Part shown: piece after piece, positions 1-64,000 of the stretch
Position numbering within the stretch: position 1 is the stretch's first letter
Layout of the letters: each line of letters starts with the position of its first letter
Assembly (NCBI RefSeq): GCF_004322395.1
Contig: NZ_SCTW01000049.1
Coordinates: 1-64,000, forward strand
DNA: 64,000 bases
From: Methylobacter sp.
GTDB lineage: Bacteria > Pseudomonadota > Gammaproteobacteria > Methylococcales > Methylomonadaceae
Direction of reading: 5' to 3'
The notes under the pieces: model-generated
The model's input: the letters and a program-made list of their open reading frames with translations, nothing else
Databases searched by the model: none
What the model was told of the DNA's origin: nothing
Program-made: the position numbers and the translations under genes

Positions 1-1
1 T

Positions 2-262
2 TTGGTAGGCGGTAAAATTAAAGTAGCGCTTGAAGCTGCAGCTAGCGGTGCAGATAGCGCTAAAGTTGCTGATCTTACTAAAGAAGCATTGGATGCAAGC
101 AAAGAAATCAACGCTAACGATAAAGTTGATATCGCTCGCTCAAGAGCAAATAACAAACTGAAAGCTGCTAAAAAACATGCTAGTGACGGTTCTGTAAAAG
201 AAGCCGAAGCAGAGTTACAAGAAGCTGCTAAAATGTTTGCAGCTTTGAAAGGTTTAATCTAA
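2..262 (+). CDS. Small alanine/lysine-rich helical protein, 5'-partial
   Basis: The reading frame is open from the left edge of the window, so the true start (and any signal peptide) probably lies outside. The visible 86 residues are dominated by Ala, Lys, Glu and Asp with heptad-like spacing, predicting long amphipathic helices. The repeated pattern of small and charged residues resembles small periplasmic helical proteins, but no catalytic or metal-binding motif (no His or Cys) is visible, so I assign no function. A stem-loop terminator follows 10 bases after the stop codon, which supports a real, probably well expressed gene. Confidence 0.6.
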   Translation: MVGGKIKVALEAAASGADSAKVADLTKEALDASKEINANDKVDIARSRANNKLKAAKKHASDGSVKEAEAELQEAAKMFAALKGLI

Positions 263-272
263 TATTGACCTG

Positions 273-312
273 ACCCTATCGGGACAACATTTGGTTTCCT
301 GATAGGGTTTTA
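273..312 (+). terminator. Rho-independent terminator
   Basis: The arms ACCCTATC (273-280) and GATAGGGT (301-308) form a stem, extended inward by GG/CC pairs, with a loop near 284-298 and a TTTT-containing tail. It sits directly downstream of the small helical protein gene. The 313-448 stretch that follows holds nothing recognisable. Confidence 0.7.
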
Positions 313-448
313 AAACTATTTACCGCTTCGAATCATTTTTTTCAACACAGCTGCTGCCTGATTGCACTACCCTCTCCTGAAGCACCTATTTATACACCTT
401 CGTTATATTTTCTGAGTTCAAAGCGTAATCTTATTGTTGATTAGAGCA

Positions 449-898
449 CTAAACTTTGTTGTTAGAACGATATTGCTCCGATGCCAAAAGAAAAGCAGCC
501 AGTTGCTTGTCAGTATTGAGTATATGATCGATTAGCCAATTGTTCAGAAAGGACAGCAAATCTTCCCGCGAAATCAGGATTCCGGCTTTAATATCATTGT
601 GCACCGCGACCACCTTGGCCGAAAAACTCCGATGCTGCCTGATGTGCGTATTCATATCCTCAATCGTGTCCTCAATGTAGCTGTACTTTTGCATCAGCTC
701 CTCTTCGGTTTCAAAATGGTACAACGCATAACTGAGCATATCACGAGTAATTTGTTCCAAAAATTCGGCGTTATTATTAACAGTTAGCTTGGTATTGGCC
801 TCGTTAAAAAGATTGACGAGAATCTGATGCTGCTCGTCAATTTTATCAATTCCAGTGACCAGCCTGTCATTCCATACGATAAGATCATAATCGGCCAT
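449..898 (-). CDS. Bacteriohemerythrin
   Basis: This 149-residue single-domain protein is a hemerythrin-like O2-binding four-helix bundle. All seven expected di-iron ligands can be seen: H24 (in DEQH), H61 and E65 (HFETEEE), H85 and H89 (HxxxH), H125 and D130 (HxxxxD). In methanotrophs, bacteriohemerythrins are known to deliver or buffer O2 for particulate methane monooxygenase; that role here is inference. Its stop lies 449 bases from the window's small upstream gene, and it ends 20 bases before the stop of the oppositely numbered but co-directional GGDEF/EAL gene upstream of it, so the two may be cotranscribed, which would pair an oxygen-binding protein with a signalling protein. Confidence 0.9.
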   Translation of the reverse strand: MADYDLIVWNDRLVTGIDKIDEQHQILVNLFNEANTKLTVNNNAEFLEQITRDMLSYALYHFETEEELMQKYSYIEDTIEDMNTHIRQHRSFSAKVVAVHNDIKAGILISREDLLSFLNNWLIDHILNTDKQLAAFLLASEQYRSNNKV

Positions 899-918
899 AT
901 ATATTCCCTATGAATTTG

Positions 919-3642
919 CTATTTAAGTAATTCGTCAGCCAGCATAACCCGCAAGCTATGCAGGAGACTGATCATATTTTGCTGTAATACCAACAATTGT
1001 GCCTTGGCCGCGTCGGCCTCAATTTTCATACCGGCCCTATGATGCTCACACAAGCGAGCGGCGGTTTGGTGGACATTTTGGTGTACCGCGTCAAGTGCAT
1101 GAAATTCGCTTATTGTATGGAAATGACTGGCGCTCTCGTCATAATACCACTGGCCAAATCGACATTGCCGGTAATCCCGTAGCGATTCCGGAGTGGTTTG
1201 ATCGCGCGGATCGTCAAGATTGGTCAGTACCTGTTCAGTCCAATAGCGATGATTCACTTCAGCCTGCAGCAGCTCGAAATAATTCCGCGAGGTTAAATGA
1301 GAGGCGGATAAACTCCACAACGGATCCGGAGTAAATCCTACCAGCCATAAATTCATTTGTTTCGCAGTCATAGGTCTGGCGAGACCGTAACCCTGCATAA
1401 CGTCACACCCCAGTTCCAATAACATTAATACCTGATCGACGTGTTCCACACCTTCGGCAACCACTTGTAACCGGAAAGACGCGGCCAAGCCGATCACACT
1501 TTTTACAATCGCCATATCTCCGCTGGTTGCCAACATCCCGGAAATAAAGCTTAAATCGATTTTCAAGACGTCGACCGCAAGATGCTTTAAGTTCGCCAGT
1601 GATGAAAACCCGGTACCAAAGTCATCCAACGCAACCCGAACACCCATAGAGCGGCATTTGCGGATGGCGTCGCCCCCGACAATCACGTTCTCCAATGCGG
1701 CCGTTTCGACAACTTCTATTTCCAGCCGCTCGATGATTTCAACATCATATCCGGCAAGTATTGATTGCAGACGTTCAGGAAATTCCTGATTGCGCAATTG
1801 GCGGGCGGAGATATTGACGCTAATCTGAATGTCAAATCCAGCCTTACGCCATTCGACCAGTTGCCGCAAAGCTTCCTGGATTGTCCACTCGCCCAAGGCG
1901 ATAATCAGGTCGTCATGTTCGATCACCGGAATGAATTCGAATGGCGACAAAAGACCAAGAATCGGATGGTTCCAACGCACCAGCGCTTCGGCGCCCACCA
2001 CCTTGCCTTGACGGCAATCGATCTTGGGTTGATAGTAAAGTTCAAACTGTCCTTTAATCAATGCGACACCGATTTTCTTAAGAAAGTCCTGAGCCGTTTG
2101 ATTACGCTTTGCGTGTACCGAGTTAAACAGTTGATAACCGTTTTTGCTGGTTTGTTTGACCTCATACATAACCTGGTCGGCATGGCGCAACAATAAATCC
2201 GGATCGCTGCTGTCTTCGGGAAACAGGGTCACGCCGATGCTGGCTGAAATATGCGCCACCTGTCCGGCTATCCGGTATGGAGCCGCAATGGAGGTAACGA
2301 TTCGTTCCAACGTTTGTTCGCACTCATCGACTTTTGTGAAGCCGCCGAGCAGCAGCGCGAATTCATCGCCGCCGAAGCGGGCAGCGGTGTCTTCCTGGCG
2401 TATGCATTCTTGTAAACGCTGAGCAACGTCGCATAGCAATTGGTCTCCTGCTGCATGACCGAGCATATCGTTGACTTGTTTAAAGCCATCCAGATCAAGC
2501 ATGCAGATAGCGGCAATTTCCTGGTTGCGTCGACAGCGAGCCAAAGTCTGGTGCATGCGGTCGGCTAATAAAACTCGGTTAGGTAACTGGGTAAGGGGAT
2601 CATAAAAAGCCAGATTATTGATTTTTTCCTCTATAACCTTGCGTTCGGTAATGTCGGTATAAGTGGCGACATAATTAATGACTTTTCCGTCATTGTTTTT
2701 CACCGCAGTAATGGTCACAAATTCAGGACGTATTTGACCATTTTTATGCCGATTCCAGATTTCGCCTTGCCATGTGCCGGTGCGAAGAAGGCTGTTCCAC
2801 ATTGCAATATAAAATTCCGTATCATGATAACCGGATTTTAATATGTTCATCTTACGATTAATCAGCTCCTCGCTTGAATAACCGGTGATTTTAGTAAAAG
2901 CTTGGTTGACTTTGACAATGACGTTATTGGTATCGGTAATGACCATGCCTTCCTGTGACTCGAAAGCAATAGCTGCGACTTGAAGCTCGGCTTCTACTTG
3001 CTTGCGCTCGGTGATGTCGGTGATAAAACCGTGCCAGAGCGTTGAGCCGTCAGCCAGCCGCTGCGGCAGCGCATTACCCAGCAGCCAGCAATCAGGCTCC
3101 TCGTCAAATTTTAATCGATACTCCTGAACCCAAGGCGTTAAGTCCTGCGCCGAGGTTTGTATGGAAGCTAGATGATTCTCTAAATCATCAGGATGTACTA
3201 CGGTAAACACATAAGATGCATCTTCACGAACATCTTCCGGGCTAATCCGATAGATCTTGAGCAAGCTTTCATTGGCGTAAGGTACGCAGCAACTGCCATC
3301 GGGTCGCAGTTGAAACTGATACACAATTCCAGGCACTTGGCCGGCGATTTTCTGAAGTCGATCCAGCACTTCAAATTGCGTTCTTTCCGCTTGCTTCTGG
3401 TTAGTTAATTGAATTTTAAGCGGGCGACATACCAAAAAATAGATAGCAGGAAAGATCAAAGTCAAGAGCAACGCCGCATCGAGCAGCGCTTCATGCCATT
3501 GCGAAAGCGGCGGTAATCTGTCAATAAACAACATGACTAGTGTCTCGCCGACAAAAATGGAACCGATTAATGCCAACAGCAAGTGCTTGACTGATTGAGA
3601 ATCTTTAATTGATATCACATCAACTTTGCTTCTCAAAAGCAA
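919..3642 (-). CDS. Membrane PAS-PAS-GGDEF-EAL-CZB cyclic-di-GMP protein
   Basis: This 907-residue protein has two N-terminal membrane segments (about 20-40 and 50-72), a PAS domain (about 95-215), a second PAS domain (about 222-340), a GGDEF domain with an intact GGDEF motif at 424-428, an EAL domain with EALVRW at 552-557, and a C-terminal CZB domain (about 815-905) recognisable by CRFGQWYY followed by HxxxH-type spacing. GGDEF domains make and EAL domains hydrolyse cyclic di-GMP; both active-site motifs look intact, so it may be bifunctional. CZB domains bind zinc through His and Cys and are known to control the diguanylate cyclase DgcZ. CZB attached to the C-terminus of a GGDEF-EAL protein is less common than on chemoreceptors. 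It lies just upstream of the bacteriohemerythrin gene. Confidence 0.92.
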   Translation of the reverse strand: MLLRSKVDVISIKDSQSVKHLLLALIGSIFVGETLVMLFIDRLPPLSQWHEALLDAALLLTLIFPAIYFLVCRPLKIQLTNQKQAERTQFEVLDRLQKIAGQVPGIVYQFQLRPDGSCCVPYANESLLKIYRISPEDVREDASYVFTVVHPDDLENHLASIQTSAQDLTPWVQEYRLKFDEEPDCWLLGNALPQRLADGSTLWHGFITDITERKQVEAELQVAAIAFESQEGMVITDTNNVIVKVNQAFTKITGYSSEELINRKMNILKSGYHDTEFYIAMWNSLLRTGTWQGEIWNRHKNGQIRPEFVTITAVKNNDGKVINYVATYTDITERKVIEEKINNLAFYDPLTQLPNRVLLADRMHQTLARCRRNQEIAAICMLDLDGFKQVNDMLGHAAGDQLLCDVAQRLQECIRQEDTAARFGGDEFALLLGGFTKVDECEQTLERIVTSIAAPYRIAGQVAHISASIGVTLFPEDSSDPDLLLRHADQVMYEVKQTSKNGYQLFNSVHAKRNQTAQDFLKKIGVALIKGQFELYYQPKIDCRQGKVVGAEALVRWNHPILGLLSPFEFIPVIEHDDLIIALGEWTIQEALRQLVEWRKAGFDIQISVNISARQLRNQEFPERLQSILAGYDVEIIERLEIEVVETAALENVIVGGDAIRKCRSMGVRVALDDFGTGFSSLANLKHLAVDVLKIDLSFISGMLATSGDMAIVKSVIGLAASFRLQVVAEGVEHVDQVLMLLELGCDVMQGYGLARPMTAKQMNLWLVGFTPDPLWSLSASHLTSRNYFELLQAEVNHRYWTEQVLTNLDDPRDQTTPESLRDYRQCRFGQWYYDESASHFHTISEFHALDAVHQNVHQTAARLCEHHRAGMKIEADAAKAQLLVLQQNMISLLHSLRVMLADELLK

Positions 3643-3826
3643 ATTTCAAATTTATTTTTTGGAATAGGTAGCCGACTCATTAATGCCTTCAGACAATCAA
3701 GTTCTATGTAATCATTTGCTGATAGCCTGTCAGCATAACAACAATATACTAGTTTGTCTAACGGTGTTTATCCTTACCGAGTGCATATGTTTTAGGCTAG
3801 TTATCAAGAAGCTGCTTAACGCATTA

Positions 3827-3878
3827 CATCATGAAAACACGAAGAAAAGCCGAGTAAAAATTTCGTGTTTTCATGATG
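3827..3878. repeat. 17-bp perfect inverted repeat between two minus-strand genes
   Basis: Arms at 3827-3843 and 3862-3878 (beginning CATCATGAAAACACGAA) are perfectly complementary around an 18-base spacer. It sits in the 303-base region between the signalling protein start and the reductase stop. The ACACGAA core also occurs in the longer palindrome at 6857-6914, so both may belong to one dispersed family. It may act as a terminator for the reductase gene, though no clear T-run follows. I see no credible gene in the rest of 3643-3945. Confidence 0.6.
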
Positions 3879-3945
3879 GCTAATCAATGCGCCTACTATT
3901 TTTTTACATATTGATCCCTGTCTTTTTCGAGATTTCCGGCTTTAA

Positions 3946-4980
3946 TTAAGCAGGCAAAAATCTTTCACTCAACACCTGCTTATCCGGCACCCCTTTAGCT
4001 TTCGCGGCCGCTTCGGCAGCGTCAATTAAAGCAGGGGGCCCGCACAGGTAAATGTCCGGCAATACAGTTGTGCTATCCAGATCTTGAGCCAGAGCATCTA
4101 CCGGCGTACCGCAAAAGCCCTGCCAACTATTACCCGGCTTCCAGACACAATAAATCACCTGAAGCTGGGGCAGTTCTGCTTGCAACGCTTTCAACTCGGT
4201 CTGGCAAAACAATTCTTCGGCCCGGTTTGCGCCGAAGTAAAGCCGCGCCGGATGCGGTTCTTGAAACTCGGCCATACGCCTTAACATGGACAGCATAGGC
4301 GCAAGACCGGTGCCTCCGGCCACGAACCAGCGCGGCCTCAAACCGCTTTCAGATAAGCCGAAAGCGCCTTTGGGGCCGTGAACGATCAAAGTCTGTCCTA
4401 CAGCAGCCTGTTCCCGTAGCCAGGTGGAAAAAAGCCCGCCGGGTTGCAGTCGAATCAGAAACTCCAGACGACCATCCCAGTTGCCTATATTGGCAAGCGA
4501 ATAGGCACGCTTGATGTCCTGATCCGGCACTTCCAGTTCCATGAACTGGCCGGGTTCGAATTCGGCGACTGAGCCGCCGTCTTCATTCGGCGCAAGGCGT
4601 AATTCCAAGCGCAGGGTGTTTTCACCCACGGAATCGATAGCGGTAATTTCAGCATTTCGAATCTTGATTTCGCCAATCAGGATACGGTCATGATCGAAAG
4701 GCAGGTCAATGCGTAAATCGCTTTTAGGAAAGGTGCAACAGAGTAGGGTACCGCCTTTTGCTTCATCGTCTGCGGGTAGTGCGGCAGGATTATGTTTGCC
4801 CAACGTAAAGTCGCCATGGGTGACATCGGCATAGCAAGTGCCGCAATTGCCCTGTCCGCATTGGGCGGGCAGTATAATATGAGCATTGGCGGCAGCTTCC
4901 AGCAGATTCTGGTCAGCGGCGCACTCGAAACGAAGCTGTTCCCCGTCGCGAGTGGTAAGTTCAATAGCATGAGTGTTCAT
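3946..4980 (-). CDS. NADH-dependent 2Fe-2S/FAD reductase, MmoC/Hcr-like
   Basis: The 344-residue protein has an N-terminal plant-type 2Fe-2S ferredoxin domain (ligands C41, C46, C49 and C81 or C82), an FAD-binding domain with the RAYSLAN motif, and a NAD-binding domain with GGTGLAPM and YLCGPP. Length and domain order match MmoC, the reductase of soluble methane monooxygenase (about 348 residues), but no mmo genes are nearby. Being 130 bases downstream of hcp on the same strand, it most likely feeds electrons from NADH to the hybrid cluster protein, the job of Hcr in enterobacteria. The ATG at 4980 is preferred over an upstream TTG because homology to the ferredoxin domain starts there and a GGAG lies upstream. 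Confidence 0.88.
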   Translation of the reverse strand: MNTHAIELTTRDGEQLRFECAADQNLLEAAANAHIILPAQCGQGNCGTCYADVTHGDFTLGKHNPAALPADDEAKGGTLLCCTFPKSDLRIDLPFDHDRILIGEIKIRNAEITAIDSVGENTLRLELRLAPNEDGGSVAEFEPGQFMELEVPDQDIKRAYSLANIGNWDGRLEFLIRLQPGGLFSTWLREQAAVGQTLIVHGPKGAFGLSESGLRPRWFVAGGTGLAPMLSMLRRMAEFQEPHPARLYFGANRAEELFCQTELKALQAELPQLQVIYCVWKPGNSWQGFCGTPVDALAQDLDSTTVLPDIYLCGPPALIDAAEAAAKAKGVPDKQVLSERFLPA

Positions 4981-5031
4981 GATTTGTTTGGGCTCCAGAA
5001 AAAATACTGCCGGAAAATACAAACATCCAGG

Positions 5032-5069
5032 CTTCCTTCTTTGAAAAAGGGGGATTTCAAAGAAGGAAG
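5032..5069. repeat. 15-bp perfect inverted repeat between hcp and its reductase gene
   Basis: Arms 5032-5046 (CTTCCTTCTTTGAAA) and 5055-5069 are exact reverse complements around an 8-base G-rich loop. It lies in the hcp/reductase gap, so in the mRNA it would form a strong hairpin that could stabilise the hcp part or reduce read-through into the reductase gene. There is no U-run typical of a full terminator. Confidence 0.6.
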
Positions 5070-5112
5070 GGATAAGGCTTTAGGGTTTCCGGCAGAGGAG
5101 GAAAGGTATAAA

Positions 5113-6780
5113 TTAAGCAGCTTTGCGCGTCAGCGATGCTTCGATGTCGGCCTGCGCGGTGGTAATGGGTTGCAACCCGAACTTATCGACCAGCACCTGT
5201 ACCAGATTAGGCGTCAGGAAGGCAGGTAGCGTGGGGCCGAGGCGAATATTGCGGATACCCAGCGCCAGCAAGGTCAGCAACACCGCGGCAGCTTTTTGCT
5301 CAAACCATGACACGACCAGGGATAAGGGCAGCTCATTCACTCCGCATTCAAAAGCGCCGGCCAGTGCGGTGGCAATTTTGATCGCCGAGTAGCTGTCGTT
5401 GCATTGGCCTATATCCAGCAGCCTCGGAATGCCGCCGATGTCGCCGAAATCATGTTGGTTAAAACGGTATTTGGCGCAGCCCAAGGTCATGACCACGGTG
5501 TCTTGTGGAGCCTGTTCGGCGAACTCGGTGTAGTAATTACGACCTGGCGCAGCGCCGTCGCAGCCGCCAACCAGGAAGAAATGCTGAATGGCGCCAGACT
5601 TGACTGCGTCTATGACTTTATCGGCCACGCCCAGTACCGCATCGCGGCCAAAACCGACGGTGACGAATTTTTCGCTGATGTCATCTTTAAAACCAGGCAA
5701 TGCATTAGCGGCTTGAATTAAAGGCGCAAAATTTTTGTCGCTGATATGGCGCACACCGGGCCAGCCTACCGGGCCTGCGGTAAAAATACGCTGACGGTAT
5801 TGAGCTTGCGGCTCGATGATGCAGTTGGAAGTCATCAAAATGGCGCCTGGAAACTCGGCAAACTCTTTTTGTTGATCCTGCCAAGCGCCGCCGTAATTAC
5901 CGACCAGATGGGGATATGCCTTGAGCTTTGGGTACGCGTGGGCAGGCAGCATCTCTCCATGAGTATAGATATTGATGCCCGTGTCTTTGGTTTGCTCCAG
6001 CAAAGCGGCCAGATCGCCCAGATCGTGACCGGATACCAGGATAGCTTTGCCTTTGATCGGAGTGATGCGGACTTGCGTCGGCTGTTGCGCACCGAAATTA
6101 CCGGTGTTGGCCTCATCCAGTAACGCCATCACCTCAAGGTTTAAAGTACCCAGCGCCATAGACTGGTTCAGCAGCGCTTCGACATCAGTGGGATTTGAGC
6201 TGAGAAAATCCAGCGCATCCTCGATTCCGGCGTAAATAGTGTTGCTTTCCTTACCCAGCACATAGGCATGGTGAGCGTAGGCGCAAACGCCTTTGAGGCC
6301 GTAAAGCACTAATGAACGCAAGCCGATAATGTCCGGGCCGACTTGGTCGAGTCCGGCATTAATGCCTACATTGGCGGCCTGTTTGAGCATTCCGTCCATA
6401 TCGGCAGCAGGCTGCCAGACAGCTGGACCAGTGAGTTCTTCAGGCGTAAGGCCTGATGCAAGCGCAGCTTGCATGTAGCTTGCCTTGACTCGATCCCGTA
6501 TCTGCGCGGCTTCTTGTATCATCGCAACGAAACGGGTCGCATTGAAATTCACGTTGGTCAAGGTGGTAAACATCGCGTAGAGGATGAAATCGTCGGCGGC
6601 GTTATCCGGAGCATTCAAAGCGCGAGCGCGTTTGGCATACTGGGCAATGCCTTTGACGCCGTGAACCAGTAAATCCTGCAAATCGGAAGTTGTAGCGTCT
6701 TTTCCGCACATGCCTTTGGCAGTAGCGCAACCGCTGTCGGCATTGGATCGGTCAGTTTGTTCGCATTGGTAACAAAACAT
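5113..6780 (-). CDS. hcp: Hybrid cluster protein (hydroxylamine reductase / NO-related)
   Basis: The 555-residue protein matches Hcp over its full length. The N-terminal cluster ligands are C3, C6, C18 and C25 (FCYQCEQT ... [12 protein letters not shown]), the short-spaced N-terminal form found in E. coli. The hybrid-cluster segments [35 protein letters not shown] and GQCNDSYSA are all present. Hcp is known as a cytoplasmic enzyme that reduces hydroxylamine in vitro and acts on nitric oxide in vivo. Methane oxidisers produce hydroxylamine and NO from ammonia co-oxidation, so a role in detoxification fits. It is the first gene of an operon with the Fe-S flavoreductase, is divergent from norR, and has a sigma54-type promoter about 170 bases upstream. 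Confidence 0.95.
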
Positions 6781-6856
6781 CAGGTAGTCTCCCCAAATTA
6801 ATAATTCAATTAAAGTCGCAGAAAAAACTGCGCCGTACGTATCTACCTAAGGTTTA

Positions 6857-6914
6857 TCACCACGAAGACACGAAGTTTATGTTTTTCTTCGTGTCCTTCG
6901 TGTCTTCGTGGTGA
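6857..6914. repeat. 19-bp perfect inverted repeat in the hcp leader
   Basis: Arms 6857-6875 (TCACCACGAAGACACGAAG) and 6896-6914 are exact reverse complements. The spacer also contains a partial extra copy of CTTCGTGT. The element lies between the predicted sigma54 start site and the hcp start codon, so it would be in the hcp 5' untranslated region. Its CACGAAG core is shared with the palindrome at 3827-3878. Confidence 0.65.
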
Positions 6915-6950
6915 ATTAAATATTCAACTTAAGTTGATGCTTACAGATAA

Positions 6951-6968
6951 CAGCACTTACCATGCCAA
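6951..6968 (-). promoter_or_regulatory. Candidate sigma54 promoter for hcp
   Basis: Read on the minus strand the sequence is TTGGCATGGTAAGTGCTG. It has the invariant GG and GC of the -24/-12 elements with the required 10-base spacing, and matches TGGCAC-N5-TTGC at most other positions. It points toward hcp. Transcription should start near 6940, leaving a leader of about 160 bases. Confidence 0.65.
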
Positions 6969-7009
6969 GCAAAAAACCTTGTGTTTACTGGCTTAGCCAA
7001 GGTATCGTT

Positions 7010-7045
7010 GTGTTTTTAACATCGCCTTTAAGTTGTGCAATTGAC
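7010..7045. promoter_or_regulatory. Two candidate NorR enhancer sites (GT-N7-AC)
   Basis: GTGTTTTTAAC (7010-7020) and GTGCAATTGAC (7035-7045) both match the GT-N7-AC core of NorR sites, with centres 25 bases apart. They lie about 45-80 bases upstream of the -24 element of the hcp promoter, a usual place for a sigma54 enhancer. E. coli norVW has three sites; I found only two. Confidence 0.5.
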
Positions 7046-7060
7046 ACCAGCGTTATCACT

Positions 7061-8608
7061 ATGACAACAAACCTATTTTTTACCTCGCTAATTTCCATTG
7101 TTGCAGACCTGTCCACACGCATGTCGGCAGAACAACGCTACCAGCGCTTGTTAGAGCATTTGTGCCGAATTTTTCCTTGCAATGCGTCCGCGCTGCTTAA
7201 ATTTGAAAATCCTTATTTGATACCGCTGGCGGTTAACGGCTTATCGGAAGATACCTTGGGTCGACGTTTTACAGTTAGCGAACATCCACGACTGGCGCAG
7301 ATTTTGGCTTCCAATCAAGCGGTACGTTTTGCGGCCGATTCCGACCTGCCCGATCCTTATGACGGGCTGATTGAATCGGATAACGATCAACTGCTGGTGC
7401 ATGATTGTATGGGGGTTACACTATTTATCGATGGGGAACCCTGGGGCGTTTTAACATTGGACGCGCTAACTCCCGGCACCTTTGATAATATCGACCCGAT
7501 GCAGTTGAACACCTTTATCAGCCTTACTGCCGCCACGGTCAAGGCGGCTGGGCTGATTAGCTCTTTGGAACAGCGGGTGCGTTACGCGACTCAAACATTA
7601 TTCAAAGAAAGTACCGATCAAGATATGATCGGTGACAGCGAATGCATGCGAAAATTGCGTAATGAAATTTCCATCGTCGCTCCGTCGGAACTTGCGGTTT
7701 TAATTTTAGGCGAAACGGGAGTAGGCAAAGAATTGGTTGCCCGGCGTATTCATCTGGAATCGAATCGCGCCGATCAAGTTATGGTCTACGTGAATTGCGC
7801 CGCATTGCCTGAGAGTATTGCCGAAAGCGAATTATTCGGTCATAGCAAAGGCTCGTTTACCGGTGCCGTTGGCGATAGAACCGGTAAATTCGAGCTGGCC
7901 GACGGCGGCACGATTTTCCTGGACGAAATCGGCGAACTGCCGCTTTCAATTCAGGCCAAATTATTGCGTACCCTGCAAAACGGCGAGATACAGCGCGTCG
8001 GCAGCGATCAGCCAATCAAAGTGAATGTGCGGGTTATTGCCGCAACCAACCGTAACCTGCAACAAGAAGTTGCGGCAGGACTGTTTCGCCCGGATCTTTA
8101 TCATCGTCTAGCTGTTTATCCGATGAATGTCCCGGCTTTGCGGGAACGGGGCAAAGATGTTTTATTGCTGGCCGGCGCTTTCCTGGAAAAAAACCAGCAA
8201 CGGCTGGGCATTAAAAAATTGCGTCTGGATCAGGACGCCAAAAAAGCCTTATTGGATTACCGCTGGCCGGGCAACATTCGTGAACTGGAGCATTTACTCA
8301 GCCGGGCAGCGCTAAAGTCGGCAACCCCGGAAAATCGCCAAGCGGATTTTATAACTATATCCCTGGACTATTTGGATATAGTGCCGGAGCCGTTGAATGA
8401 TTCACATGCCGAAACTGTAGCAGATTCATCGACAGCTTTACCCACGCCGATGGATTTTAAAAATGCAGTTGACGAGTTTCAGCGTCGGCTCATCCAGCAG
8501 CAATTGGCGGCGCAACAGGGCAATATGGCGGCTACAGCACGAATGCTGGGGATAGATCGGGGTAATTTTCATCGTTTGCTGAAACGATTGGCAGTTAAAG
8601 TTGAGTAG
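7061..8608 (+). CDS. norR: NorR, NO-responsive sigma54 activator
   Basis: The 515-residue protein is colinear with E. coli NorR (504). It has an N-terminal GAF domain with the residues of the NO-sensing mononuclear iron site conserved (the R, D, D, C and D seen in VRFAADSDLPDPYD, HDCMG and TLDA), a central AAA+ domain with Walker A GETGVGKE and Walker B GTIFLDEIGE, and a C-terminal Fis-type helix-turn-helix. The sigma54-contact loop reads GSFTGA rather than GAFTGA, a single conservative change. NO binding is known to relieve GAF repression of the ATPase. The ATG at 7061 is chosen over one at 6962 because homology begins there and the longer reading would run through the hcp promoter. It is divergent from hcp, its likely target. 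Confidence 0.93.
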   Translation: MTTNLFFTSLISIVADLSTRMSAEQRYQRLLEHLCRIFPCNASALLKFENPYLIPLAVNGLSEDTLGRRFTVSEHPRLAQILASNQAVRFAADSDLPDPYDGLIESDNDQLLVHDCMGVTLFIDGEPWGVLTLDALTPGTFDNIDPMQLNTFISLTAATVKAAGLISSLEQRVRYATQTLFKESTDQDMIGDSECMRKLRNEISIVAPSELAVLILGETGVGKELVARRIHLESNRADQVMVYVNCAALPESIAESELFGHSKGSFTGAVGDRTGKFELADGGTIFLDEIGELPLSIQAKLLRTLQNGEIQRVGSDQPIKVNVRVIAATNRNLQQEVAAGLFRPDLYHRLAVYPMNVPALRERGKDVLLLAGAFLEKNQQRLGIKKLRLDQDAKKALLDYRWPGNIRELEHLLSRAALKSATPENRQADFITISLDYLDIVPEPLNDSHAETVADSSTALPTPMDFKNAVDEFQRRLIQQQLAAQQGNMAATARMLGIDRGNFHRLLKRLAVKVE

Positions 8609-8672
8609 GGCGTGCCGTGCGCGCCAAAGAGGTGTCGCATTGCTTGAAAAAAGGCGCGCATGGCACGCCCTA
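8606..8672. repeat. REP-like palindrome, family A, copy 1
   Basis: Arms 8606-8625 and 8653-8672 form a 20-bp stem with one mismatch. The left arm is identical to that of the element at 56413-56463. It overlaps the norR stop codon and lies between convergent norR and mnmE, so it may also end transcription from both sides. Confidence 0.75.
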
Positions 8673-8748
8673 CACTAAGCGTCCAATTTAAAACTCTACA
8701 CGGACATGAAAACAAGATCGGTCCGGGAGTGTAAGCTTTGTTTGAATG

Positions 8749-10143
8749 TTACTTACCGATACAAAAGCTGGAAAATATTTTCCCCAGCAAATCATCCGAA
8801 GTGAATTTTCCGGTAATTTCCGCAAGGCTCATTTGCGCCTGTCTTAAATCCTCCGCGACCAGTTCTCCTGCTTGGCTGCTTCTTAACTGATTTAAAGCAC
8901 TTTCAACAAACTCATGGCCTTTGTTCAAGGCTTCGATATGCCGTCTTCGGGCGATGAACACATTATCGGTAGCCTCATTAAAACCGACGCTCTGTTTGAG
9001 GTGTTGCTTTAACAGTTTCATACCGTTGCCGGTTTTTATCGACAAATAGATTTGGGTGCCGAGTTCCGTTTGCTTTATTTCCGGTTCTAGCCCCAGCAAA
9101 TCTATTTTGTTGTAAATTTGGGTGACGTTGCTGCCGGGCGGCAGTGTTTTTAATACCGACTCTATATCCGGTTCCCTGGCATCGATCAGTAATAAAATCT
9201 TATCGGCGTTTTTGATTTCCAGATGAGCCCTGCGGATGCCTTCCTGTTCTATCGCATTGTCGCTTTCGCGCAGGCCTGCAGTGTCGATGATATGCAGAGG
9301 CATGCCGTCCAGCTGGATGCGCTCTTTTAACACGTCGCGCGTGGTTCCGGCTATGTCTGTGACTATCGCGGCTTCGTGTCCGGCCAGCGCATTGAGCAGG
9401 CTGGATTTTCCGGCGTTGGGTTTGCCGGCCAATACGACAGTCATACCGTCGCGCAGCAGGCGGCCTTGTTGCGCCGTTTGTTGGATTTGTTCGAGACGGT
9501 GCAGTATTTTAAGCATCCGGTTTTCGACTACGCCGTCGGTTAGGAAATCGATTTCTTCATCGACAAAATCGATAGCCGCTTCAACGTAAGTTCTGAGCTC
9601 GGTCAATTCTTCGACCAGTTCGTTGACCTGTACTGAAAAAACGCCCTGCATTGACTTTTGCGCAGAACGGACCGATTGCTCCGTACTGCTTTCAATTAAG
9701 TCGGCGACAGCTTCAGCCTGGGCTAGGTCGAGTTTATTGTTTAGAAATGCGCGTTCGGTAAATTCGCCGGGATTAGCTAAGCGTGCGCCTAAAGATAACA
9801 CTCTACGTAACAGCATATCCAATACGACCGAGCCGCCGTGTCCTTGAAGTTCAAGGATGTCTTCGCCGGTGTAAGAAGCCGGGGCCGGAAAATAGAGAGT
9901 GATGCCGGAATCGATGACTGAACCGTCTTTATCTATAAAAGATGAATACAGGGCCAGTCGAGGAACTAATGGTTTATCTCCAGGGATGGAGTGTATGTCG
10001 CTGGCCTGCTGAGAGCAGGCGCGACGGATTAGGCGTTTGGCGATGTCAGAAACTAAAGTCCCCGAAATGCGGATGATACCGACACCGCCGTTCCCTGGCG
10101 GTGTTGCAATGGCTGCAATGGTATCTAGGTTTTCAATTTCCAC
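8749..10143 (-). CDS. mnmE: tRNA modification GTPase MnmE
   Basis: The 464-residue protein has the N-terminal tetrahydrofolate-binding domain (from DTIAAIATPPG), helical domains, an inserted G domain with G1 GKPNAGKSS, G2 TTRD, G3 DTAG and G4 NKID, and the C-terminal FCIGK whose Cys is characteristic of MnmE. With MnmG it installs carboxymethylaminomethyl groups on wobble uridine 34 of several tRNAs. It is the last gene of the rpmH-rnpA-yidD-yidC-mnmE cluster and follows yidC by 12 bases. Confidence 0.97.
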   Translation of the reverse strand: MEIENLDTIAAIATPPGNGGVGIIRISGTLVSDIAKRLIRRACSQQASDIHSIPGDKPLVPRLALYSSFIDKDGSVIDSGITLYFPAPASYTGEDILELQGHGGSVVLDMLLRRVLSLGARLANPGEFTERAFLNNKLDLAQAEAVADLIESSTEQSVRSAQKSMQGVFSVQVNELVEELTELRTYVEAAIDFVDEEIDFLTDGVVENRMLKILHRLEQIQQTAQQGRLLRDGMTVVLAGKPNAGKSSLLNALAGHEAAIVTDIAGTTRDVLKERIQLDGMPLHIIDTAGLRESDNAIEQEGIRRAHLEIKNADKILLLIDAREPDIESVLKTLPPGSNVTQIYNKIDLLGLEPEIKQTELGTQIYLSIKTGNGMKLLKQHLKQSVGFNEATDNVFIARRRHIEALNKGHEFVESALNQLRSSQAGELVAEDLRQAQMSLAEITGKFTSDDLLGKIFSSFCIGK

Positions 10144-10155
10144 AAAAGCTTAGAG

Positions 10156-11868
10156 TCATACAGTTTTAGCTATCTGTTTGGTGATATACGACTGTTGAAT
10201 GATAGACAGGGTGTTATTGACCACCCAGTATAAAACCAAACCGGCCGGGAAAAACAAGAAGAAAATAGTGAAGACGATCGGGAACATCCTCATTACTTTA
10301 GCCTGTATCGGATCAATCGGCGCAGGATTTAAGCTTTGCTGGATTTTCATGGTGATACCCATGATGACCGGCAATACATAAAACGGATCTTGTATCGATA
10401 AGTCCTGTATCCACAACATAAAAGGCGCTTGACGAAACTCAACAGTCTCGCTCAATACCCAGTATAAACACATAAATACCGGAATCTGAACCAAAATCGG
10501 CAAACAGCCACCCAATGGATTGACCTTCTCTTTTTTATACAGGGCCATCATTTCGGTATTGAAACGCTGTCTGTCATCGGCAAAACGCTCTTGCAGTTCT
10601 TTAAGACGCGGCTGAATTTTGCGCATCTTGGCCATTGATCTGTAACTTGATTGCGACAATGGGAAAAACAGTAATTTGATACACAGCGTTACGCCGATAA
10701 TGGCTATGCCCCAATTGCCTGCGGCATTGTGGATCTGGTTCAATAACCAATAAATCGGTTTGCCGATAAAGGTTAAAAAACTGTAATCGACGGTAAGCTC
10801 CAAACCAGGCGCTATTTTTTCCATCATAGGCTGGATTTTAGGACCGGCGAATAATTTGGCAACAAATTGCGCATCCGAGTTTGCGTTAACGGTAACCGGT
10901 GGAGAATAAGTCCCGATAACATAGCGTCCGTCATTCAGTGCCTTGGTATAAAAGTGATTTTCTTGATCGGTAGGCGGAATCCATGCGGAAGCAAAATAAT
11001 GCTGAATCATTGCTGTCCAACCGCCTTTGGTCGCAACATCAAGATTCTCATCGGCCATATCGTCATAACTTATTTTTTGGTATTTCTCTTTTTCGGTATA
11101 GATAACGCCGCCTGCATAAGCTCTCATGCCGCCGGTCAACATTCCGCCACTGCTGCTTGTCGTATCCGGTGCTCTAAGCAACTGGCTGTATTGTCTGCCG
11201 GACCAAGGCTTATCGGAATTATTTTTGACTTTTTGTTCCAGCGTTATGTCATAACTGCCGCGTTTAAAGGTAAACAGTTTGGTAACAGTTAGGCCATTAT
11301 CAGTCCATGTTAACGGTACTGTTAAACTATCTTGCCCGGGTTTTAGATCGTAACTGTCCTGTTCATTTTTAAATACCGTGTGATGAGTCGGCGCAGTTGC
11401 AAAACCGCTATCGGCAATTAAACCGCTTTGCGCGACAAATAACTTTTCCTGGCTGCTGTCAAATAGGCGTACCGGAGCAGTATTTTTTTCAGCAACAGAT
11501 AAACCGACCATTGCGCGTAGCTTATCTACGACAGTGTTGGATTTCTCAACCGGATAGTCCAGTAAATCCAAATTCTGGATTGTGCCTCCTTGCAGATCAA
11601 TTTGAAGCGCAAGCACATCGGTTTTGACGGTAATAATGTTGGCGGATGAAACTGTCGCCAATGGAACGGCTGCGGTATTTTGCTCTGCCGGTTCTGTTTG
11701 AGCCGATTCACCGCTGGCAGAAGGTAAATCTTCTTTAGTATTGGCGGCTATAGGATCTACAATAGGAGCAACTTCGGGTTTCGGGCCATAATCCAGTTGC
11801 CAAGCTTGTTGCATCAAAATAACAAGCGTCGCAAAAGTAACGATCAGTACAAATCTTATGTTATCCAT
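10156..11868 (-). CDS. yidC: Membrane protein insertase YidC
   Basis: The 570-residue protein has an N-terminal transmembrane segment (from MDNIRFVLI), a large periplasmic beta domain (about 60-350), and the conserved C-terminal five-helix insertase core including [11 protein letters not shown] and [16 protein letters not shown]. It inserts and folds inner-membrane proteins with or without SecYEG. The start at 11868 gives the typical MDNIR N-terminus; it overlaps the end of yidD by 8 bases, indicating coupled translation. Confidence 0.96.
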
Positions 11869-12094
11869 TCTTATTACCAAATTTTTCCGGAACGGGATCA
11901 ATGCCACCTTCATGGAACGGGTGGCATCTTAATAATCTTTTGAGGGTGAGATAAGAGCCGATAATGGCTCCATGGAGCTGAAGCGCTTCCAGAGAATAAC
12001 TTGAACAACTTGGATAGAAACGACACCTGTTTCCAAGCAAAGGACTAATAAAGTACTTATAAAACTTTATAATTGCTATGAGCATGAATCGCAT
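11861..12094 (-). CDS. yidD: Membrane protein insertion efficiency factor YidD
   Basis: The 77-residue protein has the YidD signature: an N-terminal amphipathic helix ([11 protein letters not shown]), then [16 protein letters not shown] and [13 protein letters not shown]. YidD is a small membrane-associated protein that helps YidC-dependent insertion. The gene overlaps rnpA by 19 bases and yidC by 8. Confidence 0.95.
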
Positions 12095-12447
12095 CGGGAT
12101 ACCAACTTAAGCCAATGCCTTTCCAACGATTTTCTCAACAAATCCAGCGGAGCATCTACGGCTTCTCTACGAGCCAAAACAACAATATCAATATTCCCCA
12201 ATCCATGTTGTTTTATTCTAAAGTTTTCCCGGACAGTTCGCTTAATCACATTCCTTTGCACTGCCTTTCTTATATTTTTTTTAGCAATCGCCAAACCCAG
12301 CCGAGGATGATCGAAATCATTCTTTATGGCTAATAGAGTAAAATATTGGTCACTTGATTTTACAGGCTTAGCAAAAACCTTTTTATATTCAGCCGGTTTT
12401 TTTAACCGTAACTGCGGGGGGAAACTAAAAACTTCTTCAGCCACCAA
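12076..12447 (-). CDS. rnpA: Ribonuclease P protein component
   Basis: The 123-residue protein has the RNase P protein fold: [17 protein letters not shown] at the N-terminus and the RNR-type motif [13 protein letters not shown] that contacts the RNA subunit. It binds the catalytic RNA and the 5' leader of pre-tRNAs. It starts 7 bases after the rpmH stop, as in most bacteria. Confidence 0.96.
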
Positions 12448-12454
12448 CCGTCAA

Positions 12455-12589
12455 CTAAACGGTTAACTGGGCGCGACCTTTTGCTCTACGAGCATTGAGA
12501 ACTTTACGGCCACCTACAGTTGCCATTCTTGCACGAAAACCGTGCGTTCTTACGCGTTTAATTTTACTCGGTTGGTATGTTCTTTTCAT
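12455..12589 (-). CDS. rpmH: 50S ribosomal protein L34
   Basis: Translating the minus strand from ATG at 12589 gives 44 residues, [18 protein letters not shown] through AKGRAQLTV, the usual L34 length and sequence. It is the first gene of the leftward cluster and its start lies 169 bases from the dnaA start, with the divergent promoters in between. Confidence 0.97.
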
Positions 12590-12758
12590 TTACTTAAAGC
12601 CTAATCGGATGAGAGTGTTAACAAAAACAGATAAAAAAGACAGCGGATGATAAAATAAACCATCAGGCGTGTCAATTCTGTAGCGTAATGTTTTATTGCG
12701 GTATAGTGATAAGAAGCTATATTACTTTATTAATTATAATCAAATTTTTACTATTTCG

Positions 12759-14075
12759 ATGAGCTCAATTTGGAACAATTGTCTTTCTAAACTTGAAAAT
12801 GAAATTTCAGGTTCTGACTTCAGTACCTGGATACGGCCTCTTCAGGCTATAGAAAGAAATGGACAAATAAAATTATTAGCTCCAAACCGGTTTGTACTGG
12901 ATTGGATTAAAGAGCATTATTTTGCAAAAATTGAAGAGACCATTCATGAGTTTTCTAACGGCACATTAACGTTGAGCCTGGAAATCGGTACTAAAAGCTC
13001 ATCCATTCCTCCGGCAGCTAAAATGGCCAAGCCGGCCGGAGCTCAAAAAACCAGTCCCAATTTTCTCAATAAAGCGTTTACGTTCGACAATTTTGTTGAA
13101 GGTAAATCCAATCAATTGGCTAGAGCGGCTTCAATGCAGGTTGCTGAAAATATCGGCAAAGCTTACAACCCGTTACTGATTTACGGCAGTTCGGGTTTGG
13201 GTAAAACTCATATGATGCATGCGATAGGCAATGCTGTTTTACAAAAAAATCCTTCTGCGACTGTTGTTTATCTTCATTCTGAAAAATTCGTTCAGGATAT
13301 GGTCAGGGCTTTGCAACAAAATGCGATTAACGCTTTTAAAGAATTTTATCGCGGCGTTGATGTGCTTTTAATTGATGACATTCAATTCTTTGCCGGCAAA
13401 GAACGCTCTCAGGAAGAATTTTTTCATACTTTCAATACGCTCTTAGAAAAGAAACACCAAGTCATTTTAACTTGCGACAAATATCCTAAAGAAATCATAG
13501 GTCTTGAAGACCGCTTAAAATCACGGTTTGGTTGGGGGCTTCCTGTTTTAATCGAGCCGCCCGATATGGAAACCAGAGCCGCTATTTTAATGAAGAAAGC
13601 TGCTTTGGTTAATATTGAGCTGGTTCAGGATGTGGCTTTCTTTATTGCGAAAAGGATTCCTTCCAATGTTCGAGATCTGGAAGGGGCTTTAAGAAGAGTC
13701 ATTGCCAACGCCCAGTTTACCGGTCGTGAAATCACCATTGAATTTACCAAAGAAGCTTTGCACGATTTAATTTCGCTACAGGATAAGCTGGTTAATATCG
13801 ACAATATACAGAAAACAGTCGCCGAATATTTCAAAATCCGAGTCGCCGATTTGTCTTCTAAAAACAGGAAACAATCCATTACAAGGCCTCGGCAAATGGC
13901 TATGTGTCTGGCTAGGGAGCTGACATCACAGAGCTTTCCGGAAATCGGCGATGCTTTCGGCGGTCGCGATCACACCACGGTAATGAATGCCTGTAAAAGA
14001 ATTACCGAATTAAAAGAAGCCGATAGCAAGATTGCAGAAGATTACTCCAACCTGTTGAGAACCCTGTCACATTGA
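12759..14075 (+). CDS. dnaA: Chromosomal replication initiator DnaA
   Basis: The 438-residue protein has domain I ([16 protein letters not shown] ...), a short linker, the AAA+ domain III with Walker [10 protein letters not shown] and Walker [10 protein letters not shown], and the C-terminal DNA-binding domain IV with the signature [12 protein letters not shown]. It binds TTATCCACA boxes and melts the origin. The ATG at 12759 is chosen because it gives the standard N-terminus; an in-frame TTG 63 bases upstream would add residues with no family match. Confidence 0.97.
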
Positions 14076-14263
14076 CGGGGAGCAACCTGTGGATAAAATG
14101 CATTTTTGTTAACAGCTTTTATTTAACTACAAACCGTACACGTTAAGGCAGCATACTTAACCACATTATTTATAACAACACAGCTAATTGATTATTAAGG
14201 AAAAAATACTGTTATCAACAACTTCCTTTTAACCTAGTAGTAATAATAGAAAAATAATATTTT
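14076..14263. other. dnaA-dnaN intergenic region, candidate oriC
   Basis: This AT-rich 188-base region contains a perfect DnaA box, TGTGGATAA (14088-14096, minus orientation), a near match TTATCAACA (14212-14220), and other degenerate sites. The rpmH-dnaA gap (12590-12758) has no perfect box. Placement is inferred from boxes and gene context; GC skew could not be computed by eye. Confidence 0.45.
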
Positions 14264-15415
14264 ATGAAATTTATTATTAATAGAGAAGAAATTCTGCTTC
14301 CGTTGCAGCAAATAGTCAGCGTGATAGAAAAAAGGCAAACAATGCCTATCCTTTCCAATGTCTTAATGGTTATCGAGGAAGATCAGCTGATATTGACGGG
14401 AACTGATTTAGAGATTCAGATCATCGCCAAAATCAATATTTCAACAGCTGTGCCAGGTTCAATTACGGTTCCGGCCAGAAAATTTTTGGATATTTGCAGG
14501 CTTTTACCGAGTGGTGCAGAAATTAAATTTGAATTGCATGATGATATCGCCAAGGATGGTGAGTATGCCGCAAGCCTGCCGGGAGCAGGTGCGGCAAAAG
14601 TAAAAATCGCCTCCAATCGCAGCCGTTTTTCTTTGAGTTGTTTGCCAGCTGCTAGTTATCCTGAATTTGCCGAATCGGAATTAGAGAATCACTTATTCAT
14701 CAATGCCGGCAAGTTTAAAAAAGCACTTGATAAAACCGTATTCTGCATGGCTAACCAGGATGTTCGTTATTATCTGAACGGTTTGTTGCTTAATGTATCC
14801 AACAGCAAGTTGAAGCTAGTTGCTTCCGATGGACATCGCTTATCCATTTATGAAGACATTCTAGATCAAGCTACCGGCTTCGAATCCAGAATTATTCTTC
14901 CCAGAAAAGGCGTTCTTGAATTGAGCCGATTGCTTGACGATCCCGATGCTGAACTGAAGGTTGAGTTCTCCAGCAACAATATTAGAATTTTTATCAAGAA
15001 CCTGATTTTTTCGGCAAAGCTGGTCGATTCAAAATACCCCGATTTCGGCAAAGTTTTTCAACAGGAATTTTTCAACCAAATTCATATTCAAAAGCAAATA
15101 CTAAAAGATGCGTTGACCCGTGTTGCGATCTTGTCGAATGAAAAATTCAAAGGCGTCACTTTCGATATTACCTCCGAAAGCCTGAAAATCAGCACACATA
15201 ATCCGGAGCATGATGAAGCCGAGGAGGAATTGTTTATTGAATACACGGGCGAACCTTTAACTATCGCTTTTAATGCCCAATATTTATTAGATGCTGTGTC
15301 AAATCTGGATTCGGAACTTGCGGTTCTGACAATTGCCAGTAACGCCAGCAGTTGTTTTATCGATGAACCGAGTGACTGCGGGTATAAATTTATCGTTATG
15401 CCCATGAGACTGTAA
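14264..15415 (+). CDS. dnaN: DNA polymerase III beta sliding clamp
   Basis: The 383-residue protein has three clamp domains, with landmarks MPILSNVLM, SRFSLSCLPAASYPEF, DVRYYLNGLLL, ASDGHRLSIYE, ILSNEKFKGVTF and C-terminal VMPMRL. The clamp encircles DNA and tethers polymerase III. It is about 17 residues longer than the E. coli protein, mainly through an insertion near residues 90-105 (KDGEYAASLPGAGAAK) before the SRFSLS strand. It is followed 10 bases later by recF, so they are probably cotranscribed. Confidence 0.97.
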   Translation: MKFIINREEILLPLQQIVSVIEKRQTMPILSNVLMVIEEDQLILTGTDLEIQIIAKINISTAVPGSITVPARKFLDICRLLPSGAEIKFELHDDIAKDGEYAASLPGAGAAKVKIASNRSRFSLSCLPAASYPEFAESELENHLFINAGKFKKALDKTVFCMANQDVRYYLNGLLLNVSNSKLKLVASDGHRLSIYEDILDQATGFESRIILPRKGVLELSRLLDDPDAELKVEFSSNNIRIFIKNLIFSAKLVDSKYPDFGKVFQQEFFNQIHIQKQILKDALTRVAILSNEKFKGVTFDITSESLKISTHNPEHDEAEEELFIEYTGEPLTIAFNAQYLLDAVSNLDSELAVLTIASNASSCFIDEPSDCGYKFIVMPMRL

Positions 15416-15425
15416 TATCGCATTA

Positions 15426-18996
<3,571 letters not shown>

Positions 18997-19226
18997 TTTT
19001 TATTGTCAGTTCTCATAATTGTTATACGAATTCTCAAAATTTATTAACTGAGCATGGAAAAAGCCCGCTAGAGGCTGGTCGCTTTTAGCGCAGAACTTAA
19101 ATAGGCAAAAGTGATTGGAGAAGGAATGTTTTTTAAACGAAAATTGACAGGCAAAAAACAACCCGTTACTGTCTTTCGGTCAATTATATTCAGTAAAATC
19201 AAGCGTAATGCTTTGAGGAGATCCCA

Positions 19227-20006
19227 TTGACCAAAACGGTAATCCATATCGTCGATGACATTGAGCGACTCTTCGTGATCCGTTGGTCCAACAACCACGA
19301 CATGCAGCAAATTCACGATTGGTTACAGGAAGAGGATGCGCAGGAAGTTTACGGCAATTTCCTCTGTAACTGGAACCTAACTCAGCAGTGCCATGAAGAA
19401 GGCACGCTGTTGGTTCTGATTGATGTAATTGAAGGTATTCCAGTCGCGTACCAGTGGAGCCAGTTGCTGAGGCCGGGCATCCTCCAAGTTCGTAATGATT
19501 GGAGAGGCAAAGGTCTTGGGCGGCTAATTGTTCAATATTGTATCGAGCTTGCATTGCAGCAGGATGAGATGGTTTTGGAAATTGAGTGCAAACCTTCTTC
19601 CTCTATCCCATTTTGGGAGGCAATGGGCTTCACGATCATTAAGGGTGAATTCGGAGAAACCGCCAAGGGCTTCAAGGTCTTGAGCAAAGAGCTAGCGCTA
19701 CCGCCAGGCGGAAGACCGGCATTAGTGACGATTAGCTCGTTTCCCGAGGAAAGTAAATGGCGAGAGGGTGTTCCAGCAATAGTTAGTTATCGACTCGACG
19801 CCATCTTTGCTGATGATGAGAAGGTCCATTTGTCTGAGCGCGCGTCGTTTCCGAAGGACTTTCGCCGCATGGGTCGCGATCCAGTCATAGAAATCATAGT
19901 GGATGATAAGTTGATCTTCAGGGATAAGGCTAAGTATCAGACAGCCCAAGCTCACGGCGTGAAGTGGTGCCGCAATGGTTTCTACATCGATGCAGTCACA
20001 ATATAA
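19227..20006 (+). CDS. GNAT acetyltransferase with an unassigned C-terminal part
   Basis: The 259-residue protein has a GNAT fold: QVRNDWRGKGLGRLIV (about 92-107) is the acetyl-CoA binding motif A (R/QxxGxG), and FWEAMGF is the usual motif B region. The last ~110 residues (after about 150) do not match anything I recognise. The TTG start is supported by a GAGGAG seven bases upstream. Substrate unknown. It stands alone between gyrB and a convergent dioxygenase gene. Confidence 0.75.
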   Translation: MTKTVIHIVDDIERLFVIRWSNNHDMQQIHDWLQEEDAQEVYGNFLCNWNLTQQCHEEGTLLVLIDVIEGIPVAYQWSQLLRPGILQVRNDWRGKGLGRLIVQYCIELALQQDEMVLEIECKPSSSIPFWEAMGFTIIKGEFGETAKGFKVLSKELALPPGGRPALVTISSFPEESKWREGVPAIVSYRLDAIFADDEKVHLSERASFPKDFRRMGRDPVIEIIVDDKLIFRDKAKYQTAQAHGVKWCRNGFYIDAVTI

Positions 20007-20296
20007 ATGAGCTATATGCATTTCATGGTTCGATCTCACAACGCGATGAAGTGGCTGTACTCGTTTAATGCATGCTTGGTTGAAATCGATGCAAATTGGG
20101 AATCGATAATTCTCCTGGGATTGATTGGAATCCCAAAGCGTCCGGCTCCTGCCGGCCATTACCAGTCGATCATTCATTCCAGCTCAATGGCAGGTGGGAG
20201 CTTGAAAACTGCCATTCAACGGCACCTCTGCACCATTTGTTTTAATAGCGTCCTCTCCAAAATGATTTTTTATAGTTAGTTTTGAATAAAATCGTT
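20007..20296. other. Region without a convincing gene
   Basis: An open frame of 90 codons begins right after the GNAT stop, but it has odd composition, no ribosome-binding site of its own and no family resemblance. I leave the 290 bases unassigned. Confidence 0.4.
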
Positions 20297-21109
20297 TTAC
20301 CAACTATAAGCACTCGCCATTTTCCCCATGATTTCAAACTCGAATACTCTTTTTGCTGCGGTGCTGGCGACGCCATAGCAAACATGTAGCGGCAACAAGT
20401 GCTCTTCTCTGGGATGGCAGTATCTTGCGGCAGGAGCGCGCTCCCAATTAATCAACCTGTGCTCCCGCTCCTCTTCAGTAATCTGTCTATTTGAACAGGT
20501 GTCAATCAACCAATGCTCGAAGGCCTGATTCATGGCCTGGGATTGTTGTGTCGATGGCGCAAAGAACGCTTTAAGATTATGAAATGAAAAACCGGACCCA
20601 ATCACAAGTACATTATTTTTCCTCAAATCAGCCAAGGCCTTACCCATTCGGATATGCTGTTCGGGCTGCAAGTTATTGACCAAAGACAATTGAACACACG
20701 GAATGTTTGCTTCCGGATACATCAGCTTTAACGGCACAAATAAACCGCGGTCAAAACCTCGCTGATCATCAAACTGGGCGTCAATGCCAGCACGGCCTAA
20801 TAGATTATAAATCTTGTTCGCTAGCTTAGGCGCACCCGATACAGGATACTCAATTTCATAGGCTTCTTTAGGAAAGCCATAATAATCATAGATCAGTGAA
20901 GGAAACACCCCGCTGGTAATAGTTGGCTTATTTTCTTCCCAATGTGCGCTAATGACTAAAATTTCAGACGGTTTTATAAGCGTTGGCGTAACCGTTCTAA
21001 TAAAATCTATCATGTTTTGGTGGCCCTTATCGCCCAGCAGAGGCAGCGGGCCTCCTCCATGAGAAAGGTACAAAACAGAACTTCGTTGATTAGTTGATTC
21101 GTTGTTCAT
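20297..21109 (-). CDS. Class III extradiol dioxygenase, YgiD/DODA-like
   Basis: The 270-residue protein fits the LigB-type DODA family: N-terminal LYLSHGGGPLPLL with a metal-binding His, ISAHWEE with the second His, DYYGFPKEAYEIEYP, RGFDRGLFVPL and VLVIGSGFSFHN. Members open catechol-type rings with Fe(II) or Zn; E. coli YgiD cleaves L-DOPA in vitro. The physiological substrate here is unknown. It is followed upstream, 71 bases away and on the same strand, by the pirin gene; pirin and DODA proteins commonly neighbour each other. Confidence 0.88.
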   Translation of the reverse strand: MNNESTNQRSSVLYLSHGGGPLPLLGDKGHQNMIDFIRTVTPTLIKPSEILVISAHWEENKPTITSGVFPSLIYDYYGFPKEAYEIEYPVSGAPKLANKIYNLLGRAGIDAQFDDQRGFDRGLFVPLKLMYPEANIPCVQLSLVNNLQPEQHIRMGKALADLRKNNVLVIGSGFSFHNLKAFFAPSTQQSQAMNQAFEHWLIDTCSNRQITEEEREHRLINWERAPAARYCHPREEHLLPLHVCYGVASTAAKRVFEFEIMGKMASAYSW

Positions 21110-21180
21110 GTGAACTCAACACCTATAAACGTTGGTTAAGGATCGGTACGTGAAATCCGGGGTTAAGCCTTTCGGAACAG

Positions 21181-21882
21181 TTAAGGCGCCAAATCAAATA
21201 CCAATATTTCTGCCTTCTTGGCATCCGTAATCTGGATTTGGCTTTCTTGCTCTAGCAATAGCGCATCGCCCGTACTGATTTTTTGGCCATTTACCTTAAG
21301 TTCTCCACGGATCAGGTGAACATAAGCCTTTCGGTATGGATCCAGCTTAAGGATAGTAGTTTCATTGCCATCAAATAATCCCGCATAGAGTTTGGCATCG
21401 GCATGAATGACGACAGAGCCTTGCTCTCCTGTGGGCGATGCTACTAGCCGCAATGCTCCCTGTTTCTCTGCTACTGGAATCGTCTTTTGTTCGTAACTTG
21501 GAGGGATTTCTTGCGCATTAGGCTCGATCCAAATCTGCAAAAAATGAGTTATGCTGCCTTCGGCGTGATTAAACTCACTGTGCGTCACGCCGCTACCTGC
21601 ACTCATACGCTGCACATCGCCAGGTGGAATCCCTTTGATATTGCCCATGCTGTCTTGATGGGCAAGCTCCCCCAAAAGAACGTAGCTAATAATTTCCATA
21701 TTGCGATGACTGTGCTTACCAAAGCCAGTACCCGGCTCAATGCGGTCTTCATTGATCACCCGCAAATTACCCCAACCCATATGATCAGGGTCATAGTAAT
21801 CGGCAAATGAAAACGAGTGGTAGCTTTTGAGCCAGCCATGATCGGCATAACCGCGTTCTGAGGATTTTCTGAGTTTCAACAT
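21181..21882 (-). CDS. Pirin family protein, YhhW-like
   Basis: The 233-residue bicupin resembles E. coli YhhW, a quercetin 2,3-dioxygenase. The N-terminal cupin has the metal ligands in GFGKHSHRNMEI and the later THSEFN, and the typical YADHGWLKSYHSFSFADYYDP start region. The ATG at 21882 is chosen because an AGGTGA ribosome-binding site lies five bases upstream. Pirins range from dioxygenases to redox-responsive regulators, so the function is open. It is probably cotranscribed with the dioxygenase gene downstream. Confidence 0.9.
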   Translation of the reverse strand: MLKLRKSSERGYADHGWLKSYHSFSFADYYDPDHMGWGNLRVINEDRIEPGTGFGKHSHRNMEIISYVLLGELAHQDSMGNIKGIPPGDVQRMSAGSGVTHSEFNHAEGSITHFLQIWIEPNAQEIPPSYEQKTIPVAEKQGALRLVASPTGEQGSVVIHADAKLYAGLFDGNETTILKLDPYRKAYVHLIRGELKVNGQKISTGDALLLEQESQIQITDAKKAEILVFDLAP

Positions 21883-21976
21883 AGTAATCACCTAACTAGT
21901 TAACTGGATTATCCGTTACCGTTGACTGTTACCATTCTGGAACGAAATAACTTTAAGATTCGGCTTTAGCCTAAAG

Positions 21977-22318
21977 TTATTTTTTGACCGCTTCAACCGA
22001 AATAGTCAGCGTCACATCGTCACCCACGTTGGGGGCATATTTGCCCATGTTAAAGTCAGTACGTTTAATAACGGCTGTCGCATTGGCTCCGCAAGCATCC
22101 TTTTTCAGCATCGGATGTGGTATGCACTGGAAAGAGGTCAAAGTCAGTGTCACTGGTTTGCTGATGCCTTTAAGCGTCAGTGCGCCATCAACCGACGAAA
22201 CTTTATCACCCTCGAAATTGACTTTACTGGAGGTAAAGTCAGCAGTTGGGTACTTGGCGGTATCCAGAAAGTCGGCACCCTGTATATGTTCGTTGAACAA
22301 GGGGTAGCCGGTATCAAC
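21977..22318 (-). pseudogene. YceI family protein, N-terminal half missing
   Basis: The remaining residues (DTGYPLFNEHIQGADFLDTAKYP ... to GKYAPNVGDDVTLTISVEAVKK) match the C-terminal half of YceI, a periplasmic lipocalin-like isoprenoid-binding family of about 190 residues. Family similarity stops near 22318, where the frame reaches a stop within a few codons. The signal peptide and first ~80 residues are absent. The break lies at two direct copies of TCAACCGGT, just before the GC-rich transporter operon, so a rearrangement probably removed the 5' end. Confidence 0.75.
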
Positions 22319-22368
22319 CGGTTTATGTGGTCAATTTTCAACCGGTGTCAACAATTTAAGTCTAAAAA

Positions 22369-22385
22369 GGTACGCGATGCGTACC
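22369..22385. repeat. Palindrome GGTACGC-GAT-GCGTACC
   Basis: A perfect 7-bp inverted repeat with a 3-base spacer. Related, less perfect copies occur at 42775-42791 and 62361-62377. It lies between the broken yceI and the ABC transporter operon end. Confidence 0.6.
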
Positions 22386-22429
22386 CTACGGGGCTTATTT
22401 TCCGGATAGACGATCAGATCGGCGGGGCG

Positions 22430-23596
22430 TTATCGCCGGGCTTGCGCCTCATCGGACAGACCGAGATTTTTCGTGGTTTCGATACTGAACAGCTGGATAT
22501 TTCGTCTGTCGCACTGCAGCGCCAGCTTTTCCCCTTGCCGGATCGGCAGGGAGGGATCGAGGCGGGCGATCAGGCTTAACGCGCCGTCGGAGCCGATTCT
22601 TTCGCGGAGTGCTTCCGGCCAGGGATGATTCCGCCATTCCTCTGGAAGCCGGATCTCGCAATAGACATACAGTTCGGCGCCCAGCCATTCGAGCCGCTCC
22701 ACGGAGGTATTCCAAATGATCGTATCGGGCATGGCGCTGACGGATGCGGCCAGCCGGAAATGTTCCGGACGAATGCCGGCAACGCCATAAGCGCCGTCTT
22801 TGATCGTTTCGGGCCAATCGACGGCACCGATGGGCAAATGCAGCTTTGGTCCGGCGATTGCCGCCGGCAGCAGATTCATGGCCGGCGAGCCGATGAAGCC
22901 GGCCACGAACAGATTGGCCGGATGATGATAGAGCGCTTGGGGTATGCCGATTTGCTGCAATTCTCCCCGGTTCATCACCGCGACCCGGTCGCCCAGCGTC
23001 ATCGCTTCGGTCTGGTCGTGCGTCACATAAACCATAGTCGTACCGAGCCGCTTCTGCAGCCGGGCTATCTCGTTGCGCATCTGCACGCGCAAACGGGCAT
23101 CCAGATTGGAGAGCGGTTCGTCCAGCAGGAACACCTGCGGTTCGCGAACCAGGGCACGTCCCATCGCGACACGCTGGCGCTGGCCGCCCGATAGGGTGGC
23201 CGGCTTGCGATCAAGCAATGGGGTCAACTCCAGAATTGCCGCCGCTTCGTCCACGCGGCGGTCGATTTCGGTATTCGGCAGTTTGGCCAGCCGCAACGGG
23301 AAGGCGATATTGTCGCGCACGCTCATGTGCGGATAAATTGCGTAGCTTTGAAAGACCATCGCCATGTTGCGGTTTTTCGGATCGAGGTCGTTCACGACTC
23401 TGCCGTCGACGCGGATTTCGCCTTCACTGACCTCCTCCAAGCCGACGATCATATTCAGCAGCGTTGATTTGCCGCAGCCGGACGGGCCGACCAGAATAAA
23501 AAATTCGCCGTCGCGAATGGTAAAGTTGGCGGCTTTCAATGTCACGGTGCCGTCCGGGAAGCGTTTGCCGACATGATTGAACTCAATCTTGGCCAT
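22430..23596 (-). CDS. Sugar ABC transporter ATPase, SugC/UgpC/MalK-like
   Basis: The 388-residue protein has Walker A GPSGCGKST, Q-loop FQSYAIYPHMSV, signature LSGGQRQRVAMGRALV, Walker B VFLLDEPLSNLD and H-loop VTHD, followed by a C-terminal OB-fold (TOBE) extension typical of carbohydrate importers of the CUT1 class. It powers import with the two permeases upstream. The codons are strongly GC-rich compared with the origin block. Confidence 0.93.
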   Translation of the reverse strand: MAKIEFNHVGKRFPDGTVTLKAANFTIRDGEFFILVGPSGCGKSTLLNMIVGLEEVSEGEIRVDGRVVNDLDPKNRNMAMVFQSYAIYPHMSVRDNIAFPLRLAKLPNTEIDRRVDEAAAILELTPLLDRKPATLSGGQRQRVAMGRALVREPQVFLLDEPLSNLDARLRVQMRNEIARLQKRLGTTMVYVTHDQTEAMTLGDRVAVMNRGELQQIGIPQALYHHPANLFVAGFIGSPAMNLLPAAIAGPKLHLPIGAVDWPETIKDGAYGVAGIRPEHFRLAASVSAMPDTIIWNTSVERLEWLGAELYVYCEIRLPEEWRNHPWPEALRERIGSDGALSLIARLDPSLPIRQGEKLALQCDRRNIQLFSIETTKNLGLSDEAQARR

Positions 23597-23606
23597 CTTT
23601 TTCCTC

Positions 23607-24449
23607 CTAGCCTTTGACCGCGCCGGCCGTCAGTCCGGCCACGATGTGGCGCTGAAACAAAAGGACCATGATCACGATCGGCACGGTCACCACGACCGAC
23701 GCCGCGGCGATCGAGCCGGTCGGTTGTTCGTACTGCGAAATGCCGGTAAAAAACGCGATTGCCGCGGGAACGGTGCGGGCGGCATTGGTGGACGTGAGCG
23801 AGGCCGCGAACAAAAAATCGTTCCAGGCGAAAATGAAGACCAGAATCGCCGAGGTGAACATGCCGGGCGCCGCCAACGGCGCCAGCACATAACGGAAGGC
23901 CTGGAACGGGGTGGCGCCGTCCACACGCGCAGCTTTATCCAAATCCCACGGAATTTCCCGAAAGAACGCCGACAGCGTCCAAATCGCCAGCGGCAGCGTG
24001 AACGTCATGTAAGGCAGGATCAGTCCGGCCCAGGTATCGAACAAACCCAGAAGCCGCCATAGCTCGAACAGCGGTCCGATAATCGCGACCCCCGGAAACA
24101 TCGCTATTGCCAACGCCCCGGCCAGTAGCGTATTTTTGCCCGGAAATCTGAGGCGCACGATTGCATAAGCGGCGAACGTCGCCAGCACGACGGCCAGTAG
24201 CGTGGCGATCAGTCCGATCCCGGCCGAATTCCAGAGCGCAGACGGAAACTGAATGTCGGCGAATACGGCCCGGTAATTGTCGAAACTGACTTCGACTGGA
24301 AAAAAACGGCGGTCGTTCAGGTCAGCCGGACGCTTCAGCGACAGCGATACGATCCAGATGACCGGCAGCACAGCATAGAAGACCGTGACCAGGCTGGAAG
24401 CCACCCAGAACAGATATTCGATTGTATTGCCATTGCCCGGTTTCTTCAT
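23607..24449 (-). CDS. Sugar ABC transporter permease, SugB/MalG-like
   Basis: The 280-residue protein has six predicted membrane helices and the EAA loop with [21 protein letters not shown] that contacts the ATPase. The ATG at 24449 overlaps the stop of the preceding permease gene (ATGA), which argues for this start against a frame that stays open 294 bases further upstream. It belongs to the MalG/UgpE half of CUT1 importers. Confidence 0.92.
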
Positions 24450-25327
24450 GGCCGCCCTCCAGGAGAGCGAGCGAAGGCGGGGCCGAAGCTTTTGAGGAAC
24501 AGTAAAGCGATCGCCATCATGGTGCAAAAAATGAGTACCGCCACCGCCGCACCCAGGCCCAGATTGAGCCGCACGATCAGCGTATTGTAGGCGACGATCG
24601 AGACCGTTTCGGTGTCCTGCGCGCCGCGTGTCTGGACATAGACCGAGTCGAAAATGCGGAGGGCGTCCAGGGTGCGGAACAATAGCGCGACCCCGATCGT
24701 CGGCATCATCAAAGGCAGGGTAACTTTGCTGAACCGCTGCCACGCGTTAGCGCCGTCTACCCGCGCCGCCTTGATCAAATCGTCCGGAATCAGGGTCAGG
24801 CCGGCCAGCAACAACAGGGCCATGAACGGCGCGGTTTTCCAGATTTCGGTAAAGATGATCACAAATAATGCCGGCCCGCGTTGCGTGAACCAGGATATTT
24901 CGAGATCGAGCAGGGCATTCACGAAGCCGGTAATCGGATCGAAGGCGAATTTCCAGGCCAAGGCGGCGACTACCGTGATGATCGCATAAGGGATCAAGAC
25001 AGCGGTGCGCACCGTGCGCCGGCCCCAGGCGGCCTTGTGCATCAACAGCGCCAGTGCGAGTCCAAGAATCAATTCGAACGCGACCGATATGGCCGTGATG
25101 ACCAGCGTATTGGTCATGGCCTGCCACCAGACTTCCGAAGTCAGCACTTCCGTATAATTGGAGAAACCGACGAATTTTCGGTGCTCCGGAAAGCGCAAGT
25201 CGTAGCGGAACAACGAGAGCCAAAGCGCATAAAGGATAGGATAGGCCGTAACCAATAGCATCGCGGCAGCTGCCGGCGCACAGAGCAGCCACCCCAGCCG
25301 GTGCTCGGCGCGCTGCAGCCGGTTCAT
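24446..25327 (-). CDS. Sugar ABC transporter permease, SugA/MalF-like
   Basis: The 293-residue protein has six membrane helices and the EAA loop [22 protein letters not shown]. It is the MalF/UgpA partner of the next permease. Its start overlaps the end of the binding-protein gene by four bases and its end overlaps the next start by four, so all four genes form one translationally coupled operon. Confidence 0.92.
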
Positions 25328-26583
25328 AATAGCCCTTCCGAATGCAGCGCCCGGGTGATGGCCTGGTGCAGATTCACCGCGTCCTTTTCGGGATCGATCG
25401 CATGCAAGGGATGCAGCGTGCGGCCGACGGCCAGGGAAATATCGTTATACGCCGGCGTCTTGGGCCGCAATGTCGCATCGCGCAGCGTTTCGCGCAGCAC
25501 ATCGGCGAACGGAAATCGGCGGCGGACCTCGGGATCGTCGTAAAGCGCTTCCAGGGTCGGCGGCAAGCCGCTTTTAACTGCGGCGCGGATTTGATTGGTC
25601 TTCGAAGCCAAACATTCGGCCGCCGCAAAAGCAAGCTGCGGATGACGGCTAAAGGCCCCAATGCCGAGGTTGAGACCGCCGGCCGCAACCCGGCTGGGCC
25701 TGTCGCGATAAACGGCCGGCCAGCGTGCGACCGCCATCTCGGACGCTACCTTCGGCGCGTTCCGCTGTGCGCTGTGCCAGACGTAAGAATAATTGACCAT
25801 AAACACCGGTTGCCCGGTTTCAAACGCCATCCGCGCTTGGTCCTCTCTTGCCGTATCCAGCGCGATGTCGGCTGCCGGTGACTGCGCCAACCGTTTCATC
25901 AACGCCAGCGTCGCAACGGTGGACGGCCGATCCAGGGCCACGGCGTTGCCGGCCGTATCGAGGATCGAGCCGCCGGCCGAAGCCAGCAGCGAGACAAAGA
26001 ATACGGTTAGCCCTTCATAGCGTTGCCCCTGGATTTGAAAAGTACCCGCTTTGCCCAAAGCTTCCGCCTGCTCGATCAGCTCGTCCCAGGTGGCTGGGGG
26101 CTTGTTTACTCGGTCGCGACGGTACCAGAGCAATTGCGCGTTGCTGGTGAACGGCGCCGCCCACAGCCGATCCCGGTACGTGGCGCTGGCCACTGTAACC
26201 GGCAAACGCCCCGAGGTAACCTGCTTGGCCGATAATTCGGGCCAGGGCAACACCCAGCCCGCTTCGGCGAATTCGGACGTCCAGATCACGTCCATGCCGA
26301 TAATATCGATGTCCGCGTCTTTGGCAGCCAAACGGCGCACCAACTGTTCCCGCTGCGGGTCGGCATCGGGGGGTAACGGCGTCAGCACAATGCGGTAGCG
26401 GCCGGCGGACCGTTCGGTACAGTCTTTGGCAGCCTCGAGAAAGGCGCCGGAGGGTTCGTTGAAGACGTACCAGGCCAGCGCCGGCGTTTGTCGATCCTCG
26501 ACGTGGCGGCAACCTGCCGCCGCCGTGAGCGCGCCGGCGAGCAGCAAGAGAAGACAGAAGTTGAATCCGGATCGACAATACAC
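25324..26583 (-). CDS. Sugar-binding lipoprotein, LpqY/ThuE-like
   Basis: The 419-residue protein starts with a lipoprotein signal peptide ending in the lipobox TAAAGC, so it should be anchored in the envelope. The mature part resembles extracellular solute-binding protein family 1, especially LpqY of mycobacteria: YVFNEPSG, GRYRI, ADPQREQLVRRLA, DIDIIGMDVIWTSEFAEAGW. Gene order binding protein-permease-permease-ATPase equals lpqY-sugABC, a trehalose importer, so trehalose or another glucoside disaccharide is the likely substrate (inference). GTG start. The 288 bases upstream to 26871 hold no gene I recognise; the operon promoter should be there. Confidence 0.87.
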   Translation of the reverse strand: MYCRSGFNFCLLLLLAGALTAAAGCRHVEDRQTPALAWYVFNEPSGAFLEAAKDCTERSAGRYRIVLTPLPPDADPQREQLVRRLAAKDADIDIIGMDVIWTSEFAEAGWVLPWPELSAKQVTSGRLPVTVASATYRDRLWAAPFTSNAQLLWYRRDRVNKPPATWDELIEQAEALGKAGTFQIQGQRYEGLTVFFVSLLASAGGSILDTAGNAVALDRPSTVATLALMKRLAQSPAADIALDTAREDQARMAFETGQPVFMVNYSYVWHSAQRNAPKVASEMAVARWPAVYRDRPSRVAAGGLNLGIGAFSRHPQLAFAAAECLASKTNQIRAAVKSGLPPTLEALYDDPEVRRRFPFADVLRETLRDATLRPKTPAYNDISLAVGRTLHPLHAIDPEKDAVNLHQAITRALHSEGLL

Positions 26584-26871
26584 AGTGTTGAAATCCTCTT
26601 CGACAAGCTGGGCTAGGTTCGAAATCTCTTTTGCAGCCGCAAATAGGCTCCCTAAAAAATTAGACTCTGAAAATGGTATTCATACTGCATGCCGACTCCC
26701 GATTCCATCACAGCAATTTATCGAAAACAGGTGCTTGCCCGGTTCTTTCTCGTTCAGTAGCGTCTGTAGTAGTTCAAACCTAATCTGACAGTTACTGGTT
26801 TTTAGAGGTGTCTGTCTGGTTAAGTCTGAACTAATACACGTTATTGTTGTTGAGACATCTCTAAGCATTGC

Positions 26872-27248
26872 CTATACTGCAGTGGAAAGCAATAGCACCT
26901 CATTTTCATTGGCAAGTGTGCGAAACTTTTTAAACAGTTTCTTCAGGGCTTCGGTTGTTAACGTTGCCCCTTCTTGCTTTATTGTTTGCAGGAGTTGTTC
27001 ACCGATATACTTTACCACTTCCGTAACTACTCCTAGGACTATTGGAGTGATCAACATCGCTGCTTCAGCGACTCCAAAGCCCAGCATCTCATCTTTAGCT
27101 GTATGACGTTGAAGTGTCTTTTCCGGATCTTTAAAATACGCTTCTTTAATAGGTCGGAAGAGTGGAGCTCCTGAGGAGCAATTTGGGCTACCAAGTCACG
27201 AGCTAGATCGCCTACCAATTCAGTTTGAGCGGGTTGCGTCATGTGCAT
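26872..27248 (-). pseudogene. Conserved small protein split by one frameshift
   Basis: The minus strand starts at ATG 27248 (GGAGG five bases upstream) and reads MHMTQPAQTELVGDLARD to IAPQE. Near 27170 the sensible frame changes: the other frame continues APLFRPIKEAYFKDPEK, then DEMLGFGVAEAAMLITP to the stop at 26872. Joined, the two halves make one protein of about 124 residues with a hydrophobic segment. Neither half alone looks complete. I do not recognise the family well enough to name it. A sequencing error or programmed frameshift would be alternatives to a dead gene. Confidence 0.6.
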
Positions 27249-28021
27249 GTGCACCTCCACATTCGTCCTCGTTAGTGAAATCGAATATCAGTTTCTATTG
27301 GCTCTGAAAGATATTGATTTTCTAAAACATTTAAAATACACAAGTACTATTCAGCTTAAGATTGCTAACTCATACACTTCAGATTAATGGTCAAAATATA
27401 GTATTCCGATTTAAATACAATACGCGCAGTTACCTAATTATAATTAAATCGGAAAGTAGGCGGACTTGGTAATTAAAAAACTGTTCAAGTTTTTTGTGCA
27501 GCAAACAACAGTAAAGATTATCAATATCTCTCAATGGCTGACTTAGTTCTTATAGCAGTCTTACTCTGTATATTTTGACTGTCTGTTGTGGGTCGATTGC
27601 GATAATTCACACAACTGCTTCTCTACTGGCGCAATCATATCGGAATTGGTCGCGGTTTTGCGACCGGAATTCGGCCAGTGCCAACCACGCTGAATCCAAC
27701 CACGGTTTGCACAAAACGGACAGTTATCACTTTGGGCAGGAATGGAGCGGGCTTAGATACAGAAACTTAGGAAGTAGAGACCCGACAGACAGTGAACATT
27801 TGCTATCGACCCTGAGCTGCCCTTCACCGCAAGTGCGTGGACGGCTGGTTAGTATCGAACAACAGCCGGTCGATAGAGCATGTAAACCCTATATTAGCCG
27901 ATACAGGAAGAGCATTTACAGGGGAATCACTGATGTATTGCCTGTAATGAGTCGATCATGGATGATATAAAGAAACCGTCTACTTGCTGTCAGACTTTAT
28001 TGGAGCCAAATTGCAGAGCTA
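27249..28021. other. AT-rich intergenic stretch, no gene recognised
   Basis: About 770 bases. A hairpin of AAAAAACT and AGTTTTTT arms lies at about 27476-27497 and looks like a bidirectional terminator. A 131-codon open frame on the plus strand (27575-27970) has composition and motif content unlike a protein, so I take it as non-coding or decayed. The promoter of the DUF4238 gene should be at the right end. Confidence 0.4.
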
Positions 28022-29110
28022 ATGGCAATAAACAAGAATCAACATTTCGTGCCTCGGTGCTATCTTAGGCCATTCACTATTGATGAGGAGGGAGTCGCTA
28101 TCAACCTCTATAACATCGATAAAGAAAAATTCATAGAGCTTGCGCCGGTTAAGAATCAGTGCTCCAGAGACTATTTTTATGGACAAGATGATTTGCTTGA
28201 GAGGGCAATCCAATCCGTTGAAGTCGGATATGCAACTGCATTACGCGACATCCTGAGACCTGGCTACACATTGACTGATGAACACCGGACCATATTGCGG
28301 ATGTTTTGGTTATTTCAATATCTGAGAACAGAAGCCGCCGCAAAGAAGTCAGTAGAAATGCTAGCATCTATGGGTGATGTGACAGGAGTTACAGACCCTG
28401 TTTTTCAACTCAGTATTAAAGATGCCGTAATTATCGCTATGCGTCAATTTGCAAAAGTAATGCACGCAATTGACGACTTGAAAATCTGCCTCATCAGAAA
28501 CAAAACGCAAATTCCTTTCTTTACTTCTGATGACCCTGCCGTTCTCACAAATAGATGGTGGCAAACTGACAAGCGAACCCAAGGACGCTCATTCGGGGTG
28601 GGTTCTGCGGGTGCCATTATCCTGCTTCCTCTCAGCCCGAAACTTTTGTGCCTTGGGTATGATGGTTATGTTTATAGTGTTCCGCATAATCGAGGCATGG
28701 TAGACGTGTGCAAAGAACAAGATATCGCTTCATTCAATCAGCATCAGATTCTCAAGTGCCACGCAAACTTGTTTGTTCAGCGTGCCGAACACTCTGGAAT
28801 TATTCATGAGGCATTTGCGGAGGTTGCAAAGAACCGTCCGACGAATCGCTACAGAATCAACTATGCGGTGCTTGATTGTAGTGAAGGGGAATATACTCGA
28901 TATCGTGTTGTCGCCCCAGATGAACGCGAAGAACACACTGACATACTGCTTCACACTCAGGAAATTCATCCTGTCCCTCTTTCGTGGCCAAGGCAAATAG
29001 CTTTCAGGAGCAAAGGCACAGTCTTTACAAATGGAACAGGAATTGGATTTATCAGAGATGCAGGAATAGCGCGACCAACTAGGAAGCCATTTTATAAGGA
29101 ACCGGCATAG
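28022..29110 (+). CDS. DUF4238 domain protein
   Basis: The 362-residue protein begins KNQHFVPRCYLRPF, the diagnostic start of the DUF4238 family, followed by a helical region with LRTEAAAK and a conserved FFTSDDPAV segment. The biochemical function of DUF4238 is not established. Family members are scattered among bacteria and are often found in variable, defence-rich regions, as here, immediately left of the SPARTA locus. No membrane segment or signal peptide is seen. Confidence 0.75.
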   Translation: MAINKNQHFVPRCYLRPFTIDEEGVAINLYNIDKEKFIELAPVKNQCSRDYFYGQDDLLERAIQSVEVGYATALRDILRPGYTLTDEHRTILRMFWLFQYLRTEAAAKKSVEMLASMGDVTGVTDPVFQLSIKDAVIIAMRQFAKVMHAIDDLKICLIRNKTQIPFFTSDDPAVLTNRWWQTDKRTQGRSFGVGSAGAIILLPLSPKLLCLGYDGYVYSVPHNRGMVDVCKEQDIASFNQHQILKCHANLFVQRAEHSGIIHEAFAEVAKNRPTNRYRINYAVLDCSEGEYTRYRVVAPDEREEHTDILLHTQEIHPVPLSWPRQIAFRSKGTVFTNGTGIGFIRDAGIARPTRKPFYKEPA

Positions 29111-29247
29111 TTTGCCTGCTCGGCGCATGAAGCCCTTGACGTCGGGCCAGTTAGCATCCGTTTAATGGCGGTTTTTAAGCTTTCACCTGCCATTAGTCCG
29201 AAATTATTGATTAGTCGCTCTTGGCCGATCCTTGCCGGTCCAGATTT

Positions 29248-29372
29248 CATAAATTGTGAGATTTCGTTAGATTTTTACCTTTAATTATGAGATTTTTAAC
29301 CAAAAGCCTAACCTCATAATTTGTGTAACCTTTTGATTTTTATAAATGGTGTTAAGCCATAAATTATGAGAT
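29248..29372. repeat. Four copies of a CATAAATTATGAGAT-type element
   Basis: Copies at 29248-29264, 29281-29296, 29310-29325 (inverted) and 29358-29372 share the core AATTATGAGAT or a one-base variant. They end 13 bases before the start of the YkgJ-type gene, so they could be operator sites, or a decayed repeat array. Confidence 0.55.
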
Positions 29373-29385
29373 CCGACAATACCGG

Positions 29386-29895
29386 ATGAGTACAGTTGCA
29401 CAAATCCATGCCGATATTGAAGCGCGCGTACAACTGATCCGGGGCAACAATCCCGATTGGTTGTGCGGTCTGGGGTGCGACGGGTGTTGCCGAAAACTCG
29501 CCGAAATACCATTGCTCATCAAGGCGGAATGGGATTTGTTGCGGGAGGGGCTGGCTGCATTGCCGCAGGAGCAGTTTCAGGAAATAGGCCAGGGCATCGC
29601 TGCATTAGCCGAGCAGTCATCGCGCCCCATAGTCTGTCCGATGTTGGATCGGTCGGCTGGGGCCTGCAGGGTCTATGCCCATCGCCCGGCAGCTTGCCGC
29701 ACCTACGGGTTCTACGTCCAGCGCGATAAGGGACTTTACTGCAAGGACATCGAGTCACGCGTAGCTGGCGGCGACTGGGCCGAGGTGGTCTGGGGCAACC
29801 AGGATGCTATCGACCGCCGTCTCTGCGGTTTGGGTGATACCCGCGAATTGACCGAGTGGTTCATGAGCAGGAAGAAGGATGCAGACACCGTCTGA
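29386..29895 (+). CDS. YkgJ family cysteine-cluster protein
   Basis: The 169-residue protein has the CxxxCxxCC cluster near the N-terminus (LCGLGCDGCCRK), then CPMLD, CRVYAHRPAACRTYGF, and a late Cys, the pattern of the YkgJ putative zinc- or iron-chelating family. Function unknown. No operon partner: 255 bases separate it from the TIR-APAZ gene and hold no recognisable gene. Confidence 0.82.
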   Translation: MSTVAQIHADIEARVQLIRGNNPDWLCGLGCDGCCRKLAEIPLLIKAEWDLLREGLAALPQEQFQEIGQGIAALAEQSSRPIVCPMLDRSAGACRVYAHRPAACRTYGFYVQRDKGLYCKDIESRVAGGDWAEVVWGNQDAIDRRLCGLGDTRELTEWFMSRKKDADTV

Positions 29896-30150
29896 AAGGT
29901 GTAGCTGCTGATGATTCGCACTATCGAGTGGAGTTTCAATTTCCCAGAGGAACTGTATGACGGGGGAAAACTATTAGGGATGCGCTGACAAATTATTTCC
30001 GCTCATGATTCGACAAGGCTCTCCTGAGCGTAGGTATCTATCAAGTACTCTATTTCTAACAGGAGAAGGGGTAATGTAAATTTGCAATCCATTGTATTTA
30101 TGAAATAAAAAAGTTATGTAGATACCTATGGAGAATGAGAGGGAGATTAG

Positions 30151-31554
30151 GTGAGCCAAGTTAAAAATGTTCGAAATTGTATATTCCTTAGCCACGCTAC
30201 TCCGGAAGATAATGAGTTTACTCGTTGGCTCGCTGGAAAGCTTACACTTGCAGGATACAGTGTTTGGTATGACTTAGACCGGTTAAAAGGGGGTGATTAT
30301 TTTTGGAATAAGATAGAGGACGCCATTCGCAATCACTCGATTCGAATGATCGCGATAGTTTCAGAAGTTTCCCACAATAAAGATGGTGTCCGTAATGAAT
30401 GGGATCTCTCTGTTACGGTAGAAAAACAAATTCCAGGCTTTTTAATCCCCGTTCGTATAGATGATTTTGATTTCAGCAAGCTCCCCATCACCATACATCG
30501 GAAAAATGTTATTGATTTTTATCGAGGCTGGCACTTTGGTCTTGATCAACTTCTTGATACATTGGCAGATTCTAATATTGATAAGTCAGAGTCTTCCGAC
30601 CCTCAAATCGCAAAATTGTGGTTGTCACCAATTACAGAACACGCAATAGACTGGGTAGACAATGAGGAAACGCTTGAGTCGAACTGGTTGCCGATTATTT
30701 CTCTGCCATTGGCCTTGGAAACCGCACGGATTCTTAGCGATGCTCGACGAATTCCGATGACAGATAGCACACGGAAACTGCCTTGGTTTGAATTCGAAGA
30801 TCAAATAGTTGGATTTGCCCCGAGGAAGGATTTAGTGGAGCTGTTCAAAGATTTTGTAGCGTTGGAAGTTGATTCTGCTGTCGAAACTTCAAACTTCATC
30901 AAAAATGGGGTTACTTGGGGAACAAATAAAGTCTCTACATTTGATGCTCGTAATCGTATAGCCACACTCGTGCGCCAAGCATGGGATTTAAAAATGGAAG
31001 AATTTGGCTTAAAACGTTATGAGCTTTCAAACCAACGACTAAGTTGGTACGTACCATCTGGTTTTCTACCCAAAGATAAAGTTGAATTTCTGGACGCTAA
31101 TGGAAAACGACGAAAGAAACAATTAACTGGAACCAGCAGTAAGTACAAAGTTAACTGGCATTACGCCATTAGCATTCATCCAGTATTGAACGATATTCAA
31201 AGAATAGAATTAACTGCACATATTGTTTTTACCGATTTAGACGGGCAATTAGTTGCATCAACAACTCGAATGCATTTGTTACGTCGACGATTCTGCAAGA
31301 GCTGGTGGAATGACCGTTGGAGAGGTTTCTTACGAGCATTCCTAGCGTTAATTTCGGAGAGAACTAACTCAATTTCCCTACCAGTTGGGGGACAACGCAC
31401 CATTGAGATCAGCGCGTTACCGATGAATTTCCAATCCCCAAGAGGACTGAGCGATCTTGCGGATTTGACCGAAGAAGACGAAATTCAGTTGGAAGAAAAC
31501 ATTGACGATTCGCTGGACGACTTTTCTACTGAGAATGAGGATGAACTCGAATGA
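30151..31554 (+). CDS. TIR-APAZ effector of a SPARTA system
   Basis: The 467-residue protein has an N-terminal TIR domain (about 8-140): IFLSHATPEDNEF, VWYDLDRLKGGDYFWNKIEDAI and MIAIVSEVS. E83 in VRNEWDL is the likely catalytic Glu, by position relative to known bacterial TIR NADases. Residues about 160-430 form the APAZ part (an Argonaute N-L1-L2-like region), and the tail is highly acidic (EEDEIQLEENIDDSLDDF), like the autoinhibitory tails described for SPARTA. In the known mechanism, guide RNA-directed recognition of plasmid DNA makes complexes oligomerise and the TIR domain destroys NAD(P). GTG start with GGGAG five bases upstream. Overlaps the Argonaute gene by four bases. AT-rich relative to the neighbouring Wadjet genes. 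Confidence 0.92.
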   Translation: MSQVKNVRNCIFLSHATPEDNEFTRWLAGKLTLAGYSVWYDLDRLKGGDYFWNKIEDAIRNHSIRMIAIVSEVSHNKDGVRNEWDLSVTVEKQIPGFLIPVRIDDFDFSKLPITIHRKNVIDFYRGWHFGLDQLLDTLADSNIDKSESSDPQIAKLWLSPITEHAIDWVDNEETLESNWLPIISLPLALETARILSDARRIPMTDSTRKLPWFEFEDQIVGFAPRKDLVELFKDFVALEVDSAVETSNFIKNGVTWGTNKVSTFDARNRIATLVRQAWDLKMEEFGLKRYELSNQRLSWYVPSGFLPKDKVEFLDANGKRRKKQLTGTSSKYKVNWHYAISIHPVLNDIQRIELTAHIVFTDLDGQLVASTTRMHLLRRRFCKSWWNDRWRGFLRAFLALISERTNSISLPVGGQRTIEISALPMNFQSPRGLSDLADLTEEDEIQLEENIDDSLDDFSTENEDELE

Positions 31555-33080
31555 GTAACGCAAGAAAACTTTTAGTGTTACCTGAGCCATCGCTGACTTT
31601 CGGCTACGAACAGCAGTTAGAACACCCCAAGGACGGTTTGCTTCTATATGGTCCTTATTTTAATCCGCATAAAGGCGGACGAATTCGGATAGGGTTAATT
31701 GGAACAAAAGATGGCGCTATACGCTACGGAAAATGGGTGCAACGTCTTTCTAAAGTGATTGCTCCAAAAAAAGCCAACGATCCTAACCATACAATTTTTC
31801 CTGGATTCCAAGCAGTTTTTCAGTCTGAGTGGTCTGAAGAGCCAACAGCAAAATTATTAGTAGATCAGAAAGAACTACATCTAGCTATCTGCATGGAGGA
31901 CAGGCATCAAGCGATATATAAAGCGGTATCACTTTACGCCAATTTAATAACATCTTTTATAAGGGAAAGCGAGGTATCCATTGATCTTTGGATAGCAGTA
32001 ATCCCTGAAGAGGTCTACCGTTTAGGAAGGCCACAATCAAAGGTTACGAAAGACGAACGACAGCAATCAGAACTGTTAATGAATAAAAAGGTTGCAACAA
32101 GGCTGCTAATGCAACCTTCAATTTTTGATGAAGACAATCGCGCCGCAGAAATATACCAATATGAATTAAATTTTCACAATCAACTCAAAGCTCGGTTGTT
32201 GCAACATAAAGCTGTTGTCCAAGTGATCAGAGAAACTACACTAACACCAGATGAATTCACTAAAAGTAATGGAATGCCAGCTCGCCTTTTGCAAGACCCT
32301 GCGACTTTGGCTTGGAATTTGGCAACCACCGTGTTTTTTAAGAACGGCGGACAGCCTTGGAAGTTAAGTTCTCCAAGGCCTAGTGTATGTTATGTTGGTA
32401 TAGTTTTTAAGAGAGAAGCACTTGGTGCCGATGAAAATAACGCTTGCTGTGGTGCGCAGATGTTTTTGGACTCTGGTGATGGTGTGGTATTCCGGGGAGC
32501 TGTTGGGCCTTGGTATTCTCCTACAAATAAGCAGTTTCATTTGACTCGCGAGAAAGCTCGCGAACTTATGACTCTGATAGTAAATTCCTACCGGGCGTAC
32601 CATAGCGGAAACTCCCCATCAGAGCTATTTATTCATGGTAAGACGCATTTCTCGTTAGATGAATGGGAAGGCTTTCGAGAGACTGTGCCGGAAAATTGTC
32701 GTGTAGCTTGCGTAAGGATTCGTGAAGATCAATCACTAAAGTTGTTTCGGTTAGGAGCAACGAACATACCTCGTGGACTTGCTTGGGCAGAATCGCCGAG
32801 GAAAGGGTATCTATGGACTAAAGGTTTTATACCAAAACTCCAGACTTATCCTGGCAGAGAAGTGCCTAATCCGCTTTCAATTGAAATTGTTAGAGGTGAA
32901 GCCGACATCAATGTAGTGATGGCGGATGTACTCGCCCTAACGAAGTTGAACTACAACACATGCATTTATAGCGATGGGGTGCCAGTGACTTTACGATTCG
33001 CAGATACAATAGGCGAAATTTTAACTGCTGGTCCTATACAAAATGACTTACCTCCATTGCCATTCAAGTATTACATATAG
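31551..33080 (+). CDS. Short prokaryotic Argonaute (SPARTA)
   Basis: The 509-residue protein starts with the typical short-pAgo segment LPEPSLTFGYEQQLEHPKDGLLLYGPY. A MID domain follows (about 140-270) and a PIWI domain (about 278-509) ending in PFKYYI, the family's usual C-terminus. There are no N or PAZ domains. The PIWI catalytic tetrad is missing: the first Asp position reads GIVF (282-286) and the RDG position reads IHGKT (361-365), so it should bind but not cut nucleic acid. It uses an RNA guide to find DNA and activates the TIR partner encoded just upstream. The 4-base overlap gives coupled translation and equal stoichiometry. Confidence 0.93.
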   Translation: MSNARKLLVLPEPSLTFGYEQQLEHPKDGLLLYGPYFNPHKGGRIRIGLIGTKDGAIRYGKWVQRLSKVIAPKKANDPNHTIFPGFQAVFQSEWSEEPTAKLLVDQKELHLAICMEDRHQAIYKAVSLYANLITSFIRESEVSIDLWIAVIPEEVYRLGRPQSKVTKDERQQSELLMNKKVATRLLMQPSIFDEDNRAAEIYQYELNFHNQLKARLLQHKAVVQVIRETTLTPDEFTKSNGMPARLLQDPATLAWNLATTVFFKNGGQPWKLSSPRPSVCYVGIVFKREALGADENNACCGAQMFLDSGDGVVFRGAVGPWYSPTNKQFHLTREKARELMTLIVNSYRAYHSGNSPSELFIHGKTHFSLDEWEGFRETVPENCRVACVRIREDQSLKLFRLGATNIPRGLAWAESPRKGYLWTKGFIPKLQTYPGREVPNPLSIEIVRGEADINVVMADVLALTKLNYNTCIYSDGVPVTLRFADTIGEILTAGPIQNDLPPLPFKYYI

Positions 33081-33094
33081 CTCATAGTAGGCTT

Positions 33095-33132
33095 AACAAA
33101 GTGAAGCCCATCGTTCGCGATTGATGCGCTTC
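33095..33132 (+). repeat. 38-bp direct repeat, left copy
   Basis: About 34 of 38 positions match the copy at 33857-33894. Each copy itself contains the inverted arms GCGCATC and GATGCGC (slightly degenerate here). The two copies bracket the toxin-antitoxin pair. Confidence 0.65.
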
Positions 33133-33257
33133 CTTGCGTAGGATGCATCTTACGCAAGTTGTTGCCCACTTTGGAATGCCCCTTTAATTTGATTTAAACA
33201 TCCGGTTGTTTCTAGTATATGATAGTTGCGACAGTAGCAACCATTGGAGATGAATCT

Positions 33258-33536
33258 ATGTCTATCACTATAGGCGTTAAGCTCGATGAAGAAATACGTG
33301 ACCGCCTCAAGTCCTTGGGTACGGCTAGGCAGCGCTCTACGCATTGGTTAATGCGTGAGGCGATCCGTGAATACCTTGAAAGGGAGGAATTCATAGAAAC
33401 ACGAAACCGCGAAGCCGATGAGGCTTGGGCGGACTACAAGCGCAGCGGAAAATTTGTAAGCCATGACGCCATGGCTTCATGGCTCGACACTTGGGGGACT
33501 GATCAAGAAGGTCATGCGCCAGAGACTGAACGTTGA
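33258..33536 (+). CDS. CopG-type ribbon-helix-helix antitoxin
   Basis: The 92-residue protein begins MSITIGVKLDEEIRDRLKSLG, a ribbon-helix-helix DNA-binding domain, with STHWLMREAIREYLE as the second helix, and an acidic C-terminal part that should bind the toxin. It is expected to repress its own operon. The ATG at 33258 has GGAG eight bases upstream. It overlaps the toxin gene by one base. Confidence 0.85.
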   Translation: MSITIGVKLDEEIRDRLKSLGTARQRSTHWLMREAIREYLEREEFIETRNREADEAWADYKRSGKFVSHDAMASWLDTWGTDQEGHAPETER

Positions 33537-33823
33537 TGCTGAAATGGTCGGAAACCGCCTTGGCGGATGTGCAAAGACTGCGCCAGTTTATCGAACCCCA
33601 CAACCCGGAAGCCGCCCGCCGTGCCGCTGAAGCTTTGAAGAAAGGCGCGGCGATTCTTATCGATCATCCCGGCCTTGGCCGACGACTTGATGGCCGACAT
33701 GACCGCGAAATTGCCATTCCTTTTGGAAAGCGAGGATATGTCATGCGTTATCGGCTTGATGATGACGATATTGTGATCCTGAAGGTTTGGCATACGTTGG
33801 AAGATAGGAATCAAGATTCCTGA
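33536..33823 (+). CDS. ParE/RelE-superfamily toxin
   Basis: The 95-residue protein has the ParE/RelE fold pattern: LKWSETALADVQRLRQFI, PEAARRAAEALKKGAAIL, HPGLGRRLDGRHDREIAIPFGKRGYVMRYRLDDDDIVILKVWHTLEDR. ParE members poison DNA gyrase, RelE members cleave mRNA; the CopG partner favours the ParE type. The reading frame is complete. It starts within the antitoxin stop codon. Confidence 0.88.
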   Translation: MLKWSETALADVQRLRQFIEPHNPEAARRAAEALKKGAAILIDHPGLGRRLDGRHDREIAIPFGKRGYVMRYRLDDDDIVILKVWHTLEDRNQDS

Positions 33824-33856
33824 TGACTTTGTTTTTTCTAGTCTGTAGATACTTTG

Positions 33857-33894
33857 AACAAAGTAAAGCGCATCGTTCGCAATTGATGCGCTTC
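33857..33894 (+). repeat. 38-bp direct repeat, right copy
   Basis: Second copy of the repeat at 33095-33132. It contains an almost perfect palindrome (GCGCATC ... GATGCGC). The pair encloses a 760-base segment that carries only the toxin-antitoxin genes. Confidence 0.65.
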
Positions 33895-33992
33895 GTATCT
33901 CAGCACTCCTACGGTCTCAGAACAAGTGATGTTGATCTATCCGAACTGTTTTTTAGGAATAACCAATGATTCCAGGCGAATTTCTGTTATAC

Positions 33993-34032
33993 GTGTCAAT
34001 CAGCGCCGAATATTTGCCAGCAAACAGCGTCA
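33993..34032 (+). repeat. 40-bp dispersed repeat, copy 1
   Basis: The segment beginning GTGTCAATCAGCGCC recurs at 60054-60093 with a few substitutions. Both copies begin with TGTCAAT, resembling the end of a transposable element, but no intact transposase adjoins. The 327 bases between the toxin and the Wadjet SMC gene hold this and the right direct repeat and otherwise no gene. Confidence 0.55.
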
Positions 34033-34150
34033 AGATTTCCAGTTAAAAATTACTATCTAATTGATCTATAAATACCTTTATTTTTAGGGTGGCAAAAATA
34101 AATACTGAAACTGGTAAATATTGCACGCTGTTTTACACTCAAGGAAATCA

Positions 34151-37100
34151 ATGCCAAATTGTTACCAACTAAAAAAAATTATCCTGATCGATAGCTTTTG
34201 GCCCGGCAAAACCGTGTTACTGAAACTGGACGGCCATACCAACCTCAGCGGCACCAATGGCGCCGGCAAAACCACGTTTTTGCGGTTGATGCAGTTGTTC
34301 TGGGGCGAACGGCCCAGCAACATCGTCGGCGGCAGCGGCAGCAAAAAAGGCTTTCTGGATTATTACCTGCCGCGCGCCAGCAGTTATCTGGTTTACGAAT
34401 ACCAGCGCCCGCCTCATCAGATTTGCCATGTGATGGTGCAAAGCGACGGCCGCGCCGCCAAATACAAGTTCATCGATGCGCCGTACCGGCAGGACTATTA
34501 CATCAACGAAAACGACTACCCGCGCGACAGCCAGAGTATAGAGCGGCTTTACCGCAGCACGGCGGAGGTTTCCAAATTCGTCGCGGTCGACGACTATTGC
34601 AGCATCATCCAATGCCATCAACTGAGCGGCGTCAAGAAAGACTTGCGCCTATTGCAAAACCGTTATGCGATGGCCTCATCGCCGATCAACCACATCGAAA
34701 AAGTCATCGGTTCGGTGATCGAAAAAATCGGCGATTTCGACGTCATCAAGCAAATGCTGATCGATATTTCCCGCGGCAAACTCAGCCAAGCCTTCCTGCA
34801 AAACGAAGACGAACAACAACCCTTCCAGCTGAACAAGCAGCACATCGACGCTTGGCTGGCTGATTTGAACGCGGCGCGGGAAATCGAGGTCAAGCGCGCC
34901 GATTTCGACCGCTTGCTGCAAACCATAGCGGAACTGAAGCAAACTCTGAAGTCCTTGTCCCACCTGCATTTTTTGGCGCAAGGCCAATACAAAAGCTGCC
35001 AACAGGAAACGGAAGCACTGGACAACAGCCTCAAAGAGTTAAGCCGGCAGCGCGACCAATTGCAACAAGCGCATAAACAACAGTTGGAGCCCAAAGAAGA
35101 TGCGTTGATCGAAGCCAACAGCCGCCTGAAAGACTTAAGCCACCAGATCGGAATGCTGGAAGCGAAAAAACTGGACTTTGAAGAGCAGGGCGCCGAAAGC
35201 TTTGCGATCAAAGCCGCCAAGGCGGAGCAATACGCTAAAGAACAGCAGGACATTCAAGCCGAGCTCGAAGCGCTGGAACACAAAACCCAGGAAATCAAAC
35301 GTTTTTACGAAAAACAATTAAGCGAATTGCAGCACCGGCACGAAAAACAAATCCAACTCTACCAACAGCAGCGCTCCGACTCGCAACTGCGGCAAAGCCA
35401 AAACTTACGGGAAGCGGATGCCGAATTCCAGCAGCGTAAGGACCGCTTGCTTCACGACAAAGAAGCACGCTTGTATCCGGTTAAAGAGCAACGCGGGCAA
35501 TTTTCGACTGAGTTCCAAATCAAACAAAGCCAACAGAAAAATCCGCCGGTTCCGGCCGCGTTGATCGAACAACAGCAGAAAAACCGGGAAGCTTTGGAAG
35601 CCACCGGCACAGCCTCCAAACAGGCTTATCAAGTCCAGGCCAAAGCGCAAAGCGATTACCAACAGACATTGAGCCATTTCCAGCAAACCGAACAGGAGCT
35701 CAAGGACAAAAAAATCGAACTGAAACGCAGCCGGGAGCTTCATGCCGACTGCCAAAAACGCCTGCGGCCGGAACCCGGCTCGCTGCAACATTTCCTGGAA
35801 CAGGAAGCCGACGGCTGGCAGCAAAACATAGGCCGGGTCATCGCGCCGGAACTGTTGGACCATACCGGCCTGAATCCGCACTGGTACGGCCAGCCGAGCA
35901 ACGACTTTTACGGCCTTAACATCAACCTAGAGGCTTTGGCCGACCGCAGTTATCCGACTGCCGACAAGGCCCGGCTGGAGCAACAGGAAAAAGCCCTGTT
36001 CGAGCAGGTAACTAAACTCAGCAAAGAATGCGAAGGGCTGGAAGCCGGCTTGCAAGCCGCCAATAAACTGCGCGAGCAAGCCAAGTCGGCAATGGACGCG
36101 GCTCAACAACGCGTGAAGCAGGCCGAGCATCAGGAGGAAACATTGCGCAACGAAGCCAATGTGCTGGCCGACCAGATCAAGGCTGAAACCGAAAAAGCCA
36201 GGCAGCAGCTGGAACAGGAAATTAACCGATTGTCCGCCGATGTCAAAGCCTGCGACCAAGCCCTGGCGAGTATCGAAACCGAACACCGGCAAGCGCTAAA
36301 GGCCTTACATGACGAACACCTGGCGCACAATGGCATCATCGAATCCGACTGCAAAAACTTGCTGGAGACGATAGCCGAGCACATCGAAGCCGATACCGCG
36401 CAATTCAAGCAGGAACAACGGCGCATTGAGCAACAACTGAAAAGCGATTTAAAGGCCAGCGGCACCGACGATACTGTCGTTACTCTAACCGTCAAGCTCA
36501 AGGAAGCCGAACGTCTGGAACGCGAAGCGCGGGGCTTTCAACGCAAAGCCGAAGACTACCAAGACTGGCTGCAAAATCGCTGGCAACAACATCCGGAGCT
36601 CTGCCGGCAACGCGACGACTGCCAGCGTCGAATTCAGCAGTTGCAAGACGAGATCGACCGGTTGAAACAGGATTTTCAACGGCGACGGGCGCAGTTGAAT
36701 CAACAAATCGGCGTCCAGGAAGAGCTACTGAAGAAGAACAACAGCCTGTTGGCACAATTGGAACAATGTACCGATCAATTGCGAAGCTGCCCGCCGGTCT
36801 GCGCGGAAGACCAGCCCGAATACGCGCCCGGTACGCTGCCGCGCCTGACGCAGGACACCCTGAAAGCGCGCAAGCGCCAGGAACGCGACATTCAAAGCGG
36901 CAGGCAGGCCCTGGTTCAGTTCTTTAACAAGCACCAACGCAGCCAATTGGCCGAAGCCTGGTCGCAGGTCCAGAACGCCTCACCCCATCACAGCGAGTTT
37001 TTCCAGGCCGAAGCGTTGGAGATCGAGCAACCTTTGATCAATGTGTTGCAGATGGTCGGCCATGTCAAACAGGCCACGGCCCAGCAAATCGAATTGCACG

Positions 37101-37822
37101 CTTCCAGCGTCAACAACTTTTACCTACACCTGCATAACTTCGACCGAGCAATCAAAAGTACCGGCACGGAGCTGTCCAAGTACGTCAGCGAGGAACGTTA
37201 TTTCGCCGCGCTGGGCGAGATTACCGTCAACATCCGTTCCAAGATGAGCGACTTGGAATATTGGCAGGCTTTGAAGAAATTCGGCGACCACTACGGCCAG
37301 TACCGCGACAACGCCTTGTTGAGCGGCCAAGAGGATATTCCCGATGCGCTGGTGCAGGCGATGGGCGAACTGACCGCCCTGCTGCCGGCCACCGGCGTCA
37401 AGATCAAGCATTTGGCGTTGTTCGATATTGAATTCAGCATCTTCGAAAACGGCCAGCTCAAGCATGCCCGCAACGCTAGGGAACTGAAGGACGTTAGTTC
37501 CACGGGGCTGTCCTATCTGGCCCTGATCACCTTTTTCACCGGCGTCACCGCGATGCTGCGCAAGCAAAGCCAGACCGTGGTTTGCTGGCCTATCGACGAA
37601 TTGGGCGACTTGGCCCCGGAAAACATCGAAGCCATGATGAATCTGTTAGCCAAGCAGAACATCCACATTTTGTCGGCCACACCGACTGCCGACCGCCATG
37701 TGCTGGGCCTGTTCAATCGCCGCTATCTGCTGAACCAGCAAAAGCTGCACGAAGTGGAACTGCCGCAAAGCAAGCTGGATCAATTGTTGAACGCATTGCC
37801 CAAGGAGGCCGCCCATGTTTAA
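34151..37822 (+). CDS. jetC: Wadjet SMC-like ATPase JetC / MksB (DUF3584-like)
   Basis: The 1223-residue protein has an N-terminal half ATPase with Walker A GTNGAGKT (34-41), a very long Gln/Glu/Lys-rich coiled coil (about 230-960), a hinge-like interruption near 540-600 and a C-terminal half ATPase with an SSTGLSYL signature and Walker B VVCWPIDELGDL. This is a MukB-type SMC. With the three small genes downstream it makes a Wadjet complex, which extrudes loops on small circular DNA and cuts it. The ATG at 34151 has AAGGA six bases upstream and gives a family-like start. It overlaps the next gene by 8 bases. Similarity to DUF3584 suggests a non-type-I Wadjet, but I did not confirm the type. 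Confidence 0.85.
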   Translation: MPNCYQLKKIILIDSFWPGKTVLLKLDGHTNLSGTNGAGKTTFLRLMQLFWGERPSNIVGGSGSKKGFLDYYLPRASSYLVYEYQRPPHQICHVMVQSDGRAAKYKFIDAPYRQDYYINENDYPRDSQSIERLYRSTAEVSKFVAVDDYCSIIQCHQLSGVKKDLRLLQNRYAMASSPINHIEKVIGSVIEKIGDFDVIKQMLIDISRGKLSQAFLQNEDEQQPFQLNKQHIDAWLADLNAAREIEVKRADFDRLLQTIAELKQTLKSLSHLHFLAQGQYKSCQQETEALDNSLKELSRQRDQLQQAHKQQLEPKEDALIEANSRLKDLSHQIGMLEAKKLDFEEQGAESFAIKAAKAEQYAKEQQDIQAELEALEHKTQEIKRFYEKQLSELQHRHEKQIQLYQQQRSDSQLRQSQNLREADAEFQQRKDRLLHDKEARLYPVKEQRGQFSTEFQIKQSQQKNPPVPAALIEQQQKNREALEATGTASKQAYQVQAKAQSDYQQTLSHFQQTEQELKDKKIELKRSRELHADCQKRLRPEPGSLQHFLEQEADGWQQNIGRVIAPELLDHTGLNPHWYGQPSNDFYGLNINLEALADRSYPTADKARLEQQEKALFEQVTKLSKECEGLEAGLQAANKLREQAKSAMDAAQQRVKQAEHQEETLRNEANVLADQIKAETEKARQQLEQEINRLSADVKACDQALASIETEHRQALKALHDEHLAHNGIIESDCKNLLETIAEHIEADTAQFKQEQRRIEQQLKSDLKASGTDDTVVTLTVKLKEAERLEREARGFQRKAEDYQDWLQNRWQQHPELCRQRDDCQRRIQQLQDEIDRLKQDFQRRRAQLNQQIGVQEELLKKNNSLLAQLEQCTDQLRSCPPVCAEDQPEYAPGTLPRLTQDTLKARKRQERDIQSGRQALVQFFNKHQRSQLAEAWSQVQNASPHHSEFFQAEALEIEQPLINVLQMVGHVKQATAQQIELHASSVNNFYLHLHNFDRAIKSTGTELSKYVSEERYFAALGEITVNIRSKMSDLEYWQALKKFGDHYGQYRDNALLSGQEDIPDALVQAMGELTALLPATGVKIKHLALFDIEFSIFENGQLKHARNARELKDVSSTGLSYLALITFFTGVTAMLRKQSQTVVCWPIDELGDLAPENIEAMMNLLAKQNIHILSATPTADRHVLGLFNRRYLLNQQKLHEVELPQSKLDQLLNALPKEAAHV

Positions 37823-38447
37823 GCACGTCGCCGAAGCCTTGCTCAGCGGCCACTTCATCTGTCCGACCGCTTACCCCGACGCTTTCGAGTATTTATCGCA
37901 GCCGGCCAACGCGGACAAGATCAACGCTTTTTTGCAGCCGTTGGACCGGGAACTGCTGAATCTGGACGGCGAACTCTATTACGCCGCCTACACGGTGGTC
38001 GACGACAGCAACCGTGCGGCGATCAGGGAAGCTTTCTCCGAAACCCGTTCGCAATTGCGGCCGGTGGTCGAATGGATGGATATGGTCATGACCGCGCTGG
38101 GTCAGGATATGCCGATCCGGGCTCGCGACGAAATCCGCCTGCACCAGCTGTTACAAGTCATCGAGCACGAGCCGTCGCTGTCGGAACAACTGAACCGGCT
38201 GACCCAGTTGACGCTGTTCAAGACCAGCAAAACCACGATTGCCGAGCAGTTGTCCTGGGTGCTGCAAAAACTGGAACAATCGGGCTATCTGGCGCGGCCT
38301 AATGCGCAAGCCTCGGTTTATATCGCCACCGGAAAGATCAATTATCTGCATCGGATCATCGCCTTTTTGAACGACGCAGAAAACCTGGAACTGGACCAGC
38401 ATACGGCCGGCGGCGAAGACGGCGAACAGCAGGAACTGTTTTTATGA
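37815..38447 (+). CDS. jetB: Wadjet KITE-type subunit JetB / MksE
   Basis: The 210-residue acidic, all-helical/winged-helix protein lies between the SMC and kleisin genes. It has the size and position of the MksE/JetB subunit, which binds the kleisin as a dimer. The middle segment (KTTIAEQLSWVLQKLEQSGYL) looks like a winged helix. Assignment rests mainly on operon context. It overlaps jetC by 8 bases and jetA by 4. Confidence 0.75.
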   Translation: MFKHVAEALLSGHFICPTAYPDAFEYLSQPANADKINAFLQPLDRELLNLDGELYYAAYTVVDDSNRAAIREAFSETRSQLRPVVEWMDMVMTALGQDMPIRARDEIRLHQLLQVIEHEPSLSEQLNRLTQLTLFKTSKTTIAEQLSWVLQKLEQSGYLARPNAQASVYIATGKINYLHRIIAFLNDAENLELDQHTAGGEDGEQQELFL

Positions 38448-39673
38448 GCTTCGACCACGAACAAATCGCAGGATTAATCCGCAAGCTGGCCGGCGCCGAT
38501 CAACTGTTGGCGCAAACCTATATCAACGGCACGGTGTGTGCCGACGACGACAACCGCGGCGCGATCGACAGCCTGAAGAAATCCGGCATTTTGCGCAACG
38601 CCGATACCAGTGATGAATACCGCCTGACCGGCGATCTGAAGCGCCTGATCGACAGGCTGTTGCTGCGCAACCAGCGTTACCGGCAAAACATCAACATGGC
38701 CAAGATGATCGTCAGCGTCGAGCAGGACATTGAGGACTACCGCCGGGCGCTGGAGCAGAACAGCCAAGACGAGGCCCACTATCATCTGGAACAGATCGAC
38801 GATACGCTGTACGAAGCGATCGAAGCGCTGGAAAACAGCCTGAGCGTGATGTTCGCGGCGATCACCAGCCAATTCGGCTTTGTCAGTTCGTTGAACAGCA
38901 AAATCCGGCAGAACCAGCGGGCGCTGGCCTATGCGCAGCAACTGGTGCAGGAACTGAACCAGGTCAGGATAACAGACTGCTACGACTGGCTGAGCTGGAG
39001 CGACATTCCGCCGGAACTGAGCCGGAAAATCATCCGCTTCATCGATCAATACAAAAGCATCGTCGAACGGCTGACCGGCATCGTCGGGCGCATGAAAGAG
39101 CTGTTGTTCAAATTGCGGTTGCAGGAACAAACAGCCAACCGCTGCCGGGCAATGGCCCAGTTTTTAAGGCAACATCCGGAATGGGAGCCTCTGGACTGGA
39201 GCGGGGACGCCGGCGTTCCCGACCTGTTGCGCCGGGGCACAGGCCTGAAACTCCAGCCGGGCATCGACACCGCCAATCCAGTGTTACAGACCGATCTGGC
39301 CGCCATCGTCCAGGAATTGCGGCGCCAGTCCAAACCCGTCGTGCCACTGGCTAGGGATAGTGCCGCAGCGCCTTTGGACACTGAGGTTCCCGGCCAGATC
39401 GAATACGGCCAAGACCTGTACGACAGCCATATCGAAAACCTGTTTGCGCGCGCCCTTGAACAGCACGGCCGCAAGGTTTCGGCGCTGTGTTATTGGGGCG
39501 AGCAAGGTTTGGCAATCAAAGCGGAGCTGTGGCTGGACATGGTGTTCGCGCAATATTGCTGCCTGCCGCAACGCATGCGCCGCACGATTGCGTTGGACAT
39601 GCAAGGCGAAAATCTGGAAGGTTTCAACGGCAACCAGGTCATCGAAGAAATCCTGTTGCAGCGGGTTGCATGA
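38444..39673 (+). CDS. jetA: Wadjet kleisin subunit JetA / MksF
   Basis: The 409-residue protein has an N-terminal winged-helix region (AIDSLKKSGILRNADTSDEYRLT), long helices (about 70-240) and a C-terminal winged-helix part, the layout of MukF/MksF kleisins, which close the SMC ring. The sequence itself diverges strongly from other kleisins, so the name rests on size, helix layout and operon position. It ends one base before the start of the nuclease gene. Confidence 0.75.
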   Translation: MSFDHEQIAGLIRKLAGADQLLAQTYINGTVCADDDNRGAIDSLKKSGILRNADTSDEYRLTGDLKRLIDRLLLRNQRYRQNINMAKMIVSVEQDIEDYRRALEQNSQDEAHYHLEQIDDTLYEAIEALENSLSVMFAAITSQFGFVSSLNSKIRQNQRALAYAQQLVQELNQVRITDCYDWLSWSDIPPELSRKIIRFIDQYKSIVERLTGIVGRMKELLFKLRLQEQTANRCRAMAQFLRQHPEWEPLDWSGDAGVPDLLRRGTGLKLQPGIDTANPVLQTDLAAIVQELRRQSKPVVPLARDSAAAPLDTEVPGQIEYGQDLYDSHIENLFARALEQHGRKVSALCYWGEQGLAIKAELWLDMVFAQYCCLPQRMRRTIALDMQGENLEGFNGNQVIEEILLQRVA

Positions 39674-39674
39674 C

Positions 39675-40589
39675 ATGGACAGGCAGATGTATCAATGGAT
39701 CAGTAAATTGGTTAGAGGCAAGCCGAATCAAACTACCGATCACTCCTTAAGTCAAATTGGCCGGCAAGTACAGGCGCATTACCACTGCGGCTATGTCCGC
39801 AATAATCGTTTGTTTTTCAATGCGCAGGACAAACTGAATTTGCGCCAACGTGTCATGGATGAACTGGGCTTGGATCCTTTCATAGTCGAGCAGTTGCCGA
39901 ACGACCGCTTGGAAATGGCCCAATACCACGCCAATGAAAAACTGGCCGCCAAACCAGCCGGCAACGACCAACTGTTATTGAACAGCGCGGACGGCATCGT
40001 CCGCGTTAATAATGAACAAATACAACTTTATCCCGAAAGCATAAAGACGGCTGGCCTGCTGTGCCTAAACTCCAGTATTAACACAGTCGAGCACCGGACT
40101 ATCGTAGTCGTCGAAAACCTGGACATCATGCCGTTGTGCCATGCTTGGCAACTGCCAGTGGCAGACCGGCAAGCCCTATGGGTCTATCGCGGCGATCACA
40201 AAAGCGGCGCCAAGGCCGAGGCCTGCCGAGATTTTTTGCAGCGTTTCGGAAAAGATAAAACCGTCGTCGTCTTCAGCGACATGGACCCAAAAGGGCTGGA
40301 AATTGCACTGACCTTACCTTTTGCAAAATTCTGGTTAGGCCCCAGCGCGAATTCCTGGCAACCATTACTGAACAGCCAATATGCAAGTTGTATCGGTTTT
40401 GATGTCCAGTCTGAAGCGGCTGGCTATTTGCTTCGGCTATTAGATTCAAATTTATTATCCGAGCCGTTTAAGAACCTTATTTCAGTTATACGAGATCAAC
40501 GAAGCTCATTCCGGCAACAACATATATATAGCCACAATGTACCTTTGGAGTTGATTCCGATCAGAGCGGAAGAGCATTGTGGACGTTGA
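39675..40589 (+). CDS. jetD: Wadjet nuclease subunit JetD / MksG (TOPRIM)
   Basis: The 304-residue protein has an N-terminal helical part and a C-terminal TOPRIM-like domain with IVVVENLD (E147) and VVFSDMDPKGLE (D202, D204), the metal-binding triad of JetD (DUF2220). JetD is the nuclease that cuts the DNA captured by the SMC complex. It is shorter than many JetD proteins (about 380-400). The ATG at 39675 is chosen because family-like sequence starts there, one base after the jetA stop codon; the frame is open farther upstream inside jetA, which is a shadow. Confidence 0.85.
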   Translation: MDRQMYQWISKLVRGKPNQTTDHSLSQIGRQVQAHYHCGYVRNNRLFFNAQDKLNLRQRVMDELGLDPFIVEQLPNDRLEMAQYHANEKLAAKPAGNDQLLLNSADGIVRVNNEQIQLYPESIKTAGLLCLNSSINTVEHRTIVVVENLDIMPLCHAWQLPVADRQALWVYRGDHKSGAKAEACRDFLQRFGKDKTVVVFSDMDPKGLEIALTLPFAKFWLGPSANSWQPLLNSQYASCIGFDVQSEAAGYLLRLLDSNLLSEPFKNLISVIRDQRSSFRQQHIYSHNVPLELIPIRAEEHCGR

Positions 40590-40769
40590 AAAAACTCCCA
40601 ACAATAATCGCGAATGGTTACTGCTAAGAATTGATGCTTTTTCGTGGTTCCAGACAGTATCGATACATATAACGACGAATCGGTTCAGTCATTTGGTTCG
40701 GCGAAGTTTTAAATCTGCTGCTGTATTTCGACTATTACTCGACCGATCGGTAAATAAAGGCAAATACTT

Positions 40770-41029
40770 GATCTACGACAGCATGTCGGCCTGCGCGACA
40801 GCGAGTCGGTGCCGCTGAGCGACAATTCATATTTCCCAGCGGAAGTCAGGCCGCATGTCGAAGAAGCCTGGATTAACCTCGATTCCACCAAAAACGGCTA
40901 CGAGATCAGTTTCAATAAATATTTCTACCGCCACAAGCCGTTGCGCAGCATGGAAGAAGTGGCCCGCGACATCATTGCTATGGAACGGCAGGCGGAAGGC
41001 TTGATTGCCGATATTCTAGGTATTGATGT
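40770..41029 (+). pseudogene. Remnant of a type I restriction-modification HsdM C-terminus
   Basis: Reading from 40770 gives DLRQHVGLRDSESVPLSDN and then VEEAWINLDSTKNGYEISFNKYFY, RSMEEVARDII and EGLIADILG. This matches the last ~85 residues of HsdM-type N6-adenine methyltransferases (LRDxExVPL ... GYEIxFxxxFY ... EILxLExExxGLLxEIL). The catalytic part is gone. No hsdS or hsdR is in the window. Confidence 0.7.
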
Positions 41030-41105
41030 AAATCGATTTAGCCGCGGATTGAGTCATTATTGTTTTTTGATACGTTGGAAAATAAGTGCCGCGATTTTCT
41101 ATGTG

Positions 41106-41130
41106 AATAGATACACAGCGTGTATCTATT
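41106..41130. promoter_or_regulatory. Candidate operator of the DUF1778 antitoxin
   Basis: AATAGATACAC (41106-41116) and GTGTATCTATT (41120-41130) are perfect 11-bp inverted arms around 3 bases. They end 40 bases upstream of the antitoxin start, where a ribbon-helix-helix antitoxin would bind to repress its own operon. Confidence 0.6.
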
Positions 41131-41170
41131 ATGCTAGGATCAACAACTTAATATCATCAAAGAGATTGCC

Positions 41171-41458
41171 ATGCCCAACAAACAAGCAATAACCGACACG
41201 CAAACCCATGCAGTCAATTTACGCGTGCGTAGCGACATCCGTTCGTTGATTGACAGAGCGGCAAAGGCTCAGGGTAAGACGCGTTCCGATTTTATGATTG
41301 ATGCTGCGCGTCGCGCCGCAGAAGAATCCTTGCTCGATCAAACGCTGGTGCGAGTAGACCCAAAAACTTATGACTACTTCCTTGAGGTTCTTGACCAGCC
41401 TCCGAGTGGGGAAGGGTTTGAACGGTTGATGTCTGCCGCAAAACCTTGGCAGGATTAA
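41171..41458 (+). CDS. DUF1778 antitoxin, TacA-like
   Basis: The 95-residue protein starts with a ribbon-helix-helix domain (VNLRVRSDIRSLIDRAAKAQGKTRSDFMIDAA) and ends with a toxin-binding tail (LVRVDPKTYDYFLEVLDQPP), typical of TacA. In intact pairs it neutralises a GNAT toxin that acetylates aminoacyl-tRNA. It overlaps the toxin reading frame by one base. The antitoxin is complete although the toxin is broken. Confidence 0.9.
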   Translation: MPNKQAITDTQTHAVNLRVRSDIRSLIDRAAKAQGKTRSDFMIDAARRAAEESLLDQTLVRVDPKTYDYFLEVLDQPPSGEGFERLMSAAKPWQD

Positions 41459-41967
41459 TGCTCTCCGCCCCTGCTCCGCTAGTGGCGGAACATAGGCTTG
41501 ACGATTTTACCTGCGGAGTCGACAGCCTGGATGACTGGCTCAAGCGGCGCGCACGCCTTAACCGGATTAGCGGAGCGTCACGCACCTATGTTGTCGCCGA
41601 AGGCGCCAAGGTGGTCGGTTATTAATGTCTTGCCCCCGGCGCGTTGGCTTTGAACGATGCGCCTGCCCCGGTTCGCCGCAATATGCCCGATCTCGTGCCT
41701 ATAGCTATTTTAGGGCGTCTTGCTATCGACAAATCCTGCCAAGGCCGAGGACTGGGGGTCGCCCTGTTGCAAGACGCCGTGCTGCGCACAATACACGCGA
41801 GCGACATTCTCGGCATACGAGGGCTTCTGGTTCATGCGCTTTCAGGTGAGGCAAAAGCTTTTTACGAGCATCATGGATTTGTTGCATCGCCGAGCCAGCC
41901 GATGACTTTGATTTTGTCACTCAAGAAAAACGTTTCCGAACATAAAAACAATGATGCAGGGCATTGA
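41458..41967 (+). pseudogene. GNAT toxin (TacT-like) with an internal stop codon
   Basis: From ATG 41458 the frame reads MLSAPAPLVAEHRLDDFTCG and CGVDSLDDWLKRRA, the standard TacT N-terminus, to VVGY followed by TAA at 41623-41625. After it the same frame continues CLAPGALALND, AILGRLAIDKSCQGRGLG, AFYEHHGF and LILSLKK to 41967. Intact homologues read VVGYYCL, so a single base change (TAC or TAT to TAA) accounts for the stop. The acetyl-CoA binding motif is after the stop, so the toxin should be inactive unless the stop is read through. Confidence 0.88.
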
Positions 41968-41998
41968 AAACACTGAAACTGTCAACCTCCCAGCCAGC

Positions 41999-42090
41999 GG
42001 TCAATAGCGTGATGGTGCAATGCTACTGGCAATCGGCCGCCTGATCGTCGAACATGAGCAACAGGGACAGGCTCGCGCCGCAAACTTAAT
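41999..42090 (+). pseudogene. N-terminal remnant of a YhcG/DUF1016 nuclease
   Basis: The frame reads VNSVMVQCYWQ, then one missing base shifts it, and the next frame gives IGRLIVEHEQQGQARAA. Together these match the DUF1016 N-terminus (YWQIGRxIVEHEQQGQARA). The rest of the gene (more than 300 residues) is missing. Confidence 0.6.
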
Positions 42091-42103
42091 TGAAAGAATC
42101 AAA

Positions 42104-42670
42104 ATGCTTTATGTTACGGAATCCTATCGATTCGAAGAAATCATAAAAAAATCGCGATTTATCAGCGTAATTTATCCCTGCACCAGTGAACAAGCCGTTT
42201 GGCGGCAATTAAAAACAGTACAGGCCGAACATCCGCACGCGAATCATATTGCTTTTGCCTACCGTATCAAAACCAATGAAGGCATTATTTACCGGTTCCA
42301 TGATGCTGGCGAGCCAACAGGAACAGCGGGAAAGCCGATCTTTCAATACATTGAAGGCAAAAATCTCATTAATGCGTTGATTGTTGTGATCCGCTATTTC
42401 GGTGGCGTCAAGCTGGGAGCAGGCGGGCTTACCAGAGCTTATGGCCAAATGGCGAAACAGGTGATCGATGTAGCGGCATTGCAACCTTACATTGAAATGA
42501 CAACACTCCATTTCACGCTGGATTATGAAAAATTTCAGGCTTTTGAGTACGCGTTGAAAAAACTGAATGGGCAAATTATCGAGCAAGAATTTGCCGGACA
42601 AATTCATCTTACCGTTGCACTGCCTATTGATAAGCAAGGGGATTTGGAAAGCCAGTTTGCTCCTGTGTAG
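42104..42670 (+). CDS. yigZ: YigZ/IMPACT (UPF0029) family protein
   Basis: The 188-residue protein has the UPF0029 domain with KKSRFISVIYPC, HPHANHIAFAYRI, FHDAGEPTGTAGKPI and RYFGGVKLGAGGLTRAYG, and a C-terminal DUF1949-like part. It matches E. coli YigZ (204). Eukaryotic IMPACT regulates GCN2; the bacterial role is unclear, perhaps RNA- or translation-related. The ATG at 42104 is chosen because upstream codons belong to the YhcG remnant. Confidence 0.9.
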   Translation: MLYVTESYRFEEIIKKSRFISVIYPCTSEQAVWRQLKTVQAEHPHANHIAFAYRIKTNEGIIYRFHDAGEPTGTAGKPIFQYIEGKNLINALIVVIRYFGGVKLGAGGLTRAYGQMAKQVIDVAALQPYIEMTTLHFTLDYEKFQAFEYALKKLNGQIIEQEFAGQIHLTVALPIDKQGDLESQFAPV

Positions 42671-42774
42671 CCAGCGTAATCGGAAGCTTTTGAGTCAAGA
42701 AAATGCGTACGATTAAGCCAATGGTATGCAACCCATACCTTTAACAATCTTTACGCAACATAGCTATTCAAAAA

Positions 42775-42791
42775 GGCGAGCGATGCGTACC
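42775..42791. repeat. Degenerate GGTACGC-type palindrome
   Basis: GGCGAGCGATGCGTACC is a degenerate copy of the palindrome at 22369-22385. It sits between yigZ and the convergent NAD-kinase-like gene in a 291-base region without genes. Confidence 0.4.
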
Positions 42792-42961
42792 GGTTCTGAT
42801 CCGAGACCTAATACACGTCGATACCGAGCGGCAGATGCACCTCCAGGCGGTTAATCTCCCGGATATCTGTTCACTTAGCTTCAGGATGCCGCCGCCTTTG
42901 GTCATGGATTCCGCTTGGGCTATTAAGCAAAAGTGGTAAACACGCGGTCAACATTGCCACT

Positions 42962-43885
42962 TCAAACAATCAATTGCCCTTGCGTTGCCGCCAAATTGAC
43001 CGTCACAACGGTGCCGGAATTGAATGCCAGATAGTCGGACTCAATGCCGTCCGAAAAGATCACGCCGTTTTCCGGCATCTGCGATTCCAGCGTCAACGGC
43101 ATCTCCGGCGTGATGGCTCCGAACACCAAACTGGTGCCGGTCATCCGGCTCGGAAACGGTTCGCGCACGGTGAATTGCAGGCGCCGTTCGTGCCACGCAA
43201 AGCCTTGTTGCAGCGGGTGGGATTCGCCGCCGGAAACCGCCAAGGCGCCGGCCAGTAACGACTGGAACCAGCCGGTCGAGCCGAAGCCGGTGGAGACGAT
43301 AATGCCGGATGACGACTGGTTTTCCTGACGGCCGTTCCAAGATAGTTGATAACGGGCCGAAGTATGGCTTTTCGGGCCGATGAACAGATCGTTAACTGCG
43401 AGCAGGTGTTGTCCGTCGTTAGTCGTCGCCTCGGCAAAGCTGATGGTTTTGCATGCCGCTTTGCCAGCCAATGTACGCGTCACCGCGGCCTGTAAATCGC
43501 CGATTTCGAACGGCAGCAGCTTGCCGTCCCAACGGCCGGGATCGGGGTTGATCGCAATGACTGGTTGGCCGTTGAGATATTTCAAGGTGTTGGCGACCAA
43601 TCCGTCTTGACCGATGGTGACCACAATGTCCTCCGGACTGAAGCGGTAATTGGGCATTAGTCGCCGTTCCAGCAGCTGAAACCGACCCAAGGATTTCAAC
43701 GTCCGCTCGGCCTCCTGTAAGCGTTGTTGGTAAACATCGTGTTCGTTTAAATAATCCTGGGCATCGACATGATTATGTTCCAGATAAAAGCGCGCTTGCG
43801 GCCAAGTGTTGAAGCGTTCGATCAATTCCTGCAAACGGGTTGGGCGGATCACCAGAACGAAGCGGTGTTGAAAACTGTTGCTCAT
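42962..43885 (-). CDS. NAD-kinase-fold protein with an altered GGDG motif
   Basis: The 307-residue protein has the ATP-NAD kinase fold: VVTIGQDGLVANTLKYL in place of the GGDGT loop, VIAINPDPG, NDLFIG and the conserved SSGIIVSTGFGSTGW. The Gly-Gly-Asp-Gly-Thr loop has become GQDGL; the Asp is retained. It may be a catalytically altered NAD kinase or an NAD(P)-binding relative. It overlaps the upstream SPFH gene by four bases and both face away from the NrtR-like regulator, so a link to NAD homeostasis is likely. Confidence 0.8.
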   Translation of the reverse strand: MSNSFQHRFVLVIRPTRLQELIERFNTWPQARFYLEHNHVDAQDYLNEHDVYQQRLQEAERTLKSLGRFQLLERRLMPNYRFSPEDIVVTIGQDGLVANTLKYLNGQPVIAINPDPGRWDGKLLPFEIGDLQAAVTRTLAGKAACKTISFAEATTNDGQHLLAVNDLFIGPKSHTSARYQLSWNGRQENQSSSGIIVSTGFGSTGWFQSLLAGALAVSGGESHPLQQGFAWHERRLQFTVREPFPSRMTGTSLVFGAITPEMPLTLESQMPENGVIFSDGIESDYLAFNSGTVVTVNLAATQGQLIV

Positions 43886-44904
43886 GGCCGCACCGATCTT
43901 TTGATCGCTTGCCCAAATAAATCCGGCGTAATCGTCAATTCGCCGATCTTGCCGGCATTCTGCGCCAGCGTTTCGAAAGCCATCGCCAACAGCTGTTCCG
44001 GCTCCATTTTGGCCAGCGCCATGGCCTTGAGATTTTCCACCGGCAACTCCCTAAAGGCTTTCATGCGCTCGGTAATCGCATAGGCTTCGGCATCGGCTTG
44101 GCGGCGGCTGTTTTCGCTGCTCAACTCGACCAATTCCAGGCGTTGGGTTTCGGCGGCGATTTCGGCTTGCAGGTGTTCGCGCTCGGTTTCGGCCTTACCG
44201 CGCTGGATGGTGCGTTCATTGAGGATGCGCGATTCTTCGATCTCCTGTTCTTTTTGCTGTACCGACAACTCGGTTTGCAACTCGGCTTCCTTGATGGTGC
44301 GTTCCTGTTCGACGGCGGATTTGCGGCGATCGTAAATCGCATCGTCGGCTTCTTTCAGAATCGCTTCCCGGGCTTCCGCTTCCAAGGCTCGTGCGGTTTC
44401 CGGCGTCGGTTGCACAGCGCTGATCGAAACATCCAGCAAGGCAATGCCTAAGACCGCGAGGGGAGAGTTTTCCGCGAGTTGCTCGCGCAGCAAGGCGACT
44501 AAGGTTTGTCCCAGCTTCAACGCATCGCGCAGCGCGGTGTTTTGCACCTTGGTCTGTACGATCGCTTGCACGATATGAATCACCCGGTCCGACAATTTCA
44601 ACGGATCTTCGGAAACGTAGGTCGATCCGTCGTTTTTCAAGTTGTAATTGAGCAGTTCAGCCATTTTTTCCGGCGACGCGATCCGGTAGCTTACTTGGCC
44701 TTGTACGGTCACCGATTGGAAATCCGCGGTTAACAGCTTGAAAATGAAGGGCGTTTCTTGGGCATTGATCGGTACTGCGGCGATCGAGGCGGTGGCGGTG
44801 TTATAGAAAAAGCTCAAGCCCTTGCCGGCTTGTTTCACTTTGCCGTTGACGGTTTTGATAACAAAGGTCGACGAGTTCGCTTTGAAATATTGAATGCCTA
44901 ACAT
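43882..44904 (-). CDS. SPFH/prohibitin-domain protein
   Basis: The 340-residue protein begins with a prohibitin-like SPFH domain (about 1-180) followed by a long charged coiled coil (about 185-290: AEAREAILKEADDAIYDRRKSAVEQERT, with many Glu, Arg and Gln), and a helical tail. No N-terminal membrane segment is evident, so it would be peripheral. SPFH proteins form ring or cage assemblies at membranes. Translation is coupled to the NAD-kinase-like gene. Function unknown. Confidence 0.82.
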   Translation of the reverse strand: MLGIQYFKANSSTFVIKTVNGKVKQAGKGLSFFYNTATASIAAVPINAQETPFIFKLLTADFQSVTVQGQVSYRIASPEKMAELLNYNLKNDGSTYVSEDPLKLSDRVIHIVQAIVQTKVQNTALRDALKLGQTLVALLREQLAENSPLAVLGIALLDVSISAVQPTPETARALEAEAREAILKEADDAIYDRRKSAVEQERTIKEAELQTELSVQQKEQEIEESRILNERTIQRGKAETEREHLQAEIAAETQRLELVELSSENSRRQADAEAYAITERMKAFRELPVENLKAMALAKMEPEQLLAMAFETLAQNAGKIGELTITPDLFGQAIKRSVRP

Positions 44905-44917
44905 GGTTTTCTCCTAT

Positions 44918-44985
44918 TTGTGTCTAAAAGTTACTTTTGTGAAATAGTGACCTATAGACACTTATTTGTCAAGCACAAAAGTGTC
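44918..44985. promoter_or_regulatory. Intergenic inverted repeats, candidate NrtR operator
   Basis: GTGTCTA (44920-44926) and TAGACAC (44955-44961) are inverted copies, with more GTGTC/CACAAAAG copies to 44985. They lie between the divergent SPFH and NrtR-like genes, where an autoregulatory Nudix regulator should bind. Confidence 0.45.
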
Positions 44986-45058
44986 AAAAAGACATAAATT
45001 CTGCGACAATAGCCGCATCAATCAAAACCAATGACGGAAACAAACCAGCTCAATTACA

Positions 45059-45772
45059 ATGGATGAACAACAGTTTCTAGCCGACTATGACAAACACCAA
45101 TACGACAGCCCGCTGCTGACTATCGACGCGGTGCTGTTTACTTATCACCAGGAATGCTTGAAAGTGTTGCTGGTCGAGCGCTCGAATTACCCCGAGCGGG
45201 GCAAATGGGGGCTGCCGGGCGGCTTTGTCGATCTACAGCGGGATAAAACGCTGGAAGACACGGTGCGGCGCAAGTTGGCCGAAAAAACCGGCGTTGAACC
45301 GCCGTATTTAGAGCAATTGCAAAGTATCGGTAATACTCAGCGCGACCCGCGCGGCTGGTCGGTGACTGTGGCTTATACGGCATTGATGGCGTTCCAAAGC
45401 TGTGAGACGCATGTCGCCAGTGTCGCCGACGTGCAATGGCTGGAGTTGGATAGAGTTAGCCGGATGGATTTGGCATTCGATCACCAGACGATCATCGGCC
45501 TGGCGCGGGAGAGGATGCGGCAAAAGGCGTTGTATTCGATCGTACCGGCTTATGCGCTACCGGAAACATTCACGTTGCCGGAACTGCAGCATTTACATGA
45601 AGTGCTGATCGGCAAACCCTTACAGAAAAAATCTTTCCGCCGCCGTATCGAACAGGCGGAATTACTGATCAATACCGGCGAAAAGCGTTCCGAAGGCGGG
45701 CGTCCGGCGACGTTGTACCGGATGAAGCAGACTTCCGGGGCCTATACGTTTGTGCGGAATTTAGAGGATTAA
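45059..45772 (+). CDS. NrtR-like transcriptional regulator (Nudix + winged helix)
   Basis: The 237-residue protein has an N-terminal Nudix domain (about 20-150) and a C-terminal winged helix (about 155-235) with KSFRRRIEQAELLINTG, the architecture of NrtR, which regulates NAD biosynthesis with ADP-ribose as ligand. The Nudix box is degenerate (RRKLAEKTG in place of REUxEExG), the usual state for regulatory NrtR proteins that bind but do not hydrolyse. It is divergent from the SPFH/NAD-kinase-like operon, its likely target. Confidence 0.87.
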   Translation: MDEQQFLADYDKHQYDSPLLTIDAVLFTYHQECLKVLLVERSNYPERGKWGLPGGFVDLQRDKTLEDTVRRKLAEKTGVEPPYLEQLQSIGNTQRDPRGWSVTVAYTALMAFQSCETHVASVADVQWLELDRVSRMDLAFDHQTIIGLARERMRQKALYSIVPAYALPETFTLPELQHLHEVLIGKPLQKKSFRRRIEQAELLINTGEKRSEGGRPATLYRMKQTSGAYTFVRNLED

Positions 45773-45812
45773 GGCAGTAGGTTTGCCCTCTATCACTTGC
45801 AAGCCAGCGTAG

Positions 45813-45838
45813 CTCCGATTAGCGAAGCGTAATCGGAG
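45813..45838. repeat. Palindrome CTCCGATTA ... TAATCGGAG
   Basis: A 9-bp perfect inverted repeat with an 8-base GCGAAGCG loop. It resembles the widespread GGATTAGCG-AGCGTAATCC-type palindromic repeats of gammaproteobacteria. A related fragment lies near 42675. Confidence 0.6.
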
Positions 45839-45901
45839 GAATAAGCTGGATAATCAGCGAAATCAACATTGAAAATTTTCCAAGCACCAAATGTACCGTT
45901 T

Positions 45902-45968
45902 ATTAAATCAACATCTTAAAGTACATTAAGCCGGTGCAATGTCTGTTGATGATTGGAAATATCCGGCA
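45902..45968 (+). repeat. ~65-bp dispersed imperfect repeat, copy 1
   Basis: The sequence beginning ATTAAATCAACATC recurs at 61111-61174 with scattered substitutions and small gaps, including TACATTAAGC, GTCTGT and ATTGGAAA. Both copies precede genes for small exported proteins. Confidence 0.55.
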
Positions 45969-46056
45969 TTTGTTGACTAGGCGCAAAAATTCTCTGCCTC
46001 TATCCGATTGATCGACGGCACAAAAATTTTTTGAACGAAATATATGGAGTGTAAAC

Positions 46057-46407
46057 ATGAAAGCAGCAAAGTTAATCCTGATAGCCATAATGACGATGCC
46101 AATGTCGGCGAACGCCGGTTTCAATGCTTTTATAGATGGGCATAAACTTCACGACAAGTCTAGGGCCTATAAGAGTGGCGATATAGACGATGCCGACTTA
46201 TACGATGCAGGGGCGTATGTGTATTACATAATGGGTGTTATCGACTCGAATATTGGTTCGGGCTTATTTTGTCCACAAAATATAACTTCTGACCAAGCCG
46301 CGAATGTTGTGACTAAATACTTAAACGAGCATCCGCAATCGTTGGACTCTAGCGGCGAGGCGCTCGTTAAAGCGGCACTTGCCCAAGAATGGCCTTGTCC
46401 GAAGTGA
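46057..46407 (+). CDS. Exported Rap1a/Tai-like protein
   Basis: The 116-residue protein has a signal peptide (MKAAKLILIAIMTMPMSANA) and a mature domain with YDAGAYVYYIMGVID, GLFCPQNITSDQAANVVTKYLNEHP and WPCPK, the pattern of the Rap1a/Tai family with its paired cysteines. Some family members are immunity proteins for type VI amidase toxins, but many stand alone as here, so an immunity role is unproven. GGAG lies eight bases upstream. Confidence 0.8.
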   Translation: MKAAKLILIAIMTMPMSANAGFNAFIDGHKLHDKSRAYKSGDIDDADLYDAGAYVYYIMGVIDSNIGSGLFCPQNITSDQAANVVTKYLNEHPQSLDSSGEALVKAALAQEWPCPK

Positions 46408-47018
46408 CAAGACAGGTCAAAACCACCTATAGTACCTAAGGGCCAAGTCTTACATTATGCATTTCTCCATAGCGGCCTGAGTGCTGAAGAAAGACCTAGC
46501 CCGTCTTTTTTGATCGATACATCACTCTGCTCCAGGTCGGGTGAAAAGACTCAAAATTTGCTGCAACAAATGCTTGACGATGCCGAAGCAGAAGCCCGCC
46601 TCGCCGCCCGGCAACGTTATGAGATTGCCGGACAGGATTGAGCATGCCGGCTTTGATTCGAGTTTGTTTTAATGCGTTTTTTCCGCTTCGACTTCAATCA
46701 TGACCATAGCCACATGCGCTTTACCGTCATCTCCAAGCGGCACTTTATCCAGATATTTTGAGCAAATCTCTTCGATAAATAGCTCCCATTAAGGAAAAGC
46801 GTTAGCGCTATAGTATCCGATTTAAAGCGATACATGATCAGATCCAAATCTTATGGATGAAATCACATAAACAGCCTAATATATGATTTACTATTAAACC
46901 GACATGTTGTTGTAATTATGAAGCTGTAATGTCTTACTGGAACTAAATCCGGTTTGCGAAGATATCATAAATAATGAGTGCTCGAGACATACCTGGGTAT
47001 GAAGGGAAGGACAATCAT
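46408..47018. other. Intergenic stretch with short coding remnants
   Basis: At 46559-46641 the plus strand encodes a short tail (LQQMLDDAEAEARLAARQRYEIAG, shown split: LQQMLDDAEAEARL then AARQRYEIAGQD) ending in a stop. At about 46669-46790 the minus strand encodes ELFIEEICSKYLDKV and PLGDDGKAHVAMVMIEVEAE ending in a stop. Both look like C-terminal fragments of lost genes. The rest is AT-rich and unassigned; it should contain the promoter of the PilZ gene. Confidence 0.4.
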
Positions 47019-47546
47019 ATGCTTAAAGATGAATTTGATACCAGCAAAAACCGGAAAGGAATTCTATCTGCTGATGAGCCTGTTACTGATTCCGACGACG
47101 GTCAGCAGCGAGACAGTTTAGTAACTGATACTGCCTTTGATGATAGCGACAGTTCCGATTTACAAGATTCGGAAAGTATGACTGATTTATTGGATGAGCA
47201 GCCAAAGCTTAAAAAAAATATTCGTGTCGCAACACGCTTTATCCGAGAAGATATTGCCGCCTCTATCAACATTCCGGGCCTATTGAGTTTCTCTAAAACC
47301 ATTCCTGTTAATTTGATGGACATTGCCAGTAAAGGTGTACTGGTTTCAACGGACCAACGGCTCGGCATCAATAAAAAAATCATTCTGACGCTTCAGTTTA
47401 AATCGGGTAAGGTATTTGAAATAAAAGGGATAATTGTCCGACGTTCCAGTTTGTCACAAAAAGAATACGGAATAAAGTTTGATCATTATAACAATGAGCT
47501 AGGGGACTATCTGCTTGAGACGCAAGGAAAGTTAATATTCAAATAA
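47019..47546 (+). CDS. PilZ-domain protein
   Basis: The 175-residue protein has an acidic, low-complexity N-terminus (about 1-60), then a PilZ domain with the cyclic-di-GMP binding pattern: RVATRFIRED near residue 75 and DIASKG (the DxSxxG motif). It is a likely cyclic-di-GMP receptor. The ATG at 47019 has GAAGG upstream; an earlier ATG at 46974 would add 15 residues but has no ribosome-binding site. Confidence 0.8.
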   Translation: MLKDEFDTSKNRKGILSADEPVTDSDDGQQRDSLVTDTAFDDSDSSDLQDSESMTDLLDEQPKLKKNIRVATRFIREDIAASINIPGLLSFSKTIPVNLMDIASKGVLVSTDQRLGINKKIILTLQFKSGKVFEIKGIIVRRSSLSQKEYGIKFDHYNNELGDYLLETQGKLIFK

Positions 47547-47579
47547 CCTATAGATTTACCTGGGCGAGCGAATATTCAA

Positions 47580-48164
47580 TCAGCTACATCTCTCCGGTTG
47601 TAGATGTAGCCAAATCTGCGCATCCGTCGGCAAACGCGCATGAGCCGAAATCCCGTTGGGTATTTTGGCCAAGCCGGGAAAAATAACCCTGGCTTCAAAC
47701 ACCAATACCTTCTCCACACCGGCAATACATGCAGTCAGACCGTACTGTGTAAACGTTGATTTCAACGCCTGCGGATAAGCCGGGCCGTTCAGCAGTATGC
47801 GGACGCGATGATTGTCGCTTTCGCCGGCTTTTTTAGGGCGTCCCCGTTTTGAGCTCCAATCCGGCGACTGCGCAGCGGATTTTGCCAAGTCTTGCGACCA
47901 CTGCGGATAATTGATCAACCGGCCAAGATACACGGTACGAATCGGCAAGCTGTTATTGGGGAACAGGCCATGAAACCCGGTTTTCAGAAGTTGATTCAAC
48001 GATTGCAGCGACAGCGGACAATCGCTTCTTACCAATGCCACCTCCGGTTCCGTGGCTCGATGTTCTATTCTTGCCGTGCACTCGGGCAACTGAACCGCAA
48101 ACGAGTCGTCCGCTTGCAAGCATGTCGCTTTGATCAGCAACAGAACAACGGATAGAGTTTTCAT
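47580..48164 (-). CDS. Exported protein of unknown function
   Basis: The 194-residue protein starts with a signal peptide (MKTLSVVLLLIKATCLQA) and has four Cys in the mature part. A basic patch, SSKRGRPKKAGES, lies near residue 115. The ATG at 48164 is chosen for the signal peptide; the open frame continues far upstream into hflC, which is a shadow. It lies 100 bases downstream of hflC on the same strand and may be cotranscribed. No family recognised. Confidence 0.65.
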   Translation of the reverse strand: MKTLSVVLLLIKATCLQADDSFAVQLPECTARIEHRATEPEVALVRSDCPLSLQSLNQLLKTGFHGLFPNNSLPIRTVYLGRLINYPQWSQDLAKSAAQSPDWSSKRGRPKKAGESDNHRVRILLNGPAYPQALKSTFTQYGLTACIAGVEKVLVFEARVIFPGLAKIPNGISAHARLPTDAQIWLHLQPERCS

Positions 48165-48264
48165 GATAATCCTCGGAATATGTTGGTAAATTTCCAACGT
48201 TGGACACCGTTTTACAATGTCTGGGAAAGCTGTATCGCTTGAGACATGATGGCTGGCTGAAAAA

Positions 48265-49230
48265 TCATTTTTTCTGTTCTGCCCGCTTAAGCAATGAAAA
48301 TAAATCGCTGTTGGTTGAAAGAACGAGGGTCGCATCGGTGTTAATAATTTTGCGATAAGTCTCCATGCTCTTAATAAACTTGTAGAACTCTGCGGCCTCA
48401 GGCTTTTGAGCATAAGCCTTGGCGTAGATTTCCGTGGCTTTGGCATCAGCCTCGCCCTGAATTTCATGGACTCGCTTATAGGCTGCGGACTGGATCTGGT
48501 TAAGGTCCCTGTCCTTGTTGCCATTAATGCGTGCAGCCTCGCCTTCGCCTTCGGAGCGGAAACGTTGCGCAATCTGTAACCGTTCGCTAATCATTCGCTG
48601 GTAAATGCGTTCGAGCACTTGATGATTGTAGTTAATGCGCTTGAAGCGGACATCAAGCAGCTCAATGCCAAACTCGGCCAGCTTCGGCGCTGCCGCATCG
48701 AACACGTCTTTTTCAATCCTGACTCGGCCAACGTGTATCGGCCGTAATACGCCAAGTGTGCCTTCACCGGTTAAGGGGCCGGTCAAGCTCTCATCCTGCA
48801 AAGGCTTGCGGTCTTTATCGGTGCGCACCACTTCAATCAGCTCGTGCCGAGCAATCGCCGTACGGGTTTCGCTGCCTAAAATATCCTCCAGCCGTGACTG
48901 GGCGCTACGTTCATCCCTAAGCCTTAGGTAATAGCGCATCGGATCGGTAATCCGCCAGCGGGCAAAAGTATCGACTTGTACGTAGGTTTTATCCTTAGTC
49001 GACATCTCAACCATCGGCCCATCCCATGCCAAATAGCGTTTATCGAAGGTGTTGACCTTCTGGATAAAAGGCATTTTGAAATGCAGGCCCGGACTGGTAA
49101 TAGGATCGCCGACCGGACTGCCGAACTGGGTGATGATGACCTGTTCGGTCTGATTAACAGTGTATATTGACAGTAATAATACAGCCGCCAAGGCTACGAT
49201 GAGTAGGCCGCTTTTTCCCGACATATTCAT
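48265..49230 (-). CDS. hflC: FtsH modulator HflC
   Basis: The 321-residue protein has one N-terminal membrane helix (LLIVALAAVLLLSIYTV), an SPFH domain (about 25-190) and a C-terminal coiled coil, as in HflC. HflC and HflK form a periplasm-facing cage around FtsH protease. Its start overlaps the hflK stop by four bases. Confidence 0.95.
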   Translation of the reverse strand: MNMSGKSGLLIVALAAVLLLSIYTVNQTEQVIITQFGSPVGDPITSPGLHFKMPFIQKVNTFDKRYLAWDGPMVEMSTKDKTYVQVDTFARWRITDPMRYYLRLRDERSAQSRLEDILGSETRTAIARHELIEVVRTDKDRKPLQDESLTGPLTGEGTLGVLRPIHVGRVRIEKDVFDAAAPKLAEFGIELLDVRFKRINYNHQVLERIYQRMISERLQIAQRFRSEGEGEAARINGNKDRDLNQIQSAAYKRVHEIQGEADAKATEIYAKAYAQKPEAAEFYKFIKSMETYRKIINTDATLVLSTNSDLFSLLKRAEQKK

Positions 49231-50204
49231 TTTTGTTCCTCCACGGTTTTAGCTGGAAAAGGCAGCATCGGCAATATTTGCTGAATCGCGTCATCAACGA
49301 TAATCTGTTGTCTTGCTTGGGGCAGAATATCGCCCAAAGTTTCAAGATAAATACGCGTACGAGTAATATCAGGCGCTTTGAGATATTGCTCCAGCACTTG
49401 GTTGAACGCGGAAACATCGCCTTGCGCTTCATTAATCCGTTTAAAGCGATAGCCTTCGGCGCCACGGATTTTCTGGTCGGCTTCGCCACGGGCGCGAGGC
49501 ACTGCCTTGTTGTACTCGCCATTCGCCAAGTTGATCACATTTTCCCGGTCTTGCTGGGCGCGATTCACTTCATTAAACGAAGGCTGCACCGGTTCGGGCG
49601 GATTGACGTTCTTTAACTGGACTTGATTAATGGAAACGCCGAGCTGGTAACGCTTGGCTAGCTCACGGGTGCGTTCGAGCGCAGTTTCCTCAATCTCTTG
49701 ACGGCCAATGGTGATGATTTCATCGACTGTCCGATCCCCGATAACTTCACGCATGACGGCTTCCGATAGGTCTCTTAAGGTTTTCCCTGGATTGCGCACA
49801 TCGAAGAGATATTTTTCAGGATCGGTAATGCGATATTGCACAATCCATTCCACCAAGGCTGCATTCAGGTCGCCGGTCACCATCGACTTTTCCAAGGCTG
49901 GCTCGTTGCTGATTTGATCGGGATTGGTGTAACCGGGCGTCGCAAAACCGAACTCCAGTTTTTGCTGGCGTTGAGTTGGCACAGGAATAATATTGTCGAT
50001 GCCAAACGGAAGCTTGGCATGTAATCCGGACGGCACTTTTTCGATGTACTTGCCAAAGCGGAGCACGATACCTTCCGATTCAGCTGGAATGGTGTAAAAC
50101 GACATCGTCACCGCAACCAGCAATGTGACGGTTAGAAGTACTGCCAGCGGTGAAACAGGCAGTGAACTTAGAAAACGCTCTAAAAAAGGTTTGAGATCAT
50201 CCAC
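49227..50204 (-). CDS. hflK: FtsH modulator HflK
   Basis: The 325-residue protein has a membrane helix (about 18-40, SPLAVLLTVTLLVAVTM), an SPFH domain (SEGIVLRFGKYIEKVPSGLHAKLPFGID) and a helical C-terminal part. It lacks the Gly-rich N-terminal extension of E. coli HflK (419). The GTG at 50204 has GGAGG six bases upstream and is preferred to the longer open frame. Confidence 0.93.
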   Translation of the reverse strand: MDDLKPFLERFLSSLPVSPLAVLLTVTLLVAVTMSFYTIPAESEGIVLRFGKYIEKVPSGLHAKLPFGIDNIIPVPTQRQQKLEFGFATPGYTNPDQISNEPALEKSMVTGDLNAALVEWIVQYRITDPEKYLFDVRNPGKTLRDLSEAVMREVIGDRTVDEIITIGRQEIEETALERTRELAKRYQLGVSINQVQLKNVNPPEPVQPSFNEVNRAQQDRENVINLANGEYNKAVPRARGEADQKIRGAEGYRFKRINEAQGDVSAFNQVLEQYLKAPDITRTRIYLETLGDILPQARQQIIVDDAIQQILPMLPFPAKTVEEQK

Positions 50205-50478
50205 GCACAACCTCCAGTTTGAACATCGGCAAGTTTGAACAGCACTGAGAAGACCGATTCTATTGACCCTATGGTTCAAAGAACCGGATAAAACAGAATC
50301 CGATCCGAATCTTAAAGACTATATTTAAGCATGAACTTAGTCGTTATCCACGTCAACGAATATTGAAAATATTGCCTGATGAGTGAAAAAGATGCATAAG
50401 GCCAAGAAGTACAGTCATATTAACTCGAGTGATTGGGACTCAGCCGCAGTCATGCCGGATAATCAGTTAGCTGGTGGA

Positions 50479-51732
50479 TCAATTGCGATTAATCGGCAAA
50501 GCCTCCACACGCCGCTCAATTTCCCTCATCATTTGCCTGTATGGCCCACCTTGTAAGCCACCGAAGCGCCGCTTAAATTCGGCCTCCGGCATAAATTCGG
50601 GTAAATCGGTTGTCATCGGCATAATATCGCGTTCGTTTGCGCTAGCCATCAGCATCTGTATTTTCTTCGCTTGCGGCTCATTGCCGATTAACAGTTCCCC
50701 TGCTCGAGTGCCTGCACGATCTGCGGCGATGTCGTTAAACGAAAAGCCGCTACCTCCTCGCGAGTCTTCTATTTCTTTAAATAACCCTACAGCATTTGAC
50801 AAAGGCGTTCCTGAATAGGCGGCCAACATCGAAGAAACGAGAAAATGCTTAGGAAAGTCGTCCCGGCCGTTTAAGGTAATTGTCCGCCAGACCGGACGCG
50901 GCCATGTTTTAGACTGGGGGATGAGCTTATTTAAATCACGTTGATTAGCATAGAAAGTGAGAGCCAATATCACCGCCCGGTTTTCCTCAACCGCGTCGCC
51001 GTTATCGCTACGCTCCTGAGCCAATTGAAACAGCGGCTTCGTTAACTCCGTTAAATTAAGACTGCTTTTGCCGCCTTGTGTAAGTTCGGCTAAACGCCGA
51101 TGATAAACCTCTATCCGGCTTTGATCCTGAGCAGACAACAAGACGCCGCTTAATTTACCAGGCAAATCGTCTTGCCAGCGATAGGTAACAGTCATCCGCC
51201 GATGCTCGAATTTGACATTTTTAATCATACTAATAAATGTTTGCCAGTCGGTTAACGTTTGCACTTTGGACAATCCGTAATTTAACAGCATATCGACCAG
51301 CACATTGGGAACCCATAATTTACCGAGCATCACATTGTCGATCTGCGGCAACTTATCGGTTTGTTTGAATCCAAGTTTCAGATTTACAAACCGGCCCAAG
51401 GGATTGGCGGGTAATTGCAACGTGCTTTCAACGGTTGCATGGCCTTTAACAATGTCCAATCCCGCGACACCTCCAGCATATTGATTAGCGAGATAATTAA
51501 TCGCCAAATCCAATTCTTCCTGTCCTAAGTCAGCTTTGGCAATAGAGTTGGATTTTATTCGGCGAGGATCATTTTGTTCAAAAACGCGTTTTCCATGGGC
51601 AATCTTCTCGGGCGTCAAATCGGCCCTATCATGAAGTTTTGGCTCATTCTCTACAACTAAAGTAAGTGCACCGATTAAAATCAGCGGCGACAGGAAAATC
51701 GTCAGCACAATTAGCTTTAAAATCAATTTCAT
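50479..51732 (-). CDS. Membrane-anchored conserved protein of unknown function
   Basis: The 417-residue protein has an N-terminal membrane helix (MKLILKLIVLTIFLSPLILIGA) and then no further membrane segment, so the main body is probably periplasmic. Conserved-looking segments are SGFSFNDIAADRAGTRAGE, LPEFMPEAEFKRRFGG and YRQMMREIERRVEALP. I do not recognise a named domain. Its upstream gap to the divergent AsmA gene is 315 bases. Confidence 0.6.
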   Translation of the reverse strand: MKLILKLIVLTIFLSPLILIGALTLVVENEPKLHDRADLTPEKIAHGKRVFEQNDPRRIKSNSIAKADLGQEELDLAINYLANQYAGGVAGLDIVKGHATVESTLQLPANPLGRFVNLKLGFKQTDKLPQIDNVMLGKLWVPNVLVDMLLNYGLSKVQTLTDWQTFISMIKNVKFEHRRMTVTYRWQDDLPGKLSGVLLSAQDQSRIEVYHRRLAELTQGGKSSLNLTELTKPLFQLAQERSDNGDAVEENRAVILALTFYANQRDLNKLIPQSKTWPRPVWRTITLNGRDDFPKHFLVSSMLAAYSGTPLSNAVGLFKEIEDSRGGSGFSFNDIAADRAGTRAGELLIGNEPQAKKIQMLMASANERDIMPMTTDLPEFMPEAEFKRRFGGLQGGPYRQMMREIERRVEALPINRN

Positions 51733-52047
51733 TGGTGAATCCAGGAATTAGCTTTTTATCGATGAGAATATGTTGTGTATATCATATTTGAACGAATGAG
51801 TTATATATTGCAGAAACAAACAGCAAGTCAAACGCATATTTTTAATAGTAAGTAATACCACGGGTTTTATTAAATCAATAATTATTGGAAAATTTTGGCA
51901 CTTTTCATCGAAAATGCTCAACGCTTTTTTAATCTTCAATATTGAACTCAAGGCTCCGAAAACCACGTATTAATAAATAAATCCAAATAGCGTTTTCCAT
52001 GTTCGAATCAATGGGTATCGCTATCTTTGCTGATAGGAATTATTGAT
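51733..52047. other. Divergent promoter region
   Basis: The 315 bases between the unknown membrane-anchored gene and the AsmA gene are AT-rich and hold no gene I can support; both promoters should be here. Confidence 0.4.
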
Positions 52048-54084
52048 ATGTCTACTCATTCAACTTCGGCCCGCTTGAAGGTCATTCTGCGCTGGATTGG
52101 TATAACGCTCCTGTTTTTATTTCTTGCCGGTTTTGCCGTGATATTTTTTATGCCCAGCGATTGGCTGCGCAATATGGCCGGTACCACAGGAAGCGCTTTG
52201 TTGGGGCGGAAATTCGCTATTGATGGCGATATTAAGATCGATTGGGATTGGACAACGCCTGAAGTGTCCATTCGTAAACTGCGAATTGCCAATATAGCTA
52301 AAAGCAAAGACCCTAACATGGTGGCAATTGACGAGATCGATTTCCAAATCAAGATATGGAAACTGCTCCAGGCGGAGTTGAATTTACCTAAACTCAAATT
52401 TACCAAGCCCAAAGTTATATTGGAGAAGTTTTCTGAAGCTGAAAAAAACTGGGATTTTCCAGCACTCGCTGGGGATGAAACAACGTCCGAAGATCGTAAA
52501 AATCTCCCTGTAATTGGTTCGGTATCGATAGATGACGGCAAGTTAGCCTACCGGGATCTTCCTAAAAAGCTGGCCGTTATGCTGAATCTCGATACCGCCC
52601 GGGGTGGGGTGGAAGCTCAAAAAGGCATGTATAAACTGTCCGGCCAGGGTACGTTGCAAGACCAGCCGTTTAGTCTTCAGGCCAAGGGCGGATCGTTATC
52701 TATGTTACAAAATAGCACTGCGCCTTATCCGCTTACTCTCGACATTAAAATGGGCAGCACCCGCATAGACGTAGAAGGAACTATCGCTAATCCGGCGAAG
52801 CTCGCAGGCATGAATACGCAACTTAATTTGCAAGGTAATAATCTCGCCGATCTATTCCATCTTACGCAAATACCTCTGCCGCCGACGCCGCCCTATCAAT
52901 TGAGCGGCCACTTGCAACAGCGGAATGAAGTCTGGAAATTTAACAAATTCAAAGGAAAGGTGGGCGATAGCGATTTATCCGGCGATTTAGTTTACCAGAC
53001 TAAAAGTGAACGTAATTTTGTAAACGCCAATTTGGTCTCGCAGAAGCTGGACATGGATGACCTTGCCGGCTTTATCGGCGCTGCGCCATCCAAAGGAACG
53101 ATGTCCCCGGAACAAAAGGCCCAGGCCGAACGAGAAAAATCCAGCCCGCGCCTATTGCCTGACGTCCCTATCGATTTAACACGGCTACGCGCCACCGATA
53201 TGGAAGTACACCTTAAAGGCAAACAAATTATAGGGACAAAATGGCCGCTGAACGATCTGGATATAGGTTTCAATTTACAGAAAGGCGTGCTGCACCTGGA
53301 TCCGCTTGATTTCGGCGTTGCCGATGGAACAATCGGCGGCAGTCTTATATTGGATGGGCAGAAAGATGTTCCGCAAATTCAATCGGATCTGATGCTCAAG
53401 CGCTTAAGCCTGAAACCATTCTTCACCGATCCGAAATTTGAATCTTTATCGGCCGGGTATTTTGGCGGGCAGCTTAAAGTGAAAGGCAACGGCCGCTCGC
53501 TTGCCGAAGTGTTGGCAACAAGCGATGGCCGCATTACCTTGATGATGACGGGCGGCAAAATCAGCTTGCTTATCATAGAAGCCGCGGGGCTTGACCTCGG
53601 CCAAGCCACTCCCTTGCTGCTAGGTAAAGATAAGTCTACCGATATCCGCTGTGTAATCGGTGATTTCAAGGTTGATAATGGACTATTGAATTCGGAGATT
53701 TTTGTGTTTGACACAACGGATTCGAATATAGACGGGTATGCGCACATTAATCTAAAAGATGAGACCATCGATGCCAAAGTAGAGACTCATCCGAAAGATA
53801 TTAGTATCGGTAGCGCCCGCACGCCTATAACAGTTACTGGCCGCTTGAAGCAGCCGACTATTGGGCTTGACCCTAAACAACTTGCAGCACGCGCTGCGGG
53901 CGCTGTAGTTCTGGGTGCTTTTCTTACCCCAGTGGCGGCTATTATCCCGTTTATCGAGCTGGGCCTTGGTAAAGACAGCGATTGCCGGGGATTAATTGAA
54001 CAAGCCCGCAGCCATTCAGGGACTAATCCGCCGATAGAAGAACCGAAACAAGAGCAACCTAAAACGCGCCCTAAGAAGCCCTAG
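52048..54084 (+). CDS. AsmA family protein
   Basis: The 678-residue protein has an N-terminal membrane helix (LRWIGITLLFLFLAGFAVIFF), a long beta-rich periplasmic body with repeated DI/LKL segments, and the AsmA C-terminal signature region (GYFGGQLKVKGNGRSLAEVLATSDGR, TDIRCVIGDFKVDNGLL). AsmA-like proteins are thought to carry phospholipids between the inner and outer membrane. The ATG at 52048 is preferred over 52027 because AGGA lies upstream and the membrane helix follows directly. Confidence 0.88.
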   Translation: MSTHSTSARLKVILRWIGITLLFLFLAGFAVIFFMPSDWLRNMAGTTGSALLGRKFAIDGDIKIDWDWTTPEVSIRKLRIANIAKSKDPNMVAIDEIDFQIKIWKLLQAELNLPKLKFTKPKVILEKFSEAEKNWDFPALAGDETTSEDRKNLPVIGSVSIDDGKLAYRDLPKKLAVMLNLDTARGGVEAQKGMYKLSGQGTLQDQPFSLQAKGGSLSMLQNSTAPYPLTLDIKMGSTRIDVEGTIANPAKLAGMNTQLNLQGNNLADLFHLTQIPLPPTPPYQLSGHLQQRNEVWKFNKFKGKVGDSDLSGDLVYQTKSERNFVNANLVSQKLDMDDLAGFIGAAPSKGTMSPEQKAQAEREKSSPRLLPDVPIDLTRLRATDMEVHLKGKQIIGTKWPLNDLDIGFNLQKGVLHLDPLDFGVADGTIGGSLILDGQKDVPQIQSDLMLKRLSLKPFFTDPKFESLSAGYFGGQLKVKGNGRSLAEVLATSDGRITLMMTGGKISLLIIEAAGLDLGQATPLLLGKDKSTDIRCVIGDFKVDNGLLNSEIFVFDTTDSNIDGYAHINLKDETIDAKVETHPKDISIGSARTPITVTGRLKQPTIGLDPKQLAARAAGAVVLGAFLTPVAAIIPFIELGLGKDSDCRGLIEQARSHSGTNPPIEEPKQEQPKTRPKKP

Positions 54085-54157
54085 CTGGGACTCAGGATTG
54101 TTCGGAATTATCTTTTTATCAGCAGTTTTGGCATATTAACTTTGCGGTTTCAGAACC

Positions 54158-55042
54158 ATGAACGAAGATTTAATGCAGCGCTTAAAAGTACATGTCGATG
54201 AACTTGCCGGTAAGATCGGCGAGCATAATGTGTTTCACCCGGAAGCTTTGCATGCCGCAGAGGCTTATATTACGCAACAGTGGGAGCAGCAAGGCTATGC
54301 CGTTCGTAAACAAACTTATACCGCGCAAGGGGTTGAGTGCGCCAATCTGGAAGTGACTTGTCCCGGTCACAGCCGTAGCAACGATGTCATTCTGATCGGC
54401 GCTCATTATGACTCAGTCTTGGGCAGTCCGGGCGCTAATGATAATGGCAGCGGCGTTGCAGCATTGCTTGAGCTTTCTCGCCTGTTCAAGGATGTTACGC
54501 TTGAAACCAGTCTGCGTTTTGTCGCTTTTGTGAATGAAGAGCCGCCGTTTTTCTACTGGCCCGGCATGGGCAGCATGGTGTATGCCAAAGCCGCCAAGCA
54601 ACGCGGCGACCCGATCCGTTTCATGATCTCGCTGGAGACCATCGGCTATTATCGGGAACAGCACGGCAGTCAAACTTATCCTCCCTTGTTGAAATATTTT
54701 TATCCCGATACCGGTAATTTTATTGCCTTCGTTTCTAATTTGCGCTCCCGGAACGTCATGCGGGACTGTATTCAGGCGTTTTCCTCAGTGACGGATTTTC
54801 CGATGCAATCCATTGCCACTCTAGCCTTTGTACCGGGAGTATCCTGGAGTGACCATCTGGCGTTTTGGCGGCACGGTTACAAGGCTTTGATGATTACCGA
54901 TACCGCTTTGTATCGTTACCCCTATTATCATACGGCTCAGGATACGCCGGATAAGCTCGATTATGTGCCGTTTGCAGAAGTAACTAACGGCCTGTTTTTG
55001 ATGCTATGTCGGTTGGCGAACACAATAAGGCCCGAGCCATAG
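54158..55042 (+). CDS. M28 family metallopeptidase
   Basis: The 294-residue protein has the M28 zinc-aminopeptidase motifs: IGAHYDSV (first His), SPGANDNGSGVAALLEL (bridging Asp), VAFVNEEPPFF (catalytic Glu pair), SLETIGYY and YYHTAQDTPDKLDY (last His). No signal peptide is evident, so it may be cytoplasmic. Substrate unknown. Confidence 0.9.
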   Translation: MNEDLMQRLKVHVDELAGKIGEHNVFHPEALHAAEAYITQQWEQQGYAVRKQTYTAQGVECANLEVTCPGHSRSNDVILIGAHYDSVLGSPGANDNGSGVAALLELSRLFKDVTLETSLRFVAFVNEEPPFFYWPGMGSMVYAKAAKQRGDPIRFMISLETIGYYREQHGSQTYPPLLKYFYPDTGNFIAFVSNLRSRNVMRDCIQAFSSVTDFPMQSIATLAFVPGVSWSDHLAFWRHGYKALMITDTALYRYPYYHTAQDTPDKLDYVPFAEVTNGLFLMLCRLANTIRPEP

Positions 55043-55166
55043 AAAGTTTTCAAGGTTCGAAATAAACATCCAATGTCGGACTAGGGCCGATTTGAGACTG
55101 CCGTGGCCGGCTGAGGCTGCGCAATACTGCTTTTTTGCAAATCGCAATAACTTATACTCATTGAAT

Positions 55167-55499
55167 TCAAACGAGAAAGTAAATGCCCACGCCCAGCCAT
55201 GTCAGCAACAGTAGCAACCAAGGAAGCCAGTGCTGTCTATAAACTATCCGCTCTTGTATCTCGTGATCATCCGGCTCAATCGATTGCGCCTTTTGATTTG
55301 ATATTTTCTTGAGTTTTCTGTTCAAGTCCCTGGCTTTTTCTTTTTGCTGTTTTTTATAGAGATCGATTCCTTTTTGAATGCCTTGAGCAATCAGCCTGGT
55401 TTGTTCTTTGGTTTGAGCGGGACGTTGAGTTCCTCTGGCTATTTTCAACGCTTCCTCTTGAGTTTGCTGCGATGACTTTTGATAACTATTTTTAGTCAT
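55167..55499 (-). CDS. DUF2956 family membrane protein
   Basis: The 110-residue protein has the DUF2956 start TQEEALKIARGTQRPAQTKEQ, then TRLIAQGIQKGIDLYKKQQKEKARD, a lysine-rich middle and a single C-terminal membrane helix (LPWLLLLLTWLGVGIYFL). Function unknown; widespread in gammaproteobacteria. Confidence 0.88.
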   Translation of the reverse strand: MTKNSYQKSSQQTQEEALKIARGTQRPAQTKEQTRLIAQGIQKGIDLYKKQQKEKARDLNRKLKKISNQKAQSIEPDDHEIQERIVYRQHWLPWLLLLLTWLGVGIYFLV

Positions 55500-55642
55500 G
55501 ATGGTATTTTGATAATGAAAGCATCAATTTTAACGGGAAGCAGGCCGGCTGCGGACTACTGTCCGGCAGCCAACCGCCAATAGTTGTTGGTCAATATAAT
55601 GTTTGGGCGCTATATCAAGTTCGAGCTGGTCAACGTATCTAT

Positions 55643-56041
55643 TTATTCAAAATCAAGACCAGCCTTACTCCAAGCCTTCGCGCCTCCTTCAAGATTAGTT
55701 AAGTTACGGTAACCTAATTCATAAAGAGACTTTGCCGCTGCATTTCCCATAGGGCCACTTTCGCAATAAAGATAGATAGCCGTATTTTTATCTTTGGGAA
55801 GCTTGTCTTTGTATTTCCCGATTTCGTTGTAAGGAATAAAAAGATCAGTGCCTTTTATATGCCGTTGTTCGGGCGTGTGAACGTCAACAAGGAAAATATC
55901 CTCGTTTTGCATGACCCGGTTTAATTCAGTCGCGGGTATAACTTTTAGATAGTCAGGCTTTTGAAACGCGCAGCCGGTAACGATAAAAATAAAAGCTATG
56001 ATGGGATAAAGTTTTTTCATAACGATAGTTTGGGATTTCAT
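55643..56041 (-). CDS. Rhodanese-domain lipoprotein
   Basis: The 132-residue protein has a lipoprotein signal peptide ending in VTGC and a single rhodanese domain with VIPATELNRVM, VDVHTPEQRHIKG and the active-site loop LYCESGPMGNAA, whose Cys is intact. It may transfer sulfur or sense oxidation in the envelope. The ATG at 56041 has GAGGAG nine bases upstream. Confidence 0.87.
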   Translation of the reverse strand: MKSQTIVMKKLYPIIAFIFIVTGCAFQKPDYLKVIPATELNRVMQNEDIFLVDVHTPEQRHIKGTDLFIPYNEIGKYKDKLPKDKNTAIYLYCESGPMGNAAAKSLYELGYRNLTNLEGGAKAWSKAGLDFE

Positions 56042-56071
56042 AAAGACAGGCTCCTCATTCATGTTGGGCAA

Positions 56072-56626
56072 CCGAGTGATCCAGATATTGATTCAACTGA
56101 AAATCACAGGAAATTGAAGACGTAATTATGGCTATTTGCAGACGAGTATATGTGCTTTAACAATGGCTAACAACTTTATCTAAACTGATTGACCAATCCG
56201 TTGGTTTATGCGCAGCTGCGAAAAGCCGGTTTGATGCGCGATGCCAAAAGCAGGCATCTCTACGACTGCAGGGACAGGAAATGATCCTGCCATTTCTCTG
56301 CATTGCCTACACGGATGCAGGAGCAGTTGCCGAGGCGACACGGATTAGACGGGTTTGATTTTCCTTGTCATTGTCCAGAAAGATCTGGTTCCCTGCATAG
56401 GAATATCCTTCGTAGGGCGTGCCGTGCGCGCCTTGGTTCCTAAGGCGCGCACGGCACGCCCTACTCATTACTACCCCATTCGTCACGGCCGTTCAGTCAA
56501 AGTACGTTCATTTATTTTTGCGGCAATGCGTAACATCAGATGGTAAATAGTAACAACTACTAATTTATTTGCTGATCGCCTTTAGAATATCCTGCTAAAA
56601 AGACATATGAATTTCGGGTGAGGTTT
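56072..56626. other. Intergenic stretch around a REP-like palindrome
   Basis: Apart from the palindrome at 56413-56463, this 555-base stretch holds no gene I can support. A small plus-strand open frame spanning the palindrome is an artefact of the repeat. The promoter of the aldehyde dehydrogenase gene should lie at its right end. Confidence 0.4.
56413..56463. repeat. REP-like palindrome, family A, copy 2
   Basis: Arms 56413-56432 and 56444-56463 are perfect 20-bp inverted repeats around 11 bases. The left arm is identical to that of the copy at 8606-8672. Confidence 0.8.
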
Positions 56627-58057
56627 ATGCATTATCCAATCAATAGTCCTAACGCTAAAGCTTCCGGAATCATTGAAGTTTTTTCACCCTATGACGGAGA
56701 ACCGGTCGGCTCGGTTGAATGCATCGATGCCAAAGGGGTTGAGGTCGCTTTAAAAAACATGGCTGAGGTTTTTCGTGACCGGAACAACTGGTTGCCGGCC
56801 CATGAGCGTATTGCCATCTTGGAACGTATAGCCCAGACTATGCAGACACGTTCCGAACAATTAATAGCCATCGCGATTGCCGAAGGCGGCAAACCTTATT
56901 CGGATACCCAAATTGAACTGTTACGGGCTATCGACAGTATCAAAATTTGTATCGAATGCCTACGCTCCGAACGCGGTACGGAAATACTCATGCAGTTAAA
57001 TCCGGCATCCATGAATCGACTGGCTTTTACCCATAGAGAACCTATCGGTCCTGTCGTTGCGGTCAGTGCCTTTAATCATCCGCTTAACTTAATCGTCCAT
57101 CAGGTCGGCCCGGCGATTGCGGCAGGTTGCCCGATCATTATCAAACCGGCACGGGAAACTCCGCTATCTGCTTTTGCACTGGTTGAACTATTCCACCAAG
57201 CCGGGTTACCGGTTGCTTGGTGTCAGCCGGTTATGATTGACGATAACAGGGTTACCGAAAAATTGGTGACGGATAAGCGGGTGGCCTTTTTCAGTTTTAT
57301 CGGCAGTGCCGACGTTGGCTGGGCATTACGATCAAAGCTGGCCCCCGGAACACGGTGCTCTTTGGAACATGGCGGGGTTGCACCGGTGATTATTGCCGAG
57401 GATGCGGATCTTAATAAGATATTACCTTTAATGGCCAAAGGCGGCTTTTATCATGCGGGGCAAGTCTGTGTTTCCGTGCAACGCATTTATGCTCATCAAG
57501 CCATTGCCTATAAAGTTGCGTCCGAACTTGCGGCATTGGCAGAACAGATGACGGTAGGCGATCCTGCCGATACCGGCACTGATATAGGGCCTCTTATCCG
57601 GCATCGGGAAGTGGACCGCGTTGAATCTTGGGTCAATGAAGCCATCGCCGAAAATGCCGAATTGATCACCGGAGGCAAACGGCTTTCTGCATCGCTGTAT
57701 CAGCCGACGGTGTTGTTCAACCCTTCGGTCAACAGCAAGGTCAGTCAACAGGAAATATTCGGTCCGGTTATTTGCGTTTATGGCTATAACAACATCGACC
57801 AGGCTATTGAACAAGCGAACGCTCTGCCCTATGCCTTCCAGGCTGCTATTGCCACCCAAAATATCGATACGGCCTTATACGCTTTTAAACATTTAGCCGC
57901 ATCGACGGTGATGATTAACGACCACACGGCGTTTCGTGTGGACTGGATGCCGTTTGCCGGTTTGCGCGAATCCGGCTATGGAACCGGCGGGATTCCTTAT
58001 ACTTTCCGCGATATGCAGGTTGAAAAAATGGCCGTCATCCATTCTGCAGCTTTGTAG
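56627..58057 (+). CDS. Aldehyde dehydrogenase family protein
   Basis: The 476-residue protein is an NAD(P)-dependent aldehyde dehydrogenase: substrate pocket start AVSAFNHPLNL, cofactor loop KPARETPLSAFAL, glutamate in LEHGG (usually LELGG), catalytic Cys in GGFYHAGQVCVSVQR, and the GPVICVYGY oxidoreductase motif. Overall it resembles lactaldehyde or glyceraldehyde-type dehydrogenases of methanotrophs and archaea. Exact substrate unknown. The ATG at 56627 has GGTGAGG just upstream. No operon partner. Confidence 0.88.
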   Translation: MHYPINSPNAKASGIIEVFSPYDGEPVGSVECIDAKGVEVALKNMAEVFRDRNNWLPAHERIAILERIAQTMQTRSEQLIAIAIAEGGKPYSDTQIELLRAIDSIKICIECLRSERGTEILMQLNPASMNRLAFTHREPIGPVVAVSAFNHPLNLIVHQVGPAIAAGCPIIIKPARETPLSAFALVELFHQAGLPVAWCQPVMIDDNRVTEKLVTDKRVAFFSFIGSADVGWALRSKLAPGTRCSLEHGGVAPVIIAEDADLNKILPLMAKGGFYHAGQVCVSVQRIYAHQAIAYKVASELAALAEQMTVGDPADTGTDIGPLIRHREVDRVESWVNEAIAENAELITGGKRLSASLYQPTVLFNPSVNSKVSQQEIFGPVICVYGYNNIDQAIEQANALPYAFQAAIATQNIDTALYAFKHLAASTVMINDHTAFRVDWMPFAGLRESGYGTGGIPYTFRDMQVEKMAVIHSAAL

Positions 58058-58076
58058 TTAGGATTTGGTTAAAAAT

Positions 58077-58231
58077 AACTTCCCGAAATCACTGTCTTCT
58101 ATCGTCAAGCCGTTCGTGCTGAGCTTGTCGAAGCATGATCGGCTTGACGCGGTAGGCCGAAATTTTTCCGTCCACCCTTCGACAAGCTCAGGGCGAACGG
58201 AAAAATTTTACCCGATCCATATCGGGAAGTT
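58077..58231. repeat. 155-bp palindromic element
   Basis: Outer 10-bp arms AACTTCCCGA (58077-58086) and TCGGGAAGTT (58222-58231) enclose a second inverted pair, 58110-58133 and 58177-58200, containing GAGCTTGTCGAAG, a very widespread bacterial palindrome. The element could form a long folded structure and may be a miniature mobile element. Confidence 0.6.
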
Positions 58232-58349
58232 ATTAATGGCCGTATCCTTAGTTATACAGAATCCGATCGGCTAACCGTTTCGCCCTATTTTTAATAGGTT
58301 GCGGATTTTAATTCAGATAATGTTCCGACACACAATGGGTATATTTAAA

Positions 58350-58853
58350 ATGAACGACACAGAAAATCTATCCGAAAAAACAAAGTCCTTGCAGGAACTG
58401 CTCGCCTCACAACAAACGCTGTTGCTGTCGACGGCTTCAGGAAGCAGCGTTCCCGATTTGAGTGTCGCTCCCTTTGTGCGAGATCAAGCGGGCTGTTTTT
58501 ATATCTTTATCAGCGAACTTGCCACGCATACCGCCAATTTGCTGGATAATCCCCAGGCCTCGGTGATGTTTATCCGCCCGGAATCCGAATCGAACAATTT
58601 TTTTGCCCGCGAACGTGCGGTATTCAACTGTAAAAGCAGGGAAATAGGACGCAATGAGCCACTCTATACGACTCAGTTAAAAGCATTTCAGGATAAGTTT
58701 GGCGAAGTCGTGAGTTTATTGAATACGTTAACCGATTTTCACTTATTTGCCTTATGCCCGGAAAGTGGCCGGTACATTATGGGTTTTGGTCAGGCCTATA
58801 CGATTAATATCGAGGATGGCAAAGTTTCTCCGCTTAATAAAAAGAATATTTGA
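58350..58853 (+). CDS. HugZ/pyridoxamine-phosphate-oxidase-fold protein
   Basis: The 167-residue protein has the split-barrel flavin/heme fold: QQTLLLSTASGSSVPDLSVAPFV, YIFISELATHTANLLDNP, ASVMFIRPE and the C-terminal GRYIMGFGQAYTI. The last motif resembles the HutZ/HugZ heme-utilisation family. Role likely heme or iron handling; inference only. Confidence 0.75.
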   Translation: MNDTENLSEKTKSLQELLASQQTLLLSTASGSSVPDLSVAPFVRDQAGCFYIFISELATHTANLLDNPQASVMFIRPESESNNFFARERAVFNCKSREIGRNEPLYTTQLKAFQDKFGEVVSLLNTLTDFHLFALCPESGRYIMGFGQAYTINIEDGKVSPLNKKNI

Positions 58854-59135
58854 ACCACTAACCTAGCCTTAACGGCCTGTAAATAAAAATACAACCTATT
58901 CCAGTGAAAGCAGCCCGTGGCAGTCATCAAAATTAATGTCTGCTGATCGCCTCAGATCGGCCATGAGCCGACTATCACAATTGCCAACTGTAAGGCTGCT
59001 CAATTCGGGAAAACAGTCATTCATAACGCGGAAGCTCACCCGCCAGCGCCCACCACGAAACTCGAAAACACGAAACAGCTTGCGGGCGCGGGTCGGGTGG
59101 AGCGCACAGTTAGGCACAAATTTACGCGATAGATG
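58854..59135. other. Region without a convincing gene
   Basis: A 73-codon minus-strand open frame at 58896-59117 has a repetitive, Arg-rich composition of a kind often seen in repeats rather than proteins. I see nothing else. Confidence 0.35.
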
Positions 59136-59803
59136 CTACGACAGATTAGCGCATCTTACCGCGTTTTCCAACCAGCGCAGGGAGGCGTTGATCTCGCAAT
59201 CCTGTTTTTCACGGCCATCCTGGGGCGCAATAAATTCCGGCGCCAAGGGAATCACTTTGTCGCTTCCGGGCTTAACCAGTACGGGCGTGACGGCCGTGTG
59301 CGAATAACTGACCTTGCCGTTGCTGTGGGTTTTAGAGGAACAGCAGGGACCTTGAATTTTTTGCGAGGAAAAGTATTGGACGCCATCCAAGGCCAGTAGC
59401 AAACGCTTGTCTGCGCTGCGAAAGGAATCGATAACGCCGGCACGTTGAAAGCCGTCCACGATAAAGTCAAACATCGGGTATACGGCTTCCGGTTTAACCG
59501 CATCAAGCAGGTTTCGGATGTGATTATCGGTCGGAATCCGGAAAACGCCAAACAGGGTTTGTGCGTCGCCTAAAGCGCCTACTTTTGGTATTTTTTCCTT
59601 GAGTTTCCTGCATCGTCCGCTGGAAATCCAGGAAAGAGGGGGCTTTGCATAAAAAACACCGAAAACGCACTCAGTCCTGCATCGGTCATCGTATAGGCCG
59701 TATTTTTCCCGGTCCGACGATCGGTAAATGTTTCGAACGTGGCGCGTAATTGCTTAACGACATCGCTAAAGGTTAAGACATTGAATCCAAAAGGGGCGCT
59801 CAT
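59136..59803 (-). pseudogene. Disrupted transposase fragment
   Basis: The minus strand reads MSAPFGFNVLTFSDVVKQLR and TDRRTGKNTAYTMTDAGLSAFSVFFMQSP in one frame, FLDFQRTMQETQGKNTK in a second and GDAQTLFGVFRIPTDNHIRN, DGVQYFSSQKIQ, TYSHT-like and KQDCEINA in a third, so at least two frameshifts have broken it. It stops early near 59150, where the catalytic end is missing. The pattern fits a transposase common in methanotroph genomes, but I do not assign an IS family. Confidence 0.7.
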
Positions 59804-60053
59804 AATCGACTACCATAGAAAATTGATCCGCCATTTTAGGAGATTGATTTCATAATGAGAATTGCTGAATATATAAAGAAAAACATATCCACCAATATGG
59901 GAAGATATACAATCAGAATTCTGCGAAAATGCATGGGTTGTACTAATCAAAGACGATATTAAGAAACTATACAAACACTTGTTAGGTGCGATAGAACAAA
60001 ATCCGGCTTTTGTCCCTCGCAGTTTGGTATGGGGGCAACGCCGAAGACCAGAG

Positions 60054-60093
60054 GTGTCAATTAGTGCCCAATATTTGCCAGTAAACAGCGTCA
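60054..60093 (+). repeat. 40-bp dispersed repeat, copy 2
   Basis: Matches 33993-34032 with a few substitutions, starting GTGTCAATTAGTGCC. It lies 250 bases from the broken transposase and just upstream of the first exported His/Cys protein gene. Confidence 0.55.
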
Positions 60094-60226
60094 TAATTGA
60101 TCATTTTTAATTGTTATCACATTGTTTTTTAATGTTTATAACTGGGCTCGTGTGAGTCCATCCTATGATCCTGAAACAAAGATGTATTCAAATGAAATTC
60201 GATTGCCATCCAGCGGACTCCTACAC

Positions 60227-60982
60227 ATGATTACCCTGCGCTTGATTTGTTTATTCACCGTGCTGTTTGTTGCGCTGTTACCGCCCTGTGCCGTAGCCAT
60301 GTCAAACACGCATATTTCTGTCATTGTGTCCCTGGTCGACAACGTATCACAAGGCATCGTGCCGGTTCCTGCGAAAATCGGCAATGGCGATGATCCGAAC
60401 ACCAACCTCTATTGGGGAGCGGCTTATGGCGTGAAAACCTTTTTAAGCAAGGCGGATGGCTGGCGTAAATTGGGTTGCGAAAAAGATATTAGCGACACTA
60501 TTTTAGAACGCTGCCAGTTTGCCTGGAAGGACAAGCTCACCGTTACCGCCGATGCTTATCGCGGCAGCCGGATTGACCAGGCGATGCTTGACTTTATGCA
60601 ACAAGCAGCCACTCCGCCCAATGCGGCAAAGCGTGAAATGGTGGTGTTCATCGGTCATGACGGCTTGATGGACGAACAAAACCTGCCCATCGTAGAACGC
60701 TTTCCAAAACATGCCGGACACGAAAAACAAGCCGTGGTCCTGGCCTGTATGAGCGACGAGTATTTCTCGGAGCATTTGCTTGCCGCAGGTTCAAAGCCGG
60801 TGGTAACCACCCATAGCTTCATGGCGCCGGAAGCCTATGTATTGGAAGCGGTTGCACGCGGTTTTGCAAACCAGGCGAGCGAAGCGGAATTGCGCAGTTC
60901 CGCCGGCACCGCTTACGCCAAATACCAGCATATCTCAGCCAAAGCGGGAAAGTCGGTTTTTGGTGCAAACCGTTCAAACTAG
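60227..60982 (+). CDS. Exported protein with putative His/Cys dyad (1)
   Basis: The 251-residue protein has a signal peptide (MITLRLICLFTVLFVALLPPCAVA). Two motifs that follow hydrophobic strands, VVFIGHDG (H144) and AVVLACMSDEY (C174), have the order and spacing of the catalytic His and Cys of caspase-fold (clan CD) cysteine peptidases, though His is followed by Asp rather than Gly. No other family resemblance is apparent. The downstream gene encodes a protein with a similar arrangement. The ATG at 60227 gives the signal peptide; the frame is open farther upstream. Confidence 0.65.
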   Translation: MITLRLICLFTVLFVALLPPCAVAMSNTHISVIVSLVDNVSQGIVPVPAKIGNGDDPNTNLYWGAAYGVKTFLSKADGWRKLGCEKDISDTILERCQFAWKDKLTVTADAYRGSRIDQAMLDFMQQAATPPNAAKREMVVFIGHDGLMDEQNLPIVERFPKHAGHEKQAVVLACMSDEYFSEHLLAAGSKPVVTTHSFMAPEAYVLEAVARGFANQASEAELRSSAGTAYAKYQHISAKAGKSVFGANRSN

Positions 60983-61110
60983 GCCTAGTCCGGCAAGCTC
61001 TGCGCCACTCCGATTGGGCTTTAAGCGCGACCCAATGCAAGGATCGCCGCTACAGATGCAGCGCTATAACGTGCCGTTGTCGATCCGAGGTCGTCTTAAC
61101 TCAACCGCGC

Positions 61111-61174
61111 ATTAAATCAATATCCAAAAATACATTGAGCTGGTAGAGTCTGTGTTGAAGGCTGGAAAACCGGT
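61111..61174 (+). repeat. ~65-bp dispersed imperfect repeat, copy 2
   Basis: Second copy of the element at 45902-45968, starting ATTAAATCAATATCC. It lies in the gap between the two exported His/Cys genes. Confidence 0.55.
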
Positions 61175-61260
61175 AGCTTTAATTTACAGTACAGGGGGTT
61201 CCCCTTTAAAACGTATTTTGCGGAATGTCTTGATTCCACCTTATTGATGAAGGCTTTACT

Positions 61261-62346
61261 TTGAAGACTATCGTGAGCATCCGTTTGTTGGTTTCTTTGC
61301 TGCTGTGTATTTGTGCGACCGATGTTTATAGCGATAAAAGCCACCTCGTATCGTGCGGTTCCTACTATAAAGGATTGAGCAACTTGAAGTTGCAGCAACC
61401 GCCAAGGCGAGTGTTGCTTGTACCTTTATTGATCAGAGTGCCGCTCGGGAATGAGAGCCCAAGGTGGTCCGAGCAACCCGCCCGCACTCTGAAAGCCTTT
61501 TACCGGAACCGGTTTAATGCAGCCGTTACGCAGCTGCACGATGTCTGGAACTGGACGGATTATTTCCGCCAGGTCGAGCAGATAGTGCAGCAGTCACCTC
61601 CTTTCGACCGGGTTATTTTTATCAGTCATGGCGGTTTTGACGGACCGATACTGGAAAATTTCGTGTTTTGGCAAAACTTTCAGGTAGAGGGCAACAAAGG
61701 CGAATTACTTCAGTTTTACGAGTCGCAACCGGGACTTAAGGACATGTTGTCCATCACCTATGATACCCAAAAAAATCGCATATTCAGCGACTATATGGCC
61801 TCGCACTGGCGGGAGTTGGCGCCGATGAAACCGACCGACATCCGGCATCGGCTTAAAGGCCTGGAAAAACAGATACAGCCGCTGGATCATGTTTGTTTTC
61901 AACATTATTGCTCGCCGGATCAACTGGCCACAAGTCCCGAACAGCAGCGCGGATACCGGCTCGAGCTCTGTGAGCTCATTTGCCGAGAGCCACTGTTCGA
62001 ACAAAAAATATCTGCTGAAATATCCCCGGAACGGTTCTTTCATTTCACAAAATCGCTGAGTTCGCTTGCAACGGCAGACGGCCTGATTTTCTTCGGCGCC
62101 TGCAATCCAGGCAGTGCGGCTCCGGTAGAGATACTGGAGAAGGATGAAACTGAGTTTTTAATCAATTCAACTCTTGCCGACGGACCGCACAAGAGCTACG
62201 TACATCTGGTTAGTGCAGCAACCGGCCGCATCACCGCCGGTCCGATAGGACAAAGTAGCGCCGAGGACATTGTAAATCGAGTTATCATGTTTGAGACCGG
62301 CCGCCCTCAACACCATTTATGCATCGTTGCTCCTGCGGCGAAGTGA
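61261..62346 (+). CDS. Exported protein with putative His/Cys dyad (2)
   Basis: The 361-residue protein has a signal peptide (MKTIVSIRLLVSLLLCICATDVYS) and then RVIFISHGGFDG (H123-Gly) and GLIFFGACNPGS (C281), the His-Gly and Ala-Cys signatures expected of a caspase-like/CHAT-type fold. Between them lies a helical, Cys-containing insertion. TTG start with AAGG seven bases upstream. It stands 278 bases downstream of the similar gene, so the pair may be functionally linked. Confidence 0.65.
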   Translation: MKTIVSIRLLVSLLLCICATDVYSDKSHLVSCGSYYKGLSNLKLQQPPRRVLLVPLLIRVPLGNESPRWSEQPARTLKAFYRNRFNAAVTQLHDVWNWTDYFRQVEQIVQQSPPFDRVIFISHGGFDGPILENFVFWQNFQVEGNKGELLQFYESQPGLKDMLSITYDTQKNRIFSDYMASHWRELAPMKPTDIRHRLKGLEKQIQPLDHVCFQHYCSPDQLATSPEQQRGYRLELCELICREPLFEQKISAEISPERFFHFTKSLSSLATADGLIFFGACNPGSAAPVEILEKDETEFLINSTLADGPHKSYVHLVSAATGRITAGPIGQSSAEDIVNRVIMFETGRPQHHLCIVAPAAK

Positions 62347-62360
62347 TTATCTAGTAGTAA

Positions 62361-62377
62361 GGTACGCTACGCGTACG
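62361..62377. repeat. Degenerate GGTACGC-type palindrome
   Basis: GGTACGCTACGCGTACG is a one-mismatch copy of the element at 22369-22385. Confidence 0.45.
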
Positions 62378-62445
62378 AAACCGTTACGAAATTCTGCTAT
62401 TCAGCCCTGTCGTCGAGTCGATGGCGCTCTGGCGGTACGGGATAC

Positions 62446-62535
62446 TTACCAAATATAGATTAATCCGGGATGGGCTCGAAGCTTCTCGTCAACCGTGATC
62501 AGCGGCGCTTGATGGCTATGCTTAGGTTTGCCCAT
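62446..62535 (-). pseudogene. C-terminal remnant of a PIN-domain (VapC-type) protein
   Basis: The minus strand reads KHSHQAPLITVDEKLRAHPG then LIYIW and a stop, matching the C-terminal end of PIN-domain RNases (QAPLITxDEKL, where the Asp is a metal ligand). Only 29 codons remain. Confidence 0.5.
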
Positions 62536-62581
62536 GTTGGTTCGGCATACCGTCAAGATGTCCGTGTATGAAGCGAAACCA

Positions 62582-63220
62582 TTATAGGTCGGAAGCATCT
62601 GTAATGTTCGCCTGCTCTTGAAGCGCCAGCATTTTTTGGTTTAATTGTCTCATAAACTCACTGCGGCTGCCTTCCCAGCGCATGGGCGCACCAATAAATA
62701 CATCCACAAAAAAAGGTACGAGGATAAACTCGCCCTTGGGCAATGCCTTGCCCAGTCCATAAAAAAACATCGGAATCACAGGCACTTCGGGGCATTCAAG
62801 CGCCAAATGCGCAATACCGTTTTTAAACCTGCTCAAGGATTCTGGCTCTCCCCGTGAGCCTTCGGGAAACAAGATTAAAATAGCTTTCTTGTCTAGCGCA
62901 TCAAAAACGGGGGCAAGCACATCCGCACCTTTTTCGGTGGCTTTGCGTTCCAAGGGAATAATGCCGATCACATTTAAAGCAAACCATTTAATAATCCGGT
63001 TTCTTAAAAAATAATCCGCCGCAGCGACAGGATGGACTTTATCGATGACAGCCAGTGGGAACAGTGACATTAAAGCCAGTGCATCCAAGTGGCTGTTATG
63101 GTTGGCGACGATAATGGCAGGGCCTTGCAGCGGCAAATGCTCGCGCCCTCTGGCATTTATGCCGAGAATCACGAGCGCCAAGGGTTTACTGATGAAAAGA
63201 TAAAAGAGTTTTCGTAACAA
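62582..63220 (-). CDS. PlsC-type 1-acyl-glycerol-3-phosphate acyltransferase
   Basis: The 212-residue protein has motif 1 NHNSHLD (HxxxxD), motif 3 LFPEGSRGE, and a hydrophobic N-terminus for membrane association, as in PlsC. It should make phosphatidic acid. It lies 10 bases downstream of the cdsA-type gene, whose product uses phosphatidic acid, so the two steps are adjacent in one operon. Confidence 0.92.
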   Translation of the reverse strand: MLRKLFYLFISKPLALVILGINARGREHLPLQGPAIIVANHNSHLDALALMSLFPLAVIDKVHPVAAADYFLRNRIIKWFALNVIGIIPLERKATEKGADVLAPVFDALDKKAILILFPEGSRGEPESLSRFKNGIAHLALECPEVPVIPMFFYGLGKALPKGEFILVPFFVDVFIGAPMRWEGSRSEFMRQLNQKMLALQEQANITDASDL

Positions 63221-63230
63221 CAGTGTTTAC

Positions 63231-63998
63231 TCAGTAATGGAGAAAATAAACAAAATGAAAAAACAGGGGCGCCGTGTATGTCAAGCTATCCAGTCTGTCC
63301 AAAATGCCGCCGTGCCCAGGCAGGATGCTGCCGGAATCTTTAACGCCGATGTCGCGTTTTAGCGCGGAAATTGTCACATCGCCCACAAAACCGCCTAAGC
63401 CTATTAACACACCTGCGCCTAAGGCCTCAAGCTGCGTGAGCGGCGTCAAATACGGGCCAAGTGCAACCGCCAGCAGCATCGTGGTGGTAACGCCCCCTAA
63501 AAAACCCGCCACGGTTTTATTGGGGCTGACCTTGGGCGAAATTTTGCGCCGCCCAAAACTCTTGCCCCAGATATATTGCGCCACATCATTAATCTCAGTC
63601 AAAAAAACCAGATAAATCAAAAGCCCCATAGCCCCGCCCGCCGGATTCACTTCCGGCGGCAAGACCAGCAGATACGCCATGTGACTTAAGCTAAACACTG
63701 TAATCATCAGTCCCCAATGCAGTGTGCCTAAGGCACGTAAAAAGCCTTGGGTTTCGCCGACTAAAACCATGCGTGTAGGTAAAATCAGAAACATGAACAC
63801 GGGAATAAAGATGATAAACAGGCCGTACCAAGCGATATATACCCAATAAAACTGCATAGGGATGGCCAGATAAGCCCAGAACAACACACGGTGGTCGGCG
63901 CGGCGCGTAGGGATAAGCGATAAATATTCCTTAAACGCCAGAAAGCTCACAAAACCCAGCACAATGACCGAAATGGCCCGGTTGAACAACACTGCCAC
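63231..63998 (-). CDS. cdsA: Phosphatidate cytidylyltransferase, 5'-truncated by window edge
   Basis: 255 residues are visible. It is a polytopic membrane protein with about seven helices and the C-terminal CdsA signature SALKRDIGVKDSGSILPGHGGI ... DRLDS (written in two parts). It makes CDP-diacylglycerol from phosphatidic acid and CTP. The frame runs to the right edge, so the true start probably lies outside. Confidence 0.9.
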   Translation of the reverse strand: MAVLFNRAISVIVLGFVSFLAFKEYLSLIPTRRADHRVLFWAYLAIPMQFYWVYIAWYGLFIIFIPVFMFLILPTRMVLVGETQGFLRALGTLHWGLMITVFSLSHMAYLLVLPPEVNPAGGAMGLLIYLVFLTEINDVAQYIWGKSFGRRKISPKVSPNKTVAGFLGGVTTTMLLAVALGPYLTPLTQLEALGAGVLIGLGGFVGDVTISALKRDIGVKDSGSILPGHGGILDRLDSLTYTAPLFFHFVYFLHY

Positions 63999-64000
63999 CG

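Follow-up and report, generated by a model that had tools for sequence, protein, structure and literature searches.

The two overlapping genes at positions 30151-33080 of a Methylobacter sp. contig (NZ_SCTW01000049.1) raise two questions: whether they form a complete SPARTA system, and how such a system came to lie near the origin in a methane-oxidizing bacterium. A first-pass annotation had proposed that they are a complete SPARTA pair whose PIWI site is dead. This proposal is borne out by full-length homology to solved SPARTA chains, by PADLOC and by the predicted folds of both proteins, all encoded in the window, by which we mean the whole stretch of 64,000 nucleotides that was analysed. 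SPARTA corresponds to clade S2A of the short prokaryotic Argonautes (pAgos) in the passages of PMC11156904 cited here.

A TIR-APAZ and short Argonaute gene pair

The protein lengths of 467 and 509 residues, the gene boundaries and the four-base overlap first read from the sequence are all exact in the open reading frames:

30151..31554, + strand: TIR-APAZ gene, 467 aa, GTG start, identified by TIR_2, PADLOC and PDB matches, residues and predicted fold
31551..33080, + strand: short prokaryotic Argonaute (MID-PIWI) gene, 509 aa, ATG start, identified by PADLOC, PDB and predicted fold
31551..31554, + strand: four-base stop/start overlap of the TIR-APAZ and pAgo genes, an operon sign

The shared strand and the overlap are consistent with a single operon. 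The GTG start at 30151 is plausible because a AGAGGGAG stretch, read by eye, lies a few bases upstream. To find relatives for comparison, we scanned 84,980 species genomes with a pattern-based method, which confirmed 257 relatives, and kept the best 80; these 80 loci are not 80 independent organisms, as two come from one Aliiglaciecola strain and two are identical Planctomycetota rows. An in-frame ATGA/GTGA four-base overlap also occurs in 45 of these best 80 of 257. Promoter and terminator scans were uninformative, with 5 promoter-like sites against 8.5 in shuffles, and 6 terminator-like sites against 4.4 (sd 2.1). No second SPARTA was found in the same genome, where a weak TIR-like match stands alone on another contig.

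The TIR-APAZ protein

The 467-aa protein contains a TIR domain at about residues 11-135 (TIR_2, E = 6e-20) and is matched by the PADLOC model Aga_TIR-PNTD1-PNTD2 at 3.2e-143. Among PDB sequences the best match is a SPARTA TIR-APAZ chain (9.5e-62), and the 11 distinct sequences matched comprise eight SPARTA TIR-APAZ chains and three TIR-domain proteins. The protein combines a TIR domain bearing an NADase-type Glu with APAZ, the fusion that marks SPARTA.

Functional TIR and Argonaute residues were taken from passages of PMC11156904 and PMC10474274, with the Crenotalea thermophila (Crt) group (8ifk/8isy) providing the reference TIR chain. The Maribacter-numbered TIR positions in the PMC10474274 passages (e.g. 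42, 44, 54, 154, 159) were taken at the same number of the Crt chain, which has Glu at position 111 where those passages give Asp. The conserved TIR Glu pointed out earlier, E83, aligns with the catalytic Glu77 and is kept in all 76 rows compared (nine of 85 rows, under 400 aa, were left out). Also kept with respect to the Crt chain are T11 (T17 here), G42 (G48), F45 (F51), W46 (W52), R54 (R60), R114 (R117) and N116 (N119). R117, N119 and T17 constitute weaker evidence than E83, since they vary among the relatives (43, 57 and 44 of 76 rows respectively, window included).

The tail of the protein is as acidic as first described, with 17 Asp or Glu and no Lys or Arg among the last 35 residues, and it is modelled with low confidence (pLDDT below 50 for residues 436-467). 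Published accounts of the role of this tail differ: passages of PMC11156904 describe a C-terminal helix of SPARTA that blocks target binding, whereas in those of PMC10474274 the deletion of two flexible regions, 418-452 among them, had little effect on activity.

Both proteins were modelled separately with AlphaFold2 from 22-row alignments. Folded without its partner, the TIR-APAZ protein reaches a mean pLDDT of 82.2 and a pTM of 0.60. Its best Foldseek match in the PDB is 8isy_B (E 1.1e-37), with a TM of only 0.50 and an rmsd of 17.8, and the shorter chain 8jr8_B (252 residues) aligns at an rmsd of 3.1. We read the low whole-chain TM as an effect of domain orientation, because the TIR domain would be freely placed when the chain is folded alone.

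The short Argonaute

The 509-aa protein is matched by the PADLOC class I short pAgo model, pAgo_I, at 3.4e-204. Its best PDB match, a SPARTA short pAgo (3.5e-130), aligns end to end over the full length. The best five of the 11 PDB matches are SPARTA short pAgos at 3.2e-127 or better, and the remaining ones, at 2.3e-38 and weaker, are other short-pAgo systems and one long Argonaute. The model (mean pLDDT 85.0, pTM 0.85) is closest in Foldseek to 8isy_A of Crt-SPARTA, with a TM of 0.93 and an rmsd of 2.2. Each of the two proteins, folded alone, ranks SPARTA chains first in the PDB, and both the TIR and the PIWI fold are recovered.

The former PIWI catalytic tetrad falls at V285, F329, K364 and D485, in a mapping that reproduces the published Crt residues V284, Y328, R362 and N484. 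The reported loss of the catalytic residues holds for three of these four positions, whereas the fourth is still an Asp. The residues surrounding the guide 5' end are kept, namely Y148 (Y156 here), H207 (H209), K211 (K213), N468 (N469) and I507 (I509), as well as R243 (R245); Y156, H209, K213, N469 and I509 belong to the MID pocket, in which a 5'-phosphate guide RNA would be held. The two masking aspartates, D307 and D310, are also present. In the relatives plus the window (83 rows, after two of 85 under 470 aa were left out), K213 is conserved in 83, N469 in 82, V285 in 80, D485 in 67, H209 in 65 and Y156 in 43. The gene pair, its domain content, the catalytic and guide-end residues and the predicted fold of each protein are direct observations on this locus.

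Relatives and host range

Among the best 80 of 257 relatives, the closest pAgos are those of a Nitrosomonadales MAG (L024, 79%), Nitrosospira briensis (L025, 78%) and an uncultured Methylococcaceae MAG (L026, 76% identical), followed by members of the Burkholderiales, Alphaproteobacteria, Latescibacterota, Acidobacteriota, Bacteroidota and others, spanning several phyla. A tree built from 83 pAgo rows groups the window with L024, L025 and L026 (support 100/99), whereas support for joining it to L026 in particular is weak (98/45). All of these best 80 of 257 have a TIR-APAZ match immediately 5' of the pAgo, some of the matches being truncated at the edge of a contig or divided between reading frames; the L026 contig is short and includes only the end of TIR-APAZ.

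The idea that this locus extends the host range of SPARTA did not stand. The best 80 of 257 relatives already include the Methylococcaceae MAG, a Methylocystis MAG (L054, 53%) and Methyloceanibacter methanicus (L076, 45%), and a short pAgo of the methanotroph Methylomicrobium agile was named as early as 2018 in PMC6299218, the cited passages of which do not state its partner.

Within the host's own family, nine of 201 genomes, counting the one that holds the window, match the pAgo (E up to 0.001). The best of the others is 36% identical (L002), and next to it a TIR-APAZ match scores weakly (34 bits); for the other seven no TIR-APAZ was seen in the fetched flanks, which are too short to exclude a partner. 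A search of 72,556 plasmid records gave 100 with a match to the pAgo (E up to 1e-5); in 78 the match covers at least 80% of the query, and identity reaches 54.6%. Rhizobium (17), Bradyrhizobium (10), Sinorhizobium (6) and Mesorhizobium (5) are the most frequent genera. With at most 36% identity in its own family against 54.6% on plasmids and 79% in betaproteobacteria, the distribution is patchy, as for transferred defence genes.

Two plasmid loci show features of their own. On a Rhizobium brockwellii plasmid (L013:7977-9502) the annotation divides the SPARTA Argonaute into two overlapping genes, the copy being either broken or misread. On an Agrobacterium plasmid (L014:3819-14017) SPARTA is part of a defence cluster that also includes TIR, SIR2, RloB and NACHT genes.

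Proposed mechanism and alternatives

The locus very probably encodes a complete SPARTA system, in which guided target sensing would lead to hydrolysis of NAD(P)+ by the TIR domain. The heterodimer, guide type, oligomerisation, NAD(P) loss and plasmid trigger are proposed here by analogy with studied homologues (passages of PMC9513045, PMC11156904 and PMC10474274). The TIR-APAZ protein and the short Argonaute would form a heterodimer, the latter holding a 5'-phosphorylated guide RNA taken from transcripts. The loaded Argonaute would then bind complementary single-stranded DNA of an invader, leaving it uncut because the PIWI site is dead. Target binding would bring four heterodimers together through their TIR domains, and the assembled domains would hydrolyse NAD(P)+. 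The loss of NAD(P)+ would kill or stall the invaded cell and protect the population, an abortive response.

A first alternative, for which we see an appreciable but clearly minor chance, accepts a working SPARTA and is compatible with the mechanism above except for the trigger, which would naturally be phage or conjugating DNA rather than high-copy plasmids. The passages of PMC10474274 name both phages and plasmids; 52 of the 100 plasmid records matching the pAgo are typed conjugative, which fits competition between elements, and the closest plasmid pAgo sits among conjugation genes, in a record that is however typed non-mobilizable. Against this, passages of PMC9513045 have SPARTA acting on invading plasmids, and no carriage of the pAgo was found in 50,697 phage records, a count that says nothing about the target.

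The second alternative holds that the pair is SPARTA by descent with a drifted activation, still binding guides and targets but assembling differently or more weakly, because it differs in the dimer loop of the Argonaute, in the bridging helix and at one residue of the TIR interface. The Argonaute dimer residues Q35 and Y37, needed for Crt activity in passages of PMC11156904, align with P39 and K41, but in a gapped stretch. In the TIR-APAZ protein, the homologue-tested residues D44 and Y105 are Y50 and F108, and the bridging-helix positions Y154 and L159 align with L158 and E163. Five Crt nucleic-acid-contact residues are also changed: R72 to H80, K287 to R288, K325 to N326, R362 to K364 and R364 to H366. 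Because of these differences, details of the assembly may depart from those of the studied systems. Nevertheless, position 50 is variable over the 76 rows (P 21, D 17, K 7, Y 5, others), and the catalytic and guide-end residues are intact, so we consider drifted activation improbable.

That another short-pAgo system, of the SIR2-APAZ or nuclease-APAZ type, was misread as SPARTA has a negligible chance, being excluded at the sequence level: weaker matches to SPARSA, SPARDA and SPARHA chains do occur, but the TIR domain is clear, the pAgo matches TIR-type chains far better than those of the next system (3.2e-127 or better against 2.3e-38), and all 11 PDB sequences matched by its partner are TIR proteins.

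A probable variable slot beside gyrB

The host is a putative methanotroph, as had been suggested, and the SPARTA locus lies near the origin, with dnaA, dnaN, a RecF-like gene and gyrB at 12696-18996 of the same window (Pfam). One pmoA/amoA-type gene of the genome exceeds the TIGR03080 cut-off (none of 14 controls passes), while a second match falls short of it. The genome also holds a hexulose-phosphate synthase above the TIGR03128 cut-off (two of 14 controls also pass) and two Fae matches above the TIGR03126 cut-off (one of 14 controls passes). Taken together, pmoA, hexulose-phosphate synthase and fae fit a methanotroph with the RuMP pathway rather than an ammonia oxidizer. A search of the genome for 16S returned no match.

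The surroundings of the gene pair comprise the following:

29902..33173, no strand: unmatched stretch, probable cargo slot, with no blastn match in 19 kb of the congener G180 (L122)
33219-33823: RHH/ParE-like (ParDE-like) pair, downstream of SPARTA
34121-40589: SMC-like DUF3584, MksE-like, 409-aa and DUF7281 genes, a Mks/Wadjet-like operon

The unmatched stretch, most of which is filled by SPARTA, sits between two stretches that match G180. The dnaA-gyrB stretch (window 12919-19003) aligns with G180 at 85%, and the CxxCxxCC gene (window 29379-29901) directly follows gyrB there. The stretch with the ParDE-like pair (33174-33806) recurs in G180 at 94% DNA identity, 2.8 kb past the CxxCxxCC gene. 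Within the interval that these markers span (L122:8849-12880, window 29379-33806), the place of SPARTA is taken in G180 by a TacA1-like antitoxin together with a GNAT and a SEC-C protein, which is why we regard the slot as probably variable. The CxxCxxCC gene is also present in two other congeners, where it is not next to gyrB in the fetched stretch, and no part of the SPARTA region aligns with their 19 kb. We read these alignments as the probable entry of SPARTA into a variable slot next to gyrB, a reading that rests on one informative congener, G180, the only one of the three compared stretches with gyrB. The system was probably gained by horizontal transfer into this slot downstream of gyrB.

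Some features of the region stand apart. The 94% identity of the ParDE-like pair is above the 85% of the dnaA-gyrB stretch. The roughly 10 kb between gyrB and the CxxCxxCC gene (19004-29378) have no match in the L122 stretch and contain a MalK-type ABC ATPase and two genes resembling its permease and binding protein by eye, the latter found in two of 23 genus genomes. They also contain a DUF4238 gene, which PADLOC matches weakly. A partly palindromic 38-nt repeat flanks the ParDE-like pair (33095-33132 and 33857-33894). It was considered as the ends of a mobile unit, which is unsupported, as the repeat is dispersed over eight genomic places, itself included; it was not found in the three congener stretches searched.

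In the Mks/Wadjet-like operon, the SMC-like protein is weakly matched by PADLOC to Lamassu LmuB (1.7e-4) and Wadjet JetC (2.7e-3), and for all four operon proteins the PDB yields nothing better than E 0.29. The fourth gene, which starts at about 39675 (read by eye), encodes a DUF7281 protein, whereas MksG is described with DUF3322/DUF2220 in passages of PMC10123090. DUF7281 occurs in 41 of 101 family genomes, 36 of them over the curated cut-off, and in all ten loci checked, which were drawn by their DUF7281 family match and include the window's own, DUF7281 has a homologue of the 409-aa protein next to it.

We searched for eight flanking window proteins with phmmer (E up to 1e-3) among ORFs of 60 or more codons in loci L002-L015, L024-L103 and the window, and found in SPARTA loci only the window's own copies. 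Co-inheritance of SPARTA with its neighbours was rejected, as the flanking proteins are absent from the other loci as far as these reach (20 kb in 33 and 10 kb in 60 of 80 named loci). Since none of the eight was found beside SPARTA in the other loci, the neighbourhood is local, and a functional link between SPARTA and its neighbours is unsupported by these sequences. A more speculative idea, which we hold to be doubtful, is that the stretch beside gyrB is an origin-proximal exchange slot gathering systems against extrachromosomal DNA, in which SPARTA and a Mks/Wadjet-like operon with an unstudied DUF7281 subunit, the ParDE-like pair between them, would provide layered plasmid exclusion in one methanotroph lineage.

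If active, SPARTA and the Mks-like operon could partly explain poor plasmid maintenance in such a strain, which would matter for methanotroph engineering. Within the region, the DUF7281 operon and the putative exchange slot most deserve attention.

Comparison with known SPARTA systems

The system of Crenotalea thermophila (8isy/8ifk) resembles the window pair in its gene pair, both folds, the Glu77 counterpart, the guide 5'-end residues and the dead PIWI site, and 211 of 497 aligned residues of its pAgo are identical. The two differ in the PIWI tetrad (V/F/K/D in the window, V/Y/R/N in Crenotalea), in a loop near residue 36-46 that is slightly longer in the window pAgo, and in the dimer residues and five contact residues described above.

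The Maribacter polysiphoniae system (8fex/8i87/8i88), from a Bacteroidota host, has the same gene pair and a closer tetrad (V/Y/K/D), sharing with D485 the Asp at the fourth position, and its TIR-APAZ, matched at E = 1.8e-54, is clearly diverged. The SPARTA pairs of L024, L025 and L026 have flanking genes that differ from those of the window as far as these loci reach.

SPARTA is a well-studied, widely distributed family with several solved structures, and the picture of its mechanism and host range is unchanged by the present pair. To this broadly spread family, the window adds one well-conserved SPARTA from a methane oxidizer, an ordinary member.
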